From the NCBI GenBank assembly GCA_037157775.1, contig CP089982.1:13337788-13401787 (forward strand): DNA of 64,000 bases, given 5' to 3'. Below are positions 1-64,000 of this stretch, one piece after another; the first letter of the stretch is position 1; each line of letters opens with the position of its first letter. The DNA comes from Sorangiineae bacterium MSr12523 (lineage in GTDB: Bacteria > Myxococcota_A > Polyangia > Polyangiales > Polyangiaceae). The notes below the pieces were generated by a model. It did no database searches. It was given only the letters and a program-made list of their open reading frames with translations, and was not told where the DNA came from. Position numbers and translations under genes: made by a program.

Positions 1-1427
1 TCGAGGTCCGGTGCGCCCTTGCCGTCTTTGACGAGCGTGTCGTAGAGATCCGCCGGTTTCGTGCCTTTGGCGAGAAGTGCGCCGGCTTTGGCGATCTCCT
101 CGTCGATGACCCCTTTGAACCTATCGAAAGGTTCCGCACCGACGATGCGCCGTCCATTGACGAAGTAATGCGGCGTGCTCGCGGCGGCGAATTCGTCGGC
201 CAGCTCCTGATCGGCGTCGATCTCTTTCTTGTATTTGTGCTCCTTGATGGCGCTCTGAACGCGCTCCACCGAGAGCCCGAGCTCTTTGGCCATGCGCGCA
301 AAATCCTCGTCCTCGAGCTTCGGCGCGGACTCGAAAAGCTTGGCGTGCGCGTCCCAGAAGCCTTGGTCTCCTTTTTCGGCGCGTGCAGCGAGTGCGAATT
401 GCGCAGCGGCTTCGGCATGTTTGTGAATCGATACAATCGGCTGATTCTTCCAAACGAAGCGCACTTTGTCGCCGTACGCGTCACGTACTTGTTTCATGGT
501 CGCCTCACTGCGTTTGCAGAAGACGCATTCGAAATCGGAGAACGCGACGATGGTTACAAGAGCTTTGTCGGAGCCGAGCACGGGGCTCTTACCGATCGGC
601 ACCTTCCACAAGCCGTCGTCTTTCGCCTCGGCGCGCGGCGGCGGTGGGGCGTTCTTCGCCTCCTTCGAGGATCGCGTATAAATTTCGCTCTTAGGTACGC
701 CCGCCGCAATCTTCGCCTGCGCCTTACCGAGCTCCTGATCGATGACCGCCTTGAACTTGTCGTAAGGTTGTGCGCCCGAGAACGCAACGCCGTTGATGAA
801 GAAAGCGGGCGTTGCGTTGACATTGAGCTGCTGAGACAGCGCTGCATCCTGCGCGCATTTGCTCGCCCATTTGTGCGAGGCGAGACCCGCTTTGTATTTC
901 GCCATATCGGTGACGCCCGATTGTTGCGCCCAGCGCTCGTAACTCTCGGGTGAGAGTGCGTTTTGGTTGCGGAAGGCCAGATCGTGGAACTTCCAGAATG
1001 CCTCGCTGCCTTTGAGGGCGAAGACACCCTCCGCGGCTTCGGCCGCCGATTGCGCGTGCGGATGATTGGGAATGGGCAAGTGTTTCCAGATAATGCGGAC
1101 TTTGTCCGGGCCGTAGTTCTGTTTGATCTGCTCCAGCGCAGGTTCGACGCGCCCACAGAATGGGCATTCGAAATCGGAAAACTCGACGATGGTGACCGGC
1201 GCCAGGCGATTGCCCCACATGGGGTCGTTGCTGTCGACCGGAATGGGCGAATCCGAATCGCTCCACGGTGCGGTATCCGCCCCCGCGGATTCACTGCCGC
1301 GAAGGGTCTGCAGACGGTGCGCGTCGTAGCCCCACATGAGGGCGCCGCCGGAGAGAAAGCTCAGGAAAAAACCGATGATGGCGACTCCGCCGGGGACGTC
1401 GCGTACTTCTTGGGTATTTTTGGACAT
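1..1427 (-). CDS. Tandem DsbA-like thioredoxin-fold oxidoreductase, membrane-anchored (3' end beyond window)
   Basis: The reading frame starts at 1427, behind an AAAGGA-type ribosome site, and runs off the left edge without a stop. A hydrophobic segment at about residues 13-30 looks like an uncleaved anchor or signal, so the rest should be periplasmic. Two DsbA/thioredoxin-like domains follow. The first opens with VTIVEFSDFECPFCGR (about residues 65-80, active site CPFC); the second repeats the pattern as FSDFECVFCKR (CVFC) near residue 290. Each domain has a later NATPAFFING- or STPHYFVNGR-like stretch, the cis-Pro loop region of DsbA/DsbG-like proteins. Family role is disulfide formation or isomerisation in the cell envelope. 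Two complete domains in one chain is unusual compared with the single-domain Enterobacterial DsbA. The exact substrate cannot be read from the sequence. Confidence 0.88.
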   Translation of the reverse strand, partial: MSKNTQEVRDVPGGVAIIGFFLSFLSGGALMWGYDAHRLQTLRGSESAGADTAPWSDSDSPIPVDSNDPMWGNRLAPVTIVEFSDFECPFCGRVEPALEQIKQNYGPDKVRIIWKHLPIPNHPHAQSAAEAAEGVFALKGSEAFWKFHDLAFRNQNALSPESYERWAQQSGVTDMAKYKAGLASHKWASKCAQDAALSQQLNVNATPAFFINGVAFSGAQPYDKFKAVIDQELGKAQAKIAAGVPKSEIYTRSSKEAKNAPPPPRAEAKDDGLWKVPIGKSPVLGSDKALVTIVAFSDFECVFCKRSEATMKQVRDAYGDKVRFVWKNQPIVSIHKHAEAAAQFALAARAEKGDQGFWDAHAKLFESAPKLEDEDFARMAKELGLSVERVQSAIKEHKYKKEIDADQELADEFAAASTPHYFVNGRRIVGAEPFDRFKGVIDEEIAKAGALLAKGTKPADLYDTLVKDGKGAPDL

Positions 1428-1584
1428 GACGAATCCTTTGCGTCCAGGCCCAGGGGCCCGCGCGAAACTCGAAAATGGGAATGGCGATGGGCACAGCGCT
1501 GCGCCAATGCGCGCGCGAACGTGCCGCGTTCTCGGTCAAGAACGGAAATAGCCGTGCAATTCAGGCCGCGATAAGGCCCCGTGA

Positions 1585-2034
1585 TCAGGCAAGCCGCGGC
1601 GGACGTTCGATCGAGTGACGCACGCCAGCGGGCGCGGTTTCTTGGTGAATCGGCCACGCGACGAAGCCTGTTAGAGGCATTCGCAGCGCGTGCGCGTTCC
1701 CAGGGGGCAGCCCTTCCGGGGCGGCTTCGCCGGAGGAAGAAGGCGAGGGGTGATGCCCTTGCTCGTAGCTATGGCCTTCGAACGTGGGCAGGCAGCTCGC
1801 GTCGGGCTCCCCCACGTCGACGGAGGCGCTTGGGCCATCCAACGTCGGCGTCGGGGCAAACATGGTCGCGCCGCGAATGTCGCAAAGCGGGGCCGCGCGC
1901 GACGGGACACTGGGGACGGCGGGGGCCGTGCGGGAAACCATACCTGGAAGCTCCGAAGCCCACGCAGGCGCCGCCGTGAACCATACCGCCATGGTCACCA
2001 GAAGGGCCAAGAGGAACTTCAGCTTCGGATGCAT
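1585..2034 (-). CDS. Small exported protein of unknown function
   Basis: 149 codons. I chose the ATG at 2034 because a good ribosome site (AGGAAG) lies just upstream and the first 26 residues form a textbook signal peptide (MHPKLKF, hydrophobic core, AWA cleavage site). The open frame extends further upstream, but that extension only translates the tandem repeat DNA and is unlikely to be real. The mature part is Pro/Ser rich, contains two cysteines about 35 residues apart and a short HSYEQGHHPSP stretch. I recognise no domain. It lies downstream of a repeat element and upstream of the tandem thioredoxin gene in the same direction, 157 bases away; joint transcription is possible but not shown. 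Confidence 0.6.
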   Translation of the reverse strand: MHPKLKFLLALLVTMAVWFTAAPAWASELPGMVSRTAPAVPSVPSRAAPLCDIRGATMFAPTPTLDGPSASVDVGEPDASCLPTFEGHSYEQGHHPSPSSSGEAAPEGLPPGNAHALRMPLTGFVAWPIHQETAPAGVRHSIERPPRLA

Positions 2035-2110
2035 TCCGCGCTTCCTACTCTGCACGGGCGCGCCATTCGATGCAAGGCATTGGCGCTCGCGGGGCAAAAA
2101 TGAAGAGGGG

Positions 2111-2278
2111 AGAGAATTCACATGAAGGCGGGAAGGCGGGAAGGACGTACGGCGGGCGCGGTGCGGAACACTTTTTAGGGTTTCCAGTTCGTCCGCTGGA
2201 CGAGTGAATTCCCAAAAACCTTCCCGCCTTCCCGCCTTCCCGCCTTCCCGCCTTCCCGCCTTCATATGAATTTTCTCT
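2111..2278. repeat. Inverted-repeat element with octamer tandem repeats (copy 1)
   Basis: The left arm (2111-2144) begins agagaattcacatgaagg and continues with two GCGGGAAG units. The right arm (2217-2278) carries five perfect tandem copies of ttcccgcc (2221-2260) followed by ttcatatgaattttctct, the near-perfect reverse complement of the left arm. Transcribed, the arms would form a long GC-rich stem around a 70-base centre. A second copy with the same arms lies at 19531-19640, so this is a dispersed family with a variable number of octamers. It sits between divergent genes (minus-strand gene at 2034, plus-strand gene at 2351) and may contribute to the 5' regions of both. Confidence 0.8.
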
Positions 2279-2350
2279 TCTTCTTCAGCGCGACTGGGGA
2301 GGCGAGGATCCGGTGGGCTGATCCAGGGGGTTGCCGTTTAGACTGCGCGC

Positions 2351-3295
2351 ATGATTCGTTACGTTGCGATGGCGCTTCTCGTGGGCGCCTGTTCCTCTTC
2401 CTTGGGCAGTTCCGCACCGCTTCCGATTCGGCCCACCGTCGCCACGGTGCGGGCGCCCGAGTTCGATCGGGTGCTTTCGACGATAGCCACCGAGACGGCG
2501 GGCGAGTTTGCGAAGAAGGGGCTCACGCCCGAAGGGCTCTCCATTGCAGTGATCGATCTTCGAAGCGGTCGCTCGGGCGCGTACCGGGGCGACGTTTCGT
2601 ACTATCCCGCGTCGGTGGTGAAGCTTTGCTACCTCGCCTATTACGAGGCCTCGAAAGAGGCGCGGCAACTCATCGACACACCGGAGCTCGCCCGGGCCGT
2701 CAAGGACATGGTGACCGTCTCGTCGAACGACGCGACGGGCTTCGTCGTGGACTCGATCACGGGCACCACCTCGGGGCCGGAGCTCGAGGGCGACGAATGG
2801 GAGGCCTGGAAGACGAAGCGCAATGCCGTCACCGAGTGGTACCACCGCCGTGGGTACACGAACCTCAATGCCAATCAAAAGACGTTTTGCGAGGATAGTT
2901 ATGGTCGGGAGCAGGCCTATCGCGACGGCGGAAAGAATCGCAACCGGATGAGCGCCCTGGAGGCGGCGCGCATCTTCGCCGAGATCGTGCGCGGCGAGGT
3001 GGCCGGCCCCGCCGGAACCAACGAGATGATGGCGCTTCTGGAGCGCGCGAGCGGGGAGGTGAAGTCCGAGGAGGGGGAGCTCGAGAATGCCAGGCTCGCG
3101 GGACGGGCCCTTCCAAAGGGCTCCCGCATCTGGGCAAAGTCCGGCGACGCGTACGACGTGCGTCATCTGGTGGGGCGCGTGCTCCTTCCCGATGGCCGCG
3201 ATTTCGTCGTTGCCGTGTTCACCAAGGGCGTGAAGTCGGAGCTCGACGTGATCCCAAGGGTCTACGAGCGCATCGGGGCGCAATCCTTGCTCTGA
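2351..3295 (+). CDS. Serine beta-lactamase / penicillin-binding-like hydrolase, lipoprotein
   Basis: 314 residues. The N-terminus has a lipobox-like end of the signal (VGACSS), so the protein is probably lipid-anchored outside the inner membrane. The active-site signatures of the serine beta-lactamase/PBP fold are in order: PASVVKL (S-x-x-K, about residues 87-91), VSSNDATG (S-x-N-like, about residue 135) and AKSGD (K-S-G, about residue 262). Length fits class A enzymes. No clear E166-type omega loop was identified by eye, so it may be a peptidase or esterase rather than a true beta-lactamase. The next gene starts 9 bases after its stop, which suggests co-transcription with the secreted protein and GH2 genes downstream. 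Confidence 0.8.
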   Translation: MIRYVAMALLVGACSSSLGSSAPLPIRPTVATVRAPEFDRVLSTIATETAGEFAKKGLTPEGLSIAVIDLRSGRSGAYRGDVSYYPASVVKLCYLAYYEASKEARQLIDTPELARAVKDMVTVSSNDATGFVVDSITGTTSGPELEGDEWEAWKTKRNAVTEWYHRRGYTNLNANQKTFCEDSYGREQAYRDGGKNRNRMSALEAARIFAEIVRGEVAGPAGTNEMMALLERASGEVKSEEGELENARLAGRALPKGSRIWAKSGDAYDVRHLVGRVLLPDGRDFVVAVFTKGVKSELDVIPRVYERIGAQSLL

Positions 3296-3304
3296 GCACC
3301 CGCC

Positions 3305-4549
3305 ATGCGAGCGTGGATGGCCTTGGGTTGCGCGCTGATGGCGCTGGGATGTGGCTCCGACGATGGCGAGGATGCCGTCACGCAACCAACGCAACAGGTG
3401 TCGCAGCCCGCGGTGGCGGCAGCGGCCTTCCCGCGCCTGGACGCGGCCACCGTGGACAGCTACCAGCTCACCGCGGGCTCCACCTTCACCGAGTATGCGA
3501 ATCGCATTGCGGAGCTGGAAAGGATTCCGCAGCTTCGCGCCAAAGGCGTTTCCGACGTACTCGCGTCGGCGAACCGCACCGGGCGCAATTTGTGTCATCC
3601 CACGCACCTGAATGCCAACTTGAATCCAAAGGGATTCTGCTGGCAGGACGGCGAGGACGACGACGAAAACGTGTGGATCCCCCAAGGCGTGACCGGCTCC
3701 GGCGACGCCAACCCTGCCTCGGGCACGGTGAATGGCCGCCGCATCGTAGTGGCCACGTGGCACACCAGCGGTGACACGTTCCTTCGCGTCTCCTTTGCCG
3801 ACGTCACCGATCTCGCGCACGTGACCTATCGCCACGTTCTGCTCGTCGAGCCAACCTCGAATACCAACTTCGCCGCCATCCCAGGACATGGCCACGGTCT
3901 CACCTGGTACGCCAATTTCCTTTGCGTCGCCACCACCGGAAGTGTGATTCGCGTGTTCGACGTGCGCCATCTCTGGTCGATGGACACGAGCACCGCCGAA
4001 GTCGGGCGCGGCAGCGACGGGAAGTACCACGCGCGCTATCACGCCTTTGCCTTGCCTCAGGTCGGGGCCTATTGGTACCCGGGCGGTGGGGCTTGCGCGA
4101 ACACCACCGGGACGCGTCCCTGTTTCGCGTCGCTCGCGTTCGACCATACCGGCGCTGGCTCACTCATGGCGGCGGAGCACGTGCCGCGTGGAAAGGGGCG
4201 CGTCGTTCGTTGGCCCATGGATCGAACGAGCGGCTTGCTCGCGACACAAGCCGATCAACGGGTGCACGCGTCGGAGGGCTTTCTCTCGCCCGTGTGGGCC
4301 ATGCAAGGCGCCGTCGCGCGCGATGGGTATTTCGTTCTGACCGGGTTGTGTCCGGAGTACGCGGACGACCCACCGGCCGATCGTCCGTCGTGCCTTCACG
4401 GCGGAGTGGGTGGCGTGTCGACATCGCGCCTCGGGCAGGCCCCCGTGAACAGCGAGAATCTCTCGTATTGGCCCGCGACCGGTGAACTCTGGCTCATCAA
4501 CGAGCAGCTTCGTGAGCGGGTGACGGTGCATATTCCGTGGCCGCGTTGA
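3305..4549 (+). CDS. Secreted lipoprotein of unknown function, possibly beta-propeller
   Basis: 414 residues starting 9 bases after the beta-lactamase-like gene. A short signal ends in a lipobox-like LGCGSD. The mature protein has repeated short beta-strand-like stretches (for example RIVVATWHTSGDTFLRVSF and SVIRVFDVRHLW), a paired-cysteine segment around residues 97-112, and an acidic EDDDENV stretch. The spacing of Trp/Phe-rich strands is compatible with a propeller fold, but I recognise no named family. The location between a serine hydrolase and a GH2 glycosidase, all exported, suggests a role in extracellular polymer handling; this is inference only. Confidence 0.7.
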   Translation: MRAWMALGCALMALGCGSDDGEDAVTQPTQQVSQPAVAAAAFPRLDAATVDSYQLTAGSTFTEYANRIAELERIPQLRAKGVSDVLASANRTGRNLCHPTHLNANLNPKGFCWQDGEDDDENVWIPQGVTGSGDANPASGTVNGRRIVVATWHTSGDTFLRVSFADVTDLAHVTYRHVLLVEPTSNTNFAAIPGHGHGLTWYANFLCVATTGSVIRVFDVRHLWSMDTSTAEVGRGSDGKYHARYHAFALPQVGAYWYPGGGACANTTGTRPCFASLAFDHTGAGSLMAAEHVPRGKGRVVRWPMDRTSGLLATQADQRVHASEGFLSPVWAMQGAVARDGYFVLTGLCPEYADDPPADRPSCLHGGVGGVSTSRLGQAPVNSENLSYWPATGELWLINEQLRERVTVHIPWPR

Positions 4550-4573
4550 TTCGTTGAGAGCTAACGTGCGGGC

Positions 4574-7207
4574 GTGAGCTCGAGATTACTGCGCAGTGTG
4601 CTTGCAGGTGTGACCGTTCTCGTGGCGGCATGTACGTGCGCCACCGGCGAAGACGAGGAAGCGCGCCTTTCGCAAGGAAACGCGCTGACCTTGTCGTCTG
4701 GCTGGTTTTTGCAGGACGTGGCGAAGGTGCGCGAATCCGGCGCCGCGGTCTCGCAAGTCGGTTACGCGGCCTCGGGCTGGTACGCGGCGACGGTGCCGGG
4801 CACGGTACTGACGAGCCTGGTGAACGACGGTGTGTACCCCGAACCGCTGTATGGCGAGAACAACCGGCCCGACAAGATTCCCGAGAGCCTGTGCCGTACT
4901 TCGTATTGGTACCGCACGGAGTTCCATGTCCCGCGTGTGCGCACCGGAAAACACATTTGGCTCAACTTCGAGGGCATCAACTACACGGCCGATGTCTGGG
5001 TGAACGGCCAGCAGATTGGCACCATCGAGGGCGCCTTCGCGCGCGGCATCTTCGACGTGAGCGGCTTCGTCGAGCCGGGGGAGGATGCCGCCGTTGCCGT
5101 TCTCATCCACCCGCCGCCGCACCCCGGCGATCCGGAGGAGAAAACCATCGCGACCGGCGCGGGGGTGAACGGCGGCGTTCTCGTGCAGGACGGACCCACG
5201 TTCCTCTGCACCATCGGGTGGGACTGGCTGCCGGGCATCCGCGATCGCAACATGGGCATTTGGCAAAAGGTGACGCTTTCCACGACGGGGCCCGTCAAAA
5301 TCGAGGACCCGTTCGTCACCTCGGACCTTCCGCTTCCGCGCACCGACTCGGCGGATCTCGCCCTCGAGACCACGCTGCACAACGTGACCAATGCGCCGCA
5401 GGCTGGCGTGCTCCACGCGATGTTCGACGGCGTGCACGTCCAGCGCAGCGTCACCCTCGAGCCGAACGAGTCACGCACGATCAAGCTGGGCGCCGACACG
5501 GTGCCCGAGCTCCACGTGCTGAATCCGCGCCTGTGGTGGCCCAACGGCTATGGGCCGCAAAACCTCAATACGATGCACCTTCGGTTCGATGTCGTGGCGG
5601 GCGGTGGCGACGGCCAAACGTCGGACCGGCGGGACGTCACCTTCGGCATTCGCGAAATCAGTTACCACGTGCCGGGGACGGAGAATCTGACCTTGTCGGT
5701 CAACGGCGTGCCGGTCATCGCCAAAGGCGGCGATTGGGGCTTGGACGAGGGCTTGAAGCGCATTCCGCGCGAACGCCTCGAGGCCCAGGTTCGCATGCAC
5801 AAGATGGCCAATTATACGATGATTCGCAATTGGGTTGGCCAGAGCACCAGCGAAGACCTTTACGATCTCTGCGACCAATATGGCCTTTTGCTCTGGGACG
5901 AGTTCTTCCAGCCGAACCCGTTCGATGGCCCGAATCCGGACAACGTGCCGCGGTATCTGGCCAATGTGCGCGAAAAGGTGCTGCGCTATCGGCACCATCC
6001 GTCGGTTGCGCTCTGGTGCGGGCGCAACGAGGGCGATCCCGAGCCGGCGGCCATCGACGAAGGCATCCAGCGGATCATGTCCGAACTCGATCCGCAGCGC
6101 CTCTACCAGCCCAATTCGTCCGACGGGCGGGGCGTTCGCTCGGGCGGGCCGTATTCATGGCGCGAGCCGCGCAAGTTTTACGAGTTTCCGCGGGACGAGG
6201 CCTTCAAGACGGAAATTGGCAGTGTCTCGATTCCGACGTTGGAAGCCGTGCAGGCGATGATGCCGGAGAAGGACTGGAATACGATCAACGACGACTGGGC
6301 CGAGCACGATCTCGCGCGGGGGGCCCAACAGGGGCGCGACGATCCTCGGATGTACGCGGATGTTCTGACGAAGCGCTATGGGGCCTGGTCGGATCTCGGG
6401 GGCTTCGTGCGCCGCGCCCAATTGATGAATTACGAAGCGTACCGCGCGATGTACGAGGGGCGCTTTGCGAAGCTTTTTGCTCCGACGACGGGCGTCATTA
6501 CGTGGATGAGCAATCCTGCACAACCGAGTTTCGTCTGGCAGCTGTACAGCCATGATCTGGAGCCGAATGCATCGCTGTTTGCCGTGCGAAAGGCGTGTGA
6601 GCCGGTTCATATTCAAATGAACCAGAATGACTTTCACGTGATGGTCATCAACGATGGCACGCAGGCGGTGTCCGATCTGACGGCGCGCGTTCGGGTTTAC
6701 AACTTGGATGGGACCTTGAAGGCCGAGACGCAAACCCCGGTGGTGGCGCGCGCCTCGTCGGCGACCGACGCCGGCGCCATCACGTGGCCCGCGGGCCTGT
6801 CCGCGGTGCACTTCGTGAAGGTCGAGCTACGCGATCCGCAGGGGCGGGTGCTCTCGGACAACTTCTACTGGCGCGCCCTGCCCGAGCACCCCGACGATTT
6901 CACCGCGCTGAATTCTCTCCCGACCGCCGCGTTGGCCATGAACGTCACGCGCCGCGATGCGCAAGGCAAGTTGCTCCTCGATGTGACCTTGTCCAACCCG
7001 ACCAACACGGTCGCCCTCCTGGCGCACGTCCAACTGCGCAACCGGCGCACGAACCAGCGCATTTTGCCGGTCTTCTACAGCGACAACTACGTTTCCCTAT
7101 TACCGGGCGAAACGCGCACCCTCACCGTCGAAGCCGCCGCCAAAGACTTGGGCCGCGACGCCCCGCTCGTGATCCTCGACGGCTGGAACGTGACCAACAT
7201 GCGGTGA
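4574..7207 (+). CDS. Glycoside hydrolase family 2 protein (beta-mannosidase / exo-glucosaminidase type), lipoprotein
   Basis: 877 residues from a GTG start. The signal ends with a lipobox-like LVAACTC. The order of parts matches GH2 enzymes: an N-terminal sugar-binding jelly roll (residues about 90-160, with WYRTEFHVPR and ADVWVNGQQIG), an immunoglobulin-like middle, a TIM barrel from about residue 370, and C-terminal beta domains. In the barrel, WCGRNEGDP (about residue 481) supplies the N-E acid/base pair and FKTEIGS (about residue 545) is the likely nucleophile glutamate. The large size and C-terminal Ig-like modules resemble the beta-mannosidase and exo-beta-D-glucosaminidase branches; substrate cannot be settled by eye. 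It probably acts on extracellular or prey-derived glycans. Confidence 0.88.
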   Translation: MSSRLLRSVLAGVTVLVAACTCATGEDEEARLSQGNALTLSSGWFLQDVAKVRESGAAVSQVGYAASGWYAATVPGTVLTSLVNDGVYPEPLYGENNRPDKIPESLCRTSYWYRTEFHVPRVRTGKHIWLNFEGINYTADVWVNGQQIGTIEGAFARGIFDVSGFVEPGEDAAVAVLIHPPPHPGDPEEKTIATGAGVNGGVLVQDGPTFLCTIGWDWLPGIRDRNMGIWQKVTLSTTGPVKIEDPFVTSDLPLPRTDSADLALETTLHNVTNAPQAGVLHAMFDGVHVQRSVTLEPNESRTIKLGADTVPELHVLNPRLWWPNGYGPQNLNTMHLRFDVVAGGGDGQTSDRRDVTFGIREISYHVPGTENLTLSVNGVPVIAKGGDWGLDEGLKRIPRERLEAQVRMHKMANYTMIRNWVGQSTSEDLYDLCDQYGLLLWDEFFQPNPFDGPNPDNVPRYLANVREKVLRYRHHPSVALWCGRNEGDPEPAAIDEGIQRIMSELDPQRLYQPNSSDGRGVRSGGPYSWREPRKFYEFPRDEAFKTEIGSVSIPTLEAVQAMMPEKDWNTINDDWAEHDLARGAQQGRDDPRMYADVLTKRYGAWSDLGGFVRRAQLMNYEAYRAMYEGRFAKLFAPTTGVITWMSNPAQPSFVWQLYSHDLEPNASLFAVRKACEPVHIQMNQNDFHVMVINDGTQAVSDLTARVRVYNLDGTLKAETQTPVVARASSATDAGAITWPAGLSAVHFVKVELRDPQGRVLSDNFYWRALPEHPDDFTALNSLPTAALAMNVTRRDAQGKLLLDVTLSNPTNTVALLAHVQLRNRRTNQRILPVFYSDNYVSLLPGETRTLTVEAAAKDLGRDAPLVILDGWNVTNMR

Positions 7208-7271
7208 GCCACGGCTCCATGGATCGCCGGCATCACGCTCGTGGGGAAGGCGTGCGAGTGGGCGGAGAAGG

Positions 7272-7580
7272 CTAATTGGGTTGCGCGATGCGGTAGTACA
7301 AGGGGCGCGAGGCGCCGCATTGCATGCACGTGATGTGCGTTACGCGGAGGCGCTGGCCGTCGTGTTCTTCGGCGACGTGTTCGTCGATGCGCACGCTGGC
7401 ACCGCACAGAGCGCACGGTAGGGCGCGGGCGTGGGATTCGACCACGGATGCGGAAACGACGACGATGGGGCGCTCGGGGGCACCGCCCGGTTCAAACGTG
7501 GCGATTTTCCATTTGTCGCGTACCAGTTTGGCGGTGGCGCGCTCGCGGGCGCGCCGTTCGGTTCTCGATCGCTTCGTCAC
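7272..7580 (-). CDS. Small putative zinc-ribbon protein
   Basis: 102 residues with a basic N-terminus (TKRSRTERRARER) and two Cys pairs, CALC at about residue 56 and CMQC at about residue 86, spaced like a zinc ribbon. There is no signal peptide, so it should be cytoplasmic. It ends 64 bases from the stop of the convergent GH2 gene and its start faces the beta-propeller lipoprotein gene. Function unknown; the basic tail plus zinc ribbon would suit nucleic-acid binding, but this is inference. Confidence 0.6.
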   Translation of the reverse strand: MTKRSRTERRARERATAKLVRDKWKIATFEPGGAPERPIVVVSASVVESHARALPCALCGASVRIDEHVAEEHDGQRLRVTHITCMQCGASRPLYYRIAQPN

Positions 7581-7620
7581 CCGGCGCAGTCTAGCATTGT
7601 TGAATCTGGCTCATCCCAAT

Positions 7621-7645
7621 GTGAAATCCGTTTCACTGGTTTCAC
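7621..7645. promoter_or_regulatory. Operator-like palindrome with extra half-site
   Basis: GTGAAATCCGTTTCAC (7621-7636) is a perfect 6+6 dyad with a 4-base centre, followed by a third TTTCAC half-site at 7640-7645. It lies 27-51 bases before the ATG of the lipoprotein gene at 7672 and within the divergent intergenic region. The form resembles TetR-family operators; no TetR gene is in the window. Confidence 0.5.
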
Positions 7646-7671
7646 CTGTGGGCGGCGCTACCTTGGCGAGC

Positions 7672-8652
7672 ATGAGTTCACTTGGTAAATCCTTTTTCTG
7701 CCTCGCCTTCCTCGCTCTGGCCGCCTGCTCGTCGGACGACGATGGCAAGGAAAACCCGCCGCCGTTGCCTCCCTCCGTCGTGGCTTCCTTCGACGCCGCC
7801 CAAGGCCAGCTTCCCGAAGGCATCGCCTTTCGCGATGGCTCGGCGTACGTCGGATTTGCTCCGCTGGGCATCATCGCGAGGGTCAACCCGGCGACGGGCG
7901 CAATTCAGACGTTTGGCAAGCTGCCCGGGCCCTCGTCGCCCACCTCGGGATTCATGACCGGCCTTGCATTCGATGCGCAAGGCTCGCTCTATGCGGCATT
8001 GGTATCCCTGACCGGCGACGTCAAATCCGGCATCTACCGCGTTGGCAAGGATGGCGGCGACGCCACACTCTTTGCCGAGCACCCCGATTTGAAGTTCCCC
8101 AATGGTCTCGAATTCGACGCCGGCGGTCGCCTTTGGGTCACGGACTCGAACAAGGGCGCCGTGTTTCGCATTGCGAGCGATGGCACCGTCTCCTTGTTCT
8201 CGGACCATGCGCTCCTCGCGGGTCAGCAGGGCTATTGCGGTCCTGGGACGGATTCGGGCTTCGTCATCGGCGCCAACGGCATCGCCCTCGGGCAGAACCT
8301 CGTGTACGTCGCCAACACCGACAAGGCGAGCATCGTCGAAATCGCCATCAACGCCGACGGCACCGCGGGCGCCACGCGCACCGTTGCAGGTCCCAACTGC
8401 GAGCTGCTCGGCGGCGCCGATGGACTCGTGCGCGCGCCGAACGGCTCGCTTTTCGTGGCGGCCAATCGATTGAACCAAATCGCGCGCATCGAACCCAACG
8501 GCACGATGGCGTTGCGCGGTCGCGGTGCACCGCTCGATTTTCCGGCGAGCCTCGTCATCTCCAATGACACCTTGTGGATCACGAGCTTCGCCCTCGCGAA
8601 TGCCAACGCCGGGACGAACCCGAAACCGGCCCTGCTTCGCTCGGCCTTCTAA
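7672..8652 (+). CDS. SMP-30/NHL-like beta-propeller lipoprotein
   Basis: 326 residues. The frame is open further upstream, but I start at 7672 because it gives a clear lipoprotein signal (SSLGKSFFCLAFLALAACSS). The mature region has repeated propeller blades: PEGIAFRDGSAYVGF, TGLAFDAQGSLYAAL, NGLEFDAGGRLWVTDSNKG, NGIALGQNLVYVANTDK, DGLVRAPNGSLFVAANR and SLVISNDTLWITSF. This pattern is typical of SMP-30/gluconolactonase and NHL-type propellers. Catalytic residues for a lactonase are not obvious, so it may be a binding protein. The stop is 4 bases from that of the convergent astacin gene. Confidence 0.8.
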   Translation: MSSLGKSFFCLAFLALAACSSDDDGKENPPPLPPSVVASFDAAQGQLPEGIAFRDGSAYVGFAPLGIIARVNPATGAIQTFGKLPGPSSPTSGFMTGLAFDAQGSLYAALVSLTGDVKSGIYRVGKDGGDATLFAEHPDLKFPNGLEFDAGGRLWVTDSNKGAVFRIASDGTVSLFSDHALLAGQQGYCGPGTDSGFVIGANGIALGQNLVYVANTDKASIVEIAINADGTAGATRTVAGPNCELLGGADGLVRAPNGSLFVAANRLNQIARIEPNGTMALRGRGAPLDFPASLVISNDTLWITSFALANANAGTNPKPALLRSAF

Positions 8653-8656
8653 CGAA

Positions 8657-9550
8657 CTACGGATACAGCTTGGCGACGGCCTCGAGATCGCCGGGGCTCA
8701 ACACGTCGCGTTGGCCGATGGGCTGACCATCGTTCGCCACGATGGTCGGCTGGCCATTCTTCGAAAAGGCATATGGGCCGTAGTGCATGATGGACCCATA
8801 GTCGTACGAACCGATGTCGTCGCCGTCGGAGACGTGCTGCTCGAAATTGTGCTCCATGCCTTCGGTAACGTTATCCATGTTGATGGTCACGTGCTCGTTG
8901 CGATCTTCGCGTGACTGCTCGTGCCAGAGTCCTACGGCGTGGCCAATCTCGTGAATGGTCGCGCCGGTGCCGCAGCCTTCGGCCAGATTGATGTACTGCA
9001 CACCGCCTTTGCGTCCGACGGTGGAGCTGCAGCCATCGCCCGCCCGGAATTGAATGTAATCCCGATACTGGCGCTGATTCTCCGGCGTACGCTCCACGAA
9101 CGTCAGGGACGTGTGCTCCCGCCAATGGGCAATCGCGTCGTGCACGCGCTGCACGTTGGGCAAACCTTCCTGGACGGTGTACGCGACCACCTTGTTCTTC
9201 CAGCGACGGTTCTTTCCCGGAATCGCGACACCCTGCGGTGTGACGCTTTGCCCGCGCAGAATGCCCGTCGGCAGCAATTGCTCGCCGGTACGGTCGAGCA
9301 GAATGTCGCCCTCGAAAACCGCTTCGCCGTTCACTTCGGAATATTGAATCTTCTGCAACTCGCCGTTGGGCCCGAGTGGGAAATACCCCGTCTTCACGGG
9401 AGCATTCGCAGGTATTGCCGTTTCGGCCGCCGTTTGCGTGTGCTCGGCGGATGTTTGCGCGGAAACTTCGGCAGCAGGTCCTCCACTGGAGCACGCCGCG
9501 GCGCCCATGGCCAGAATGGCGACCATGGATGCAGATAGAATTTTATGCAT
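8657..9550 (-). CDS. Astacin-family (M12A) zinc metalloprotease, lipoprotein
   Basis: 297 residues from the ATG at 9550, which gives a signal ending in a lipobox-like GAAACSSG; the longer open frame upstream has no signal. A propeptide-like region covers about residues 25-95. The catalytic domain carries the astacin zinc site HEIGHAVGLWHEQSRED (HExxHxxGxxHE, about residues 190-206) and the Met-turn SIMHYGPYAFS about 45 residues later. Paired cysteines (DGCSS and EGCGTG) are present. Astacins are secreted endopeptidases; here it is probably anchored at the cell surface and may serve prey digestion or matrix turnover. Confidence 0.93.
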   Translation of the reverse strand: MHKILSASMVAILAMGAAACSSGGPAAEVSAQTSAEHTQTAAETAIPANAPVKTGYFPLGPNGELQKIQYSEVNGEAVFEGDILLDRTGEQLLPTGILRGQSVTPQGVAIPGKNRRWKNKVVAYTVQEGLPNVQRVHDAIAHWREHTSLTFVERTPENQRQYRDYIQFRAGDGCSSTVGRKGGVQYINLAEGCGTGATIHEIGHAVGLWHEQSREDRNEHVTINMDNVTEGMEHNFEQHVSDGDDIGSYDYGSIMHYGPYAFSKNGQPTIVANDGQPIGQRDVLSPGDLEAVAKLYP

Positions 9551-9685
9551 ATCGGCCCTCGTTTTATTTTGCTCGAAGCGTCTTCGGTTCCCTTCCCACC
9601 ACTTCGGTTCGGGAGGGGTATACGAGGATATGGCCATGCGCCCCCGATGTCATCACCTGGGACACCATGTTCATGATCGATGATT

Positions 9686-9716
9686 CGATATTTCGGATCG
9701 AGATTCGAAAATATCG
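9686..9716. promoter_or_regulatory. Inverted repeat upstream of astacin gene
   Basis: CGATATTT (9686-9693) and AAATATCG (9709-9716) are perfect reverse complements separated by 15 bases. The AT-rich dyad lies 136-166 bases upstream of the astacin start and just after the stop of the anti-sigma-like gene. It could be an operator or part of a terminator. Confidence 0.3.
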
Positions 9717-9738
9717 TCAATCGTGTAATTCGATGTCG

Positions 9739-10467
9739 TTACGGCGCGGAGGCTACGGCGGCTTGGATGGCGGGCAGCAGCACGCTCCGGGGATATCGCT
9801 GTTGGAAGCGAATCGCGCGGCGTTTGGCGTCATCGGTGCGATTGAGCAGAAGTAAGGCTTGAATGGACAGGGCCTCGCGTTCCTCCGCGAGAAGGCCCGA
9901 GGGGAATCGCGATTTGTGGCGATCGGTTGCGCGCAAAGCCTCTTCGCCCTCGCCGCGGTTCAAGGCGGCGCGTGCGATATCCAGCAATGGGCGCTCGCCC
10001 GCCAATTGTCGGCTCGTGGGGAGCGCCGCCGCGGAAGGGCTCGGCGCCTGCGGTGCGCCCTCGTCCGGGATCTCCAACGCGACCGTCGCCGACGGCGCCG
10101 CGGTCACGGCCGACGGCGAAGGGGCGGCGCGATCGACATAGACGATTTGCGTCGCGGGTGGCGCGGCCGTCTTCGCAGCATCGAACATGTGCATGCCCAG
10201 AGCGCCCACCACGATGCCGAGCGCGAAGATCGCCAGCACGGCGCAAACGCGACCGACACGACCGAGGCGCTTACGCGGGCGCAGCATCGCGCCGGAAACG
10301 CGATTTTCCGCGCCGTCGGGACCTCCCTCATCGAAGCCTCCTCCTCCGATGGATCGCTCGAGCCGCTCCCACGCGCGTTCCTCCGCGCCCCGCGGCGGGC
10401 CGTCGGCGTGGCGCTCCGCGCGGACCAGACGCGCCAAGGACGGCGTCAGAGGCTTGGGCTCTTTCAT
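9739..10467 (-). CDS. Membrane protein, probable anti-sigma factor
   Basis: 242 residues. The cytoplasmic N-terminus (about 80 residues, rich in charged residues) is followed by one transmembrane helix (about residues 74-94, VCAVLAIFALGIVVGALGMH), a Pro/Ala-rich linker and a helical C-terminal part with tetratricopeptide-like character (LLDIARAALNRGEGEEAL and similar). The start overlaps the stop of the ECF sigma gene by four bases (ATGA), implying translational coupling. That context, single-span topology and short cytosolic head fit an anti-sigma partner, but no zinc-binding HxxxCxxC motif of ZAS proteins is visible, so the call rests mainly on context. Confidence 0.65.
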   Translation of the reverse strand: MKEPKPLTPSLARLVRAERHADGPPRGAEERAWERLERSIGGGGFDEGGPDGAENRVSGAMLRPRKRLGRVGRVCAVLAIFALGIVVGALGMHMFDAAKTAAPPATQIVYVDRAAPSPSAVTAAPSATVALEIPDEGAPQAPSPSAAALPTSRQLAGERPLLDIARAALNRGEGEEALRATDRHKSRFPSGLLAEEREALSIQALLLLNRTDDAKRRAIRFQQRYPRSVLLPAIQAAVASAP

Positions 10468-11018
10468 CGCCCACCTCCTCGCCGCACGGCGGCCGCAAAC
10501 TCCTCGCGCGCGACACGAAGGCGCGAATAGGCCGTATGCAACGGGATCGCGAGGGAGGCCGCAATCTCGGCCATTGGCACCTCGTCGATCTCGTAAAGGA
10601 TGAACACCGCGCGCCGATCGAGTGCGATGCCCTCGAGCCCGATTGCGGCGAGTCGCTGATCCTCCGCGCGTTCGAGAAGCTCGTCCGGCGCGGGGCGTGG
10701 ATCGACCGACTCATCGCCGTCGAACGACGAACGAAAGCGAATGCGCGCCTGCTTGCGGTAGTCGGACGCAAAGCGGAACGCGAACGCGAAGAGCCACGGA
10801 CGAATGGGGCGGCTCGGATCGTAGGTGTCGAACCGACGATGTACGGCGAGGAAGACCTCGTGCACGACATCGTCCAAGTCGGCGCTGTCCACGCCAAGGC
10901 GCCGCAGCGATGTCCAAACGTAGCGAAATTCGGCCGCAAAGAGGCGCCGGAAAGCGTCATCCCGCGCGTGTGCGACCTCCATCTCCTCGTCTTGGATGGT
11001 GCGCGCGGCTTTTGTCAT
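10464..11018 (-). CDS. ECF-type RNA polymerase sigma factor
   Basis: 184 residues from the ATG at 11018; the open frame continues upstream only through the coding region of the neighbouring gene. Region 2 shows FRRLFAAEFRYVWTSLRRLG, DLDDVVHEVFLAVHRR and RPWLFAFAFRFASDYRK; region 4 shows AVFILYEIDEVPMAEIAASL with HTAYSRLRVAREEF as the helix-turn-helix. This is the normal layout of an extracytoplasmic-function sigma factor. The start overlaps the stop of the upstream exported protein and the stop overlaps the anti-sigma start, each by four bases, so the three genes form one tightly coupled operon. Confidence 0.92.
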   Translation of the reverse strand: MTKAARTIQDEEMEVAHARDDAFRRLFAAEFRYVWTSLRRLGVDSADLDDVVHEVFLAVHRRFDTYDPSRPIRPWLFAFAFRFASDYRKQARIRFRSSFDGDESVDPRPAPDELLERAEDQRLAAIGLEGIALDRRAVFILYEIDEVPMAEIAASLAIPLHTAYSRLRVAREEFAAAVRRGGGR

Positions 11019-12022
11019 AGATTCACGATCAACCCGAGAAGCACGCTGCCTGTGATGGCCGGCTGCGTGTAAACCGTGCGCCGGTCGATGCGAAATTCGG
11101 GGCGGGTCATGGGCAGACCCACCTCGGTGGCGCTGAACAGGGCGAGGGGACCGGTGAGGTTCAGCTCGACCCCGAGCCGCGCGCCCCCGCTGGCAAAGAG
11201 CGTCGAGGTCGATCGCGGTCCCACGATGCTGCTGGAGGAGCCGTTGAGCACCCCCAACGAAACCACGGGGCAAAGGAAGGCCGGCCCCGCGTGGAAGCAC
11301 GGCACGATCGAGCCGAGCAGAACATTCGACGAGATTTGGCCTTCGGGCGCGACATCGGTCGAGGTCCCAAGGTCCGCGCGACCCTCGATGGCCACCGAAA
11401 AGGTCGTCGCGCGCAGCCCGGCGAAGGCCGACATGCCAAACGACGCCGCCGGTTCGACGCCAAAAGCGCCAATGAAGGTCGTTCCCACGAATGGCCGCGT
11501 CTTCGGAGGCGGCGAATTCGTCGCCTCGTGCGGCTCCTCGGCCACCGGCGGCGGGGGTTGGGGCGGCGGCGGTGTGGGCGCCGGCGGAGGTGCCTTCGCG
11601 AAGTCGATCACGTCGCTGTTGGCGTCGGGGGGCGGTGCCGACCGCGTCAGGCTCAATGGATCGATGGCAATGCTCACCGTGAGCGCCATCGCCGCCACCA
11701 CGTCCTCACAGCGATCGGTGCGCTCGGCCAGCGCGCGGGTACCGCGCTCGATGCCGTTTTCGTCGAGAAGCTCGACCTCGCCGCGGTAGAGGCCTGCCAC
11801 ACGCGTGACGCGGGCCACGATGGTGACCGGCGCCGTATGCCGAAACGGCTCGTAGCCGAGGCGCGCAGCCACGGCCGTGCGCAGCGCGTCCTCGTCCGGG
11901 CACGCCGTCGCTCCTGCACTGCGCACGTAGACGAGCCGTGCCGTCGGATTCGCGTGCGCCTTCGCACCGAAAAGGAGGACCCCGACGCCCATGCACAAGG
12001 AAAAAAGCCGCAGATTGCCCAA
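11015..12022 (-). CDS. Exported outer-membrane-type protein of ECF sigma operon
   Basis: 335 residues. The longest frame begins with TTG at 12022; an ATG ten codons later (11992) is the alternative, and both leave an N-terminal signal ending in AKAHA. Residues about 25-110 form a compact domain with two cysteines (ATACPDEDAL and DRCEDVVAAM). A long Pro-rich linker (about 130-170) follows, then a C-terminal stretch with alternating strands and many Gly/Ser, typical of a beta-barrel (FVGTTFIGAFGVEPAASFGM onward). The gene is first in the operon with the sigma and anti-sigma genes, so it may be the signal-sensing or output envelope component. Family not recognised by name. Confidence 0.7.
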   Translation of the reverse strand: MGNLRLFSLCMGVGVLLFGAKAHANPTARLVYVRSAGATACPDEDALRTAVAARLGYEPFRHTAPVTIVARVTRVAGLYRGEVELLDENGIERGTRALAERTDRCEDVVAAMALTVSIAIDPLSLTRSAPPPDANSDVIDFAKAPPPAPTPPPPQPPPPVAEEPHEATNSPPPKTRPFVGTTFIGAFGVEPAASFGMSAFAGLRATTFSVAIEGRADLGTSTDVAPEGQISSNVLLGSIVPCFHAGPAFLCPVVSLGVLNGSSSSIVGPRSTSTLFASGGARLGVELNLTGPLALFSATEVGLPMTRPEFRIDRRTVYTQPAITGSVLLGLIVNL

Positions 12023-12071
12023 GCCGCCCGCCAGTATATCGCGACAGGCACTGTGCTAAGGAGCTCCGATC

Positions 12072-13778
12072 ATGCTCTTTTCGCGAGCCCTTCTGACGAC
12101 CGTCAAGGAAGCGCCGGCTGATTCGGCCAATGTGAGTCATTTGTTGCTGACCCGCGCGGGGTTCATCCGGCGCGTGGGCGCGGGCATGTACGACTTCTTG
12201 CCGCTCGGTCTTCGGGTGCTCCACAAGATCACACGCATCGTGCGCGAGGAGATGGATCGCGCCGGCGCGCTGGAGATCCTCATGCCGGCCCTTCTTCCGG
12301 CGGAGTATTACAAAGAAAGCGGTCGCTGGGACGGCTTCGGCGACACTCTTTTCCGCCTCAAGGATCGCAAGGGGAGCGACCTTCACCTCGGCCCGACGCA
12401 CGAAGAAATCGTGACCGATATTGCGCGCCGCGAAATCCGCAGTTACCGCGATATGCCGAAGAATCTTTATCAGATTCAAACCAAGTTTCGCGACGAACCG
12501 CGTCCGCGCGGCGGTCTTTTGCGGACACGCGAGTTTCTCATGAAGGATGCTTACTCCTTCGATATCTCCGAGGAGGCCGCGCTCGCGAGCTTCGAGCGCA
12601 TGCGTGTCGCGTATTGTCGGATTTTCGATCGCATGGGCCTCACATACCGCATGGTCGCCGCCGATTCGGGTGCCATGGGCGGCTCGATGAGCGCAGAATT
12701 CCAGGCCCTCGTCGAATCGGGCGAAGACGCCATCGTCGCTTGCGGCACATGCGATTACGCCGCCAACATCGAAATCGCGACCGTCCAATCTTCCTCGCCC
12801 GACGACGTGGCGCTGGAGGCAATGCAAAGGGTGCACACCCCGGGCAAAGGTTCCATCGATGACGTAACGGCGTTCCTCGGCATCGGGCCGGGGCAGATGC
12901 TCAAGTCCTTGCTCTACGTTGGCCAGCACGGCGAGATCGTCATGGTCGTGGTGCGCGGCGATCATGCGGTGAACGAGGTGCGCCTTGCCCGCGCCCTTGG
13001 GGTGGCCGAAGTATCCCTCGCCACCGAGGACGACGTAAAAAAGGCCACGGGGGCGGCCGTCGGCTTTGCCGGGCCCACCACCTTCCAGGGGCGCATCGTG
13101 GTCGACCGCGCGGCCTCGCACGTGCGCAACGGCGTCGCCGGCGGCAACGAGACCGACTACCACATCACGGGGGTCAACTACGGGCGCGACTTCACCGGCG
13201 ACATCGTTGACGTTCGCCTCGCCGCAACGGACGATCCCTGTCCGCGTTGTGCTGGCGGAAAGCTCGCCTCCTACCGCGGTATCGAGGCCGGGCACATCTT
13301 CGTTCTGGGCACGCACTACGCCACGAAAATGGGGGCGATGTTCAGCGACGAACGCCAGGAGAGCCATCCCATCTGGATGGGCTGCTACGGCATCGGCGTC
13401 TCGCGCCTGGTGGCCACGGTGATCGAGCAGCACCACGACGACAACGGCATGCACTGGCCCAAGGCCATCGCGCCCTACGACGTGTACATCGTCACGGTGG
13501 GCAAGGATGCGCCGGTGCTCGAGGCCGCGCGCAAACTGCATGACGCGCTCGAGGAAAGCGGCGTCGAAGTGCTCTGGGACGACCGCGACGAGCGCCCCGG
13601 CGTGAAGTTCAAAGACGCGGATCTGCTGGGCATCCCGCTGCGCGTCACCCTGGGCGCGAAGGCCCTCGCGGGCGGACATCTCGAGCTGAAGCCGCGCAGC
13701 GAGGCCGATCCGAAGAAGGTCGAGCTCATTCCCATCGCGGCCGCCGTGGAGACGATCCGCGCGCGCGTTCGCAGCTGA
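12072..13778 (+). CDS. proS: Prolyl-tRNA synthetase
   Basis: 568 residues with a strong ribosome site (AAGGAG, nine bases before the ATG). It charges tRNA-Pro with proline. The class II core motifs are visible: motif 1 around GLRVLHKITRIVREEMDRAG, motif 2 with FRDEPRPRGGLLRTREFLMKD and motif 3 with GIGVSRLVATVIEQHHD. Between motifs 2 and 3 lies the editing (INS/YbaK-like) insertion, about residues 225-400. The C-terminal anticodon-binding domain follows (APYDVYIVTVGKD; VLWDDRDERPGVKFKDADLLG). Length and insertion are those of the bacterial ProS type. It stands alone, with its stop directly next to that of the convergent azoreductase gene. Confidence 0.97.
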   Translation: MLFSRALLTTVKEAPADSANVSHLLLTRAGFIRRVGAGMYDFLPLGLRVLHKITRIVREEMDRAGALEILMPALLPAEYYKESGRWDGFGDTLFRLKDRKGSDLHLGPTHEEIVTDIARREIRSYRDMPKNLYQIQTKFRDEPRPRGGLLRTREFLMKDAYSFDISEEAALASFERMRVAYCRIFDRMGLTYRMVAADSGAMGGSMSAEFQALVESGEDAIVACGTCDYAANIEIATVQSSSPDDVALEAMQRVHTPGKGSIDDVTAFLGIGPGQMLKSLLYVGQHGEIVMVVVRGDHAVNEVRLARALGVAEVSLATEDDVKKATGAAVGFAGPTTFQGRIVVDRAASHVRNGVAGGNETDYHITGVNYGRDFTGDIVDVRLAATDDPCPRCAGGKLASYRGIEAGHIFVLGTHYATKMGAMFSDERQESHPIWMGCYGIGVSRLVATVIEQHHDDNGMHWPKAIAPYDVYIVTVGKDAPVLEAARKLHDALEESGVEVLWDDRDERPGVKFKDADLLGIPLRVTLGAKALAGGHLELKPRSEADPKKVELIPIAAAVETIRARVRS

Positions 13779-14354
13779 TCACGCGGCCACCTGCTCCGCC
13801 GGAAAGAGCGCTGCAACTTGGGCGCGGGCCGCGGCCAGCGCCGTCTCCCGCACCTCGCGCATCGCGAGCCCTTCGGCGCGGACGAACTCGATGTCGCGGA
13901 TGCCCACGAAGCGCAGCACCGTTTCGAGATGCCCCTCGTGCATCTGCACCACGGGCGAGCCTTCGTAGACGCCGCCGCGTGTGGCGACCACGTAGGTCTT
14001 CTTGTCGGGCACGAGCCCTTCGACGCCGGCGGGGCCGTATTTGAAGGTCTTTCCGGCGATGACGACGTGATCGATCCACGCCTTGAGCCCGCTCGGGATG
14101 GCGAAGTTGTAGAGCGGCGCGCCGATGATCACGACATCGGCGGCCTTCAGCTCTTCGATCAGCGTGTCGATGAGCGTGGCTTCGCGCTTCTGGGTGTCGC
14201 CATCGATGTGCGACAGCGGATCGCTGGCGAGGTCGCGGTAGGTCACCTGAAGGTCCGGATGACTCGAGCGGTACCCGTCCACGATGGACCGGGTGAGCTC
14301 GCGCGAGACCGAGGAGGAACCGAGGATGCTGGAGTCGAGATGAAGAAGTTTCAT
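13779..14354 (-). CDS. azoR: FMN-dependent NADH-azoreductase (AzoR/flavodoxin-like fold)
   Basis: 191 residues from the ATG at 14354, which has an AGGATGA ribosome site; an ATG three codons earlier is possible. The N-terminus KLLHLDSSILGSSSVSREL is the FMN phosphate loop of AzoR-type quinone/azo reductases, and VVIIGAPLYNFAIPSGLKAW and VATRGGVYEG are also characteristic. The family reduces azo compounds and quinones by two-electron transfer from NAD(P)H. It is divergent from a LysR regulator with a palindrome between them, the usual arrangement for a LysR-controlled reductase. Confidence 0.9.
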   Translation of the reverse strand: MKLLHLDSSILGSSSVSRELTRSIVDGYRSSHPDLQVTYRDLASDPLSHIDGDTQKREATLIDTLIEELKAADVVIIGAPLYNFAIPSGLKAWIDHVVIAGKTFKYGPAGVEGLVPDKKTYVVATRGGVYEGSPVVQMHEGHLETVLRFVGIRDIEFVRAEGLAMREVRETALAAARAQVAALFPAEQVAA

Positions 14355-14404
14355 GTCGATCATCCTGCGCCGGACACCAAAGCTTCGTTAGATAGTTGAT
14401 TCGA

Positions 14405-14420
14405 GATAGATTGTTCTATC
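14405..14420. promoter_or_regulatory. LysR-type operator candidate between azoR and lysR
   Basis: GATAGATTGTTCTATC is a perfect 6+6 dyad with a 4-base centre, containing the T-N11-A pattern of LysR binding sites. It lies 50 bases upstream of the azoreductase start and 9 bases upstream of the LysR start, so binding could both repress the regulator and control azoR. Confidence 0.6.
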
Positions 14421-14429
14421 CATAGGACA

Positions 14430-15350
14430 ATGGTCGACCTCAACGATCTCTACTTTTTCGCGCAGGTGGTGCAGCGCGGGAGCTTCACGAAGGCGGCGCG
14501 CGCCATCGGTGTTCCCAAGTCGCGCCTCTCGCGGAGGGTGGCCGAGCTCGAGACGCGCCTCGGCGTGCGGCTGCTTCAGCGCACCACGCGCCGTCTGTCG
14601 CTCACCGACGTGGGGAGCAAGTACTACGAGCAGTGTCAGGCCATGCTCGCCGCCGCCCAAGCCGCGGAGCAAACGGTGGAGAACCTTACCGCGGAGCCGC
14701 GTGGCCAGCTTCGCGTCACGGCACCGCTCGGTGTCGCGCAGGACGACGTCGCCGTGCATCTGGCGAGCTTCCTGCGTCGATACCCGCGCATTCGCATGGA
14801 GCTCGTGGTGACCAATCGCCGCATCGATCTCGTCGAGGAAGGCGTCGACGTCGCACTGCGCGTGCGTCCGCGTGCCGAGGAAGATCCGCACTTGGTCACG
14901 CGCCATTTGCGCATCGCGCGCGCCTTGGTCGTGGCCTCGCCTGCATTCCTGAAACGATACCCCGGCCTCGAAAAGCCCGAAGACCTACGACATGTGCCGG
15001 CGCTCGGCTTCGGCACGCGCGCGGGCACGGTGCATTGGGTGCAGACCGGTCCGGCCGGCGCGCTCTCCACGGTGGAGATCTCGCCTTTTTTCTTCTCCGA
15101 CGACTTCATCGTGTTGAAGTACTTGGCCGTCGATGGCCTCGGCGTGACCTTGCTGCCCGAGGTGAACTGCAAGCACGAACTCGCGCGCGGCCAGCTCGTG
15201 CACGTGCTGCCGGAGTGGCAATCCGACACCGGCATTCTGCACGTCGTCTACCCCACGACCCGCGGCCTCTCCCCCACCGTCCGCGCCTTCATCGACTACC
15301 TCGTTACTACGCTAGGAGAGCTTCACAAGCCCTTGCAGCCGAGCGCTTGA
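14430..15350 (+). CDS. LysR-family transcriptional regulator
   Basis: 306 residues. The N-terminal winged helix-turn-helix (FFAQVVQRGSFTKAARAIGVPKS, about residues 9-31, then LETRLGVRLLQRTTRRLSLT) is a clear LysR signature; the remainder is the periplasmic-binding-like effector domain, with the CrgA/AaeR-type feature VDVALRVRP. Divergent from azoR with a shared palindrome; it most likely controls that gene in response to a quinone or azo-type compound. Its 3' end overlaps the 3' end of the convergent kinase gene by 28 bases. Confidence 0.93.
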   Translation: MVDLNDLYFFAQVVQRGSFTKAARAIGVPKSRLSRRVAELETRLGVRLLQRTTRRLSLTDVGSKYYEQCQAMLAAAQAAEQTVENLTAEPRGQLRVTAPLGVAQDDVAVHLASFLRRYPRIRMELVVTNRRIDLVEEGVDVALRVRPRAEEDPHLVTRHLRIARALVVASPAFLKRYPGLEKPEDLRHVPALGFGTRAGTVHWVQTGPAGALSTVEISPFFFSDDFIVLKYLAVDGLGVTLLPEVNCKHELARGQLVHVLPEWQSDTGILHVVYPTTRGLSPTVRAFIDYLVTTLGELHKPLQPSA

Positions 15351-18055
15351 CGGCGCTGTTTGGCCGTATGGGCGGAGATCGAGCGCGGCTTGGCCTCGCC
15401 CCATCGCTGAACGACCACGCCGTAGGCTCTGCAGGCGCCTTCTTTGTCGCCGGTGTGCTCTTTCGCGTCGCCGAGCCAGAGATGGGCGCGCGTGTTCATG
15501 AAGGGTTGCTCCAGCACATGGCAGCTTCGGGTCATTGGCTCGAAGAGGGGCACGGCCTCGGCGTATTCGCCGACCATCATGCCCACGTGCCCTTGCAGCG
15601 TGTCGGTGAGAAGGGTCAACGAGGCCGGCTGCTCGAGCGAGCCCGCAAGCGGCACGGGCGGCGGGCGCAGGCTCCAGGCCTCCATCGCCATCTCGCGCGT
15701 TTCGGCGGCCCCGCCCCATCGAAGCGACCATGCCTGGCGCTTGTCCAAGGTGGAGAGCGCGCTCTTTTCCCATGCTTCGGTCAAGCTTCGCCAGCGCTCG
15801 CGCGGGATGCGGCCTTGCCGCAGCAAGGTGCCGTACATCATGGGCTCGTAGGGAATGGCGCTCCAGAAGCCCTCGGTCCATGCATCTTTTCGCCGCAAGA
15901 ATTGCTCGGCCGCGTCCGCCGCCTGCGCAGGGCGCCCCGTCTCGGTGTAGAGCTCCACCTGCATGGCGGCTGCGCGCGCATGGTCGAACAGCGTCGCCGA
16001 GTCCTCGATGCGCGCCGAGAACTCCGCGACGAGCTTCTCCAGGTTGACGAAGTCGCCCCGCAACGCGGCGAGCGATGCGCGGTGGAACACGTACAGGGCT
16101 TCGCGGCTCTCTTCGTGCGTGTTGTTGCGCCAATGCTGCAGGGCGGTCTCCACTGTTTCGGCCGGCGCACCCTCCGAGGCCAGTCCGTTCGCGAGGTGGC
16201 GGTACGCGCCCGAGCTGCGGGGCACGTTCGTGATCCATTGCCGCGCGGAGGCTACCGTCTCGCTGCACTGCCCGCGCGCGCTCAAGATGCGGATGCGATC
16301 GAGCAGGCACTCCCCCGAGCCAGGCGCCACGAGCATGCACTGATCGAGCGCATTCATGGCTTCGTCGGCGCGTCCGAGGCGGAGCAGGGCGCCCGCCTCC
16401 TGTTGCCAGGCTTCGCCGTACTTCGGATCGACCGCGATGGCCCTTCGCGCAAAGTCGATGGTCCGCTCGAGCGCCGACTGGTCCAGCGCGAGAAAGGTAT
16501 GGGCCATGGCCGCAAGGGTGAGCATTTGCGCATCGCGCGGGTAGCGATCCACGGCGACTTCGAAGCGGCGCGCCGCCTCCTCGCGGTTGGCCGGCTCCTG
16601 CCCCACGAGCGGCGCCCACGCATCGAGCAGCACGCGATCGCGCTCGCTCAGCGCATCGCGCATGGACATGACGCGGCGAAACTGCTCGCGCTCCTTCGTC
16701 ACCGTGTAGCGGAAATAGGCGGTGACGAGCAGCTGCAGCTGCACTTCGGGGCAGAGCGGATCGGCCGCTGCGGCTTGCTCGAAAGCCGGCCGCGCGAGCT
16801 CCCACGTGGCCTCGCGCTGGGCGGCCAGGCCTTCGCGGTAGCGGATCTCCGCCGTCTTGTTGCACGAGGCCGAGAGCGGCAGGGCGGTCACCGGCATGTC
16901 CGAGGCCGGCGTTTTCGGAGGTGCGCCAAGCACCGGGGGCGCTGGAGGCTCTTTGGGCGACCGAAGCAAGAGCGCGCTGCCCGCCGCACCAACGAGCGCG
17001 AGCGCGACGAGCCACGTGCGCTTCGAACGCAGACGCGGACGCCGCCACCTGGGCTTGGCCGTGGTCTCGGGCGGCCGCGCCGCGAGCAGCCGCGGATCGA
17101 CCAGCTGCGCGTCCGCCGTCGCGATTTGTAGGGGCTCGGCCGCGCCCGCCGCCTGATTCAGCGCGGCCGCGATGTCGCCCATCGAGGCGTATCGATCTTC
17201 GGCGCGCTTCGCCAGCGCGCGGTCGACGACCTGCGCGATCTCGAAGGGCACGTTCGCGAGCGGCTTGGCCACGACCTGGAGCACCGCCGTGGCAAGGGCA
17301 GTGGTTCCGCGCGACTCGGGCCAGGGCATCTTTCCGCTGAACAACTCGTAGGCCATCACGCCCCACGCAAATTGATCGGCGCGCCCGTCGAACGGTTCGC
17401 CCCGTATCTGCTCGGGGGCCATGTAGCCCGGCGTTCCCACGACGGTGGAGGCCGAAGCGCCCACACCGCCCCCCTCCGACCAGGACGCGTGCGACGAGCG
17501 CGCGATGCCGAAATCGAGCACCTTCGCGCTGCCCGTGTCGTCGCGGATCATCACGTTGTCGGGCTTCACGTCGCGGTGAACGAGGCCTTTTGCGTGCGCC
17601 GCGGTCAGCGCCTCCGCCACCTCGGCCATCCACCGCAGCTTGGTGGGGAAGGGGAGCGCGGCCCCGATAAACTCGCGCAGAGGCCGGCCCTCGACGTACT
17701 CCATCGCGATGAACGGGATGCCCTCGCGCACGCCGACGTCGTGGATGGCCACCACGTGGGGGTGGTTCAACGCGGCTGCGGCCCGGGCCTCGTGCAAGAT
17801 GCGCGCAGAGGGCGCGTCCGCGGACTCCTGCTCGTCCTTGCGGAGCACCTTGAGGGCCACCCGGCGCTGCAGGCGCAGATCGAAGGCGCGAAAGAGCTCC
17901 CCCATGCCTCCGGAAGCGATGCGCTCCTCCAGTGCGTAGCGCGCGCCGAACACGATGCCCGGTTGCAAGGCGATCTCCGGGCGATCTCCAGCGGCCGCCG
18001 TGATATCCGTCTCGCTAGGGGCATCGCTGTGCATCCTGGATCTTCGAGCATACAT
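15323..18055 (-). CDS. Transmembrane Ser/Thr protein kinase with long repeat-rich C-terminus
   Basis: 910 codons from the ATG at 18055; an ATG at 18034 (start MHSDAPSE) is equally plausible. The open frame runs about 1.2 kb further upstream, but that part is antisense to another gene. Kinase domain at about residues 35-305: glycine loop IASGGMGELF, VALKVL lysine, HRDVKPDN catalytic loop, DFG, and GTPGYMAPEQ. An Arg/Lys-rich segment and one transmembrane helix (WLVALALVGAAGSALLL, near residue 345) follow. The extracytoplasmic half is alpha-helical with TPR-like repeats (for example RFEVAVDRYPRDAQMLTLAAMAH; DPKYGEAWQQEAGALLRLG). Eukaryotic-like kinases with sensory tails are abundant in myxobacteria. 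Substrate unknown. Confidence 0.93.
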   Translation of the reverse strand: MYARRSRMHSDAPSETDITAAAGDRPEIALQPGIVFGARYALEERIASGGMGELFRAFDLRLQRRVALKVLRKDEQESADAPSARILHEARAAAALNHPHVVAIHDVGVREGIPFIAMEYVEGRPLREFIGAALPFPTKLRWMAEVAEALTAAHAKGLVHRDVKPDNVMIRDDTGSAKVLDFGIARSSHASWSEGGGVGASASTVVGTPGYMAPEQIRGEPFDGRADQFAWGVMAYELFSGKMPWPESRGTTALATAVLQVVAKPLANVPFEIAQVVDRALAKRAEDRYASMGDIAAALNQAAGAAEPLQIATADAQLVDPRLLAARPPETTAKPRWRRPRLRSKRTWLVALALVGAAGSALLLRSPKEPPAPPVLGAPPKTPASDMPVTALPLSASCNKTAEIRYREGLAAQREATWELARPAFEQAAAADPLCPEVQLQLLVTAYFRYTVTKEREQFRRVMSMRDALSERDRVLLDAWAPLVGQEPANREEAARRFEVAVDRYPRDAQMLTLAAMAHTFLALDQSALERTIDFARRAIAVDPKYGEAWQQEAGALLRLGRADEAMNALDQCMLVAPGSGECLLDRIRILSARGQCSETVASARQWITNVPRSSGAYRHLANGLASEGAPAETVETALQHWRNNTHEESREALYVFHRASLAALRGDFVNLEKLVAEFSARIEDSATLFDHARAAAMQVELYTETGRPAQAADAAEQFLRRKDAWTEGFWSAIPYEPMMYGTLLRQGRIPRERWRSLTEAWEKSALSTLDKRQAWSLRWGGAAETREMAMEAWSLRPPPVPLAGSLEQPASLTLLTDTLQGHVGMMVGEYAEAVPLFEPMTRSCHVLEQPFMNTRAHLWLGDAKEHTGDKEGACRAYGVVVQRWGEAKPRSISAHTAKQRRQALGCKGL

Positions 18056-19510
18056 CACCTTCGGCTCGTACACGTCTTCGCGGCGAGCGTGTTCCTCCAT
18101 GCGAGCTCGGCACGCGCGGACACCGTACCGGCCATCACCAACAGCGACTACGGGCTTGACCTGTTTCAAGGACCCGTGACCACGGCCAGTCGGGTCATCG
18201 GAATGGGCGGCGCATATACTGCGCTCGCCGAGTGGTGCGAGGGCGAGTACTCCAACGCCGCATCCCCCGCCGTTCGCGCTCCCTACAGCGTGGGGAAACG
18301 AGAACTCGACATATGCTTCGGCTTCACCAACCCCGGTGCGTTCGCTGGCAACGACTTCGAAAATCGAGGCGCACAGTTCTCCTCGTTGCCGACTCGTTTC
18401 ACGAACGCCACGACCTTCAACTTGGGCCTTCAACTTCAATATGGCCCATTCGGGGGCACCGTCGTTTACGATCAATTGCACGTCGGCCTGGAACAATCGG
18501 GGGGTAAAAGCGACATCTCCGCGGTCATCGACCGCGTGACCGGCTCGTTGGCCAGCTCGTTCTCGAACGATCAACTCTTGTTCGGAGTCGGCTTCCGCAC
18601 GGTGGCCTTCAACTTGAACCAGGTCACCGGTGATGGAAACCTGGTCGGTGGCAACGAAACGACGCTGGTCTCGCGCACGGGGGCGGGCACGCAGTTTGGC
18701 GTGATCTGGAAGCCGCGGACGTTGCCCTTCCGCCTCGGTGCCACCTTGCGCTCGGAGCTGGTGGTGCGCGAAATCCGCGGCATCAGCGAGCTGCCCGACG
18801 GCTCGCAGGTGGCAGGCAATCGCATTTTGCCGGACCATTTGACCGTGCCGTGGGAGGTCGAAATCGGCACCGCGCTCGAGCTCGGGCGCAGGCCGCTCAA
18901 TCCTCCGCGCGTGGGCGACGCGGTGCTCGAAGAGCAGGTGCGGGCCCGCTACGATCGCCGGCGGCTCTCCCGGGCCACGGGCTACGCCGAGGAAATCGCC
19001 CGGGCGCCGGAGGCGATGCGCGAGCGCGTGCGCCGCGGTCTGGAGCTGCGCGAGCTTCATCTGCAGAACGAGGAGGAGGATGCCATCGGGCGGGAGATCG
19101 AAGGCTTTCTCAAGGCGGAAAAGGCGCAAGCGGCGCTCTGGGACCGCCATCAAATGCTGCTTCTGGCAAGCGTGCTGGTGACCGGCCCCGCGCCCAACTC
19201 GGTGGGCATCGCGGACTTCGTGGCCCAGCGCCACGCTTCGTCGGGCGAGCATACGGTGCTTTCCGTGCGCCTAGGCTACGAGACGGAGGTGGTTCGCAAC
19301 TGGGTCATTCTGCGTGGCGGTACCTACCTCGAGCCTACCCGCTTCGAGGACAGCTCCCCTCGCGCCCATTTCACCTTGGGCACGGACATCAAGCTTTTCC
19401 GTTTCAATCCACTGGGCATCTTCGGCGACGACCCCTGGCGCCTCCGCCTCGCCGCCGACCTCGCCCCCCGCTATTTCAACTGGGCATTCGCGTTTGGCAA
19501 GTACCATTAG
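18029..19510 (+). CDS. Outer-membrane protein of PorV/FadL-like type
   Basis: 493 codons from a GTG at 18029, preceded by AGGGG at a good distance; the resulting N-terminus ends in a cleavable signal (FLHASSARA). The long frame upstream of this is antisense to the kinase. The beginning of the mature protein (SRVIGMGGAYTALAEWCEGEYSNAASPA) is the hallmark N-terminus of PorV/UPF0164/FadL-like barrels, and alternating beta strands run through most of the chain. A charged helical insertion at about residues 290-390 (RARYDRRRLSRATGY, RELHLQNEEEDAIGREIEG) is atypical for this family. The 5' end overlaps that of the divergent kinase by 6-27 bases, depending on the kinase start, so the two genes probably share control elements. 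Confidence 0.8.
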   Translation: MHPGSSSIHHLRLVHVFAASVFLHASSARADTVPAITNSDYGLDLFQGPVTTASRVIGMGGAYTALAEWCEGEYSNAASPAVRAPYSVGKRELDICFGFTNPGAFAGNDFENRGAQFSSLPTRFTNATTFNLGLQLQYGPFGGTVVYDQLHVGLEQSGGKSDISAVIDRVTGSLASSFSNDQLLFGVGFRTVAFNLNQVTGDGNLVGGNETTLVSRTGAGTQFGVIWKPRTLPFRLGATLRSELVVREIRGISELPDGSQVAGNRILPDHLTVPWEVEIGTALELGRRPLNPPRVGDAVLEEQVRARYDRRRLSRATGYAEEIARAPEAMRERVRRGLELRELHLQNEEEDAIGREIEGFLKAEKAQAALWDRHQMLLLASVLVTGPAPNSVGIADFVAQRHASSGEHTVLSVRLGYETEVVRNWVILRGGTYLEPTRFEDSSPRAHFTLGTDIKLFRFNPLGIFGDDPWRLRLAADLAPRYFNWAFAFGKYH

Positions 19511-19530
19511 CAGTGGTGCTGACTCAAAAG

Positions 19531-19640
19531 GAGAGGATTCACATGAAGGCGGGAAGGCAGGAAGGGTTAAAGAATGAGAGGATTGCGAGACCGGAACTCT
19601 AAAAACCTTCCCGCCTTCCCGCCTTCATGTTCAATCAAAT
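19531..19640. repeat. Inverted-repeat element with octamer tandem repeats (copy 2)
   Basis: Left arm gagaggattcacatgaagg (from 19531) plus GCGGGAAG-type units, right arm with two ttcccgcc copies (19608-19623) followed by ttcatgttcaatca. The arms match those of the copy at 2111-2278; the centre is shorter (about 40 bases) and the number of octamers differs. It lies between two convergent genes and can fold into a strong hairpin, so it may also act as a bidirectional transcription stop. Confidence 0.75.
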
Positions 19641-19646
19641 CATTCT

Positions 19647-20432
19647 TTAGAGTTTCCCGACACCGATCGCGTATTGTTTTGGCGTGGTTCCCATCGCACG
19701 GCGGAAGGTGGCGATGAAGGCGCTGACGCTCGTGTAGCCCAGGTCGAAGGCGATGTTCGTCACGTCCCGTCCGGCGGCGAGTTGCTCGAGGGCGACGAGG
19801 ATGCGCAACTGGGTGCGCCATGTACCGAAGGACATTCCCGTCTCGGTGCGGAAGCGGCGGGTCAAGGTGCGCTTGGCGAGGCCACCGACGTGCGCCCATT
19901 CTTCCTCGGTGCGGGCATCGGCCGGGCGGCTCAGCAAGGCGCGTGCGATGCGCAGGAGCGACGCCGAGTGCGGCATGGGCAGGTGCAGGGGCTCGGAGGC
20001 GGCGTGGTGGATCTCGTCGACGAGTACGCGCGCGATGCGCTCCTCGGGCGGCGTGAGGGCGCGCGTTTTCGGCGTCCATGTGGCGGCGCGTTCGATGGTC
20101 TCGCGCAAAAGCGAGGTGACTTGGAGCACGCGCGGCGCCGTGGGAAGCTCGGCGCAGACCGAGGGCACGAGGTACAGCGACCATCCGTCGGCGGGACCGT
20201 GGATGCGCGCGGCATGCCGGACCCGGGGCGGGATCCACATGGCGCGCCCCGGCGGCATCACCCAGCGGCCCGCGTTGGTCGAAACGGTGACGAGCCCGAA
20301 CACCGACGCAAAGAGCTGCGCACGCGCATGACTGTGCGCCGCCGTCTCACGGTCGCGCTCGTCCTTTCGCAAAACGGCCACCACGGCGGGCCCATCTTCG
20401 CGATCCACGATGGTGTCGAGACGTTGGCCCAT
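19647..20432 (-). CDS. AraC-family transcriptional regulator with cupin-like N-terminus
   Basis: 261 residues from the ATG at 20432; the longer open frame reaches into the next gene's promoter and start and is unlikely. The first about 110 residues have the AraC-type cupin pattern (AAHSHARAQLFASVFGLVTV, PPGRAMWIPPRVRHAARIHG). The C-terminal about 100 residues carry two helix-turn-helix units, the second ending in VTNIAFDLGYTSVSAFIATF and RRAMGTTPKQY, the AraC consensus. Its 5' region faces a small divergent gene 57 bases away, a likely target. Inducer unknown. Confidence 0.92.
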   Translation of the reverse strand: MGQRLDTIVDREDGPAVVAVLRKDERDRETAAHSHARAQLFASVFGLVTVSTNAGRWVMPPGRAMWIPPRVRHAARIHGPADGWSLYLVPSVCAELPTAPRVLQVTSLLRETIERAATWTPKTRALTPPEERIARVLVDEIHHAASEPLHLPMPHSASLLRIARALLSRPADARTEEEWAHVGGLAKRTLTRRFRTETGMSFGTWRTQLRILVALEQLAAGRDVTNIAFDLGYTSVSAFIATFRRAMGTTPKQYAIGVGKL

Positions 20433-20489
20433 CTGCGTTATTTTTAGTCCATAACGCGCGAGTTTGGCCAATCGGGAAGCCCTAAATCC

Positions 20490-20750
20490 ATGGCCATGAA
20501 ACCTGAAGACATCCTTCCCGATGACATCAACCACACCGTTCTCGACGGGGTTCGCGTTCGCAAAGGCTCGGTGGGCGCGTTCATCGCCAATGCGCGCACC
20601 TTCCTCGACCCGGCCTCGAGCGACGAAGCACGGCGCGACGCCGAGCGCGATTTGCTCGCGCTCGTGCCCGCCGTGCGCGCGGTAGGCCTGTTCGACCTCT
20701 TCGAATTGCGCGATCCGCGGCTGCGCGCCCTCATCGAGAACGCGCGCTGA
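20490..20750 (+). CDS. Small hypothetical protein divergent from AraC regulator
   Basis: 86 residues without signal or membrane segment, rich in charged residues and predicted mostly helical. It begins MAMKPEDILPDDINHTVLDG; an ATG two codons later could also be used. The codon pattern (G/C third positions) supports a real gene. No family recognised. It faces the AraC gene across 57 bases and overlaps the 3' end of the convergent oxidoreductase gene by 20 bases, so it may be a target of the AraC protein. Confidence 0.6.
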   Translation: MAMKPEDILPDDINHTVLDGVRVRKGSVGAFIANARTFLDPASSDEARRDAERDLLALVPAVRAVGLFDLFELRDPRLRALIENAR

Positions 20751-21660
20751 GCTCGATCTGCTTCACGATGTGCTCGCACAATTCGTGCGTGCGCAGTGCA
20801 TCGCGCGCGGAGAGCACGGTGCCCGAGCGCACGGCCTGGAGAAAGGCCTGACACGCCTGCTCGAGGCCGCGCTGCCGGGCCACGGGGACCCAATCGCCGC
20901 GCCGATGCGTGGTGGGATGGCGGTCGTGGTCGATGACGTCCGCGATTTGGATCACCTGCCGCTTCGCGTTTGCGCCAGAGACCTCGAGGACTTCCTCGGT
21001 CGAGCCGCTGACCCGGTTCTGTACGCCCAGCGCGGTGAAGCCCGCGCCGGCGAGGGTGAGCACCACGTGTTCCAGCCGCCCATCGTGGACGCGCGCACGC
21101 ACATCGGTGTGCTCCACCTCGCCGGGCACGAGAAAGCGCAGCGTGTCCACCACATGGACGAAGTCGTCGAAGATGGCCGTGCGGATGTCCTCTGCGCACC
21201 CACGCCGATGCTTCTGGAACACCACGAGATCCCGCGGCCGCTCCCGCGCCTCCACATAGGAGGGGGCGTAGCGCCGATTGAATCCCACGAAGAGCGATAA
21301 ACCTTTTTGCTCCGCCAATTCGACCAAATGGCGTGAGCCTTCCAGTGTGTAATCGAGCGGCTTGTCGACGTAGACGTGCACACCCGCTTGGAGCAACCGT
21401 GCCACGATGGGCACGTGCTGATCGGTGGAGGCGTGCACGAACGCCGCACGCAGACCGCTTTGAATGAGCGCCTCCAAATCCGTGTAGCGCTGGGCGATGC
21501 GGTAAGCATCACCGATGCGGTCCAATTTGGACTTGTCGCGCGTCATCAGCCGCAGGTCGAGCCCCGGCTGCGCCGCGAGGGCCGGCAAATATGCTTTCTG
21601 AGCAATGTCGCCCAGCCCGATGATGCCCACCGCCAACGTGTCGCGTTCCGTCGTATTCAT
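20731..21660 (-). CDS. Gfo/Idh/MocA-family NAD(P)-dependent oxidoreductase
   Basis: 309 residues from the ATG at 21660. The N-terminal Rossmann motif is VGIIGLGDIAQKAYLPALA, followed by the family signature HVYVDKPLDYTLEGSRHLVELA (the EKP-like motif, here DKP, about residues 93-96) and a C-terminal alpha/beta substrate-binding domain with FDDFVHVVDTLRFLVPG. Members oxidise or reduce sugars, inositols and related carbonyl compounds with NAD(P). No adjacent sugar genes point to a specific substrate. Confidence 0.9.
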   Translation of the reverse strand: MNTTERDTLAVGIIGLGDIAQKAYLPALAAQPGLDLRLMTRDKSKLDRIGDAYRIAQRYTDLEALIQSGLRAAFVHASTDQHVPIVARLLQAGVHVYVDKPLDYTLEGSRHLVELAEQKGLSLFVGFNRRYAPSYVEARERPRDLVVFQKHRRGCAEDIRTAIFDDFVHVVDTLRFLVPGEVEHTDVRARVHDGRLEHVVLTLAGAGFTALGVQNRVSGSTEEVLEVSGANAKRQVIQIADVIDHDRHPTTHRRGDWVPVARQRGLEQACQAFLQAVRSGTVLSARDALRTHELCEHIVKQIELSARSR

Positions 21661-21969
21661 TTCGTGTGATCCGGGACTACACCATCCGGACACTCCAAGG
21701 AATCCGTAGGGCAGTCACGCTTCCTTATCTTTCGTGGAATGACACACATGAAAACGTCGAGTGCAGTTGTAGGGATCGCTTTGCATCCGCTCGCCGATGC
21801 CGTACCGGACCTAACCGTCACGCTTGGTTCGCGCGCGACGCCCGCCGGCGAATTCATGATTCGGCTCGCAGTAACCGCGAATTGGTCTTCGTTTCATTTT
21901 CTTTGATCGCAAATCGGATATCGCGACATTCACGGGGGGACACTTGCTCTTCTTTGGAGGCATCTCAAA
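21661..21969. other. Intergenic stretch, no gene seen
   Basis: About 310 bases between the divergent oxidoreductase and the PKD lipoprotein genes. It is richer in A/T than the neighbours, and the short frames in it lack codon bias and ribosome sites. GGAGGCATCT just before the ATG at 21970 is a plausible ribosome site for the lipoprotein. I see no strong dyad or repeat. Confidence 0.5.
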
Positions 21970-22911
21970 ATGACGATTTATTTTGGTAAGGTCGCTGCTT
22001 GTGCATTGCTTGGAACGCTGGTTTTGGTCGGCTGCAGCAACGACGACGATGACAATCAGGCGCCCACCGCCAATGCAGGGACGGCCCAATCCGTCAAAGT
22101 GAATCAGAAGGTGACGCTCGATGGATCGAAGAGCAAAGATCCGGACGGTGACAAACTCACGTTCAAGTGGGCCGTCACCAAGCAACCGCAGGGGAGCACG
22201 CTCAAGATCGAGGAAACGACGGACAAGCCGAGTTTGACGCCCGCCTTTCCCGGCGAGTACGAAATCGAGCTGACGGTGAGCGATGGACAGGCTTCCGGTA
22301 AGGCGACGGTGAAGGTTACGGCCACGCCCGAAGGTCAGAACGGAAAGCCGACGTCCAGGGCATTGGGACCCACCAAGGTCCTGGTGGGCTCCGACGTGGT
22401 GCTCGATGGTTCGCAGAGCTCCGATCCCGATCAGGGTGACGCGCTCACGTACAAATGGGCGCTGGGGACGAAGCCGGCGAACAGCAATGCGGCCTTCGCC
22501 GACACGGCGGCGGCCAAGCCGAAGTTCAAGGCCGATCTTGCCGGCGAATACATCGCTTCGCTCATCGTGAACGATGGCAAGGCGGACAGCGGCGCGGCCG
22601 AGGTGAAGATCAAGGCCGTGGCGACGAACACGAAACCGGTTGCCAATGCGGGCGCCGCGCAAAGCGTTGCGGTCAATGCCTCGGTCACGCTCGACGGCAG
22701 CGCGAGCTCCGACGCCGACCAGGGCGATGTGCTGACCTACAAGTGGACCCTCAAGTCCAAGCCGGCGGGCAGCGCCGCCGCGCTGAACGACGCCACCGCG
22801 AAGAAGCCCACCTTCACGGCCGACAAGGCGGGCGAGTACGCGATCGAGCTGGTGGTGAACGACGAGCTCGAAAACAGCGCGGCCGTCACCGTGAAGATCA
22901 CGGCGCAGTAA
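21970..22911 (+). CDS. Lipoprotein with three PKD/REJ-like Ig-fold repeats
   Basis: 313 residues. The signal ends in a lipobox-like VLVGCSND and an acidic DDDDN tether. Three repeats of about 90 residues follow, each starting with APTANAG / KPTSRALG / KPVANAG, then VTLDGSxSxDPDxGDxLTYKW and a closing GEYxxxLxVxDGxxxS strand. This is the PKD/REJ-type extracellular Ig fold, here made of nothing but repeats on a lipid anchor. The repeats are clearly related, repeats 2 and 3 the most alike. Probably a surface adhesion or spacer protein. Confidence 0.88.
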   Translation: MTIYFGKVAACALLGTLVLVGCSNDDDDNQAPTANAGTAQSVKVNQKVTLDGSKSKDPDGDKLTFKWAVTKQPQGSTLKIEETTDKPSLTPAFPGEYEIELTVSDGQASGKATVKVTATPEGQNGKPTSRALGPTKVLVGSDVVLDGSQSSDPDQGDALTYKWALGTKPANSNAAFADTAAAKPKFKADLAGEYIASLIVNDGKADSGAAEVKIKAVATNTKPVANAGAAQSVAVNASVTLDGSASSDADQGDVLTYKWTLKSKPAGSAAALNDATAKKPTFTADKAGEYAIELVVNDELENSAAVTVKITAQ

Positions 22912-22920
22912 CCCGGCGAA

Positions 22921-24231
22921 TTACGCGCCAAGCACGTATTCGTGCGAGGCTTGCACCAGGCGGCGGGCGCGCTCGAGATCGGCCTCGAGGCGCCCGCCGC
23001 GTTTGAGAACGCGACCCTCGACCAACACCGTGTCGACGTTGCCGGGGTGCGCTGCGAGCACGATGGCATCCGCGGGGGAACTCAGTGGTGCGAGGTTGAC
23101 GTCCGTGGCGCGGATCAAAAGAATGTCCGCGGCCTTGCCCGGGCTCAGTGAGCCGGTGCGGCGCTCCAAGCCCGTGGCCCGTGCCCCTTGCAATGTGGCC
23201 CAGCGCAGAACGTCGCGTGCGGAAACGCGCGCCTTACGCGACTCGAGTCGATCGCGCCGTGCGACGGCGAAGGCGGTGCGCATTTGGGTGAACATGTCAC
23301 CGCCGGCGGCCGTTTCGCTGTCGATGCTCAAACTGGGGGTGAGCCCGGCCGCCAACATGCGCCCCAGGACAGGCACGGCGAGGCCGTCCATCCCGAGCTC
23401 GATTTGCGCGGAGACCGACACGGTAACGCCGTGATCGGCCAAAAGCTTCAGCGCGTGGTCCGTGGCACCGGCGCCATGGACGACGGTGATGTCCGGGCGG
23501 AGCAAGCCGGCGGCGTGCATTCGCTCGATGCCTCGATTTTCTGGCCCCGGTTCGCCGACCGCGACATGCGTCGTAATGCGGACCCCGAGCTCGCGTGCGA
23601 GCGCGAAGTCCTCGGCCATGGCCACGTCGCTGCTGAAGTCCGGACCACTTGCGGCCATAGCCAAGGTGAGGAGCCCATCGTCGCTGGTGAACCGCTCACG
23701 ACGCAGCCTGCGAATGTCGGCCGAATGCCGTCGCGCCGCGGGATCGCTCCCCGGCGGCGGCTCGATGAACGTGCCACCATGGCCGAAGACGGCGCGAAGT
23801 CCCGAGTCGGCGAGTGCGGCGACGGCAGCATCCGCGTGGGCCGGCGAGTTCTGGATACGCGACCAATCGAGCAAGGTGGTGACGCCGCTGTCGATGGCCG
23901 TCAGCGCACCGAATAGCGTGCCGGCGTACACATCCTCCGGGCGCGTGCGTCGGCCGGCGGCAACCATAGCTTGCGCGAAATAGTCCCCGAGCGACCAATC
24001 GCCGCCACGGTGCCGTAGGGTCGTCTGCCACGTGTGGCGGTGCGTGTCGACGAAGCCGGGGAGCACCAGCATGCCGGAGGCGTCGAGGATCTCTGCATCA
24101 TCGGCCGCGAGCGAGGGACCGATGGCTGCGATCGTACCGTTCTCGACGAGGAGATCTCCATGTGGAAGGTCCGCCGCGGATTCGTCGGTGCGGACAATCC
24201 AGCCGCCGCGGATGAGGGTTCGTTGCGTCAT
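22921..24231 (-). CDS. Amidohydrolase (cytosine deaminase / chlorohydrolase type)
   Basis: 436 residues; AGGA ribosome site ten bases before the ATG. Metal-binding motif 1 is GFVDTHRHTWQTTLRH (HxH, about residue 66), and the later TTHVAVGE (about residue 220), VHGAGATD (about residue 249) and SIDSET (about residue 298) are the other metal/active-site regions of the TRZ/ATZ and SsnA-like amidohydrolases. The C-terminus GSLSPGKAADILLI is the usual return strand of the composite beta-sandwich. The family removes amino or chloro groups from heterocycles or hydrolyses related amides. An operator-like palindrome sits just upstream and a LysR gene precedes it in the same direction. Confidence 0.88.
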   Translation of the reverse strand: MTQRTLIRGGWIVRTDESAADLPHGDLLVENGTIAAIGPSLAADDAEILDASGMLVLPGFVDTHRHTWQTTLRHRGGDWSLGDYFAQAMVAAGRRTRPEDVYAGTLFGALTAIDSGVTTLLDWSRIQNSPAHADAAVAALADSGLRAVFGHGGTFIEPPPGSDPAARRHSADIRRLRRERFTSDDGLLTLAMAASGPDFSSDVAMAEDFALARELGVRITTHVAVGEPGPENRGIERMHAAGLLRPDITVVHGAGATDHALKLLADHGVTVSVSAQIELGMDGLAVPVLGRMLAAGLTPSLSIDSETAAGGDMFTQMRTAFAVARRDRLESRKARVSARDVLRWATLQGARATGLERRTGSLSPGKAADILLIRATDVNLAPLSSPADAIVLAAHPGNVDTVLVEGRVLKRGGRLEADLERARRLVQASHEYVLGA

Positions 24232-24260
24232 GATGGTAATTCCTCGTCGAAAAGGTTGAT

Positions 24261-24284
24261 AGAAAGCTTTATGAAAAGCTTTCT
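24261..24284. promoter_or_regulatory. Strong palindromic operator upstream of amidohydrolase
   Basis: AGAAAGCTTT-ATGA-AAAGCTTTCT is a perfect 10+10 dyad, 30-53 bases before the amidohydrolase start. Each half contains the self-complementary AAAGCTTT, which fits two dimers or a single large dimer of a repressor. It is unusually A/T-rich for this genome. Confidence 0.65.
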
Positions 24285-24333
24285 AAGTCGTAGATCGCCC
24301 GAGCCTCTTCGTCAAGCTCTCCAAGCGAATTGG

Positions 24334-25233
24334 CTAACGGCGACAGACCTCCGCGAGCATGTCGCGGAGCCAGCGTTGTGCCGGGTGCGCATCGTTGCGC
24401 CTGTGCCACGCGAGCACGAAGGTCGTGATGGGCAACGCCAGCGGTGGTTCGAAGACATGGAGCGGAAAGGCCGCGGCGGCGTGTTCCACCACGCTCTTCA
24501 TGAGCGTTGCGACCAGATCGGAGGAGGCCACGATGCCCGGCGCAGCGAACATGTGCGGCAGCGAAAGACCCAATCGCCGCGATAGTCCGAGTTCCGCCAG
24601 CTTCTCATCGACGTGGCCACGCCGGTCTCCCTCGGGAGAGACCAAGAGGTGCGGGTACGCGAGAAAGCGCTTCAACGTCACTTTCTTGGCCAAAAGAGGA
24701 TGACCCTCGCGCACGACGCTCACGAAGCGCTCCTGAAAGAGCGGCTGGCTGATGACATTGGTCCCCCAACGGGCCGGAACGCCCACCGCTGCGTGCGCGG
24801 CGCCGCTTTCGAGGAGCTCCTCGGCCTGCTGCCGATCGGTGAAGCCGCGCACGTGCACCACCACCCCAGGCGCCTCCACCTCGATGCGTCGGACGAGACG
24901 GGGCAGGACCACGAATGCGGGATGGTCCGAGAGCGCGAGGGTGAACGTCGCCTTCGAGGCCGCGGGCTCGAAGGCCTGTGTGAAATCGAGCGTGCGTTGG
25001 ATCTGCGCAAGGGCATCGGACAGCGGGGTACTGAGATCCAGCGCCCGCGGCGTGGGCTGCAGCCCGGTCGGACTGCGCACGAAGAGCTCGTCGTGAAAGA
25101 GCGCGCGCAGGCGAGAGAGCGCCGCACTCATCGCGGGCTGCGTCCGACCGATCCGCGCGCCCGCCCGCGTGACGTTGCGTTCGGCCATGAGCGCGTCGAA
25201 GGCGACGAGCAAATTGAGATCGATGCCGTGCAT
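24334..25233 (-). CDS. LysR-family transcriptional regulator (NodD/LinR-like)
   Basis: 299 residues from the ATG at 25233; ATGs two and ten codons earlier (25239, 25263) are possible. The start MHGIDLNLLVAFDALMAERNVTRAG with GRTQPAMSAALSRLRALFHDELFVR is typical of the NodD/LinR-like branch. The effector domain follows (ATFTLALSDHPAFVVLPRLV). It is divergent from the SnoaL/quinone-reductase/DoxX operon, with a LysR-type box between, so that operon is the most likely target. The amidohydrolase gene, about 100 bases downstream in the same direction, may also belong to the regulon. Confidence 0.92.
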   Translation of the reverse strand: MHGIDLNLLVAFDALMAERNVTRAGARIGRTQPAMSAALSRLRALFHDELFVRSPTGLQPTPRALDLSTPLSDALAQIQRTLDFTQAFEPAASKATFTLALSDHPAFVVLPRLVRRIEVEAPGVVVHVRGFTDRQQAEELLESGAAHAAVGVPARWGTNVISQPLFQERFVSVVREGHPLLAKKVTLKRFLAYPHLLVSPEGDRRGHVDEKLAELGLSRRLGLSLPHMFAAPGIVASSDLVATLMKSVVEHAAAAFPLHVFEPPLALPITTFVLAWHRRNDAHPAQRWLRDMLAEVCRR

Positions 25234-25260
25234 ATCCATGTCGTGGATGCGCAAGCATAT

Positions 25261-25273
25261 CAATTATCGATTG
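25261..25273. promoter_or_regulatory. LysR box candidate in divergent promoter
   Basis: CAATTATCGATTG is a near-palindrome (CAAT/ATTG with a 5-base centre), an AT-rich island between the LysR start (25233) and the SnoaL-like gene (25345). Position and form suit a LysR recognition site. Confidence 0.45.
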
Positions 25274-25344
25274 GGAAGATGTCGGGGCCGTACCTAGCTT
25301 CCTTTCGTCGGCAGCCGTCGACCTCGAAAAACGGAGTCCCCATC

Positions 25345-25806
25345 ATGCGTGCGACGACCCCAAACGGGCTCGCGGCGGGCGATCTGCAGATCGTGCAGAC
25401 GTTCTACCGCGCGTTCAGCGACAAGAAACCCGAGCTTCTCGACGAGGCGGTGACGCCGGATTGGGAGGACATTCCTCTGGCACCCGGTCAGGGCCCGGGC
25501 CCCGATGGCCTCAAGCCGATTCTCCAGTCCATCGTGGCGGCCTTCCCGGACCTGCGCATCCACGTGGAGGACGTCATTGGTTCTCACGGTCGCATTGGCG
25601 TTCGCGCCAAAATCACGGGCACGCACCGCGGCGAGTTCTTCGGGATTGCCGCGACGAACCGGCCCATCTCGGTGGCCCTCCACGAATTCCACGAGATGGA
25701 CAACGGCCGCATCAAGCGCACATGGCACCTCGAGGATTGGTTCGGAATGCTTCTCCAAATCGGAGCGTGGCCTCCGGCTCGCTCCCTTCACCCGGAGAGT
25801 GCGTGA
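25345..25806 (+). CDS. SnoaL-like polyketide-cyclase / NTF2-fold protein
   Basis: 153 residues with a GGAG ribosome site. The start DLQIVQTFYRAFSDKKPELLDEAV, the middle GLKPILQSIVAAFPDLRIHVEDVIGSHGRIGVRAKITGTHRGEFFG and the end DNGRIKRTWHLEDWFGMLLQIG are characteristic of the SnoaL/ester-cyclase NTF2-like family. Such proteins catalyse small ring closures or hydrolyses or simply bind ligands; the specific reaction is not readable. Its stop overlaps the start of the next gene (TGATG), so the two are translationally coupled. Confidence 0.88.
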   Translation: MRATTPNGLAAGDLQIVQTFYRAFSDKKPELLDEAVTPDWEDIPLAPGQGPGPDGLKPILQSIVAAFPDLRIHVEDVIGSHGRIGVRAKITGTHRGEFFGIAATNRPISVALHEFHEMDNGRIKRTWHLEDWFGMLLQIGAWPPARSLHPESA

Positions 25807-26723
25807 TGAAGGCGCTTCGCCTGCACGGCTATCATGGCGAGCAACACATCTCCTTGGACGACGTTGCCGCACCGACTCCGGGGCCCGACGATGTCTTGGT
25901 GCGCGTGGCCGCTGCCGCGGTCAATCCGCTCGATGCAAAGCTCGCTCGGGGCTACTTCCGAGACGTCTTCCCGCTAAAGCTCCCTTACGTCGTGGGAACC
26001 GATCTCGCGGGCACGGTCGAATCGGTGGGGGCCCGCGTGACCGCGTTTCGCCCGGGCGATCGCGTCATGGCCCGAATCGAAGCGACGATGGGAGGAGCCT
26101 TCGCGGAGTGTGCCGTCGTACCTTCGTGGCTCGTCGTCCCCGTGCCGACGCAGTTTGGCTTCGAGGAGGCCGCCGCCTTCGGCACCATCGGAGGCACGGC
26201 GTGGCAAGGGCTGTTCGAGGTCGCCCAGATCAACGCATCGACGCGCCTGCTCGTGACGGGCGGCGCCGGCGGCGTCGGAGGAATGGCCGTGCGGCTCGCC
26301 GCCTCCATCGGTGCGCGGGTTTTTGCGACGGCGCACGCCCGCGGCCTCGAGTTCGCAAAACGACTCGGCGCCGAGCGCGTATTCGATGCCGAGGGCAAGC
26401 TCGATCTCGACGACGTCGACGTCGTCTTCGACACGGCGGGCGGTGAAGGGCAGCATCGGCTGTTCGACGTCATCCGCGACGCGGGAATGCTCGCATCCAT
26501 CGTGCAACCGCCGGACGGAGATATGGGGCGCACCCGTGGCATCGACGCGCGCTTCGTTTTCCACGAATCGAATGGTTCGCGCTTCGCCGTGGCCACGAAT
26601 TACTGCGCGGCGCACCAGATCAAGCCGTCGATCGACTGCGTGATGCCGCTCGAGGCCGGCCCGGAGGCCATCGCGCGGGTGGCCTCGGGAAAGGCTCGCG
26701 GAAAGGTGGTGTTGCAGCCATGA
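25806..26723 (+). CDS. Quinone reductase / zinc-independent MDR-family oxidoreductase
   Basis: 305 residues. GroES-like N-terminal domain (VLVRVAAAAVNPLDAKLARGYF) and a Rossmann domain with LLVTGGAGGVGGMAVRLAASIGARVFAT. The cysteines of zinc-type alcohol dehydrogenases are missing, which places it in the NADPH:quinone oxidoreductase branch. It should reduce quinones or alpha,beta-unsaturated carbonyls with NADPH. First four bases are shared with the preceding stop region and its own stop overlaps the DoxX start. Confidence 0.9.
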   Translation: MKALRLHGYHGEQHISLDDVAAPTPGPDDVLVRVAAAAVNPLDAKLARGYFRDVFPLKLPYVVGTDLAGTVESVGARVTAFRPGDRVMARIEATMGGAFAECAVVPSWLVVPVPTQFGFEEAAAFGTIGGTAWQGLFEVAQINASTRLLVTGGAGGVGGMAVRLAASIGARVFATAHARGLEFAKRLGAERVFDAEGKLDLDDVDVVFDTAGGEGQHRLFDVIRDAGMLASIVQPPDGDMGRTRGIDARFVFHESNGSRFAVATNYCAAHQIKPSIDCVMPLEAGPEAIARVASGKARGKVVLQP

Positions 26724-27175
26724 ACCTGAACGCACTGCGCGCAAACCCCGCCGTGGCCCTTCTCGTACTTCGCGTGGGCCTGGGCATGAGCCTGTTCTTG
26801 CGGCACGGCGTGGAGAAGCTCACGGGCTTCTCCGAAATGGCCGCGCGCTTTCCCGATCCATTCCACATGGGTCGCGTGCCGAGCCTCGTCATCGCACTCT
26901 TGTCGGATGGCATTGCCTCGCTGCTCATCGCGGCGGGGGCGGGAACGCGGCTGGCCGCTGCCTATGTGGCAGGCAACGTCGCGGTGGCGTGGCTCTTCGT
27001 GCACCACCTGGAGTTCTTTGGTCCTCAGGCCGAGCACGGAGAGCTCTGCGCCCTCTACGTCTGCGGTGCCTTGACGCTCGCCCTCTCGGGCGCGGGCCCC
27101 TACAGCATCGATGCGATGATGCGCCGTCGGAGCGATGCAACCGTAGGGTCGGCTGCCAACGCGGCCCGACTCTAG
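26720..27175 (+). CDS. DoxX-family membrane protein
   Basis: 151 residues, four predicted transmembrane segments (for example VALLVLRVGLGMSLFLRHG, LVIALLSDGIASLLIAAGAG, AYVAGNVAVAWLFVHHLEFF). LRVGLGMSLFLRHGVEKL is the usual DoxX opening. DoxX proteins are associated with redox stress and thiol/quinone metabolism. Coupled (ATGA) to the quinone-reductase gene, so the operon probably deals with a reactive compound sensed by the divergent LysR. Confidence 0.88.
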   Translation: MNLNALRANPAVALLVLRVGLGMSLFLRHGVEKLTGFSEMAARFPDPFHMGRVPSLVIALLSDGIASLLIAAGAGTRLAAAYVAGNVAVAWLFVHHLEFFGPQAEHGELCALYVCGALTLALSGAGPYSIDAMMRRRSDATVGSAANAARL

Positions 27176-27196
27176 GATGCACCTTCAGATGGTGCC

Positions 27197-27286
27197 TGGC
27201 GGAGAGAAGGGGATTCGAACCCCTGGTACCCTTGCGGGCACACCTGATTTCGAATCAGGCACCTTCGGCCTCTCGGTCATCTCTCC
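27197..27286 (-). tRNA. tRNA-Ser (CGA)
   Basis: On the minus strand the sequence forms a complete long-variable-arm tRNA: acceptor GGAGAGA/TCTCTCC, D-arm with GACCGAGAGGCC, anticodon stem CCTGA/TCAGG around loop TTCGAAA (anticodon CGA), variable arm TGTGCCCGCAAGGGTACC, T-arm GGGGTTCGAATCCCC. A GCCA end is encoded (27197-27200). This decodes UCG serine codons. The gene is in the same direction as, and 41 bases downstream of, the bestrophin-like gene. Confidence 0.97.
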
Positions 27287-27327
27287 GCCGGCCACCTTCG
27301 TCGATTCACCGATGCATTGTCAAGGCT

Positions 27328-28212
27328 CTACAGCGCCCGTGTGTGCAAGATGTCCTCGGCGCTGCTGGCAATGGTCTCGGCGAGGCGGTCGATAGGCAGA
27401 TCGTTGGGATCTTCCCCGAAGGGATCCTCGATTTCTACGCCGATTTCGTCGATGCCAATGAGGGCGAAGGCCAGAATGGCGCTGGCCATGGGTGTGTACC
27501 ACCTCGTCGCGTCCGCCATGGCAAAAGGAACCGTGAGGGTGAAGAGCAACACCGCCAGCTTAATGTGCTGGGCGTACGCGAAGGGGATGGGGGTACGGAC
27601 GATGCGCTCGCAGCCGCCGAGGGCATCGAGGAGCGCCGTGATGTTCGGGTCGAGCAGCAGCACATGGTGTGGTGCGAGCACCCCGCGGCGGGCGAGGTCC
27701 TCGATGCGCTTCGACAGAAACGAGGCCACGACCGGCGCGCGCGCCTTCTTCGGTTCCAAGATGGCCCGTTCCTCGGGCGTGAGCCGTTCGCCCAGCGCGC
27801 TCAAATCGCGCTGGGAGCGGAGGCTTTGCACCGCGAGTGCGAAGAACGCGCTCAGGTAACGTTGGACATCCTCGACCGCGCGCTGCACCTCGGGCTCCTG
27901 GCGGGTGCCGACGAAAGCCGCCACCTGCCGCGCCATGTCGCGCGAGCGATTGACCATGGTGCCGAGGAGCTTTCGCCCTTCCCAGTAACGGTCGTACGAG
28001 GCATTGGTCCGAAAGACGAGGAGCAAGCCAAGCGCGACGCCGATCAGGGTATGGGCAATGGCCGGGATCTTGAACCCGACGCTGGCATTGAGCCCCGCGG
28101 CCAGAAAGCCCACCACGCCCACGATGAGCACACGGCCGAGAAGCCGCGGGCCAATCGTCCCGCGAAAGCGGAAGGCCACCGCGAGCCAGTTTTTCGCCTC
28201 GTAATCAATCAC
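27328..28212 (-). CDS. Bestrophin-like (UPF0187) membrane channel protein
   Basis: 294 residues. The opening MIDYEAKNWLAVAFRFRGTI, the helix VVGFLAAGLNASVGFKIPAIAHTLIGVALGLLLVFRTNASYDRYWEGRKLLG (VFRTNxxYDRYWEGR) and C-terminal GIDEIGVEIEDPFGEDPNDLP are the signatures of bacterial bestrophin homologues, which form pentameric channels for small ions. About four hydrophobic helices are present. There is no direct link to the adjacent NRPS genes, which are divergent. Confidence 0.93.
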   Translation of the reverse strand: MIDYEAKNWLAVAFRFRGTIGPRLLGRVLIVGVVGFLAAGLNASVGFKIPAIAHTLIGVALGLLLVFRTNASYDRYWEGRKLLGTMVNRSRDMARQVAAFVGTRQEPEVQRAVEDVQRYLSAFFALAVQSLRSQRDLSALGERLTPEERAILEPKKARAPVVASFLSKRIEDLARRGVLAPHHVLLLDPNITALLDALGGCERIVRTPIPFAYAQHIKLAVLLFTLTVPFAMADATRWYTPMASAILAFALIGIDEIGVEIEDPFGEDPNDLPIDRLAETIASSAEDILHTRAL

Positions 28213-28384
28213 GGCTCGAGCGTTGCGTTGAAGGCCGCATCCCTGTCAAGCGGACAAAGCGAGCTCATCTTCATGCCGTGCTGAAAGGTGCGTTGGCTGG
28301 GACGGATCACTGGACGTGCGGATGTTCGCCCTCGCCATCTCGTATTCGTAAATGCCATTCGCCGTTCTCAATTGTCACATATTC

Positions 28385-28416
28385 GATTTGAGATGACGTC
28401 ATTCGGACAGCAAATC
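28385..28416. promoter_or_regulatory. Nested palindromes upstream of NRPS operon
   Basis: ATGACGTCAT (28393-28402) is a perfect 10-base palindrome inside a wider dyad GATTTG (28385-28390) / CAAATC (28411-28416). It lies 86-117 bases before the first NRPS gene in an otherwise featureless, A/T-richer 290-base divergent region (28213-28501) shared with the bestrophin-like gene. Possible binding site for the operon's unseen regulator. There is no clear ribosome site before the NRPS ATG. Confidence 0.45.
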
Positions 28417-28501
28417 TCCGGATTGGAGAACTGGCGCGACACACTGGGCCTTTCCAATACCAGGCTTGCAGGACATTCCGCCCCGCCCTATTTCGTTTTG
28501 A

Positions 28502-31500
28502 ATGGCTGCGTCTGACGCAGAATCGCTCTATCAGCTTTTCCAAGCATGTGTGCGACGGTATCCGCAACGCATCGCCGTGCGCTTCGGGGCCCAGGCGCTG
28601 ACCTATTCGGAATTGCACGAGCGGGCCGAGTTCCATGCGGCGAGGCTGCTGGATCTCGGTGTGACGCCGGGCATGCCCGTTGCGATGCTGACGGAGCGTT
28701 CCCTGGAGATGATCGTGGGCATTTGGGCCATTTTGCGGATTGGAGCCGCTTACGTGCCCATCGATCCCGAGTATCCGCAGGAACGGATTCAATCGATTCT
28801 GCGCGACAGTGGGGCGCTCGTTCACCTGACGGTGCCGTTTCTCGCGCAGGACGCGCCACCGGGCCGGGCAGTCCTTCCACCCGCGGGGCCTGCCGCGGGG
28901 CCGGCGTACATCATCTACACGTCGGGCTCGACGGGTGCGCCAAAGGGGGTTGCGGTGACGCATCACAATGTGATCCGAACCGTGGCTCGACCCAATTACA
29001 TCGATATCGATGCAAAGGACTGCCTTTTGCAATTGTTGAACTACGCCTTCGATGGGTCGGTGTTCAACATTTTCGGCGCACTGCTCAACGGCGCCACGTT
29101 GGTGTTGGCCCAACGGGACGATGTTGCCGATCCCGAGAGGCTGGCCGCGGTGATCCGCGATTCCGGCATCAGCGTGTTGGTCCTTACGACGGCGTTGTTC
29201 AATGTGTGCATCGACTACGATCCCTCGATTTTCGATTCGGTGCGAAAAGTGCTGTTCGGCGGTGAGCAGGCTTCTGTCCCACATGTGAAAAGGGCATTCG
29301 AGCATCTCGGGCCGGGAAAACTGGTGCACGTATACGGCCCGACCGAAACCACGGTGATCTGCAGCGCCCACACGATCGAGCGCGTTGGGGAGACGGTTCC
29401 CATTGGAAAAGCCGTGGCCAATACGCGCCTCTACGTTCTCGATGCAAATCGAGAGCCGAGTCCGATCGGCGAGCCCGGTGAGCTGTACATCGCAGGGGAG
29501 GGGGTGAGCCAAGGCTATTGGAGGGATGCGGAGCTAACGCGTCAGCGGTTCGTGCCGGATCCGTTCGTCGCCCGAGGCGAGGCCAACACGCTGCCGCTGA
29601 TGTACAAGAGTGGCGATCTGGTGAAGTGGCAAGAGGACGGGGAGCTCGTTTTCATCGGGCGGGTCGACCAGCAGGTGAAGGTGCGAGGATTCCGAATCGA
29701 GCTCGGAGAGATCGAAACGCGCTTAATGGAGCATCCGCAGGTGAAGCAATGCGTCGTGGTGCTGAAGGCGCAAAAGCTCATTGCATTCGTTACGACGGCG
29801 GAGGTCGTGGACGGCGATGCCTTGAAGGCGCACCTTCGTACGACCTTGCCTTATTACATGATTCCCGAGCGGTTCGTGCACCTGCCGCGCTTGCCCCTCA
29901 CCGCGAATGGAAAGGTCGATCGACAAAAGTTGGCGAGCGATGCCGGCGAAGGGGCGCACCCCGGTCCGCGCGTGCCGGCGCGTACGGCGCGCGAGGAGAC
30001 CTTGCATCGGATTTTCGCCGAGGTGCTCGGCGTACCCGAAGTGGGCGCGGACGAGGGCTTTTCCGACATTGGGGGCAATTCGCTCAACGCGATCACGTTG
30101 GCAGCGCGGTTGAAGCGCGCGGGATTCTCCGTGACGACGCGGGACATTCTGCATTGTCAAACCATCGAGCGCCTGTTGGCGGAGGTGTTGCCCCTGCCAG
30201 CACGGGAGCCCGCCGCTTCGCAGGATACTGGCACGGGGCTGCGACCGTTGGAGCAACTCGACGTCGAGGCCGTGCGGCGCCTTTTGGATCCGTCGCTCGC
30301 GCACAATGACCAAATCCTCACCAGCACGGTCGTGGCGAAAGAGTATCCGCTCTGCGCAATGCAACAATTGCAAATTGGCTTCGAGACGCCCGCCTGTTTT
30401 GCCATGCATCCGCTGAAAGGCGCGGTGGAACTACCTGCCCTGCAGAGAGCCTATGCCGCTTTGATCGCGCAGCACGGATTGCTGCGAAGCGCGGCCGTCG
30501 AATCGGGCGAGCGGCACGTTTGGCGCGAATACGAACACCGCGCGGAGGAGTTGCCGTCGATTCCGGTGATCGACCTCGCGGAGTACGCGGGCTCCACGTC
30601 CGCCGTGCAGGCGCGGGTCGAGCAGGTCGCTACGCGCGTGTACAAGGGGGCGCAGATACTCCACCAGCTCGTGTTGGTGCGGCGAAACGGCAACGAGCAC
30701 TTCCTGGCGTGGATCGTAAGCCACGTGATCCTCGACAAGGTCACGCAAGAGATTCTCACGCGTCACCTGATGCGACACTACGAGGATGCGCTTCAAGGAC
30801 GACCCCCGCGCACCGAGGCTTCCCCGTCGTTCGAAGATTACACGCGCCAATTGGCCCGCGGTCCGCAGGGCATTGGCATGCAGCACATCGTGCAGTCGTT
30901 CCGTCTTCGCAAGTTTTACGAAGCCAAACAAACCGCCAAGCGCTTGGTCACGGCGACGGCGTCGCACTCGGCGACCAATTTCAATATCGTGCTACCCCTG
31001 CGGAGCGCATGGCAAGTGGAGAATACCCTGGAGGTGGCACTCACTGTTCATGCCAAGGGCCTCCAACGCTACCTGCAGATGGATTCATTGCCCCTGCTGT
31101 TCGTGACGGAGGGGCGGCAGTACGAAGGCCGGCGATATTACGATACCGTGGGTGAATTCACGGATGCCGTACCCCTGCTCGTGGATGCGCGCTTCTCGTC
31201 CCAGGAGATCACCGGGTCCGTCGTGGAGCGGATGGACCTGCTGAAAAAGCACAATTTGAACTTCCTGCACCTGCTGTTGGATCCCGCCGCGCGGGCGCTG
31301 TGGCCCGAGGTGGCCCGGCTGATGGACGCGGGAGAAGGGTTCGAGGACTTCGATATCTTGATGTTCAATTTCCTGGGCAACGTGGACGACACCCCCGTCG
31401 AGGAGACGTGTCGGGTGGAGCCGCACCCATTGCCGATTCAAACCCTGCTCAATGGCATTACCACCGTATGTTCCGATACGCTGGTTTGCTCATTTCGCAC

Positions 31501-31567
31501 GAGCTGCGCGGTGGACGTCGCTCGAATTCGAGCATGCTTCGAACATGCCGCGTCGGAGTTGCCCTAA
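28502..31567 (+). CDS. NRPS, initiation module A-T-E(like)
   Basis: 1021 residues: adenylation domain about 8-490, carrier domain about 495-570 and a condensation/epimerase-superfamily domain about 610-1015. No N-terminal condensation domain, so it should load the first amino acid. Adenylation motifs are intact: YTSGSTGAPKG (about 139), FDGSVFNIFGAL, VYGPTETTVIC, GELYIAGEG, YKSGDLVKW, VKVRGFRIELGEIE, NGKVDR. By-eye specificity residues D-G-F-V-L-G-V-V-I-K resemble isoleucine-type codes. The carrier serine sits in GGNSLNA. The last domain has E-type features (EGRQYEGRR, TVGEFTDAVPLLVD, FNFLGNVDD), but the HHxxxDG motif reads SHVILDK, so epimerase activity is uncertain. The next NRPS starts 3 bases after the stop. 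Confidence 0.95.
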   Translation: MAASDAESLYQLFQACVRRYPQRIAVRFGAQALTYSELHERAEFHAARLLDLGVTPGMPVAMLTERSLEMIVGIWAILRIGAAYVPIDPEYPQERIQSILRDSGALVHLTVPFLAQDAPPGRAVLPPAGPAAGPAYIIYTSGSTGAPKGVAVTHHNVIRTVARPNYIDIDAKDCLLQLLNYAFDGSVFNIFGALLNGATLVLAQRDDVADPERLAAVIRDSGISVLVLTTALFNVCIDYDPSIFDSVRKVLFGGEQASVPHVKRAFEHLGPGKLVHVYGPTETTVICSAHTIERVGETVPIGKAVANTRLYVLDANREPSPIGEPGELYIAGEGVSQGYWRDAELTRQRFVPDPFVARGEANTLPLMYKSGDLVKWQEDGELVFIGRVDQQVKVRGFRIELGEIETRLMEHPQVKQCVVVLKAQKLIAFVTTAEVVDGDALKAHLRTTLPYYMIPERFVHLPRLPLTANGKVDRQKLASDAGEGAHPGPRVPARTAREETLHRIFAEVLGVPEVGADEGFSDIGGNSLNAITLAARLKRAGFSVTTRDILHCQTIERLLAEVLPLPAREPAASQDTGTGLRPLEQLDVEAVRRLLDPSLAHNDQILTSTVVAKEYPLCAMQQLQIGFETPACFAMHPLKGAVELPALQRAYAALIAQHGLLRSAAVESGERHVWREYEHRAEELPSIPVIDLAEYAGSTSAVQARVEQVATRVYKGAQILHQLVLVRRNGNEHFLAWIVSHVILDKVTQEILTRHLMRHYEDALQGRPPRTEASPSFEDYTRQLARGPQGIGMQHIVQSFRLRKFYEAKQTAKRLVTATASHSATNFNIVLPLRSAWQVENTLEVALTVHAKGLQRYLQMDSLPLLFVTEGRQYEGRRYYDTVGEFTDAVPLLVDARFSSQEITGSVVERMDLLKKHNLNFLHLLLDPAARALWPEVARLMDAGEGFEDFDILMFNFLGNVDDTPVEETCRVEPHPLPIQTLLNGITTVCSDTLVCSFRTSCAVDVARIRACFEHAASELP

Positions 31568-31570
31568 CCA

Positions 31571-34500
31571 ATGGCATCGCCTGGCAAGTATCCGCTCACG
31601 CCCTCGCAGCAGCGGATGTGGATCATTCACCGACTGAATCCGGGCAGTACCGCCTACAATTCGCCCGTCGTACGGACCATCCGCGGAAACGTGGATCCCC
31701 AGCGGCTGGAACGCGCCTTTCTGCAGTTGGTGCAGCGGCACGAGCAGCTCCGTGCGGCGTTTTGCCTGCGCGGCACCGAGCCGGTGCAAGAGATTCACGA
31801 TGTTTCGTTCTTCGAGTTGACCTACGTCGAGGGCGTGGCCGCCGAAGACGTCCCGGAGAAGATTTCCGATTTCATAAGGCCTTTTTCGCTGGAGCAGGCA
31901 CCGCTGCTGAGGGCTGCGGTCTTTCGTCTGGACGCGGTCTCCGAGTACGTCCTCGTATTGGATCTGCACCATATCGTTTCCGATCTTCGGTCGGAGGACA
32001 TCCTCGTTCGTGATTTGTTTCGGCTGTACCACGGAATGCCGCTTCCCGAGCTTGGTGCATCTTACAAGGCGCACGCGGAGTGGCTAGCGGAGCATGCGAC
32101 CGTTGCCCAGTTGCGGAGCGAGGAGGACTTTTGGCTCTCGAAATTCGCGGGTGAGCTTCCCGTATTGCAACTTCCGGCCGATCGTCAAAGGCCCGCCGTT
32201 TTCGATTTTCGCGGCACGATTCGCCACTTCCCCATGGGGAAAGAACGGTCCGATGCGTTGCGCGCGTTTTCGGCGTCGCAGGGTATTTCGCTGCGCGACC
32301 TCGCGCTTGCGGCCTTGTTCGTGTTGCTGGGCAAATACAGCTTTCAAGAAGACATCATCGTCGGTGTGCCCCACGAGGTTCGGCCTCGGGACGATATGGC
32401 GGAGCTCGTGGGGCTGTTCATCAACACATTGCCCATTCGCGCGCACGTTCATCCGGACAAGGTCGCGCGAACGTTGCTGGCCGAGGTTCGCGACGATGCG
32501 CGCGAGGCCCGTCGGCACTTTCTCTACGATGTGCGATATCTGGTGGAAAAGCTGCAGCCGCCGCGGGACCCGAGCCGCAATCCCTTGTACGACGTTTTGT
32601 TTTTCCATCATCGCCTGCAAACGGCAACCTACGGAGAACTCGAGGTGGCGCCCCGCGAGTTCGTCCACGACAAGGCGGAGGTGGACCTTACCTTCGGTCT
32701 GCTGGAGACCGATGACCAACTGAGTTTTACCATCGAGTATGCCACGGCCTCGTTCGAGGCCTCGACCGTCGTCCGGATGGCCGATCACTACCGGCGCGTG
32801 CTCGACGTGCTCGTTGACTCGCCCGATGCGCGTCTGGGCGACATGGACATTCTCTCGATCGAGGAGCGGCACCAACTGGCGTCGTTCAATGATACGGCGC
32901 GCAGCTATCCTTGGAGGACAATCGATCGGCTCTTCGAAGAGCAGGTCGCGCGAACACCGGATCATCCGGCGATGCGATATCGGAACGAGACGATCGACTA
33001 TCGCGAGCTCGACGCGAGGGCCAACCGTGTGACCAATCTGCTGCGGGCGCGTGGCGCCGCCCCGGGCGACGTCGTCGCGCTGCTGGCCCAGCCCTCGCTC
33101 GAGATGATCGCCGCCCTGCTGGGCATTCTCAAGGCCGCGTGCGCCTACCTGCCCATCGAGCCGAGCTTCCCGGTCGAGAGGATCGCGCACATGCTCCGAT
33201 CGAGCGATGCGAAGTTGTTGCTGACGCAACTTCCTGCGCCCTCGCAGCTACGAAACGTCGAGATCGTCGAGCTGGGTCAGGCCGAACGCTACCCCGCCGA
33301 CGCATGGCAAACGCCCGAGGAACCTGACCCGGCGGCACCCGCATGCGTGTTTTACACCTCCGGTTCCACGGGAAATCCGAAGGGTACCCTGGTGCGGCAC
33401 TACAATGTCGTCCGGACCCTCGCGAATGCCAATTATCTTACGGTGCATCCGTCGGACCGGCTGCTCCAATTGGCAAGTTACGCCTTCGATGCCTCGCTGT
33501 TCGAAGTGTTCGGAGCTCTGCTTCATGGCGCCACCTTGGTCGTGGCCGACGAGGATTCTCGGCGAGACCTGGGCCGCATCGCCACGCTGCTTGGCGACGA
33601 ACGCGTATCCATCGCCTTCATGACGGCGGCACTGTTCAATGCCATGGTGGACGAGAAGCTCGAGGCCATGACCGGATTGCGCAAGATCCTGACGGGCGGG
33701 GAGCGCGCCTCGGTCCATCACATGCGCAAAGCCGTGGCGCAGCTCGGTCGCGGCAGGTTGCTGCACATGTACGGCCCCACGGAGAGCACCGTCTTTGCGA
33801 CGTATTACCCCGTTGATCATGTGACGGAGGACGCGGCCGGCATCCCCATTGGATACCCGTTGTCGAATACCAGGGTCTCCATTCTGAATGGCCGCTCCCC
33901 CGTGCCCGTGGGCGTGGCAGGCGAGGTATGCATCGCAGGGGATGGCCTGGCCGCGGGGTATTTGGACGAAGCGCTCACGGCGCAAAAATTCGTCGTCATC
34001 TCCGGCGAACGCGTCTACCGCACCGGCGATATTGCCAAGTGGCGCGACGACGGCACCATCGAATTCATCGGCCGAAAGGATCGGCAAACGAAGATTCGCG
34101 GCATGCGGATCGAGCCCGAGGAGATCGAGGCCGCGCTCCAGAGCCACCCCGGGGTGAAGGCGGCGGTAGTGCTCGTTCGCCAAGATGGTCGGGGCGACAA
34201 ATATTTGCAGGCTCTCTATGCCTGTATCCGCGGTGGCGCTCCCACGCCCGACGAGCTGACCGCCTATGCGAGTCGCCGCTTGCCCTCCTACATGGTCCCG
34301 ACCTCCCTCGCCATGGTGGAGGCTTTTTCCCTCGATGCCAATGGCAAGATTGACCGCCGGCGTTTGCCATTGCCCGCACTGATAGAGACGACGGACGGCC
34401 CAGTGCATCCTCCCGTCACGGAGGACGAGAAGGCGATTGCGGCGATTTGGAAAGAGCTATTGAATCCACCGTGCGTGGATATCCATCGGAGCTTTTTCGA

Positions 34501-37500
34501 AAGCGGTGGCCACTCGTTGACCGCGGCAATTTTGTCCAGTCGACTCGAGCAAGCGTTGCACGTGGCCATTCCGCTGCGTGACATCTTCGAGCATCCCACC
34601 ATTGCGGGGCTGGCCACGCGCCTCTCCAGCAATCCGAGGGGCCAGGCGCACCATTGGAGCCCGGTGCCGAGCAGCACGAGGCAAGCGTATTATCCATTGA
34701 GCTTTTCCGAGCGCATGGTGTACGTGCACCAACATGCGACCAAGGGAAATCATGGCTACCACTCCATTTTTCCCATGCTCGTCGAGGGCACTCTCGACGC
34801 CGATCGACTGGAGCGCGCCCTTCGCGCCCTCGTGCAGCGGCACGAGGCATTTCGGAGTGCGTACGTGCTGCAAGACGGCGTGCCCGTCAAAAAGGTCGTG
34901 GACTGTGTCGATTTTCATCTCGTTCGCGAAGAAGGAACGGCGGCCGACGTTCCGGCGATCGCGTCGATACTTCGGGAAGCCTATGACCTTGCCACCCCAC
35001 CGCTCTTCCGGGCGTGCCTGTTGACCGTAGACCCCGAGCGGCACGTGCTCGTGCTGGCCAATCATCATATCGTGTCGGACGGCGTCACCGAAGCGCTGCT
35101 CATGCGCGAAATTGGGCAGCTCTATCGGGACGAGTCATTGGACCCGTGCCCCTTGCAATACCGAGATTATGCCGTCTGGCAGCAACGCCAATGGGAGGAA
35201 GGCCAGTATCGGGCGCAGGAGCTACACTGGTTGGAGCACCTGAAAGGGCCATTGCCCGTCTTGGAGCTGCCGCTCGATCGCCCGCGGCCTTCCGAAGCGA
35301 GCTTCGAGGGCCATACCGTGGCCGTTCGACTGAGCGCGGAACGAACGCGCCAATTGCGCGAGTGCGCGGCGGCGCACCAAACGACGTTGTTCACGCTCCT
35401 ATTTGCGGCGTACACCGTGCTGCTGCACAAGTACTCCGGGCAAGACGACCTGATCGTGGGCGTGCCCGTCGCCAACCGCACGCACCCCGATCTGCAGGCG
35501 ATTGCCGGGATGTTCGTCAACATGATTCCCTGGAGGACCCGTCCCACCCCGGACATTCCCTTCGCGGATTACGTCCAAGGCATCAAAATGGCCGCGGTAT
35601 CCGCGTTCGAATGCCAGGACTACCCCTTCGAACGCCTCGTGCATGCGTTGCAAGGGGAGAGGGACCCGTCGAGAAATCCTATTTTCGATACCATTTTCGT
35701 ATTTCAAACCACCGGGCCGGCCGTCCTAAACATCGAAGGTTTGCACATTGTGCCGTATCCGCTGCCCGACGCGTCGGCCAAGGTGGATTTGACGGTCGAG
35801 GCGTTCGAGTACGCCAACGAGATTCATCTCTCCTTTACATATGCCACCGCCCTTTTCGAAGAGAGCACCATCCGGCGCATGGCGGAGTCCTTCGTGTGTC
35901 TGCTGTCGGACATCGTGCTGCAGTCGGAAAAGCCGCTCCGCTCCCTCGCGTGGCTCACGGAGGCCGATGCGACCCGACTCGTTCATGGATTCAATCCTCC
36001 CGCCACGGCGTACCCCAAAGAGAAATCGCTGTATCAACTTTTCGAATCGCGCGTGCAGCAGCAACCGCGGCATATTGCCGTGCGTTTTGGCGACGCGGCC
36101 CTGACCTACGAAGAACTGCACGCGCGTGCCGAGTCCCTTGCCGAACGGCTGTTGGATCTCGACGTGATCCCGGGCACGCGCGTTGCGATGCTGACGGAGC
36201 GCTCACTGGAGATGGTCGTCGGCATCTGGGCCATTCTAAGGATAGGTGCCACGTACGTTCCCATCGACCCCGGCTACCCGCAGGAGCGAATTCAATCGAT
36301 CGTGCGCGACAGCGGCGCACGCGTATGCCTGACGACCGCCATGGTCCACGCGGAGGGTGCGCGCGCAGGCCGGTCCAACGTTCCGCCGGTGGGGCCGCCC
36401 AGTGGACCTGCGTACATCATGTACACCTCCGGTTCGACGGGTGCACCCAAGGGAATTGCGGTTTCGCATCACAATGTGATTCGAACGGTGGTGCAAACGA
36501 ATTACATCGCCATCGAGCCTGGGGATAGAATTCTGCAGCTCTCGAATTATGCCTTCGACGGCTCCGTGTTCGACATTTTTGGAGCATTGCTCAACGGCGC
36601 CACGTTGGTATTGCCCCGAACGGAGGACATCACCGATCCCGAGCGATTGGCCGCGGTGATCCGGGAGTCCGGTATCAGCGTGTCGTTCATCACGACGGCC
36701 CTGTTCAACGCGTGCATCGACCACGATCCATCGATTTTTGGCCCGCTGCGGAAGGTGTTGTTCGGCGGCGAACAAGTTTCCATCCCACACGTGAAGAAGG
36801 CGTTCGCCCATCTGGGGCCGGACAAACTCGTGCACGTGTACGGCCCGACGGAAACCACGGTGTTCAGCAGCGCCCACCTCATCGAGCGGGTTGGAGAAAT
36901 GGTCCCCATTGGAAGGCCACTGGCCAACACGAGGGCCTACGTCTTCAATGCAAACCAAGAGCTGAATCCCATTGGCGTGCCCGGTGAGCTGTACATCGCA
37001 GGGGAGGGGGTGAGCCAGGGGTATTGGAACGACGCGGAATCGACGCCGCAGCGGTTCGTGCCCGATCCATTCGTGCCCGGTGCGGTGATGTACAAGACGG
37101 GGGATCTGGTGAAATGGCAAGACGATGAGGAGCTCCTCTTCATCGGGCGAGCCGACCTGCAAGTGAAGCTGCGAGGGTTCCGAATCGAGCCCGGGGAAAT
37201 CGAGGCGCGGTTGCTGGAGGATCCGCGGGTGCAGCAATGTGCCGTCGTGGTGAAGGACCATCGGTTCATCGCCTATTGCACGGCCTCGGAGCCTCTGGAC
37301 GATGCAGCGCTGCGAGCGCATCTCGAGAAGACGCTGCCCTATTACATGATTCCCCATCGGTTCGTGCAATTGCCGCAGCTGCCCCTTACCCCCCAAGGGA
37401 AAATCGACCGGCGAAAGCTCGCGACGCTCGCGGAGCCGCGGACCCGTTCCGACGCGGTCGTCGAGCCACGCTCACCCGTGGAGCAGTCGCTGGCCGCCGT

Positions 37501-39055
37501 ATGGTGCGAGGCTTTCGGGCTCGATGCGGTGAGCGTGGACGACAATTTCTATGCACTGGGAGGGCACTCGCTGAAGGCGCTGCAGATTGTAAGCCTGTTG
37601 CAGAAGCGCGGGCAGGTGCTCTCGGTAAGCGATCTCTTTCGCTACCCGACCATCCGCGAGCTCGCCACGGGGGTCGTGCGGCAGCTGGAAACCAAGCCGA
37701 ACACCGGTGCCATTGCGAGCACGCACGATGGCATTCCCTTGTCGGCCGTCCAATATCGCTTTTTCCAGCGAGGCTTGGTGGACCGCAATGTCTTCAATAG
37801 CCCATTCCTCGTAGCGTTGAACGAACCCGTCGCACCCGCCGTCATCCAGCAGGCCCTGCACGGAATCCTGGAACGGCATCGCATCCTCACGGTTCGTTTC
37901 GAAGAGCATGTCCCCGGTCGCTGGCGGCAGCATTACGGGATGCCCGACCCCCGGCGGTACTTCGCGCGGGTCGATCTCTCGAGCATCCCGCCGTCGGAGC
38001 ACGACGCCACCATCTCCGCGCGCAGCGCCGCGCTTCAGGGCGAATTCGCCATCACCGAAGGGCATTCGTGCAAGGTATTGCTCTTCGAGAATTACCAGCA
38101 TCGGCGCAAGCAGGTCCTTCTCTTTCTGTTTCATCATTTGGTGTTCGATGGCATCTCCTGGGACATCTTCCTCGACGAGTTTCAACGCCATTGCCGAAAC
38201 CAGCCCATCCCGGCCAACCACGCGACCTCGTATGCTGAATGGTGTTTGCACTTGGGGCGCTACGCAAAGGGGGAATCCTTCGCGGAAGCGGCCGCCCATT
38301 GGCAGGGCGTGGCGAGGCGTGGGCAGCCCTTCTTACCCGATGAAACCGCCCGGCCGTATGCGCTGCAGAAGGAAATGGTCCACCACATCACGCGGCCTCT
38401 TCGCAGCGCCGACGATGTATCCAGCCTGCATCGTGCGGTCCAGTCCTACCAAGCGAATACCTTTCATCTACTGTTGGCCGCATTTTGCTGCGCCTGCCGC
38501 GATCTCCAGCCACGGACGTCGCTGCCGCTCTACGTGATGAGCAGCCAGCGGGAATCCTTTTTCGACGACGTCGACCTGGCGCAATCGATAGGCTTTTTCG
38601 CGGGCGCTTATCCTATTTGCATCGACATGTCCCCCGAGGGCGACGTTCCGGCGGTCGCGCAGGACGTCAAGCACACGCTCCTCGGTGTCCCCAAAGGAGG
38701 GCTCGACTATTTTGCCATGCGATTCATGCCGCCCTTGGCGGGACGGTACGAAGGACTCGACCACCCGTACCCCATGTTGTTTCACTACGTGAATCACCAG
38801 GACCGTGCACCGGGTGACTTTTGCACCCCGCTGCACTTGCCGGTGGGGCTGACCCACTCGCCGGACAACCCCTCGGCGTACCTCGTGAATGTAACGGCCA
38901 CGCTCGATGCGGATGGCCTGCAATTGACGATATATCACAGCCAGGCTCACTTCCGGGCCGACACCATCGAGGAGCTTTCCAGAGCCTTCGAACGCCACCT
39001 GCAACGCCTCGTCCAGCACCTGCCAGCGGACGACCATCAGAGCGCCGCCCAATGA
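31571..39055 (+). CDS. NRPS, two elongation modules C-A-T-C-A-T with terminal E-like domain
   Basis: 2494 residues. Condensation about 1-435 (HHIVSDL near 133), adenylation about 443-945, carrier about 950-1030 (GGHSLTA), condensation about 1040-1475 (HHIVSDG near 1165), adenylation about 1486-1965 (YTSGSTGAPKG near 1618), carrier about 1975-2045 (GGHSLKA), then an epimerase-like domain from about 2056. Specificity residues by eye: D-A-F-F-L-G-M-V-F-K (module 2) and D-G-F-F-L-G-V-V-F-K (module 3), both branched-aliphatic in type (Ile/Val). The last domain keeps HHLVFDGISW, VPKGGLDY and IGFFAGAYPI but has SSQRES where E domains have EGHGRE. No thioesterase or reductase follows, so release of the peptide is unexplained. 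The GT17 gene overlaps by four bases. Confidence 0.96.
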   Translation: MASPGKYPLTPSQQRMWIIHRLNPGSTAYNSPVVRTIRGNVDPQRLERAFLQLVQRHEQLRAAFCLRGTEPVQEIHDVSFFELTYVEGVAAEDVPEKISDFIRPFSLEQAPLLRAAVFRLDAVSEYVLVLDLHHIVSDLRSEDILVRDLFRLYHGMPLPELGASYKAHAEWLAEHATVAQLRSEEDFWLSKFAGELPVLQLPADRQRPAVFDFRGTIRHFPMGKERSDALRAFSASQGISLRDLALAALFVLLGKYSFQEDIIVGVPHEVRPRDDMAELVGLFINTLPIRAHVHPDKVARTLLAEVRDDAREARRHFLYDVRYLVEKLQPPRDPSRNPLYDVLFFHHRLQTATYGELEVAPREFVHDKAEVDLTFGLLETDDQLSFTIEYATASFEASTVVRMADHYRRVLDVLVDSPDARLGDMDILSIEERHQLASFNDTARSYPWRTIDRLFEEQVARTPDHPAMRYRNETIDYRELDARANRVTNLLRARGAAPGDVVALLAQPSLEMIAALLGILKAACAYLPIEPSFPVERIAHMLRSSDAKLLLTQLPAPSQLRNVEIVELGQAERYPADAWQTPEEPDPAAPACVFYTSGSTGNPKGTLVRHYNVVRTLANANYLTVHPSDRLLQLASYAFDASLFEVFGALLHGATLVVADEDSRRDLGRIATLLGDERVSIAFMTAALFNAMVDEKLEAMTGLRKILTGGERASVHHMRKAVAQLGRGRLLHMYGPTESTVFATYYPVDHVTEDAAGIPIGYPLSNTRVSILNGRSPVPVGVAGEVCIAGDGLAAGYLDEALTAQKFVVISGERVYRTGDIAKWRDDGTIEFIGRKDRQTKIRGMRIEPEEIEAALQSHPGVKAAVVLVRQDGRGDKYLQALYACIRGGAPTPDELTAYASRRLPSYMVPTSLAMVEAFSLDANGKIDRRRLPLPALIETTDGPVHPPVTEDEKAIAAIWKELLNPPCVDIHRSFFESGGHSLTAAILSSRLEQALHVAIPLRDIFEHPTIAGLATRLSSNPRGQAHHWSPVPSSTRQAYYPLSFSERMVYVHQHATKGNHGYHSIFPMLVEGTLDADRLERALRALVQRHEAFRSAYVLQDGVPVKKVVDCVDFHLVREEGTAADVPAIASILREAYDLATPPLFRACLLTVDPERHVLVLANHHIVSDGVTEALLMREIGQLYRDESLDPCPLQYRDYAVWQQRQWEEGQYRAQELHWLEHLKGPLPVLELPLDRPRPSEASFEGHTVAVRLSAERTRQLRECAAAHQTTLFTLLFAAYTVLLHKYSGQDDLIVGVPVANRTHPDLQAIAGMFVNMIPWRTRPTPDIPFADYVQGIKMAAVSAFECQDYPFERLVHALQGERDPSRNPIFDTIFVFQTTGPAVLNIEGLHIVPYPLPDASAKVDLTVEAFEYANEIHLSFTYATALFEESTIRRMAESFVCLLSDIVLQSEKPLRSLAWLTEADATRLVHGFNPPATAYPKEKSLYQLFESRVQQQPRHIAVRFGDAALTYEELHARAESLAERLLDLDVIPGTRVAMLTERSLEMVVGIWAILRIGATYVPIDPGYPQERIQSIVRDSGARVCLTTAMVHAEGARAGRSNVPPVGPPSGPAYIMYTSGSTGAPKGIAVSHHNVIRTVVQTNYIAIEPGDRILQLSNYAFDGSVFDIFGALLNGATLVLPRTEDITDPERLAAVIRESGISVSFITTALFNACIDHDPSIFGPLRKVLFGGEQVSIPHVKKAFAHLGPDKLVHVYGPTETTVFSSAHLIERVGEMVPIGRPLANTRAYVFNANQELNPIGVPGELYIAGEGVSQGYWNDAESTPQRFVPDPFVPGAVMYKTGDLVKWQDDEELLFIGRADLQVKLRGFRIEPGEIEARLLEDPRVQQCAVVVKDHRFIAYCTASEPLDDAALRAHLEKTLPYYMIPHRFVQLPQLPLTPQGKIDRRKLATLAEPRTRSDAVVEPRSPVEQSLAAVWCEAFGLDAVSVDDNFYALGGHSLKALQIVSLLQKRGQVLSVSDLFRYPTIRELATGVVRQLETKPNTGAIASTHDGIPLSAVQYRFFQRGLVDRNVFNSPFLVALNEPVAPAVIQQALHGILERHRILTVRFEEHVPGRWRQHYGMPDPRRYFARVDLSSIPPSEHDATISARSAALQGEFAITEGHSCKVLLFENYQHRRKQVLLFLFHHLVFDGISWDIFLDEFQRHCRNQPIPANHATSYAEWCLHLGRYAKGESFAEAAAHWQGVARRGQPFLPDETARPYALQKEMVHHITRPLRSADDVSSLHRAVQSYQANTFHLLLAAFCCACRDLQPRTSLPLYVMSSQRESFFDDVDLAQSIGFFAGAYPICIDMSPEGDVPAVAQDVKHTLLGVPKGGLDYFAMRFMPPLAGRYEGLDHPYPMLFHYVNHQDRAPGDFCTPLHLPVGLTHSPDNPSAYLVNVTATLDADGLQLTIYHSQAHFRADTIEELSRAFERHLQRLVQHLPADDHQSAAQ

Positions 39056-39939
39056 AAATATTCGAGTTTTGCCCCTTCTTCAATGAACGCAAAATCGCAG
39101 AGCTCAAGGTCAAAGAGGCCGGCTACTGGATCGACGAGCTTCATTTCTGCGAAGCGAACAAGACGTTCAGCTACGAGGACAAGCCCTTCAACTTCGATAC
39201 GGCGCTCGTGGGCCGCAAAGTGAAATACCATCGCCTGAGCGCCGAAGAGCACTTCGAGCCCCTGCGCGCCGACCCATCGTATTACCGCCCGGATACGTGC
39301 AAGGCCGAGCTCTTCGATGATTGGTATTGGCACCTGCTCGCGCACAACGTTGGATATGGCAATGAGGCCGTACAGCGCAATCATTGCCGTCTTCTCAAGG
39401 ACACCGTGGGCGACGACGACATCGTCATTCTTTCCGACGTCGACGAATTCCTGGATAGCCGCTTGGCCGATCGCATCGTCGACGCCGTGAAGCGCCATCA
39501 GGTCATCACCGTGCGACTCCACTTTTCGGTGTTCTACCTGAATCTCTTTTGCGACAAGAGCCACGGTGCGAACGATTTCAGCTACCGCACCTACGCGATG
39601 ACCGGTCGCTATTTTCGAAAGATGCCCTTCACCGCCGACTACCTTCGCAAAAAGGGCATTTCCGAGGGCCTCGTGCGCACCGTGCACTGTCCCGAGGGCT
39701 TCATGGGCTTTCACCATTCATGGTTGCAACATGCAAGCAATGCCTTCGACAAGCTGAAGGCCTTCGAGGCCAATGTCGCGGACAAAAGACTCATCCGAAG
39801 CGACTTCGCCGAACAATGTATCCGCGACATGCGGCTGCCCTATATCGACGCCAACCTGTACGTCGCCAACGACAAGCCGTTCCTGCGCTCCGTTTTGGAG
39901 TCCGACACGGAAGGCCTCTGGTTCGGCGACGCGCGCTAA
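39052..39939 (+). CDS. GT17-type glycosyltransferase (N-acetylglucosaminyltransferase family)
   Basis: 295 residues starting within the last codons of the NRPS (ATGA overlap), so it is made with it. The start KIFEFCPFFNERKIAELKV, the stretch IVILSDVDEFLDSRLADRI (metal/nucleotide-binding D-V-D at about residues 130-132) and the histidine-containing GFHHSWLQHASNAFDKLKAF match the GT17 family, whose best-known member adds bisecting GlcNAc to mannose. The bacterial proteins are mostly uncharacterised. Translational coupling suggests that the peptide or a lipid/sugar partner is glycosylated; acceptor and donor cannot be read from the sequence. No signal peptide, so cytoplasmic. Confidence 0.85.
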   Translation: MKIFEFCPFFNERKIAELKVKEAGYWIDELHFCEANKTFSYEDKPFNFDTALVGRKVKYHRLSAEEHFEPLRADPSYYRPDTCKAELFDDWYWHLLAHNVGYGNEAVQRNHCRLLKDTVGDDDIVILSDVDEFLDSRLADRIVDAVKRHQVITVRLHFSVFYLNLFCDKSHGANDFSYRTYAMTGRYFRKMPFTADYLRKKGISEGLVRTVHCPEGFMGFHHSWLQHASNAFDKLKAFEANVADKRLIRSDFAEQCIRDMRLPYIDANLYVANDKPFLRSVLESDTEGLWFGDAR

Positions 39940-39972
39940 AGCTTGGGCCCGTCTACCGGACCGGAAAACGAC

Positions 39973-39992
39973 GCCTCGGGAACAACCGAGGC
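39973..39992 (+). terminator. Hairpin after NRPS-GT operon
   Basis: GCCTCGG / CCGAGGC perfect 7-base stem with a GAACAA loop, 33 bases after the GT17 stop, followed by TTCT only. A plausible factor-assisted or weak intrinsic terminator marking the operon end, before the convergent tRNA gene. Confidence 0.55.
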
Positions 39993-40021
39993 TTCTAGGT
40001 CGCAAGTGCCGGAAATTTCAG

Positions 40022-40108
40022 CGGAGAGAGAGAGATTCGAACTCTCGGTACCCTTGCGGGCACACTTGATTTCCAATCAAGCACCTTCGGCCACTCGGTC
40101 ATCTCTCC
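40022..40108 (-). tRNA. tRNA-Ser (GGA)
   Basis: Minus-strand class II tRNA: acceptor GGAGAGA/TCTCTCC, D-arm with GACCGAGTGGCC, anticodon stem CTTGA/TCAAG around loop TTGGAAA (anticodon GGA), variable arm TGTGCCCGCAAGGGTACC, T-arm GAGAGTTCGAATCTCTC. Unlike the other serine tRNA here, no CCA is encoded after the discriminator. It decodes UCC/UCU. The two genes are the same strand and share most of their sequence. Confidence 0.97.
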
Positions 40109-40176
40109 GTTGCCTTGCGGGGGTCCCGCGCAGCGACACGACGTCTAGCACACCGGCTGCGCCTGGGGCAGAGAGA

Positions 40177-42495
40177 TCATCGCCCCCACGCTTTTAGGGC
40201 CCCCGCCGACTTCGTATCCAGGGTGACGGGCTCCCGCGGGACCGCGGATTCGCCGGGTTCGTGCAGGATCGCGAAAAGCATTCGCTCCAGGGCCTCGGTT
40301 GCCAGGGGATGCGTCGAGCTCACGTCGGCGATGCAGGCCGGCTCGATCAGCACGTCGCACAGGTCCTCGCGGCGATCGGAGCCCCGCAGCACGAAATTTC
40401 CCAGGCGAAGCGCGTAGCGGTTGCCCGCCGTCGCCAAAAGCGGTCGCCCCGACTCGGGAACCGAGCCCGCCATGGTCCGGTACAGATCGACCCCGCGGAA
40501 ATAGCTCGATGGCGAAAGCGCCAATGCGTTGGCCATCGACGTCGCCAGATCGACATCGGCCGTCGGGGCCTTTACCCGCTGCCCGCCGGCAAATCCGGCC
40601 GGGGGAACCACGACCAGCGGCACCCAGAGGAGCGGCTCCTCCGGCGGCTCGCCCTCGCCGAAGGGAACGTGGCTCGGGCTATGGCCGATCTCATCGACCG
40701 ACAGATCGCCCGTCACGAACAGGGTCGTGTCCGCATCCCGCCCGGTCCGGCGCAGCGTCGTCAAAAGCCGCCCGAGGGCGGCATCGTGCGCGGCGACCGC
40801 GTGCGAGTAGAGCGCCCACGTTCGGGCCCGGTCCGTGTCGCCGAAATGAATTGCCGGCGGCACGTGGCGCGCCTTCGAGAGCAGCTCCGCGGCGTGTTTC
40901 GGGTCGATGCTTCCCGTGTAGCCCGACGGTTCGAGGCCCTTGAGTTCCTCGCCGGTGATGTCCCACGGAGGGTGCCCGCCGCGCGCATGGATCACCACCA
41001 GGAACCGGTCGCCCTTGTGCGCTTCGATCCACTCGGCGGCGTCGTCGAACACCCGGGTGGCGAGCACGTCTTCGTCCGGACCGTGCGCCACGAAGGTGCC
41101 CCAACCCCGGTCGAATCCGAACAGGGCCGACGTGAGCGGATTCGCCGTGAACATCGCGCTCACGACCCCGGCCTGCCGCGCGACGTCTGCGATGGTCGTC
41201 ACGCCTTGGGGCAACCGCGCGTCGAAATCGTTCACCGCGTTCGCGCGGCCCGTGCGTCCGCTGAGCATCGCCGCCAACGCCGCGTGCGACAGCGTACTCG
41301 TCGAGCGGTGCGCGTCGAACACCAGGCCGCGCGCGGCCAGCCCGGCGAGCTCCGGCGTGGGAAGCACGCCGCCGTAAAGCGAGAGCGTTTTTGGCTGCAG
41401 CTCGCCAAACACCACGAGCACCACCCCGCGCCCGTGCGGCGCCGGCGGGGCCTCGGGGGCCTTCGGTGCCACGATGCCGGGATCGCCCAGGAGCACGCGT
41501 GCGCCCGGCGTCGCGCGAATCACCTCCACCTCGAACGCGCCCACCGTGCCGGTCACCGGCCGGCCCAGATCGCCGAGCGACGCCTCGGCCTTGGTCCACG
41601 AACCCCCGTGCGCGGAGAACGTCGTCTCGGAGATTTTCCCCGTGCGATCGGCGAGCACGCTCATGCGAAGCTCGGCGTCGCCCTTGCCTGCGATGCCGGC
41701 GAAGGCCTGGGCCGTGCCGCCCTGCGGAATCCAGCCAGTGCAACGCACGAAGCCGGGCGCGCGCAATGAGAGCGCCCGCCGCGCGACACCGTCGAGCGTC
41801 GGATTGGCCGTCACGTCGTTGCGGGTCGGTGCAGCGTAATTCGCGTCCGGCTCGCCACGGCCAATGTGGATCCAATCGATCTCCGCGTACGCCTCGCCCG
41901 CCGCGGCTTTGGGCACGCCGTTGAAGCGCAGGAGCAGCTCGTTCGCGCCCGTCGTGGTCAACTCGCTCGAGGCGCGCGCCGTGAGGATCTTCGTTTCACC
42001 TTTGACCAGGCGCCAGTTCCCCACCGGCTTTCCATTCAGGTACACGCTGATCGACTTGGCCGCGCCGCCGCGCACGCGCGCCTCCACGAAGGAGTCCGTC
42101 GCCTCCGGGTTCTCGGGCTTCTCGCCGAAGTCCCGCTCGAGCGCGACGAACTGCAACGAGGCGGCCTTCTCGCGAAAGCGCGTCCACGTGGCCCCTTCAC
42201 GTTCGAGTGTCTCGGGCGTGGGCCGGCTCATCGCGTGCGCGCCATAGCGTGCGCGCGTGCTGGAATCGCCCAGGTCGAGCAAAATTCCGCGATGGCCCAA
42301 GGTGCAGCCTTCGAGCTCCACCGCATCGATGGATCGCGGTGGGGCCGGCGGCGTGGTCGGCGGTGCATTCGAACCGGTCGGCGCCGTGGCGGCCTCCGTG
42401 GAGGACTCGCCACGTCCGCAGCGATCGCACGCCGCGCAGGCGGAGAGGGCGACCATCAACGTGGCGCCGCGCGCGACTCGCTTCGCATGGATCAC
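40177..42495 (-). CDS. Sulfatase-fold (alkaline-phosphatase superfamily) lipoprotein
   Basis: 772 residues. Lipobox-like end of the signal (SACAACDR), Thr/Pro-rich tether, then two beta-sandwich-like regions (about 60-300) with carbohydrate-binding character. The C-terminal half (about 350-770) has the sulfatase fold: GVVLVVFGELQPKTLSLYGG, LAARGLVFDAHRSTSTLSHAALAAMLSGRTG, FLVVIHARGGHPPWDI and TTLFVTGDLSVDEIGHSPSH. In classical sulfatases the nucleophile lies in C/S-x-P-S-R; here the matching place reads STSTLSHAAL, so it would not carry formylglycine and may be a phosphatase/transferase or inactive. It starts 6 bases after the stop of the upstream response-regulator gene and is likely co-transcribed. 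Confidence 0.8.
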   Translation of the reverse strand: MIHAKRVARGATLMVALSACAACDRCGRGESSTEAATAPTGSNAPPTTPPAPPRSIDAVELEGCTLGHRGILLDLGDSSTRARYGAHAMSRPTPETLEREGATWTRFREKAASLQFVALERDFGEKPENPEATDSFVEARVRGGAAKSISVYLNGKPVGNWRLVKGETKILTARASSELTTTGANELLLRFNGVPKAAAGEAYAEIDWIHIGRGEPDANYAAPTRNDVTANPTLDGVARRALSLRAPGFVRCTGWIPQGGTAQAFAGIAGKGDAELRMSVLADRTGKISETTFSAHGGSWTKAEASLGDLGRPVTGTVGAFEVEVIRATPGARVLLGDPGIVAPKAPEAPPAPHGRGVVLVVFGELQPKTLSLYGGVLPTPELAGLAARGLVFDAHRSTSTLSHAALAAMLSGRTGRANAVNDFDARLPQGVTTIADVARQAGVVSAMFTANPLTSALFGFDRGWGTFVAHGPDEDVLATRVFDDAAEWIEAHKGDRFLVVIHARGGHPPWDITGEELKGLEPSGYTGSIDPKHAAELLSKARHVPPAIHFGDTDRARTWALYSHAVAAHDAALGRLLTTLRRTGRDADTTLFVTGDLSVDEIGHSPSHVPFGEGEPPEEPLLWVPLVVVPPAGFAGGQRVKAPTADVDLATSMANALALSPSSYFRGVDLYRTMAGSVPESGRPLLATAGNRYALRLGNFVLRGSDRREDLCDVLIEPACIADVSSTHPLATEALERMLFAILHEPGESAVPREPVTLDTKSAGALKAWGR

Positions 42496-42501
42496 GGGGA
42501 C

Positions 42502-45006
42502 CTACGGTTCGATGGTCGATGCATTCGGCGCGTGTAGCAGCTCCGTGGCCGCAAGGTCCATGTCCGTCATTGGACCACGGCTCGCTGCAACGGCTTTGAC
42601 GCCTGCATCTTTCGCGCTCGCTTCCTTTGCGGGCCCTTCCTTCGCGGTGGGCTCTTTGCCCTTGCTTCGCGCGGAGGCCGGCTGCGTCGCGGCAGCCGAC
42701 ACGACCGGCGCCGGCGCCACCTCGGGTTGCTCGGTGACCTCGTCGCGCGAATCGAACGCGGGGGCCGGCACCGCACCGGCCGCGGCGGCAGCATGCGCCG
42801 GCGCCGGTGCACCCGTGGCCAGGCGCGCGGCGAGGGCTGCCACCGCCACCACGCTGAAGAGCCCCATGCTGAACCACCGTCGCTCGCGCTTTTTCGGCGG
42901 CGCCGGATTCCTCGCCGGCACGGGCTTCACCGCCACCGACGTCATCGGCGTGACCGACCCCGCGCCCATCGACTCGATCAGCGCCACGTTGGACGACGAA
43001 GGCTCGGGCTCGGCCGCGGGCACCGGCTCGGGGCTCACGTCGACCTCGACCCCGGCTTCCGCCTCCGCGCTTCGCGTCTCGAGCTTCTCGCCGGACTCCA
43101 TGCGCAAGGCGCGATCCACCGCAGGGCGCAACAGATCCTCCCCCTGCACACCGCGCACCTCGCGCACGGCACCGCGCGATGCCACATCGAGCAGCGCCGA
43201 CTCGAGCAGCACCGGATCCACGTTTCCACGCAGCATCACCTGCCGCGGCGACTCCCCGGCGGACACGCGTTCCACCAGCCGCCGCACCGGCTCGGGCGTC
43301 GCGCCGAGGTAGCCGGAGATGATCTCCGAGTCCACCGTGACTTTGGTCACCGACAGGATGCGCGCCCCGGACAGGAGCTGCGCCGCACCGCGTGCGCACG
43401 CAATGGGTTCCGCAATTTGCGCGCGCAAAGAGCCCAGAAGCTCCGGCTCCAGCGGCTCCTCGCTCGGCGACACGTGAAAGCGACCGGCCCACACCCCGAG
43501 CATCGCCGCCAGGGCGCGGCTTCCGCGAAGGACGGTGCCATCAGGCGCCGTCCGCCACGCGCGGCACGGCACGCCGTCTCGGATTTCCAGCTCGTACACG
43601 AAGGAGGCATCGCGCAGGCAGACGTGCGACTTCGGCCGGGTGCTGCACACCAACTCGAGCAGCGAACGCACCGTCAGCCCATCGAGCCGCCCGCGCACCT
43701 CTTGACGCCCACGAAGCCGCGCCTCGATGCGCGCCCGCGGCCATAGCGCCTCGCGCACCCGCGCGAGGATCGCCCGCGCGTCGCTTTCCTTGCGCAGGTA
43801 GCCCGCCGCCCCGGCGCCGAGCTCGCGCACGCGCTGGAGCATGTCCTCTTTCCACGAGAGCAGGATCACCGGCGTATCGCGCAGCGCCACGTCCCGCGCC
43901 AGAAGCCGGGTCAGCTGAAAGCCATCCAGCTTGGGCATGAGCACATCGCTCAGGATCAAGTGGGGCGCCGTCTTGTACGCGAGCTCCAGCGCCTCGTCGC
44001 CGTTGCGCGCCTCGGAAACCACGCAGCCCGTCGTGCGCAGCAGGTCCGCGATGAACCAGGTGACGCCCGGATCATCGTCGGCCACGAGCACGCGCCGCCC
44101 ATCGAGCCGCACATCCGCCGCCGCACCACGTCCGCGTGAAAACGCGCGATCCGCCCCCGCCTCGCTCGCCGCCTCGGCACCCGTCGTCTGGGCCGGCTTC
44201 TCCGCCTTGGCCACCGGCTCCGGCAACGTGATCTTCACCGTCCGGCCGCGGTGCTGATCGGCCGCCTCCAGGCACGCTGCGAAAAGCGCCTCCTCGCCGG
44301 CCGGCTTCTTCAGCGTCTTGGCCACGCCCAGCGCAATGAACCGCGCCTCTTCCGACGCCTCCTCGAAGCGCCCGAGCACCACGATCGGCAGCAGCTCGGC
44401 CCGTTCGAGCAACGTCTCCACCAGCTCGTCCGCGCCTTCGATGTCGCCGTCGACCACGACCACATCGGGGTTCATCTCCTGCGTGAGAACCGCGGCGTAC
44501 GTCGCATCGGTGGTGCGCTCGCACTCGAACGAGGCCTTCGATCCCGTCGCCTCGGAAATGGCCATCGCAATCGCGTCTTCGCCCACGACCAGCGCCGTGT
44601 GCGGCGTTTCGGCCGGGGACGGTGCGCCGCCTTCGTCGGCCGCCCGCCGCGAGGAGACGTCTTCCCAGGCCAGAACCGGCAAATCGTCGAGCAGCCGCCC
44701 GATTTCGTCGAGGTCGCCTTGCGACAGAGCACCGTTCGGCCCCATCCGGTCCAAAATCGATTCCGCCCGCGCAATCGCCACGCGCGTGGAGTCGAAATGA
44801 AGCAGACGCGCCGCCGTGCCGATGGCGTGGAGCCTGCGCCGTACGTCATCGCGCGGCCCCCGCGCCTTCGGATCCGCCTCCAACGCACCGAGCGCCGTAC
44901 GCACGTCGCCGGCTTTTCGTCCGAGGGTGCCGACGAAGTCGGCCTCCATACCGCCGAGCCTTCCGCTCGCCGCGCCCGTCAGGTTTGGCTTCGCTGCGCC
45001 CATCAT
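42502..45006 (-). CDS. Response regulator with degenerate and intact receiver domains, DUF4388 and membrane segment
   Basis: 834 residues from the ATG pair at 45006/45003; upstream frame is antisense. Residues about 25-95 are helical, about 125-235 form a receiver-like domain without a proper acceptor site (VVVVDGDIEGADELV). The next receiver (about 290-405) is complete: VLVADDDPG, acceptor in LILSDVLMPKLDGFQL, VILLSW and LRKES. A DUF4388-like domain follows (GRLDGLTVRSLLELVCSTRPKSHV). Near residue 715 is one transmembrane helix (FSMGLFSVVAVAALAARLA) followed by an Ala/Pro-rich tail, a strange place for a response regulator. No DNA-binding domain. Probably a signalling scaffold for gliding or polarity; inference. 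Confidence 0.85.
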   Translation of the reverse strand: MMGAAKPNLTGAASGRLGGMEADFVGTLGRKAGDVRTALGALEADPKARGPRDDVRRRLHAIGTAARLLHFDSTRVAIARAESILDRMGPNGALSQGDLDEIGRLLDDLPVLAWEDVSSRRAADEGGAPSPAETPHTALVVGEDAIAMAISEATGSKASFECERTTDATYAAVLTQEMNPDVVVVDGDIEGADELVETLLERAELLPIVVLGRFEEASEEARFIALGVAKTLKKPAGEEALFAACLEAADQHRGRTVKITLPEPVAKAEKPAQTTGAEAASEAGADRAFSRGRGAAADVRLDGRRVLVADDDPGVTWFIADLLRTTGCVVSEARNGDEALELAYKTAPHLILSDVLMPKLDGFQLTRLLARDVALRDTPVILLSWKEDMLQRVRELGAGAAGYLRKESDARAILARVREALWPRARIEARLRGRQEVRGRLDGLTVRSLLELVCSTRPKSHVCLRDASFVYELEIRDGVPCRAWRTAPDGTVLRGSRALAAMLGVWAGRFHVSPSEEPLEPELLGSLRAQIAEPIACARGAAQLLSGARILSVTKVTVDSEIISGYLGATPEPVRRLVERVSAGESPRQVMLRGNVDPVLLESALLDVASRGAVREVRGVQGEDLLRPAVDRALRMESGEKLETRSAEAEAGVEVDVSPEPVPAAEPEPSSSNVALIESMGAGSVTPMTSVAVKPVPARNPAPPKKRERRWFSMGLFSVVAVAALAARLATGAPAPAHAAAAAGAVPAPAFDSRDEVTEQPEVAPAPVVSAAATQPASARSKGKEPTAKEGPAKEASAKDAGVKAVAASRGPMTDMDLAATELLHAPNASTIEP

Positions 45007-45079
45007 GTTGGAGGCCGTTATCAGACGCGCGGAGAGTGGGCCAAATTGTCCGCGATCTTGACATATGCTTGGGTTTCCC

Positions 45080-46291
45080 ATGGCTAGCCCGCTTCCGCTT
45101 CGGTTCCGCCAAGCCCACGAAGACGACATCGGACGCCTCCTCGACATCCAGCTGGGCGCATTTCCCGATTCGCGCAGCTTCGAGGCGCGCAAGCGCCACC
45201 TGCAACAGCGCATCTTCGGCGACTTCGGCGACCTGTACGTCGCCACGCACGGCAGCCAGCTCCTGGCGCAGGCCTTCGTCTACCCCATTCAAGGCTGGTT
45301 CGGTGGCCGGCGGGTTCCGCTCGGTGGCATCGCCAGCGTGGCTGTCGCCGCCGAGGCGAGGGGGCGCGGCGTTGCGCGTGCGCTGCTGGAGCACGTGCAC
45401 GAAGTCTCGCGCGCCCGCGGCGATGCGCTGACCCTTCTCTATGCCTTCCGCCATGGTTTCTACCGGCGCCTCGGCTACTCCGCCGTGACGCCGATGGTCC
45501 GGCTCGAGGTGGCGCCCGCGGCCATCCCCGAGGCGTGGGTCTCCGCCGCCCGCGGCGCATTCCGCATCCTCGATCGCGACGATCGGGACGAGCTCGTGCC
45601 GATGTACGAGCGCGCGGCCCTCCGCGCGACCGGCTGGCTACGACGTCGTTCGCTCGCCTGGGAGCGATGGCTGCTCGACGATCGCCGCGCGTGGTTCATC
45701 ACCAACGACCGCCGAGGCTACGTCTCGTGGTTCCTCGAGCAGACCGAAGATCATGCGGCCACGCACCTGGTCGTGCGCGATTTGGTGGCCGAGGACGATG
45801 CCACCTGGCGTCTCATCTGGGGCCTGCTCGGCGCGCAGAAGGACCAGATCCACGCCATCGACGTCTCCGTGCCGCACGACGATCCCGCGCTGCATGCCCT
45901 CGTCGACATCGACGCCAACCGCTTTGGAACGGAGCGCGTCGAGCACCCTCTCGGTACGGTCTACGCCGGCCCCATGGTGCGCGTGCACAGCGTAGCGACC
46001 GCGCTCGAAGCGCGCGGCTACATCGTCGACGGCGATCTCGTCGTCGGGGTCGCCGGGCAGGAGTCGTACGCGCTCGAGGTGCGCGGAGGCACCGCGCGCG
46101 CCACCGTCACGGATGCACCGTGCGATCTCCTCTTCTCGGACGCCGCGATCCTCAGTAGCGTCCTTTACGGCGCGGTTCGCCCTTCGCAGCTGACGCGCGC
46201 CGGGCTCGTGACCGTTCGCGATGGCGGAAGCCTCGCGCAGGCCGACCACCTTCTGGCCCTTCCCGCGTTCCACGCGCTCGATCCGTTCTGA
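45080..46291 (+). CDS. Eis-like GNAT acetyltransferase with sterol-carrier-like C-terminus
   Basis: 403 residues from the ATG at 45080 (an ATG at 45065 is possible). Tandem GNAT domains: the first has RFRQAHEDDIGRLLDIQLGAF and GGIASVAVAAEARGRGVARALLEHV (acetyl-CoA loop RGRGVA, about residues 90-110), the second is degenerate. The C-terminal 110 residues look like an SCP2 domain (YALEVRGGTARATVTDAPCDL). This is the layout of Eis-type aminoglycoside/polyamine N-acetyltransferases. The last residue is the C-terminal Phe (ALDPF), whose free carboxylate takes part in catalysis in Eis. It is the first gene of a plus-strand group. Confidence 0.88.
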   Translation: MASPLPLRFRQAHEDDIGRLLDIQLGAFPDSRSFEARKRHLQQRIFGDFGDLYVATHGSQLLAQAFVYPIQGWFGGRRVPLGGIASVAVAAEARGRGVARALLEHVHEVSRARGDALTLLYAFRHGFYRRLGYSAVTPMVRLEVAPAAIPEAWVSAARGAFRILDRDDRDELVPMYERAALRATGWLRRRSLAWERWLLDDRRAWFITNDRRGYVSWFLEQTEDHAATHLVVRDLVAEDDATWRLIWGLLGAQKDQIHAIDVSVPHDDPALHALVDIDANRFGTERVEHPLGTVYAGPMVRVHSVATALEARGYIVDGDLVVGVAGQESYALEVRGGTARATVTDAPCDLLFSDAAILSSVLYGAVRPSQLTRAGLVTVRDGGSLAQADHLLALPAFHALDPF

Positions 46292-46302
46292 GAAGCCATC
46301 CC

Positions 46303-47184
46303 ATGCCGTCGATTCCGCCGCGCCCCTCGCAGCCCTCCCGTCCGCCGTCGCAGCCGCCGCTTTCCGATCTCCCGCCCCAGGCTTCGCGCCTCACCCGGTT
46401 TGGAAGCGCCGTGGGCGTTGCGTTGGTCGCGTCGGTTCTCGCATCCGGGCCCGCGGCGTTGCGGGTGACCAGCTCCCTCGAGGCGCGCGGCATCTGGCCG
46501 GGCCTCGCGGCCGCCACCTTGGTGCCGATGATCGTCTCCGTGCTGACCCTTCGCCAGGCGCGCGTGGGCCTGCGCGCCTTCTCCCTGGGCGACGGGCGCA
46601 AACGCAGTTGGTCGCTCTTTCTCTGGGTCGGCTTCGTCTTCTTCACCCTGCTTGCGTTCGGCGCCATGCTTCGTGCGACCACGCACCACCATGCCTTGGC
46701 CGGCGCCACCTTCGCCATCCTCACGGGTGCGGCCGCCATCGTTCTCGTGCCCATCTCGCTTCGCCTCGGATCGATCGCCGCACGCTGGCAGAGCGAAAAC
46801 CGACGCGTGCTCCTCGCGGCCTTCGTCGTGGTGCTCCTGGCGGGTGCCCTTGGCGTCATGCTCGTGCTCGCGCGCATCCTTCCGGGCGGTGCGTCAGGCG
46901 CAACACCCGCCGTGTCCGCCAACTTGGTCGACGTGCTGGCGTTCGCCATGGCCGCCCTGCTCGCTTCCAGGCCCGAGTTCGAGGCGCGCCGAACGCTCGC
47001 CCTCTTCGGTCCGCCTGTGGCGGCGGCCCTCTTCATCTTCGGGGTGCGCTACCTCTCCGCGTCGCCCATCATCGGCGTCACCGTCGACCAACGTGCGCCG
47101 GCGTTCGGCCCCGCGGTCTCCATTTTGGCTGCGCCCGACCGCGCGCCCGAAACGGGAAGCACAGGTCGCGCCCAGCAACGTTGA
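46303..47184 (+). CDS. Polytopic membrane protein of unknown function
   Basis: 293 residues starting 11 bases after the Eis-like gene. A Pro/Ser-rich N-terminus (about 30 residues) precedes about seven hydrophobic helices (for example GVALVASVLASGPAALRV, VGFVFFTLLAFGAMLRA, LLAAFVVVLLAGALGVMLVLA). No domain recognised. Position between an acetyltransferase and a Bax-inhibitor-1 homologue suggests membrane physiology, nothing more specific. Confidence 0.7.
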   Translation: MPSIPPRPSQPSRPPSQPPLSDLPPQASRLTRFGSAVGVALVASVLASGPAALRVTSSLEARGIWPGLAAATLVPMIVSVLTLRQARVGLRAFSLGDGRKRSWSLFLWVGFVFFTLLAFGAMLRATTHHHALAGATFAILTGAAAIVLVPISLRLGSIAARWQSENRRVLLAAFVVVLLAGALGVMLVLARILPGGASGATPAVSANLVDVLAFAMAALLASRPEFEARRTLALFGPPVAAALFIFGVRYLSASPIIGVTVDQRAPAFGPAVSILAAPDRAPETGSTGRAQQR

Positions 47185-47217
47185 CGCCGTGCCACGCATT
47201 GTTACCTTGGTGGCGCG

Positions 47218-47976
47218 ATGTATGAAATGAACCAGTATTCCAGGTCGTACGGCGCAGCGCAGGTCCGCTCCGCGGAGTCGGTGGCGAGCTACCTGCGGCG
47301 CGTGTACCTGCTTTTCACCGGCGGCGTTTTCTTCGCCATCGCCGGAGCGCTCGCCGCGCTTTACCTTGGCGAGCCTGCCGTCATCCGCGCCGGCCGCGGC
47401 GTCACCCTGGAGGTACCGCCTCTGGTGGCCTTTGGGATGCAGCACTGGCTCATGATGATCGTCATCTACCTGGGCGCGTTCTTCGCGGCATCCGCGCTGC
47501 GTTGGCGTCCGGGCATCAACGTAGCCGCGCTCTTTGGCTACACCACCATCACCGGCGTTTTCCTCGCGCCGACGCTCTTCTTCGCGCAGCTCATGGCCTC
47601 GCAAGGCGCCACGCTCGACGCATCGCCGGTGCGTGATGCGTTCTTGCTCACCGGCCTCGCCTTCACCGGCCTCTCCGGCTACGTGCTGGTCACGCGCAAG
47701 AATTTCTCCTTCATGGGTGCCGCCCTCAACATGGGCCTCTGGGTCATCATCGGCGCGTCGTTCTTGGGCATCTTTTTGCACTCTGCCGTGTTCCACCTGG
47801 CGATTGCTAGCGTCGGTGTTCTGCTCTTCTCGGGCTACATCCTCTACGACACCTCGCGACTGCTTCATGATCGGTCGCAGAACGATGCCGTGGGCGCTGC
47901 ACTCGGACTGTTCCTCAACGTCGTGAACCTGTTCCTCTTCCTGCTGCGCATCCTGTCCTCGTCGCGCGAGCGCTGA
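47218..47976 (+). CDS. Bax inhibitor-1 / YccA family membrane protein
   Basis: 252 residues, seven hydrophobic helices after a short soluble N-terminus. Helices such as YLLFTGGVFFAIAGALAALYLG, LMMIVIYLGAFFAASALRW, GINVAALFGYTTITGVFLAPTLFFA and LLFSGYILYDTSRLLHD (the last is the conserved Y-DTS loop) identify the BI-1/LFG/YccA family, which forms pH-gated calcium leak channels or protects against membrane-protein stress. Members are usually co-located with FtsH-related functions; here the neighbours are unknown envelope genes. Confidence 0.93.
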   Translation: MYEMNQYSRSYGAAQVRSAESVASYLRRVYLLFTGGVFFAIAGALAALYLGEPAVIRAGRGVTLEVPPLVAFGMQHWLMMIVIYLGAFFAASALRWRPGINVAALFGYTTITGVFLAPTLFFAQLMASQGATLDASPVRDAFLLTGLAFTGLSGYVLVTRKNFSFMGAALNMGLWVIIGASFLGIFLHSAVFHLAIASVGVLLFSGYILYDTSRLLHDRSQNDAVGAALGLFLNVVNLFLFLLRILSSSRER

Positions 47977-48003
47977 GGCCTTTCCGAAAGCCGAGACATC
48001 ATC

Positions 48004-48810
48004 ATGGGCGTTCGCCGCCAGCTTTGGGCCGCGGGTATTCTTCTCGCGACCGTCACTGCGGGCGATGCCCTCGCAGAATCTCCCAAGGCCCCGTCCCCTG
48101 CAGTGCCGCCGCCATCCGCGCAGCCGCAGGGCACGGGGCTCGCTGTTCTTGCCGGTCGCGATGCGGCCGATGCGGCATGGCCGCTGGCCCAACAGCTTTA
48201 CGCGCGTCCTTCGCTTCGTCCCGTGGGCCTCGACGAGCCCCACGCCCGCGTTCTCGCCGGCGAGGACCCTGCCGCGGACGCGCCGACGGATCTTCGCGAG
48301 CTCGCGGAGACGCGCGATGCAATCCGCGGGGAGGATGCGCCCTCTCGCCAGCTTCTCGCATCGATCGCGCGGCAGCTTCACGTGCGCGGCGTTCTGGTGG
48401 TGCGCCTCCCGGCGGAGACGGTGAGGCCCAATCCGACGGCGCGCATCTTTCTCGCCGACACCGGCACCTTCGACGCGGCGAGTTACGCGCCGGATGCGTC
48501 ACCGGCCGGCAAGGCCGAGCGGTGGAACTGGTCGGGCACGGTGGGGTCGCTCGATCGCGCCTACGGTGTGCCGTCGTCACCAGCCGCGGCACCTGCACCG
48601 GCATCACGCGCCGCCGCGGCGCCGCTGGGGGTCACGAGCCCTGCCGGTGAGCCGGCGAAGCGCGACGGCGGAACGAGTCGTCCGTTTTATGCCTCGCCTT
48701 GGTTCTGGGGAGCGATTGGGGTCGCCGCCTTAGGTGGAGTGGGAATCTTCTTCGCGACACGAGACGGAAGCAACGACACGATCCATCTTCAGATGCAGGT
48801 ACCTCGATGA
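48004..48810 (+). CDS. Exported protein with C-terminal membrane segment, unknown function
   Basis: 268 residues. Signal peptide ending in AGDALAE, then a domain with alternating helices and strands (about residues 45-165, for example GLAVLAGRDAADAAWPLAQQLYARP; QLHVRGVLVVRLPAE), an Ala/Pro-rich linker and a terminal transmembrane segment (FWGAIGVAALGGVGIFFATRD). I recognise no family. It overlaps the downstream peptidase start by four bases, so the two are a coupled envelope pair. Confidence 0.7.
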   Translation: MGVRRQLWAAGILLATVTAGDALAESPKAPSPAVPPPSAQPQGTGLAVLAGRDAADAAWPLAQQLYARPSLRPVGLDEPHARVLAGEDPAADAPTDLRELAETRDAIRGEDAPSRQLLASIARQLHVRGVLVVRLPAETVRPNPTARIFLADTGTFDAASYAPDASPAGKAERWNWSGTVGSLDRAYGVPSSPAAAPAPASRAAAAPLGVTSPAGEPAKRDGGTSRPFYASPWFWGAIGVAALGGVGIFFATRDGSNDTIHLQMQVPR

Positions 48811-49961
48811 GACGTCTGCCGTCCCTTGCGCGTGTATTTTTCCACGTGCGCCTCTTTGCGTTGACCCTGGCCGTTCTCCTTTCCCTCGCCACCGCGCGGC
48901 CTGCGCTCGCAGGGGAGCCCGTGGTCAGCGCCCCTCGGGACGCGCCCCTCGTTCTCCAGCCCAACGTCGTCAAGATTCCGCCCGTTCCCGGGTCGTATTC
49001 GGACAAGGATCTCGGCTGGCTCCACCTCCGCTACGTGCCCAACGCGCGCGAGCGCCTCGAACCGATTCTGCGCGAGGCCGAGGAGATGAAGGCGCAACTG
49101 CGCGACTGGTTCGGCACTCCGGTTCTCGATCAGGTGGAGGTGCGCATCGCCCGCACGACCGACGAGATGGCCGCCCTCGCGCCCGATGGCCTTCCGCCGC
49201 CCGCCTACGCCACCGGCGTCGCCTACGCACCGCTGCACCTGGTGCTGCTTTCCCTCTCCGCGCCGGAGGCCAGTGCGGAGGCGCCGGATCTTCGCGAGGT
49301 CTTTTTCCACGAACTGGTGCACGTCGCGTTGTACGACGCCGTCGCTGGTCGACACGTGCCACGTTGGTTCAACGAGGGCCTGGCGATCCATGTCTCGGGT
49401 GAGAGCCGGTTCCTTCGCCTGCGCACGCTCTGGGAGGCAACCCTTTCGCGCCAGACCATCCCGCTGGCGGATCTCGATGCGGCGTTTCCGCAAGATCGCT
49501 ACGAGGTGAGCATCGCCTACGCCGAGTCGGCGGACTTCGTGCGCTTCCTCCTCCGCGATGCCGATCGCGTGCGATTCGCATCGCTCATCGAGCGCGTGCG
49601 CAACGGCACGGCGTTCGATCGCGCGCTCGCCGATGCCTACGGCACCGATCTGCGCAAACTCGAGTACCAGTGGCGCGAGGAGATCGCCAAGCGCTACACC
49701 TTCCTGCCCGTCCTCACGAGCGGCTCGCTCCTATGGGTCCTCGTCTTCGCCGCGCTGGTCGTCGGCTACATGCGCAAACGCAAGCGCAACAAGGCCATCC
49801 TCGAGCGGTGGGAGCGTGAGGAAGCCGCCCTCGACGCGGCCAAAGCCGCCGCCGCGGCAGCTGCCGTCGCCGCCGAAGCTCCTGCTTCGGAAAAGATCGC
49901 CCCACACCCGCCGGGCCTTCCGCGCATCGAGTACGAAGGCCGCTGGCACACGCTTCACTAG
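48807..49961 (+). CDS. Membrane-anchored gluzincin (peptidase MA-like) metalloprotease
   Basis: 384 residues from the ATG at 48807 (ATGA overlap with the previous gene); longer frame upstream belongs to that gene. Signal peptide ends in ARPALAG. The zinc site is FFHELVHVALYDAVAG (HExxH, about residues 169-173) followed by PRWFNEGLAIHVSGE, where the glutamate of NEGLA is the third metal ligand of gluzincins. A C-terminal helix (GSLLWVLVFAALVVGYM, near residue 310) and a basic, then Ala-rich tail place the peptidase domain on the outside. Substrate unknown; possibly maturation of its coupled exported partner. Confidence 0.87.
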   Translation: MRRLPSLARVFFHVRLFALTLAVLLSLATARPALAGEPVVSAPRDAPLVLQPNVVKIPPVPGSYSDKDLGWLHLRYVPNARERLEPILREAEEMKAQLRDWFGTPVLDQVEVRIARTTDEMAALAPDGLPPPAYATGVAYAPLHLVLLSLSAPEASAEAPDLREVFFHELVHVALYDAVAGRHVPRWFNEGLAIHVSGESRFLRLRTLWEATLSRQTIPLADLDAAFPQDRYEVSIAYAESADFVRFLLRDADRVRFASLIERVRNGTAFDRALADAYGTDLRKLEYQWREEIAKRYTFLPVLTSGSLLWVLVFAALVVGYMRKRKRNKAILERWEREEAALDAAKAAAAAAAVAAEAPASEKIAPHPPGLPRIEYEGRWHTLH

Positions 49962-50707
49962 CAGCCGTACCGATCGCGTAGATCGGGAAGCACGGCGGCG
50001 ATGGCGTCGCGGGATCGATCCCGCAGCGCGCCCACGTCGGCCGCCGTCAGGTGCTCCGTGGCCAGGGGCTCCAGGATCTTTGCGCAGGCATGCCCGCGCG
50101 CGATCCAGGGCGCCGCTTTCGGCCGCAGGCCCTTCGTGCCGGCAACGGCAATGGGAAGCAGCGGCGTCTTGGTGCGAATGGCCAGATCGAACGCGCCATC
50201 GCGGAAGCGCATCTCGTCGTCGTTCCGCGTGCGCGTGCCCTCGGGAAAAATCATGATGGAGATGCCGCCCTCGAGGGCGCGCTCGCATTCGTCCATCATG
50301 GACCGCACGCTGGTGCCGTCGCCGCGACGAAGTGCAATGTCGCCACCGAAGGTCAGTGCCCAGCCGGTGAGCGGCTGCTTGAACAGCTCCTCTTTGGCAA
50401 CCCACCGCATGTCCCACGGCAGCCGGGCGAGGAGAAAAGGGTCCGCCTCGGAGGGATGGTTCGCGACGACCACGTGGGCCTTCCGCTCGATGTCCGGCGG
50501 CGGCTCCCCCTCGATGGTGAAGTTCCACAGCGGCGTGAGCGCGCCCGCCGTGCGTCCGAGGCGCCGCATCCAGCGCCCCGGCGCGCGCTGCGTCACATCA
50601 CCGCGGTGCCGCAGGTGCGAGACGGCCAGGATGGGCAGAAACGCCGTGACGCACGTCACGAACTCCAGGTGGGTGTAAATCCCCAGGGCCGCATCACGGA
50701 TCTTCAT
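49958..50707 (-). CDS. 1-acyl-glycerol-3-phosphate acyltransferase family (PlsC-like)
   Basis: 249 residues from the ATG at 50707; a GTG three codons earlier is possible. The family motifs are clear: VVVANHPSEADPFLLARLP (NHxxxxD, about residue 80), GGDIALRRGD (block II), and MIFPEGTRTR (about residue 155, block III), then PIAVAGTKG. The family transfers acyl chains to lysophosphatidic acid or related lipids at the inner membrane face. A hydrophobic N-terminal helix (VTAFLPILAVSHLRHR) acts as the anchor. Ends 4 bases into the convergent peptidase gene. Confidence 0.9.
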   Translation of the reverse strand: MKIRDAALGIYTHLEFVTCVTAFLPILAVSHLRHRGDVTQRAPGRWMRRLGRTAGALTPLWNFTIEGEPPPDIERKAHVVVANHPSEADPFLLARLPWDMRWVAKEELFKQPLTGWALTFGGDIALRRGDGTSVRSMMDECERALEGGISIMIFPEGTRTRNDDEMRFRDGAFDLAIRTKTPLLPIAVAGTKGLRPKAAPWIARGHACAKILEPLATEHLTAADVGALRDRSRDAIAAVLPDLRDRYGC

Positions 50708-50761
50708 GCGAGGCACGGGGAATTAGCGCGCCGTCGGCGACGTTCGTGTCACGATCCTGCC

Positions 50762-51469
50762 ATGTCTTCGAGCCGCGCGGCCCCGCGTCTCTTCGTGCTG
50801 GCATGCTTGGCATGCGTCATCGTGGCGCTTTTTCGGCAGGGATGGGTGCCCGCCGCGGTGAGCCCCGTGCCCGCACTCGACCTGGACGCGCCCGCGGAAT
50901 GGCTCCTCGATTGGCAGCTCGCCGCGTTGAAGCATGACCGCGTGGCGTGCGAACGCACCGTACGCCAACCCTGGGTGGACGCCACGCCGGTGGCCGATCG
51001 CCCGCTGGAAGCTGGCTGCGGCTGGGAAAACGCCGTTCGCTTCTCCAAGGTGGGCGACGTGAGCATCGCCGTCGACCGCCTCTCGTGCGAGGAGGCCGGC
51101 GCCTTCGCCTTGTGGATCGCGCGCGACGTCCAGCCGCAGGCCGAGTCATTCTTCGGCCGCCGCGTTCGCAGCATCGGCCACATGGGCACGTATGCGTGCC
51201 GCAACGTCGTGGGCACGCGCTTCGGTGGTTTCATGCGCAGCGAGCACGCGTCGACCAACGCCATCGACATTGGCTCCTTCACGCTGGCCGACGGACGCAC
51301 CATCACCGTGGCCAAGCATTGGGGCGGCGACGGCCCCGAGTCACGTTTCCTCCACGCCGTCCACGATGGCGCCTGCCGCTACTTCCGTGTCGTCCTAGGC
51401 CCCGACTACAACGCCGCCCACCGCGATCACTTCCACTTGGATCGCGGCCCATTCCCCGGTTGCCACTGA
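50762..51469 (+). CDS. Extensin-like C-terminal domain protein (exported)
   Basis: 235 residues from the ATG at 50762, with a signal-anchor-like N-terminus (LFVLACLACVIVALF). The C-terminal part carries ALWIARDVQPQAESFFGRRV, YACRNVVGTRFGGFMRSEHASTNAIDIGSFTLADGRTITVAKHWG and DYNAAHRDHFHLDRGPFPGCH, the pattern of the extensin-like family in which H/D/H residues (SEHA..AIDIGSF..DHFHLD) resemble LAS-type metallopeptidases. It is therefore likely a periplasmic peptidoglycan-related peptidase or binding protein. Convergent with the NtrC regulator. Confidence 0.85.
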   Translation: MSSSRAAPRLFVLACLACVIVALFRQGWVPAAVSPVPALDLDAPAEWLLDWQLAALKHDRVACERTVRQPWVDATPVADRPLEAGCGWENAVRFSKVGDVSIAVDRLSCEEAGAFALWIARDVQPQAESFFGRRVRSIGHMGTYACRNVVGTRFGGFMRSEHASTNAIDIGSFTLADGRTITVAKHWGGDGPESRFLHAVHDGACRYFRVVLGPDYNAAHRDHFHLDRGPFPGCH

Positions 51470-51471
51470 GT

Positions 51472-52830
51472 CTAGCCGAGGCCGTGTTCGGCCAGCTTGT
51501 TGTACAGGGTGCGCCGGCTCACGTTGAGCAGGCGCGCAGCCAAAGTGCGGTTGTTCTTCGCCTGCGCGAGCGCGCGGATCAGGGCTTCCTTCTCGGCAGC
51601 CAGGCGGTGCGCATCCAAGGAGGCGCCGTCGGTCTCGAGCTTGGGTGCCGACGAGGATGCACCGGCCGCAGGCAGCTCGCGCTCCACGTCCGCGCGCCGG
51701 ATGGTCATGCCCTCCGTCAGCACGACCAGGCGCTCCATCAGGTTCTGCAGCTGCCGCACGTTGCCCGGCCACGCGTACGCGCGCAGCGCATCGATCGCGG
51801 CGGACTCGAGCTCCATGCCGGCCTTTCCATTGGCCTTGCCCAAGGTCTTCACGAAGTGCCGCGCCAGCGCCTCGATGTCCTCGGCGCGCGCGCGCAGCGG
51901 TGGCACGTGAATGGGCACCACGTTGAGGCGGTAGAACAAGTCCTCGCGGAAGTCGCCCTTGGAGACCATCGCCTCGAGATCGCGATGCGTGGCCGCGACG
52001 AAGCGCACGTCGACCTTGATGGTCTGCGTGCCGCCCACCCGCTCGAACTCGCGCTCTTGCAGCACGCGCAGAAGCTTCACCTGCACCTGCGGCGTGATGT
52101 CGCCGATTTCGTCCAAAAAAAGCGTTCCTCGGTGGGCCAGTTCGACGCGGCCTGGCTTGCGGGCCTGCGCCCCGGTAAATGCACCTTTCTCGTAGCCGAA
52201 AAGCTCGCTCTCGAGCAGCGCATCGGGCAGCGCCGCGCAGTGCACCCGCACGAAGGGCTGCTCCTTGCGTGCGCCCTGCTCGTGAAGGGCGCGGGCGACC
52301 AGCTCTTTGCCGGTTCCCGTCTCGCCTCGAATGAGCACCGTGGCCGTGCCCGACGCCACCTTGCGCACCGTGCCCAACACCTGGTGCATCGCCGGTGAGC
52401 CGCCGACCATCACCGAGCTCTCATCGCGCACCAAGAGCGGCGGCGCGCGCCCGGCCTCGGGCTTCGCATGCGCAAGCGCCTTCTCGACGACGAACAAGAG
52501 CTCCTCCCGCTGGAACGGTTTGAGCAAGAAATCGCGTGCGCCCGCCTTCATGGCCTCCACCGCCAAGGGCACCGAGCCGTGCGCCGTGAGCAGGATGACG
52601 GGCAGCTCGGGGAAGGCGACACCCAGCTTCGCCAGCAGGTCCATGCCGCTCATGCCGGGCATGCGCACATCGGAGATCACCACGTCGAACGCGCTGCTCT
52701 CGAGCACTCCGAGCGCCTCCTCTCCCGAGGTGACGTGGCGCGTCTGAAAGCCTTCGTGCTCCAAGAGTGCGGCGAGCACCTTCCCCACGGCGACGTCGTC
52801 CTCCACGACGAGCACGGATTGGTCCCTCAT
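51472..52830 (-). CDS. NtrC-family sigma-54-dependent response regulator
   Basis: 452 residues from the ATG at 52830. Receiver about 1-118 (VLVVEDDVAVG, acceptor in VVISDVRMPGMSGMDLL, KPF). AAA+ domain about 145-375 with RGETGTGKELVARALH (Walker A), ELFGYEKGAFTGAQARKPGR (GAFTGA loop that contacts sigma-54) and GTLFLDEIGDI (Walker B). C-terminal Fis-type helix-turn-helix ends in LNVSRRTLYNKLAEHGLG. It should activate sigma-54 promoters when phosphorylated by the divergent kinase. The 155-base divergent region holds a long-spaced dyad, a hexamer repeat and a sigma-54-like promoter for the kinase gene, so it probably autoregulates the pair. Confidence 0.96.
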   Translation of the reverse strand: MRDQSVLVVEDDVAVGKVLAALLEHEGFQTRHVTSGEEALGVLESSAFDVVISDVRMPGMSGMDLLAKLGVAFPELPVILLTAHGSVPLAVEAMKAGARDFLLKPFQREELLFVVEKALAHAKPEAGRAPPLLVRDESSVMVGGSPAMHQVLGTVRKVASGTATVLIRGETGTGKELVARALHEQGARKEQPFVRVHCAALPDALLESELFGYEKGAFTGAQARKPGRVELAHRGTLFLDEIGDITPQVQVKLLRVLQEREFERVGGTQTIKVDVRFVAATHRDLEAMVSKGDFREDLFYRLNVVPIHVPPLRARAEDIEALARHFVKTLGKANGKAGMELESAAIDALRAYAWPGNVRQLQNLMERLVVLTEGMTIRRADVERELPAAGASSSAPKLETDGASLDAHRLAAEKEALIRALAQAKNNRTLAARLLNVSRRTLYNKLAEHGLG

Positions 52831-52855
52831 GCCACGAGCATCGGCCGAAGAGCGC

Positions 52856-52899
52856 GAGTGTGCAATCCTCTGCACGCCCCAGCACCTCACTGCACACTC
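52856..52899. promoter_or_regulatory. Upstream activating site dyad of the two-component pair
   Basis: GAGTGTGCA (52856-52864) and TGCACACTC (52891-52899) are perfect 9-base inverted repeats separated by 26 bases, between the divergent regulator and kinase genes and 54-112 bases upstream of the sigma-54-like promoter at 52953. Position and form fit binding sites of an NtrC-type activator. Confidence 0.6.
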
Positions 52900-52902
52900 A
52901 TC

Positions 52903-52942
52903 CCCGTGCCCGTGCCCGTGCCCGTGCCCGTGCCCGTGCCCG
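52903..52942. repeat. CCCGTG hexamer tandem repeat (six copies plus partial)
   Basis: Six perfect tandem CCCGTG units (52903-52938) and a CCCG remainder, located between the activator dyad and the sigma-54-like promoter. A slippage-prone microsatellite of this kind could change the spacing between activator and promoter by six bases per event. Confidence 0.9.
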
Positions 52943-52952
52943 AACAAACCAA

Positions 52953-52968
52953 TGGCCTGCCCATTGCA
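52953..52968 (+). promoter_or_regulatory. Sigma-54-type -24/-12 promoter for the histidine kinase
   Basis: TGGCCTGCCCATTGCA compared with consensus TGGCACGNNNNTTGCA: 10 of the 12 defined positions match, including the essential GG (-24) and GC (-12) at correct spacing. The start of transcription would be near 52980, a few bases before the kinase ATG at 52986. Fits control by the NtrC-type regulator next door. Confidence 0.65.
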
Positions 52969-52985
52969 GCCCGCCGTCCTCACCC

Positions 52986-54500
52986 ATGCCGCCCACCCTC
53001 GACTTTCGCGACGCGACGTTCCTCCTTGCCGCGGTCGGTCACCTGGCCTTGGCCATCCTCTGCGTCTCGCGTGGCGGGATCCGCGGCCGCCGAGGGCCTC
53101 TCGCCTTTCCCCTGGCGTTGCTCGCCTTCGATCTCTTCGGCTGGACATTCGCTGTATTCTGCAATCATCTCGCCCCCAGCGCCGCCTGGCGCGCCTTGGA
53201 CGCGGTGTTCTCGGCGCTCGCCCCGCCGGTGGTCCTGCACGTGGTGCTCGCATTCGTGGGCCGGCTGCGGGTGCGCCGCCTTCTCGTGCGCGCTCTCTAC
53301 GCCGGCTATGCGCTCTTTGCGCTTTCGTCCATCGCAACGACCTCCATCGAGTCGCGTGCCTGGGCGGCGGTGTTTCTCGCAGGCTGGCTGCCCACGTTCG
53401 TGTACGAGGTGTGGCTTCTCGTCCAGCACCTTCGCGCCAGCGGCGATGCCGACGAGAAGGCGCGCACCCGCTTGATGCTCGGTGCCCTGCTCGTGGGCGG
53501 TGCATTTGCCTCCACGGATCTCTGGCACGACGCCGGCGTCCCGCTGCCGCCGCTCGCGCCCATCGGCACCTTGCTTGCGACTGCACTCGTGGCCGTGGTG
53601 GCGCTGCGGTTTCGCCTCTTCGAGCGCAACCTCGGCGCGACCACCTCGCTTTACGCCGTGTCGGTGGCCGCGTGCGCCGTGCTTCTGTACCTGACGCTCT
53701 TTCAAGGCCTGCGCGGAAACTTGCCCGCGATGACCTTCGGCATCACCGTCGTCACCCTGCTTCTCACCGCCTTCGTGCGCGAAGCCACCAGCTCGTTCTC
53801 GAATTACCGCGAACGGGTCGAGCGCCTCGCGGTCATGGGGCGCTTCTCGGCGCAGATGGCCCACGACCTGAAAAACCCGCTGGCGGCGCTGGTCGGGGCG
53901 GTGCAGCTGCTCGAGCTCGACGCAGGCGCCTCCGGGCCGCGTGCCTCGGGCCGCGACTTTCATGCGCTCATCCTCGAGCAAGCGGAACGCATCCGGGCCA
54001 TCGTCGAGAAATACGAGCGGCTCGGCCGGGTGGAGCCCGTGCGGTCGCGGGTGCAGGTGAACGATCTCGTGAAGCGCGTGACCGCCCTGCAGCCGCACGC
54101 CAGCCGCGAGCTGAAGCTCGACCTGGAGCTCGACCTCGATCCGGCGCTGCCCGATTGCGAGCTCGACCCGGATCTGCTCGCCGGCGCCCTCGAGAACCTC
54201 GTGCGCAACGCCGTGGAGGCCATGGACCGTAGCGGCTCCGTCGTCGTTCGGACGCGGGTGGACGCGCACGATGGCGCCCCGGCCTCGTTGATCCTGGCCG
54301 TCGCCGACACGGGCGAGGGCATGGATGCACGGCAGGTCGAGCGCGCGTTCGACGACTTTTATACGACGAAGGCCACCGGAAGCGGACTGGGGCTCCCCTT
54401 CGTCCGCCGCGTCGCGCTCGCGCATGGCGGAGACGCCTCCCTCACGAGTCGGCGCGGAGCGGGCACGACCGTCGAGATTCGTCTGCCGCTGGCGTGCTAA
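52986..54500 (+). CDS. Membrane histidine kinase, partner of NtrC-type regulator
   Basis: 504 residues from the ATG at 52986; longer frame upstream translates the hexamer repeat. The N-terminal about 250 residues contain six to seven hydrophobic helices (for example ATFLLAAVGHLALAILCVS; VSVAACAVLLYLTLF; ITVVTLLLTAFVREA), a 7TM-like membrane sensor. The kinase core follows: H-box MAHDLKNPLAALVGAVQ (NtrB-like HDLKNP), N-box ALENLVRNAVEAMD, G1 VADTGEGMD and G2 GSGLGLPFVRRVA. Together with the divergent regulator it makes a complete sigma-54 two-component system. Stimulus unknown. Confidence 0.94.
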   Translation: MPPTLDFRDATFLLAAVGHLALAILCVSRGGIRGRRGPLAFPLALLAFDLFGWTFAVFCNHLAPSAAWRALDAVFSALAPPVVLHVVLAFVGRLRVRRLLVRALYAGYALFALSSIATTSIESRAWAAVFLAGWLPTFVYEVWLLVQHLRASGDADEKARTRLMLGALLVGGAFASTDLWHDAGVPLPPLAPIGTLLATALVAVVALRFRLFERNLGATTSLYAVSVAACAVLLYLTLFQGLRGNLPAMTFGITVVTLLLTAFVREATSSFSNYRERVERLAVMGRFSAQMAHDLKNPLAALVGAVQLLELDAGASGPRASGRDFHALILEQAERIRAIVEKYERLGRVEPVRSRVQVNDLVKRVTALQPHASRELKLDLELDLDPALPDCELDPDLLAGALENLVRNAVEAMDRSGSVVVRTRVDAHDGAPASLILAVADTGEGMDARQVERAFDDFYTTKATGSGLGLPFVRRVALAHGGDASLTSRRGAGTTVEIRLPLAC

Positions 54501-54549
54501 TTCCAGAGAGGTGCCGCTTTCCGGACCGTTCGACCGCATCCTTGCGCTG

Positions 54550-57519
54550 ATGGCCGTGCTTCGCACGCGCGCGGACGCGGTGCGCGACGGGGTGTACATC
54601 GTTGTCTGTCTGCTCTTCATGGCGGGCATTCCCGGCAGCGCCGTTCGTCCCATCGTCTACGAGCGCGTGGCGCCGCCGGTGCCAGAGACCATCCGCGATC
54701 GCGACGCCGCGCTGGACGTGGACGTGCGCACCAGCGAAGGCGAGCGCTTGCCCCACGCGCGCGTGCGAGCGCTGGCCGTCATCGACGGGCGCGTGCACGC
54801 GGCAGGGGAGGGGATCACCAACGCCGATGGCTTCGTGCACATCGAGCACCTGCCGCGCGCCGAGCACTGGGTGCTCGCCGATGCGCCGGGGCGCGCACGT
54901 GCTGCGACGACGGTGGCGCTGACCCAAGGCGCACGCAGCGTGGTGCTGTCCTTGGAGCCGGAGCATTTCCTGGACGTCGACGTAAAGGACGAGCGCGGGG
55001 GCGGTCTCGCGGGCGTCGAAATCGAAGTCACAGGGCGCGATCCGCTTCCCGTCGGTGCCCGCACCGATCTGGACGGCCACGCGCGCGTGGGCCGCTTGAC
55101 CCGTGGTCCCTACGTCGCCACGGCGCGCCTGCCCGGCCTCGAAGAAGTGACCCAGCGCGGACTGCTCGAGGGCTCGACCGCGCACTTCGTGCTGCGCCGC
55201 CTCGGCGTCATCATCGCGCGCGTGCGCGATGGCGGCGAGCCGGCGCCGGGGGCGCGCGTGCAGATCAGCGGCGCCACGCTTTGGCCCCCGCGCGCAGCCG
55301 AAACCGATGCCAACGGGCAGCTTCGCATCGCGTCGCTCTCGGCGGGCACCTACGCCTTGCGCGCCAACCGCGGGGATCGCGTGAGCGCCATCGAGCTCGA
55401 CGTCGCGGTGAACGGCGGCGACGAGCGCGAGGTCGAGTTGAACCTCGAGCCGGGCATGCAGGTCGCGACCCGGGTCATCGAGGGCGACCAAGAGGGCGCG
55501 AGCGACGCCATCCCCATCGTCGGTGCACGCGTCACCTTGGTCGAGGGCGGGCTCTCACCTTTTCCCATCGAAGGCGTGACCGATCGCGATGGGCAGGCGC
55601 GGCTCGGCCCCATCGCCCGCGGATCGGCGGCCCTTTCCGCGCGGGCCGACGGCTACGTTGCGCGAGGGGGCATTCCGGTGCCCGAGTCCCCGAGCGGCCC
55701 CGTGGTGATCGCGCTTCCGCGCGGCGGCACGGTCATCGGCCGCGTGACCGACACCCGCGGCTTTCCCGTGGACGGCGCCACCATCGTCCTCTTCGGCACC
55801 GACTTTCACGGCGCGCCCATCGACGACGATCCGCGCCGCACCAGCTTTCGCGATGCGCACTTCAGCGCAACGCTCGCCGGGCCGCGCCCGCTCGTTCCGG
55901 CCGGTGAGCTCGGGGTGATGCCCGGCCCCGTGCCGCCGATCCCGCGCGCGACCGATCCCGCCCCCGGCGTGGCCTCCATGTCCGTGAGCGATCCCTCGGG
56001 CAAGCCGCCGGAACCCTGGGTCACACGCGCCGATGGCACCTACCGGGCCACGCCGGCCACGCCGGGCCGCATCCGCGCGCTGGTGCGCCACCCGCAGTAT
56101 GTCGAGGTGACCAGCGATGTCGTCACGCTTGCCTCGGGCGGTGAGGCCCGCATCGATGTCGTGATGCATGCCGGCGGCTCGCTCGAAGGCCATGTCGTCG
56201 ATGCGCGCGGGCACGCCATCGACGGCGCCCGCGTCACCGTGAGCGCCGTTCGCGGCGGGCTCGAACGCGCAACGCGCACCATGGCCGACGGCAGCTTCGC
56301 CTTCGCCTCGCTGCCCGAGTCCATCGGCCTGACCGTCACGCGCGACGACAACCCGGGCTCGCCCAGCGTGAATCTGCCGCTGACCATTCCCGACGGCCAG
56401 AAGCGCGAAATCACCGTCACCATGCCCGATCCGCGCCCGGCGCTCCGCGTCCGCGTGAACGACGATCGCGGTTACGCACTCGATGCCGTGCAGCTCTCCG
56501 CGAGCTCGCTCGACCCGGATGCGCCGTTGCGAAGCACCGCCTACACCGATGCACGCGGCGAGGCGAGCATCCCCGGCGCCCGCGGTGTGGCCATCCGCCT
56601 CGAAGCCCGCGCGCCCGACCGCGCCCCCACCATCGTCACCGTCGACGCCGATGCCGTGGAGCCCGTGATCGTGGCCCTCGGCCGAGCCGAGAGTGCGACC
56701 GGCGAGGTGCGCAGCAGCCGCGGCGATCGCCTGCAGGACGCCGAGATCGTCCTTTACACCGAGATCGGCGCCCGCCGCACGCGCACCGATGCCGAGGGGC
56801 TCTTCACCCTGGGCGAGCTGTCGCCCGGTCCAGCGCGTCTCGTGGTGCGTGCCGCCGGCTATGCGCCCGCCGAGCGGTCCGTTTCCATTGGGAAATCCGG
56901 GGGCAATCGTCCCACCGCGCTTGCCCGCGTGGAGCTCAAGTCCGAAGGCTCCGTCAGCGGCACCGTGGTCGACGCGCAAAATCGACCCGTGCAAGGTGCA
57001 CGCATCGCCCGCGACCAGGTGCCCACGTACCTCGCCGTCGGCGCCACGCCGCGCGGCATGGCGGTGAGCGATGCGCAGGGGCGCTTCCGACTCGGCGAAT
57101 TGGAAGAAGGGGCGGTGACCCTGGAGGCATTCGCGCCCGACGTGGGCCGCGTGCGCCTGGACGGCGTTCGCATCGTGGCCGGGCGCACCACGTCGGGCAT
57201 CGTCCTCGCGTTTCCGCGCGACGGTGAGAAACGCGAGGCCTCCACCGCTAGCCCCGACATGGCCGGCGTCGCCGTCACCTTGGGCACCGACGAGGACGGC
57301 GACATCGTGCTCGCCGCCGTCGCCGAGGGCAGCGCGGCCGAGCGCGCGGGGCTCGCCCCAGGCGACGCGGTCCTCGAGGTCGATGGCGCGGCCGTGCATA
57401 CGATGCCCGAGGCTCGCGCCAAGCTGCAGGGCCCCGCCAACCTCGACGTCATCATCAAGGTGCGTCGCGGCGATGCACCGCTCACGCTCCGCGTCGCACG
57501 GGAACCCGTTCGCCGGTAG
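54550..57519 (+). CDS. Surface/periplasmic protein of carboxypeptidase-regulatory-like repeats with C-terminal PDZ
   Basis: 989 residues from the ATG at 54550; a GTG at 54511 is possible. A signal-anchor (VYIVVCLLFMAGIPGSA) near the start, then about ten repeats of the transthyretin-like carboxypeptidase-regulatory fold, each ending in a G-x-x-x-L-x-x-G-x-x-x-V-x-A pattern: for example DANGQLRIASLSAGTYALRA; DREGQARLGPIARGSAALSA-like; TDAEGLFTLGELSPGPARLVVRA; DAQGRFRLGELEEGAVTLEAFA. The last about 90 residues form a PDZ domain (EGSAAERAGLAPGDAVLEVDGA). Such all-beta spacers with PDZ occur in envelope proteins of myxobacteria. Five hairpins with T tracts follow the stop. Confidence 0.85.
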   Translation: MAVLRTRADAVRDGVYIVVCLLFMAGIPGSAVRPIVYERVAPPVPETIRDRDAALDVDVRTSEGERLPHARVRALAVIDGRVHAAGEGITNADGFVHIEHLPRAEHWVLADAPGRARAATTVALTQGARSVVLSLEPEHFLDVDVKDERGGGLAGVEIEVTGRDPLPVGARTDLDGHARVGRLTRGPYVATARLPGLEEVTQRGLLEGSTAHFVLRRLGVIIARVRDGGEPAPGARVQISGATLWPPRAAETDANGQLRIASLSAGTYALRANRGDRVSAIELDVAVNGGDEREVELNLEPGMQVATRVIEGDQEGASDAIPIVGARVTLVEGGLSPFPIEGVTDRDGQARLGPIARGSAALSARADGYVARGGIPVPESPSGPVVIALPRGGTVIGRVTDTRGFPVDGATIVLFGTDFHGAPIDDDPRRTSFRDAHFSATLAGPRPLVPAGELGVMPGPVPPIPRATDPAPGVASMSVSDPSGKPPEPWVTRADGTYRATPATPGRIRALVRHPQYVEVTSDVVTLASGGEARIDVVMHAGGSLEGHVVDARGHAIDGARVTVSAVRGGLERATRTMADGSFAFASLPESIGLTVTRDDNPGSPSVNLPLTIPDGQKREITVTMPDPRPALRVRVNDDRGYALDAVQLSASSLDPDAPLRSTAYTDARGEASIPGARGVAIRLEARAPDRAPTIVTVDADAVEPVIVALGRAESATGEVRSSRGDRLQDAEIVLYTEIGARRTRTDAEGLFTLGELSPGPARLVVRAAGYAPAERSVSIGKSGGNRPTALARVELKSEGSVSGTVVDAQNRPVQGARIARDQVPTYLAVGATPRGMAVSDAQGRFRLGELEEGAVTLEAFAPDVGRVRLDGVRIVAGRTTSGIVLAFPRDGEKREASTASPDMAGVAVTLGTDEDGDIVLAAVAEGSAAERAGLAPGDAVLEVDGAAVHTMPEARAKLQGPANLDVIIKVRRGDAPLTLRVAREPVRR

Positions 57520-57524
57520 CGCTT

Positions 57525-57662
57525 CTCTCCATGAGGAGATTTTTTTTATGGACTCTCCATGGAGAGATTTTTTTTGATGGATTCTCCATGGGGAAATTTT
57601 TGATGGATTCTCCATCGAGAAATTTCTTTTGATGGACTCTCTCGATGGAGATTTCTCTTTTC
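57525..57662 (+). terminator. Array of five tandem terminator-like hairpins
   Basis: Five imperfect repeats of about 27-28 bases. Each has a short dyad around CTCCAT followed by a T-rich run: TCTCC-ATGA-GGAGA + T8 (57525), CTCTCCATGGAGAG + A + T8 (57553), TTCTCC-AT-GGGGAA + A + T5 (57582), TTCTC-CATC-GAGAA + ATTTCTTTT (57608), and TCTC-TCGATG-GAGA + TTTCTCTTTT (57638). Reading in the + direction, each resembles an intrinsic terminator for the repeat-protein gene that ends at 57519. The T tracts face one way only, and a convergent gene ends at 57670. Confidence 0.75.
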
Positions 57663-57669
57663 TGGTGGC

Positions 57670-58035
57670 TCAGTGTTCCCGCCGCAGGGTCATGCGCTTG
57701 CCCTCGAGCACCGTCCACTGCATCGTGTCGTCGTCCACGAACACGAAGGTTTGCGGCTCCTTGCTCCCGTCGGACTCCGTGATGACCACGACCGTGTTCT
57801 TCTCCGCGCGGACCACCTTGAAGGCACTGCTCGACTTCTCGCTTGGCGTCGTGACGGAGACTTTGCCCTCGCGAAAGTCCATCTCGGTGCCGGTGGCAAA
57901 TGCCGTGGCCGCCGCCTCCTGCTCGGGCGTCACGCCCTCCACCTTGGTGCCGCGCCAGTGCCCTTCGAGCTTCTGCTCGCCTGATTTATGACAGCCTAGG
58001 GCGAGGAGAAGAATGAGGACGGTCGCTCGGCGCAC
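57670..58035 (-). CDS. Small lipoprotein of unknown function
   Basis: 121 residues. Signal with lipobox-like ALGCHKS, then a compact beta-rich domain (LEGHWRGTKVEGVT; TEMDFREGKVSVTTP; VVRAEKNTVVVITESDG; FVFVDDDTMQWTVLEGKRMTL). The strand pattern resembles small lipocalin-like or META-type stress lipoproteins, but I cannot assign a family. Its start is 26 bases from the divergent membrane-protein gene. Confidence 0.75.
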   Translation of the reverse strand: MRRATVLILLLALGCHKSGEQKLEGHWRGTKVEGVTPEQEAAATAFATGTEMDFREGKVSVTTPSEKSSSAFKVVRAEKNTVVVITESDGSKEPQTFVFVDDDTMQWTVLEGKRMTLRREH

Positions 58036-58061
58036 ACGGCGAAGTCTACTGCGATTGCGCT

Positions 58062-58571
58062 ATGTCTAAAAGCGTGGCCGAGAAACGTCGTCTCCCCGTC
58101 CTGAACAGCTCTCCGCAGGAGCCTCCGCCCGAGGAGCGTCCTGCATGGCACTGGGCGGGCTTCGGCGTCGTCATCATCCTCGCCGCCTGGTTGCCGCTTG
58201 CGTACGTCGCCGAGTTTCTCAAGGGCCGCGCCATTCGCGCCTTTTTGGGGCCCGTCGAAAGCGAAGATCAAGCGACCCTGGCCATCGCCGCGCTCTCGTC
58301 GGGCGATCGCGCGCGCCTCACCTCCGTTCTCGTGGGCCTTTCCGCGCTGGCCCTCGCCGCGGGATCCCTGGCGGGCGGCTACGTGGTCGGCCGCTGGAGC
58401 GACAAGGCCGGGTGGCGCGAATCCGCCGCCGCGGGCGCCGCTGTCGGTGCGCTCACCGGCCTGCTGGCGTTCGCATCGGGCGGCTCGCCCACGGCCTTTT
58501 TGCCCGCGATTCTCACCGTGGTCATGGCCGCCCTCGGCGGCTCGTGGGGCGCCCGCCGCAAAACGCCCTAA
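58062..58571 (+). CDS. Small membrane protein, unknown function
   Basis: 169 residues. N-terminal soluble segment of about 28 residues, then four hydrophobic segments (WAGFGVVIILAAWLPLAYVA; LVGLSALALAAGSLAGGYVVG; AAAGAAVGALTGLLAFAS; AFLPAILTVVMAALGGSWGA). The Gly/Ala pattern of the last helices resembles small TM/glycine-zipper proteins. First of a plus-strand group with miaE 40 bases downstream. Confidence 0.7.
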   Translation: MSKSVAEKRRLPVLNSSPQEPPPEERPAWHWAGFGVVIILAAWLPLAYVAEFLKGRAIRAFLGPVESEDQATLAIAALSSGDRARLTSVLVGLSALALAAGSLAGGYVVGRWSDKAGWRESAAAGAAVGALTGLLAFASGGSPTAFLPAILTVVMAALGGSWGARRKTP

Positions 58572-58611
58572 GAAGACGGGCGGCCGCCGACGTGCTAATT
58601 CGCCCGAACCC

Positions 58612-59217
58612 ATGTTTTGCTTGAAGGTGCGGAGCGATGCGGCCTGGGCCAAAGAGGCCGTCGCCCATTTCGACAAGGTCCTCGTGGACCATGCCCATTG
58701 CGAGATGAAGGCCGCCTCGAACGCGCTGTCCCTCGCCGCGCGCCACCCCGACGACCTCGCCCTCGTGCGTGCGCTCACCGACCTTGCAAAGGAGGAGCTC
58801 GACCACTTCCAGCGGGTGCTCGCCATCCTCGAGGAGCGCGGCATCGCCCTGGGCACGCCCGAGGTCGACACCTACGCGGCCGAGCTGCGAAAGGCCTCCA
58901 AGGAACGCCCCGCGGGCTGGCCCGTCCTCGTCGATCGCCTCCTCGTCGGTGCCCTCATCGAGGCGCGCTCGTGCGAGCGGTTCAAGCTCCTTCTGGGCGA
59001 GCTCGACCCCGGACGCGAACCCGAGATGCATGCATTCTACAGTGAGCTTTTCGCCGCCGAAGCGCGCCATTACCGCACCTTCTGCGATCTGGCCATCTCC
59101 GCCGGCGGCGTTTCGCGCGAAGACGTGGAGGCCCGGCTCGAGCACCTGAGCGTCCTGGAAGGTCAGATCGTTTCTCGATTGGCAAAAAACGAGTTTCGCG
59201 GCTTCATTCACGGGTAA
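58612..59217 (+). CDS. miaE: tRNA-(ms2io6A)-hydroxylase-like diiron protein
   Basis: 201 residues. Ferritin-like four-helix fold with the diiron ligands of MiaE: HCEMKAASNALSLAA (E..H region near residue 25), DLAKEELDHFQRVLAILEERG (ExxH, near residue 60), EARSCERFKLLLGEL and FAAEARHYRTFCDLA (second E and ExxH). The family hydroxylates the isopentenyl group of ms2i6A at tRNA position 37 using O2. Its termination codon overlaps the start of the next gene (TAATG), so the three downstream genes are coupled. Confidence 0.93.
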   Translation: MFCLKVRSDAAWAKEAVAHFDKVLVDHAHCEMKAASNALSLAARHPDDLALVRALTDLAKEELDHFQRVLAILEERGIALGTPEVDTYAAELRKASKERPAGWPVLVDRLLVGALIEARSCERFKLLLGELDPGREPEMHAFYSELFAAEARHYRTFCDLAISAGGVSREDVEARLEHLSVLEGQIVSRLAKNEFRGFIHG

Positions 59218-60587
59218 TGAGCTCGTTTTCGGGAGGCCCGCCGGACCTCGGCGACATTTTCGGCATCGACCGCGACGTCGAACACGCCTACCGCGCCTGG
59301 CAGACATGGCGCATTGCCCTGCGCGCCGATCCAGAGGCGCACGCCGACGAAGACGTCTTTCTGCTCTCGTCGCATCGTCGCGTCGCGACCAAGTCGCTCT
59401 TCGACGGCTTGGCCGCCCAGGTCGATCCAGCCGGCGCCCACGAGGGCCTGCGGCGCTGGGTCGCCTTCCTCCTCCAGGCCCGCAACACGCACGATTCGGA
59501 CGTCACCCTGGCCCGCGAGGCCGCCTTGCGCGAGGACGATGGGCGCCGCGTCAGCTACCGCGAAGCTTGGCGCGCCGTGGTGCACGAGACCGCGCGCGGC
59601 AAGGCCATCACCGCGTTCGATGCGGCCGCCGAGCGCGGCCCGGCCATCGCCGCACCGTTGCGCGAGCGGCGTGCACGCCGCGAAGAAGTGCTCCGTCGCC
59701 TCGGCCTCGAGGGCGAGCTCCTGCCCAAAGAGCTCGCGTTGCAGGGCGCACTCGCCGAGGCGATCCTCGCGGCCACGCACGACCTGGCCGACGCCTTCCT
59801 GCGCGAAGAACGAAAGCACGAGGGGGCCGCCGCCCCGCACCCCGTCGATGCCATCCGCATCGCGTTGGCCCGCAGCGCGCGCGAAGGGTGGCCCTCGCGC
59901 CTCGCCCCGCGCTGGTTGCACGAGTTGTTCGGCGGATGGCTCACCGGTGCCGCACGCTTCGAGCTTGGGCCGCTGCCCCCGGCCATTTCCGGTGCGAGCT
60001 TCGTGCGCGCGCTGGAGATCTTCGGCCAGAGCTTTCGCCGCGCCTCCTTCGAAACCCGCAGCACCTTGCCCTTCGCCCTGCGCACGGATCCGCATTTCGT
60101 CGATGCCCACCGCACCGGGGCCCTCACGGCCTCGCTGGCCGCCTCGCCGGTTTTCCAGCGCCGTGCGCTCGGTTTGGGCAAGGACGCCGCACTGCTCCAA
60201 GCGCGCACCTTGGGCAAAACCCTGCTCTTTACCCTGCGCCTGTCGGCGGCCCGCGTTCTGCTCGGGGCGGCCCGCGCCGACGCTGCGGCCTGGGATGACG
60301 TGACCGCGCGCCTTTTTGGGGCGCCCGCCGCCCGCTCCCTGGCCGGCGCCTGGCCGGAAAGCCGCGACGACGAAGGGGCCCGCTTCGTGGGCGTCGCCAC
60401 GGTGCTGCCTTGGGCGCGCAGCCTGGTCGACGAATTCGACGAAGACTGGTTCTTCAATCCGCGCGCGTTCGAAGCTTTGCGCGCGAGGACGTTGTATCCT
60501 GCACGCGCTTGGACGGAGGGGGAAGCCTTGGAGCCATCGCAAACCGCACGCGACATCGGTCGCCATTTCGAGGAGCTATTCGGGTGA
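59217..60587 (+). CDS. Large soluble protein of unknown function
   Basis: 456 residues, no signal or membrane segment, mostly helical. Distinct stretches are TWRIALRADPEAHADEDVFLLSSHRRVATKSLFDGL and ARFVGVATVLPWARSLVDEFDEDWFFNPRAFEALRARTLYPARAW. I recognise no domain. Coupled by one-base overlap to miaE and by four bases (GTGA) to the next exported protein, so it belongs to the miaE operon by position. Confidence 0.75.
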   Translation: MSSFSGGPPDLGDIFGIDRDVEHAYRAWQTWRIALRADPEAHADEDVFLLSSHRRVATKSLFDGLAAQVDPAGAHEGLRRWVAFLLQARNTHDSDVTLAREAALREDDGRRVSYREAWRAVVHETARGKAITAFDAAAERGPAIAAPLRERRARREEVLRRLGLEGELLPKELALQGALAEAILAATHDLADAFLREERKHEGAAAPHPVDAIRIALARSAREGWPSRLAPRWLHELFGGWLTGAARFELGPLPPAISGASFVRALEIFGQSFRRASFETRSTLPFALRTDPHFVDAHRTGALTASLAASPVFQRRALGLGKDAALLQARTLGKTLLFTLRLSAARVLLGAARADAAAWDDVTARLFGAPAARSLAGAWPESRDDEGARFVGVATVLPWARSLVDEFDEDWFFNPRAFEALRARTLYPARAWTEGEALEPSQTARDIGRHFEELFG

Positions 60588-61420
60588 GACGCACCGCTTT
60601 CCTGCTGCTTGCTGCTCTCGCCGCCCTGGCGGCCTCGCATCACCGCCAGGCCTTGGCCGCACCGACGCCCGAAAAGCCTTCGCCCTCGCGAACTGCAGGG
60701 CCACAGCTTCCGCTTTTGCCGAGCATCCCGCGTGTCCGCGTCGAGGTGGCCAAGGCCCACGTCCTCGTCGTTCAAGACGTGAACCTGCCCCGGGGCAACT
60801 GGCGCGGCGGCGATCTCGAGTTCTTCGTCGCCTACGGCGCCCCCGGCGCACCGTTCGCGTTCGACGCACACTTGATGGCCGTGCCCGACGGTGCCCTCGA
60901 GCCGGAGACCGAGGAGCGGGGCAGCCCCGTGGCCGTCGAGCGCGCGATCCGCCGCCCGGCCAACTCCAACGTGTACCTGCTTCTCGGTCGCCCCCAGATG
61001 GCCGGTGCCATCGTGCGCATCAAGGACGCCGACTTCCGCCGGGCGCTGGGCACCCGCAACATGGCCGCCCTCCGCCTGCGCACCATTCTCCCGCTCCCGG
61101 AGCTCGATGCCCTCACCGGGCGCGAAGTCCTCGTGCGCCTGGGCACCGAAGCGGGCAACCCGCTCACGTTGGGCCGCCTGCAAGTCGCCTCCATCGAGAA
61201 GGACATCACCCTCGAGCACGCCGAGGCGCATCTTTGCGGCAAGGACGCCGATCCCTACCCCCTGGCCATCGCCATGCGCCCCGGCGCCACCGGCGCCTTC
61301 CAACGGGCCACTCCGGACCCCAAAGCGCCCCCCAAGGGCACCGACGCCCCCACCGCCCCCGTCCTTGCCGTCCGCCACACCACGGACGACTTGTGCATCC
61401 GCTTTTGGACGAAGGACTAA
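60584..61420 (+). CDS. Exported protein of unknown function
   Basis: 278 codons from the GTG at 60584, which has an AGGAG ribosome site inside the preceding gene and gives a signal peptide (AFLLLAALAALAASHHRQALA). The mature part (about residues 40-260) is beta-rich (RVEVAKAHVLVVQDVNLPRGNWRGGDLEFFVAYG; REVLVRLGTEAGNPLTLGRLQVASIE) and is followed by a Pro/Ala tail. Family not recognised. Last gene of the plus-strand group, before an array of hairpins. Confidence 0.7.
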   Translation: MRRTAFLLLAALAALAASHHRQALAAPTPEKPSPSRTAGPQLPLLPSIPRVRVEVAKAHVLVVQDVNLPRGNWRGGDLEFFVAYGAPGAPFAFDAHLMAVPDGALEPETEERGSPVAVERAIRRPANSNVYLLLGRPQMAGAIVRIKDADFRRALGTRNMAALRLRTILPLPELDALTGREVLVRLGTEAGNPLTLGRLQVASIEKDITLEHAEAHLCGKDADPYPLAIAMRPGATGAFQRATPDPKAPPKGTDAPTAPVLAVRHTTDDLCIRFWTKD

Positions 61421-61444
61421 AGCGCCGCCAACGCTTCTCGTTGA

Positions 61445-61490
61445 CGTCTTACGTCGCCGTCGCCATCAACGACCACGTCAACGTAAGACG
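61445..61490 (+). terminator. Long dyad after the miaE operon
   Basis: CGTCTTACGT (61445-61454) and ACGTAAGACG (61481-61490) are perfect 10-base inverted repeats around a 26-base loop; GTCAACG-type repeats flank both sides. It lies between convergent genes ending at 61420 and 61528, a position suiting a bidirectional terminator, though no T tract follows. Confidence 0.5.
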
Positions 61491-61527
61491 ACAACGTCAA
61501 CAGGTTCGCGTTGATGTCAACGATGGT

Positions 61528-62625
61528 CTACGGGTTCGGATACGGATCCGAGTTCGTCATCCCCGTCCCGCTGTCCTCGCGGGAGTCCGAATTGGCGCCC
61601 TTGGGGTCGACGAAGTACGTCAGCGCCACCGAGAACAGCGTCATCGGATGGTCTGTCGCGACGTCGCGACGACCGCTGAGCTCGACGCTCCATTTCTTGT
61701 CGACGTAGCCAACGCCGCCCGAAAGTGTGTGCGCTTGCTGGCCTGCGTCGTAGCGGTAGCCCGCCCGCAGCGGCACGTGCTCCATCAGCACGAACTCGCC
61801 GCCCAACATGAAGCGCCCCCGCGTACCCTTCCACGTCGTGAAGTCGGCCAACGCGTTGGCCTCCACCGCGAAGAGCTGCGGACGCATGTAACCGATGCCG
61901 CCGGCCAACGTCGTCGGCGCGAGCGACGTCCCTGGATTGGTCAGGTTGTGACCCACCAGCCCGAAAAAGAGCCCGGGCACCGGCGTGACGGAGACGCCGG
62001 CGTCGAAGGTGAACTGGCTGAAAATCGGATCCCCGCGCGTCCCATCCGAGATGTAGCTGTCGCGGAACGGACCATTGGCGACGCTCTGGTTCACCCGCAG
62101 GTAGCGCCCCGTCACACCGATGGAAATCTGATCGCCCAGCGGCATCGCCAGGGCGAGCCGCAGATCCGTCCACTGACGGCGAGCGCCGTCGGGATCGAGC
62201 TGCGACCACACACCGCCGAAGGCGCCCGCGACCTTGCTCGTCTGCGAGTCGGCAATGGCCCCGCCGAAGTTCGTGCGCCGCGCATCCGGCGAAAATGTTG
62301 CCAGGGCAGCAAAATGGTACACGTGCGTGTACGGCAAGTTGGCGGGGTTCAGCCAGAGCGCCGTCGTCGACGTACCCGTCGCGTTCTGCGCGCCACCCAT
62401 GGCGACCGAGCGAGGGCTCTGGACCTCGCCCAAGTCGTAGCCTTGCTGCGGCGTCGTTGACGAAGGGTCAGCGACCGCCGTTGCGGCCATGGTCAGCACC
62501 GATGCAAACGATGCGAACGACGCTGCGCGCACCGCGTTCGAGTGACAACTTGTACGACCACGCGGCTTCTGCAGCGACCGGTCGCGGGCGGACTTTTTTG
62601 ACGTGAGCGAAGAGGTGAACGGCAT
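61528..62625 (-). CDS. Outer-membrane protein of PorV/UPF0164 type
   Basis: 365 residues from the ATG at 62625; the open frame goes further but without codon bias. A twin-basic N-terminus and a hydrophobic stretch ending in AATAVADP form a signal. Mature start YDLGEVQSPRSVAMGGAQNATGTSTTALWLNPANLPY is the typical PorV/UPF0164/FadL-like opening (MGGA..A.. NPA), and the rest is alternating strands of a barrel (for example ISIGVTGRYLRV; FFGLVGHNLTNPG; VPLRAGYRYDAG). Second such gene in the window besides the one at 18029. Cargo unknown. Confidence 0.85.
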   Translation of the reverse strand: MPFTSSLTSKKSARDRSLQKPRGRTSCHSNAVRAASFASFASVLTMAATAVADPSSTTPQQGYDLGEVQSPRSVAMGGAQNATGTSTTALWLNPANLPYTHVYHFAALATFSPDARRTNFGGAIADSQTSKVAGAFGGVWSQLDPDGARRQWTDLRLALAMPLGDQISIGVTGRYLRVNQSVANGPFRDSYISDGTRGDPIFSQFTFDAGVSVTPVPGLFFGLVGHNLTNPGTSLAPTTLAGGIGYMRPQLFAVEANALADFTTWKGTRGRFMLGGEFVLMEHVPLRAGYRYDAGQQAHTLSGGVGYVDKKWSVELSGRRDVATDHPMTLFSVALTYFVDPKGANSDSREDSGTGMTNSDPYPNP

Positions 62626-62720
62626 CGGAAGCGAGCTGCAGACCTCCGACGTCAACCGCGATCGGCGAGGGTCCGTGTTAGCTGGCGGCGACCCTAACAA
62701 GGTCCCTTCCCATAAGCAAT

Positions 62721-62740
62721 TCCCGCGAAAATACGCGGGA
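62721..62740. repeat. Hairpin upstream of outer-membrane protein gene
   Basis: TCCCGCG-AAAATA-CGCGGGA: perfect 7-base stem with a 6-base loop, 96-115 bases before the ATG at 62625 on the minus strand. Could act as an operator or leader hairpin of that gene. Confidence 0.45.
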
Positions 62741-63256
62741 AGCGGCCACTCTTGACAGTACGATCCACGAGAAAAACGCATGACTCGCTGGTCCCATCGC
62801 ATGGGGGACGAGCGTTTCAGCCATCATTTTCTATATTTACGTGCCATCACCCCGACCGGAAAGCGTGCGAGCGACATTTCACAGGTGATCTACAACCAAT
62901 AATGCTCTGTCATTTCGCGCACTTTGGTCATTCGTGCACATCGCCGTGGACGAGCTCGAAAAAGCGATGCTAGGAGCATGGTTCGCGTTTCGGACGCGGT
63001 GCTGTCACGCCGTTGCCCTTTTGACGCGATCGCTAGAGCTTTCCGAACCTGTTCAGAGACCTGTAGCGTTCTTGTTCCCGCCGACCGATGGATCAAGGTC
63101 CATGTGGTTAGCAGGGACTCTTTTGTCTTCGCTTCAAGATCACCGGTTTGTTCCTCGCCAAGTTGGGGGCGCGCCGGTGAGTGCCAAGCTCCAAGTAGTT
63201 GCAAGAAGGATGCGCAGCAAACCCGCGTAGCAAAGAGTGATGCATCGTTGGAAGTT

Positions 63257-63329
63257 CCCCGCACGTTCTCGCGGGGTGATTGGTCTCCGCGTCAGCGGAT
63301 CGCGCCGGTACCTCGCATGAGAGCGAGGT
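63257..63329. repeat. Cluster of three hairpins in non-coding region
   Basis: CCCCGC-ACGTTCTC-GCGGGG (63257-63276), TCCGC-GTCA-GCGGA (63286-63299), ACCTCGC-ATGAGA-GCGAGGT (63310-63329). All stems are perfect. Such a run suggests a structured RNA, but the sequence matches no RNA class I can recognise by eye (not RNase P, tmRNA or SRP RNA signatures). Confidence 0.45.
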
Positions 63330-63625
63330 CAGACTCTGGGAGGGGTTCCGCAGTACCTAAAACTTTGGGAGAACGATTTACTCGCCAATGTTTTTTCGAT
63401 ACGGACGCTCCAATCGCCTTCGAGGTGAGAGCAGCAACCCCGCAGCCGGAGTCACGTCTGGGGGGTGGCTCCTGACTAGCCTGAGGGACGGAGGGGGAGG
63501 GAGGGACGCCTTGCCATGCTGGCCATGGTCGAGACGTTCCCTGGCAACGCCCGCACAGCGGGGACACCTGTCAACTTTGGCCATTCGGCAAGGCAATCCA
63601 GCGGGGGAATCAACGATGAATGCGG

Positions 63626-63646
63626 TTGTCCACAGCCTGTGGATAA
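63626..63646. promoter_or_regulatory. Inverted pair of DnaA-box-like 9-mers
   Basis: TTGTCCACA (63626-63634) and TGTGGATAA (63638-63646, reverse complement TTATCCACA, a perfect DnaA box) face each other across three bases. Tight inverted DnaA boxes are frequent in bacterial origins and dnaA promoters. The non-coding context supports this, but there are few other good boxes nearby and dnaA is not visible in the window. Confidence 0.55.
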
Positions 63647-64000
63647 TTTGTTGGGAAACGTGCGCGCGCTGCGCGTGAAGGGATTTTCGTGCGGCGGAAG
63701 TGATAGCGGAAGTGACAGAGTGACTCTGAAAATGGCCGGGTCTGTTCGATTTTGCGGACAAACCACGAGAGCTCGAACGTAGATCGCAGAGTTCGCGTGG
63801 TTTTTGGTATCTGGCCCCTCTGAAGGCGTATCGTGCCGGATCCGCGTCACCCACGGTCACGTGCGGTGCGGGGAACCTTCGCGTGCATGCAAGAGGAAAC
63901 ACTCTTCGCCGCCAGGTTGATTCGAAGCGAAACGTCCGGCGGGGTGGGGCCGACAAATGAAGACGAGCCTAAGCAACGCAGGAGCGGGTAACGGGAACCG

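Follow-up and report, generated by a model that had tools for sequence, protein, structure and literature searches.

Among the described systems closest to the locus considered here are the glycopeptide antibiotic synthetases, nonribosomal peptide synthetases (NRPSs) in which a condensation-family domain stands after the last thiolation (T) domain and cooperates with a separate tailoring enzyme, and whose product bears sugar. As far as the account in PMC8949500 describes them, these lines assemble seven residues, involve P450s and carry an X domain, a condensation-family domain with a broken HHxxxDG motif that is followed by a thioesterase (TE). Myxobacteria produce glycosylated NRPS lipopeptides of their own, the cystomanamides, whose FkbH domain loads glycerate (PMC8949500). 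Finally, enacyloxin synthase (PDB 6cgo) is described as freeing its chain through a condensation-family domain, without a TE.

The window, by which we mean the whole stretch of 64,000 nucleotides analysed from Sorangiineae bacterium MSr12523, contains at 28502-39939 an operon that compares with these systems only in part. It encodes two NRPS proteins, A-T-C* and C-A-T-C-A-T-E', and a GT17-like protein, hereafter GT (Table 1). Unlike the X domain of the glycopeptide lines, the terminal E' domain has mostly kept HHxxxDG, and the window holds no TE; neither the broken motif nor the following TE that characterize X domains was found for E'. In contrast with the cystomanamide pathway, no FkbH domain was found in the operon ORFs. 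The match of the E' model to enacyloxin synthase ranks below those to epimerization (E) domains: E' is an E-family relative at the NRPS's own end, and release by E' is proposed only.

Table 1. Features of the operon and of the tRNA genes bordering it.
Feature	Coordinates	Strand	Details
tRNA-Ser(CGA)	27197..27286	-	left edge of inserted stretch
ORF1, A-T-C* NRPS protein	28502..31567	+	1021 aa
ORF1 adenylation (A) domain	28502..29953	+	code DGFVLGVVI, read by hand
ORF1 thiolation domain	29987..30208	+	GGNSL in translation
C* domain, condensation superfamily	30332..31564	+	motif SHVILDK; own clade
ORF2, C-A-T-C-A-T-E' NRPS protein	31571..39055	+	2494 aa
ORF2 first C domain	31577..32890	+	motif HHIVSDL
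ORF2 first A domain	32900..34390	+	code DAFFLGMVF
ORF2 first T domain	34421..34636	+	
ORF2 second C domain	34679..35995	+	motif HHIVSDG
ORF2 second A domain	36005..37444	+	code DGFFLGVVF
ORF2 second T domain	37478..37699	+	
Terminal E' domain of ORF2	37724..39028	+	HHLVFDG present; MSSQRE in place of EGHGRE
GT17-like protein	39052..39939	+	295 aa; invariant D129, D131, HHSW 221-224
tRNA-Ser(GGA)	40021..40108	-	right edge of inserted stretch

An earlier note on this DNA, made from the letters alone, had proposed a three-gene operon lacking any release domain, and the two NRPS ORFs and the GT gene were indeed found where it had placed them. The A, T and C domains all score above the curated Pfam cut-offs, with AMP-binding, PP-binding and partial Condensation matches in ORF1; in ORF2, three stretches match Condensation, and AMP-binding and PP-binding are matched twice each. 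A Pfam scan of the operon ORFs revealed neither the TE nor the reductase (R) domain expected at the end of an NRPS line, and no TE, MbtH, PPTase or exporter was detected among ten hand-picked flanking ORFs, some of them mutually overlapping and four of them without any match. As the note had also held, the GT gene starts within the NRPS stop: its reading frame is open from a TTG at 38821, and the start consistent with the homologues is the ATG at 39052, which gives an overlap of 4 bp. For this protein the GT17 label is a weak one: it reaches 23.9 bits against PF04724 (Glyco_transf_17), below the curated cut-off of 26; four of the eight scanned NRPS-linked members, the window's counted among the eight, pass it. 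An AlphaFold model of the GT has a mean pLDDT of 40.2, too low for assessing a GT-A fold or for a fold search; sequence and profile searches of the PDB returned no useful solved relative, and no homologue was found in phage records. Among the papers listed by literature searches aimed at the pairing, with cluster databases and most subscription papers outside their scope, none showed a GT17 enzyme as part of an NRPS pathway; the note, too, had named no described pathway of this kind.

Given the observed architecture, co-conservation, motif loss, shared divergence and absence at the syntenic place in a congener, we propose that the operon is a self-contained, horizontally transferred NRPS-glycosyltransferase cluster that makes an aliphatic tripeptide, with E' in place of a TE and a sugar added by the GT, a reading to which we assign a probability of roughly 0.45. 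ORF1 would load one branched aliphatic residue and ORF2 would add two more, so that the final T domain is predicted to carry a chain of three residues. E', with the HHxxxD histidines retained and EGHGRE gone, would then handle the T-bound chain as a TE substitute, and the translationally coupled GT17-like enzyme would put a sugar on the chain, either T-bound or freshly released. The putative acceptor site would lie at an end of the chain, since the window product is predicted to have no side-chain hydroxyl. The product is probably an undescribed sugar-bearing peptide.

The ORF2 terminal domain is related to E domains but has lost their EGHGRE motif. In E domains, the first Glu of EGHGRE is the catalytic residue. 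The motif is kept in all 14 ordinary E domains of the tree and missing from all 15 E' members, which argues against the unlikely alternative that E', and perhaps C* too, is an epimerase with an altered acid residue, and that another NRPS or a TE elsewhere in the genome takes over the chain. In favor of such an epimerase, E' is sister to the E domains (98/92 support), and its closest relatives of solved structure are E domains, including those of the PvdL, bacitracin, gramicidin and tyrocidine synthetases; moreover, the 112 condensation matches in the 13.4-Mb host genome imply that partners exist. Against it, no partner NRPS gene beside the loci is conserved across lineages. The E' sequence of the window scores 47.8 bits against TIGR01720, below the cut-off of 74.2, and in a Foldseek search its structural model (mean pLDDT 63.8) also ranks E domains first, a result that lends weak support because TM-scores of about 0.4 and an rmsd of about 17 leave the lobes unplaced.

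Motif counts also bear on a second, unlikely alternative, in which E' would serve as a docking platform, much as the X domain does for P450s, and would recruit the GT to the peptide on the T domain, release being left to a TE encoded elsewhere or to slow hydrolysis. X domains set a precedent for a condensation-family platform beside the last T domain and have, as PMC8949500 describes them, a broken HHxxxDG; in E', by contrast, HH is present in 15 of 15 members and the full HHxxxDG in 13. The tight genetic coupling of E' and the GT is what a platform would also predict. Our preferred reading, with E' as a TE substitute, could be carried one step further, although we consider this step decidedly doubtful: the GT would produce a sugar or glycosylated acceptor to which E' transfers the peptide from the T domain, which would link glycosylation to release and make a TE unnecessary. 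If true, such a linkage would be a new way to end nonribosomal synthesis.

The earlier note had called both C-terminal domains E-like, a description that suits E' and fails for the C* domain of ORF1: in the tree, E' and C* form separate clades of the condensation superfamily, and C* neither groups with E domains nor carries HHxxxDG and EGHGRE. This tree took in only part of the loci's C domains, omitted the truncated C* rows of G756 and G614 (the latter put back from a longer stretch), and had long branches flagged by the program. All 12 C* members share the motif (H/S)HxxxD(R/K) and have an acidic residue (E in four, D in eight) and a G near the place of the E-domain motif. Because this acidic residue is retained beside the E-motif position, C* could, judging from its sequence, still be an epimerase. 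AmbE (PDB 7r9x) was the top single-sequence PDB match of the window C* (E 3.9e-5), a weak match that lends no support to a shared chemistry, and an AmbE-type identity for C* was not supported by a profile search, which did not rank AmbE best (E 4.6e-4). Three Paenibacillaceae NRPSs (G766, G719 and G729) likewise have a C*-like terminal domain and no TE past the last T domain, but they differ from the window's operon in having three A domains in the large protein, an SHxxxDY motif and no GT in the stretch.

A lack of co-conservation of GT and NRPS, which the earlier note had named as speaking against its reading, was not seen. An NRPS ending in T-E' directly precedes the GT in all 15 close homologues examined (window included; at L015, only 2.1 kb upstream of the GT was covered), whose hosts fall into the genus of the window and four named phyla. 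The GT gene overlaps the NRPS gene at 11 of these loci and follows it after a gap of 2-40 bp at the other four. Pairwise identities among the GTs correlate with those among the E' domains (r 0.95, 105 pairs) and among the C* domains (r 0.94, 66 pairs), and none of 2000 permutations gave correlations equally high. Among 295 genomes of the Paenibacillus family, in which up to four candidates per genome with E 1e-50 or better were scored, a strong C* (>760 bits) occurs in seven, all of them within the eight GT carriers; the C*-like match of G728 is weak (163 bits). The loci also vary: ORF1 of the Chitinophaga locus has no A domain, and the locus of a gammaproteobacterial metagenome-assembled genome (MAG) lacks C* and has a TE inside its NRPS. 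A conserved TE at homologous loci, which would have spoken against the note's interpretation, was not seen; the MAG's is the only one, and as a single query it detected no other among the ORFs of the loci. Overall, that interpretation is partly supported.

The GTs of these loci are monophyletic with respect to three distant GTs (support 100/100), and no NRPS was seen near four GTs of more distant relationship, a set that does not include the weak matches G101 and G551. The occurrence of distant relatives without an NRPS would suit a GT that acts on a non-peptide acceptor, such as the envelope or a lipid, and is co-carried for self-protection; we regard this as very unlikely, as no gene other than that of the GT has stayed with the NRPS genes from lineage to lineage, and it mostly overlaps them. 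That an ordinary NRPS merely neighbors an unrelated open frame, as the low Pfam score of the window's GT might suggest, is rejected by the T-E' pairing in 15 of 15 close homologues, the shared divergence and the gene overlap.

An aliphatic tripeptide as the product agrees in part with the A-domain codes across the loci. The last A code before E' begins with DAF or DGF in 13 of the 14 readable codes, that of the mycobacterial locus being unreadable and outside the 14. In the MAG, the last A code looks Thr-like, and a side-chain hydroxyl would then be on offer there.

The best reading of the distribution is that the operon is a rare, horizontally moved unit, and the wide spread of one so rare suggests that its product is useful to its carriers. 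C*, T-E' and the GT17-like protein are three marks by which a small cluster class can be recognized in very different bacteria, and they draw attention to E' and C* as two clades within the condensation superfamily. With three genes, the question of how an NRPS without a TE releases its product becomes testable. A congener (G001) lacks the operon at the syntenic place, where its two tRNA-Ser genes stand 346 bp apart. The difference exceeds the operon, since window positions 19507-27193 also have no match of at least 150 bp in that genome, and the congener's tRNA-Ser(GGA) gene is in the orientation opposite to that in the window.

The operon under study (28502-39939) lies in a window spanning 13,337,788-13,401,787 of a single-contig genome of 13.4 Mb, in which 112 condensation-domain matches were found. 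It comprises two nonribosomal peptide synthetase (NRPS) genes and a GT17-like gene (GT), and a domain search of its ORFs found no thioesterase (TE) or reductase domain. Matches of ten hand-chosen flanking ORFs were to an oxidoreductase, a PKD protein, an amidohydrolase, a SnoaL protein, a sulfatase and a two-receiver response regulator, and four had no match, so that no obvious partner gene for the operon was seen among them. The A-domain regions 28519-29929 (ORF1) and 35981-37434 (last ORF2 module) cross-match: each aligns with the G002 counterpart of the other at 75-77% identity, which suggests copying between modules.

Genes of the operon (window coordinates; C*, C-terminal condensation-superfamily domain of ORF1; E', terminal domain of ORF2)
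Gene	Position	Description
ORF1	28502-31567	domain order A-T-C*
ORF2	31571-39055	domain order C-A-T-C-A-T-E'
GT17-like protein gene	39052-39939	ATG inside the ORF2 stop

An NRPS ending in T-E' directly precedes GT at 15/15 loci whose GT is about 50% identical or more to the window's, a set that includes the window's own. These loci belong to the window genome, one congener, Mycobacterium montefiorense, Chitinophaga solisilvae, Fontibacillus panacisegetis, Paenibacillus sp. IHB B 3084 (plasmid), Eleftheria terrae (plasmid), seven further Paenibacillaceae genomes and a gammaproteobacterial metagenome-assembled genome (MAG). The ORF2/GT junction overlaps in 11 (by 4 bp in 9, by 14 bp in 2); the other four have gaps of 2, 10, 18 or 40 bp. 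T-E' followed by GT is the constant part of all 15, and no other neighbor gene is common to several lineages. In a tree with three of the four distant GTs, all GTs linked to an NRPS cluster together (100/100); no NRPS was seen near distant GTs at the four loci examined. In M. montefiorense, the genes 3' of GT code for a class II tRNA synthetase and a PPE-family protein (L011, 3523-6338).

A tree of 58 condensation-superfamily domains, for which the program warned of long branches, resolved C (14), E (14), E' (15) and C* (12) groups plus three C*-like rows, with E domains as the sister group of E' (98/92). The solved structures closest to E' are likewise E domains. HH is present in 15/15 E' and HHxxxDG in 13/15, while the EGHGRE motif of 14/14 E domains occurs in 0/15. 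This motif loss and the T-E'/GT pairing are the established part of our reading. We favor a role in which E' would replace TE jointly with GT, acting on the T-bound chain; that E' is instead an altered epimerase, or serves in docking, are both live rivals. All 12 C* carry (H/S)HxxxD(R/K), and near the E-motif position they have an acidic residue, E in 4 and D in 8, with G next to it, so that C* may still be an epimerase.

The window A-domain codes, read by hand, are DGFVLGVVI, DAFFLGMVF and DGFFLGVVF, which by specificity tables look Ile/Val-like. The peptide therefore probably lacks a side-chain hydroxyl, which would place the sugar at one end of the chain. Among the 14 loci at which the last code before E' was readable, 13 have DAF or DGF at its start; the MAG code is DFWNIGMVH, presumably Thr-like. 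The boldest reading, chain release onto a sugar, we consider unlikely (probability about 0.15). Among the papers listed by literature searches aimed at such pairing, there was no NRPS-GT17 pathway.

C* scored 764-912 bits in 7/295 Paenibacillaceae genomes (next best genome, 240), all seven among the eight with GT; the eighth, G728, gave a match of only 163 bits. At E 1e-40, C* was found neither in G001, a congener without GT, nor in the MAG. A mycobacterial contig of 6.8 kb carries A-T-C* and then C-A-T-C-A to its end, the same domain order as the window's. GT pairwise identities correlate with the E' identities at r 0.95 (15 rows) and with the C* identities at r 0.94 (12 rows); in both cases 0/2000 permutations gave as high a value, permutations that leave shared ancestry in. 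However, the window genus, the mycobacterium and Chitinophaga group against Paenibacillaceae; because this grouping does not follow the species tree, the NRPS-GT unit seems to move as one.

The position of A-T-C* varies: it is a separate upstream gene in 6/15 loci (T-C* only in Chitinophaga), is fused to a longer upstream NRPS in two (Fontibacillus, G600), lies 3' of GT in two (G756, G614), is convergent in Eleftheria, sits on a contig other than GT's in the mycobacterium, and was not found in two (G728, MAG); in G757, A-T-C* and GT parts lie at matching contig ends. Several Paenibacillaceae ORF2 begin with an apparent C-domain end, seen as weak matches in Fontibacillus, G600 and G614 and in G796 as one of four Condensation stretches; an ordinary E domain is also present in these Paenibacillaceae ORF2 and in that of Eleftheria. 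The MAG NRPS (L050, 4931-12403) reads A-T-C-A-T-TE-T-E', with an internal thioesterase. The large NRPS on the Paenibacillus plasmid (L053) may be broken or misread, since it is split over two overlapping frames (11474-16309 and 16198-20004). Three Paenibacillaceae genomes, G766 (L072/L073), G719 (L074/L075) and G729 (L076), hold other NRPS without TE, with A-T-E, then three C-A-T modules and a C*-like end (SHTIFDYMS); the ORF after it in G766 and G719, by eye MFS transporter-like, overlaps the NRPS by 4 bp and precedes an aminotransferase-like ORF.

The GT gene is rare. Homologues were found at 6 loci in genome_contigs, in 2/59 relatives (window included), in 2/198 genomes of the mycobacterial genus at E 1e-3 (one at E 7e-4 over 85 residues), in 8 of 295 Paenibacillaceae genomes, on three plasmid records (one distant) and in no phage record searched, with three among 294 genomes of the Chitinophaga family (two distant). 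Profile searches matched 1/258 genomes of the MAG's class, 1/217 of the mycobacterial phylum, 1/173 of the window's class and 2/178 of the Chitinophaga phylum (one distant), the strong match in each being a genome already found.

In G001 (L093), tRNA-Ser(CGA) and tRNA-Ser(GGA) genes (66-153 and 500-588) are separated by 346 bp and point in opposite directions; in the window, 12.7 kb containing the operon separates two such genes, both on the minus strand, a layout shared by G002. Because the GGA gene is reversed in G001 and the left flank also differs (window 19507-27193 has no long match there), the difference is not one clean insertion. No integrase was seen among the ten flanking ORFs. GC content is 0.57-0.64 in operon bins, compared with 0.65-0.71 in bins on their right and 0.60-0.68 in those on their left.
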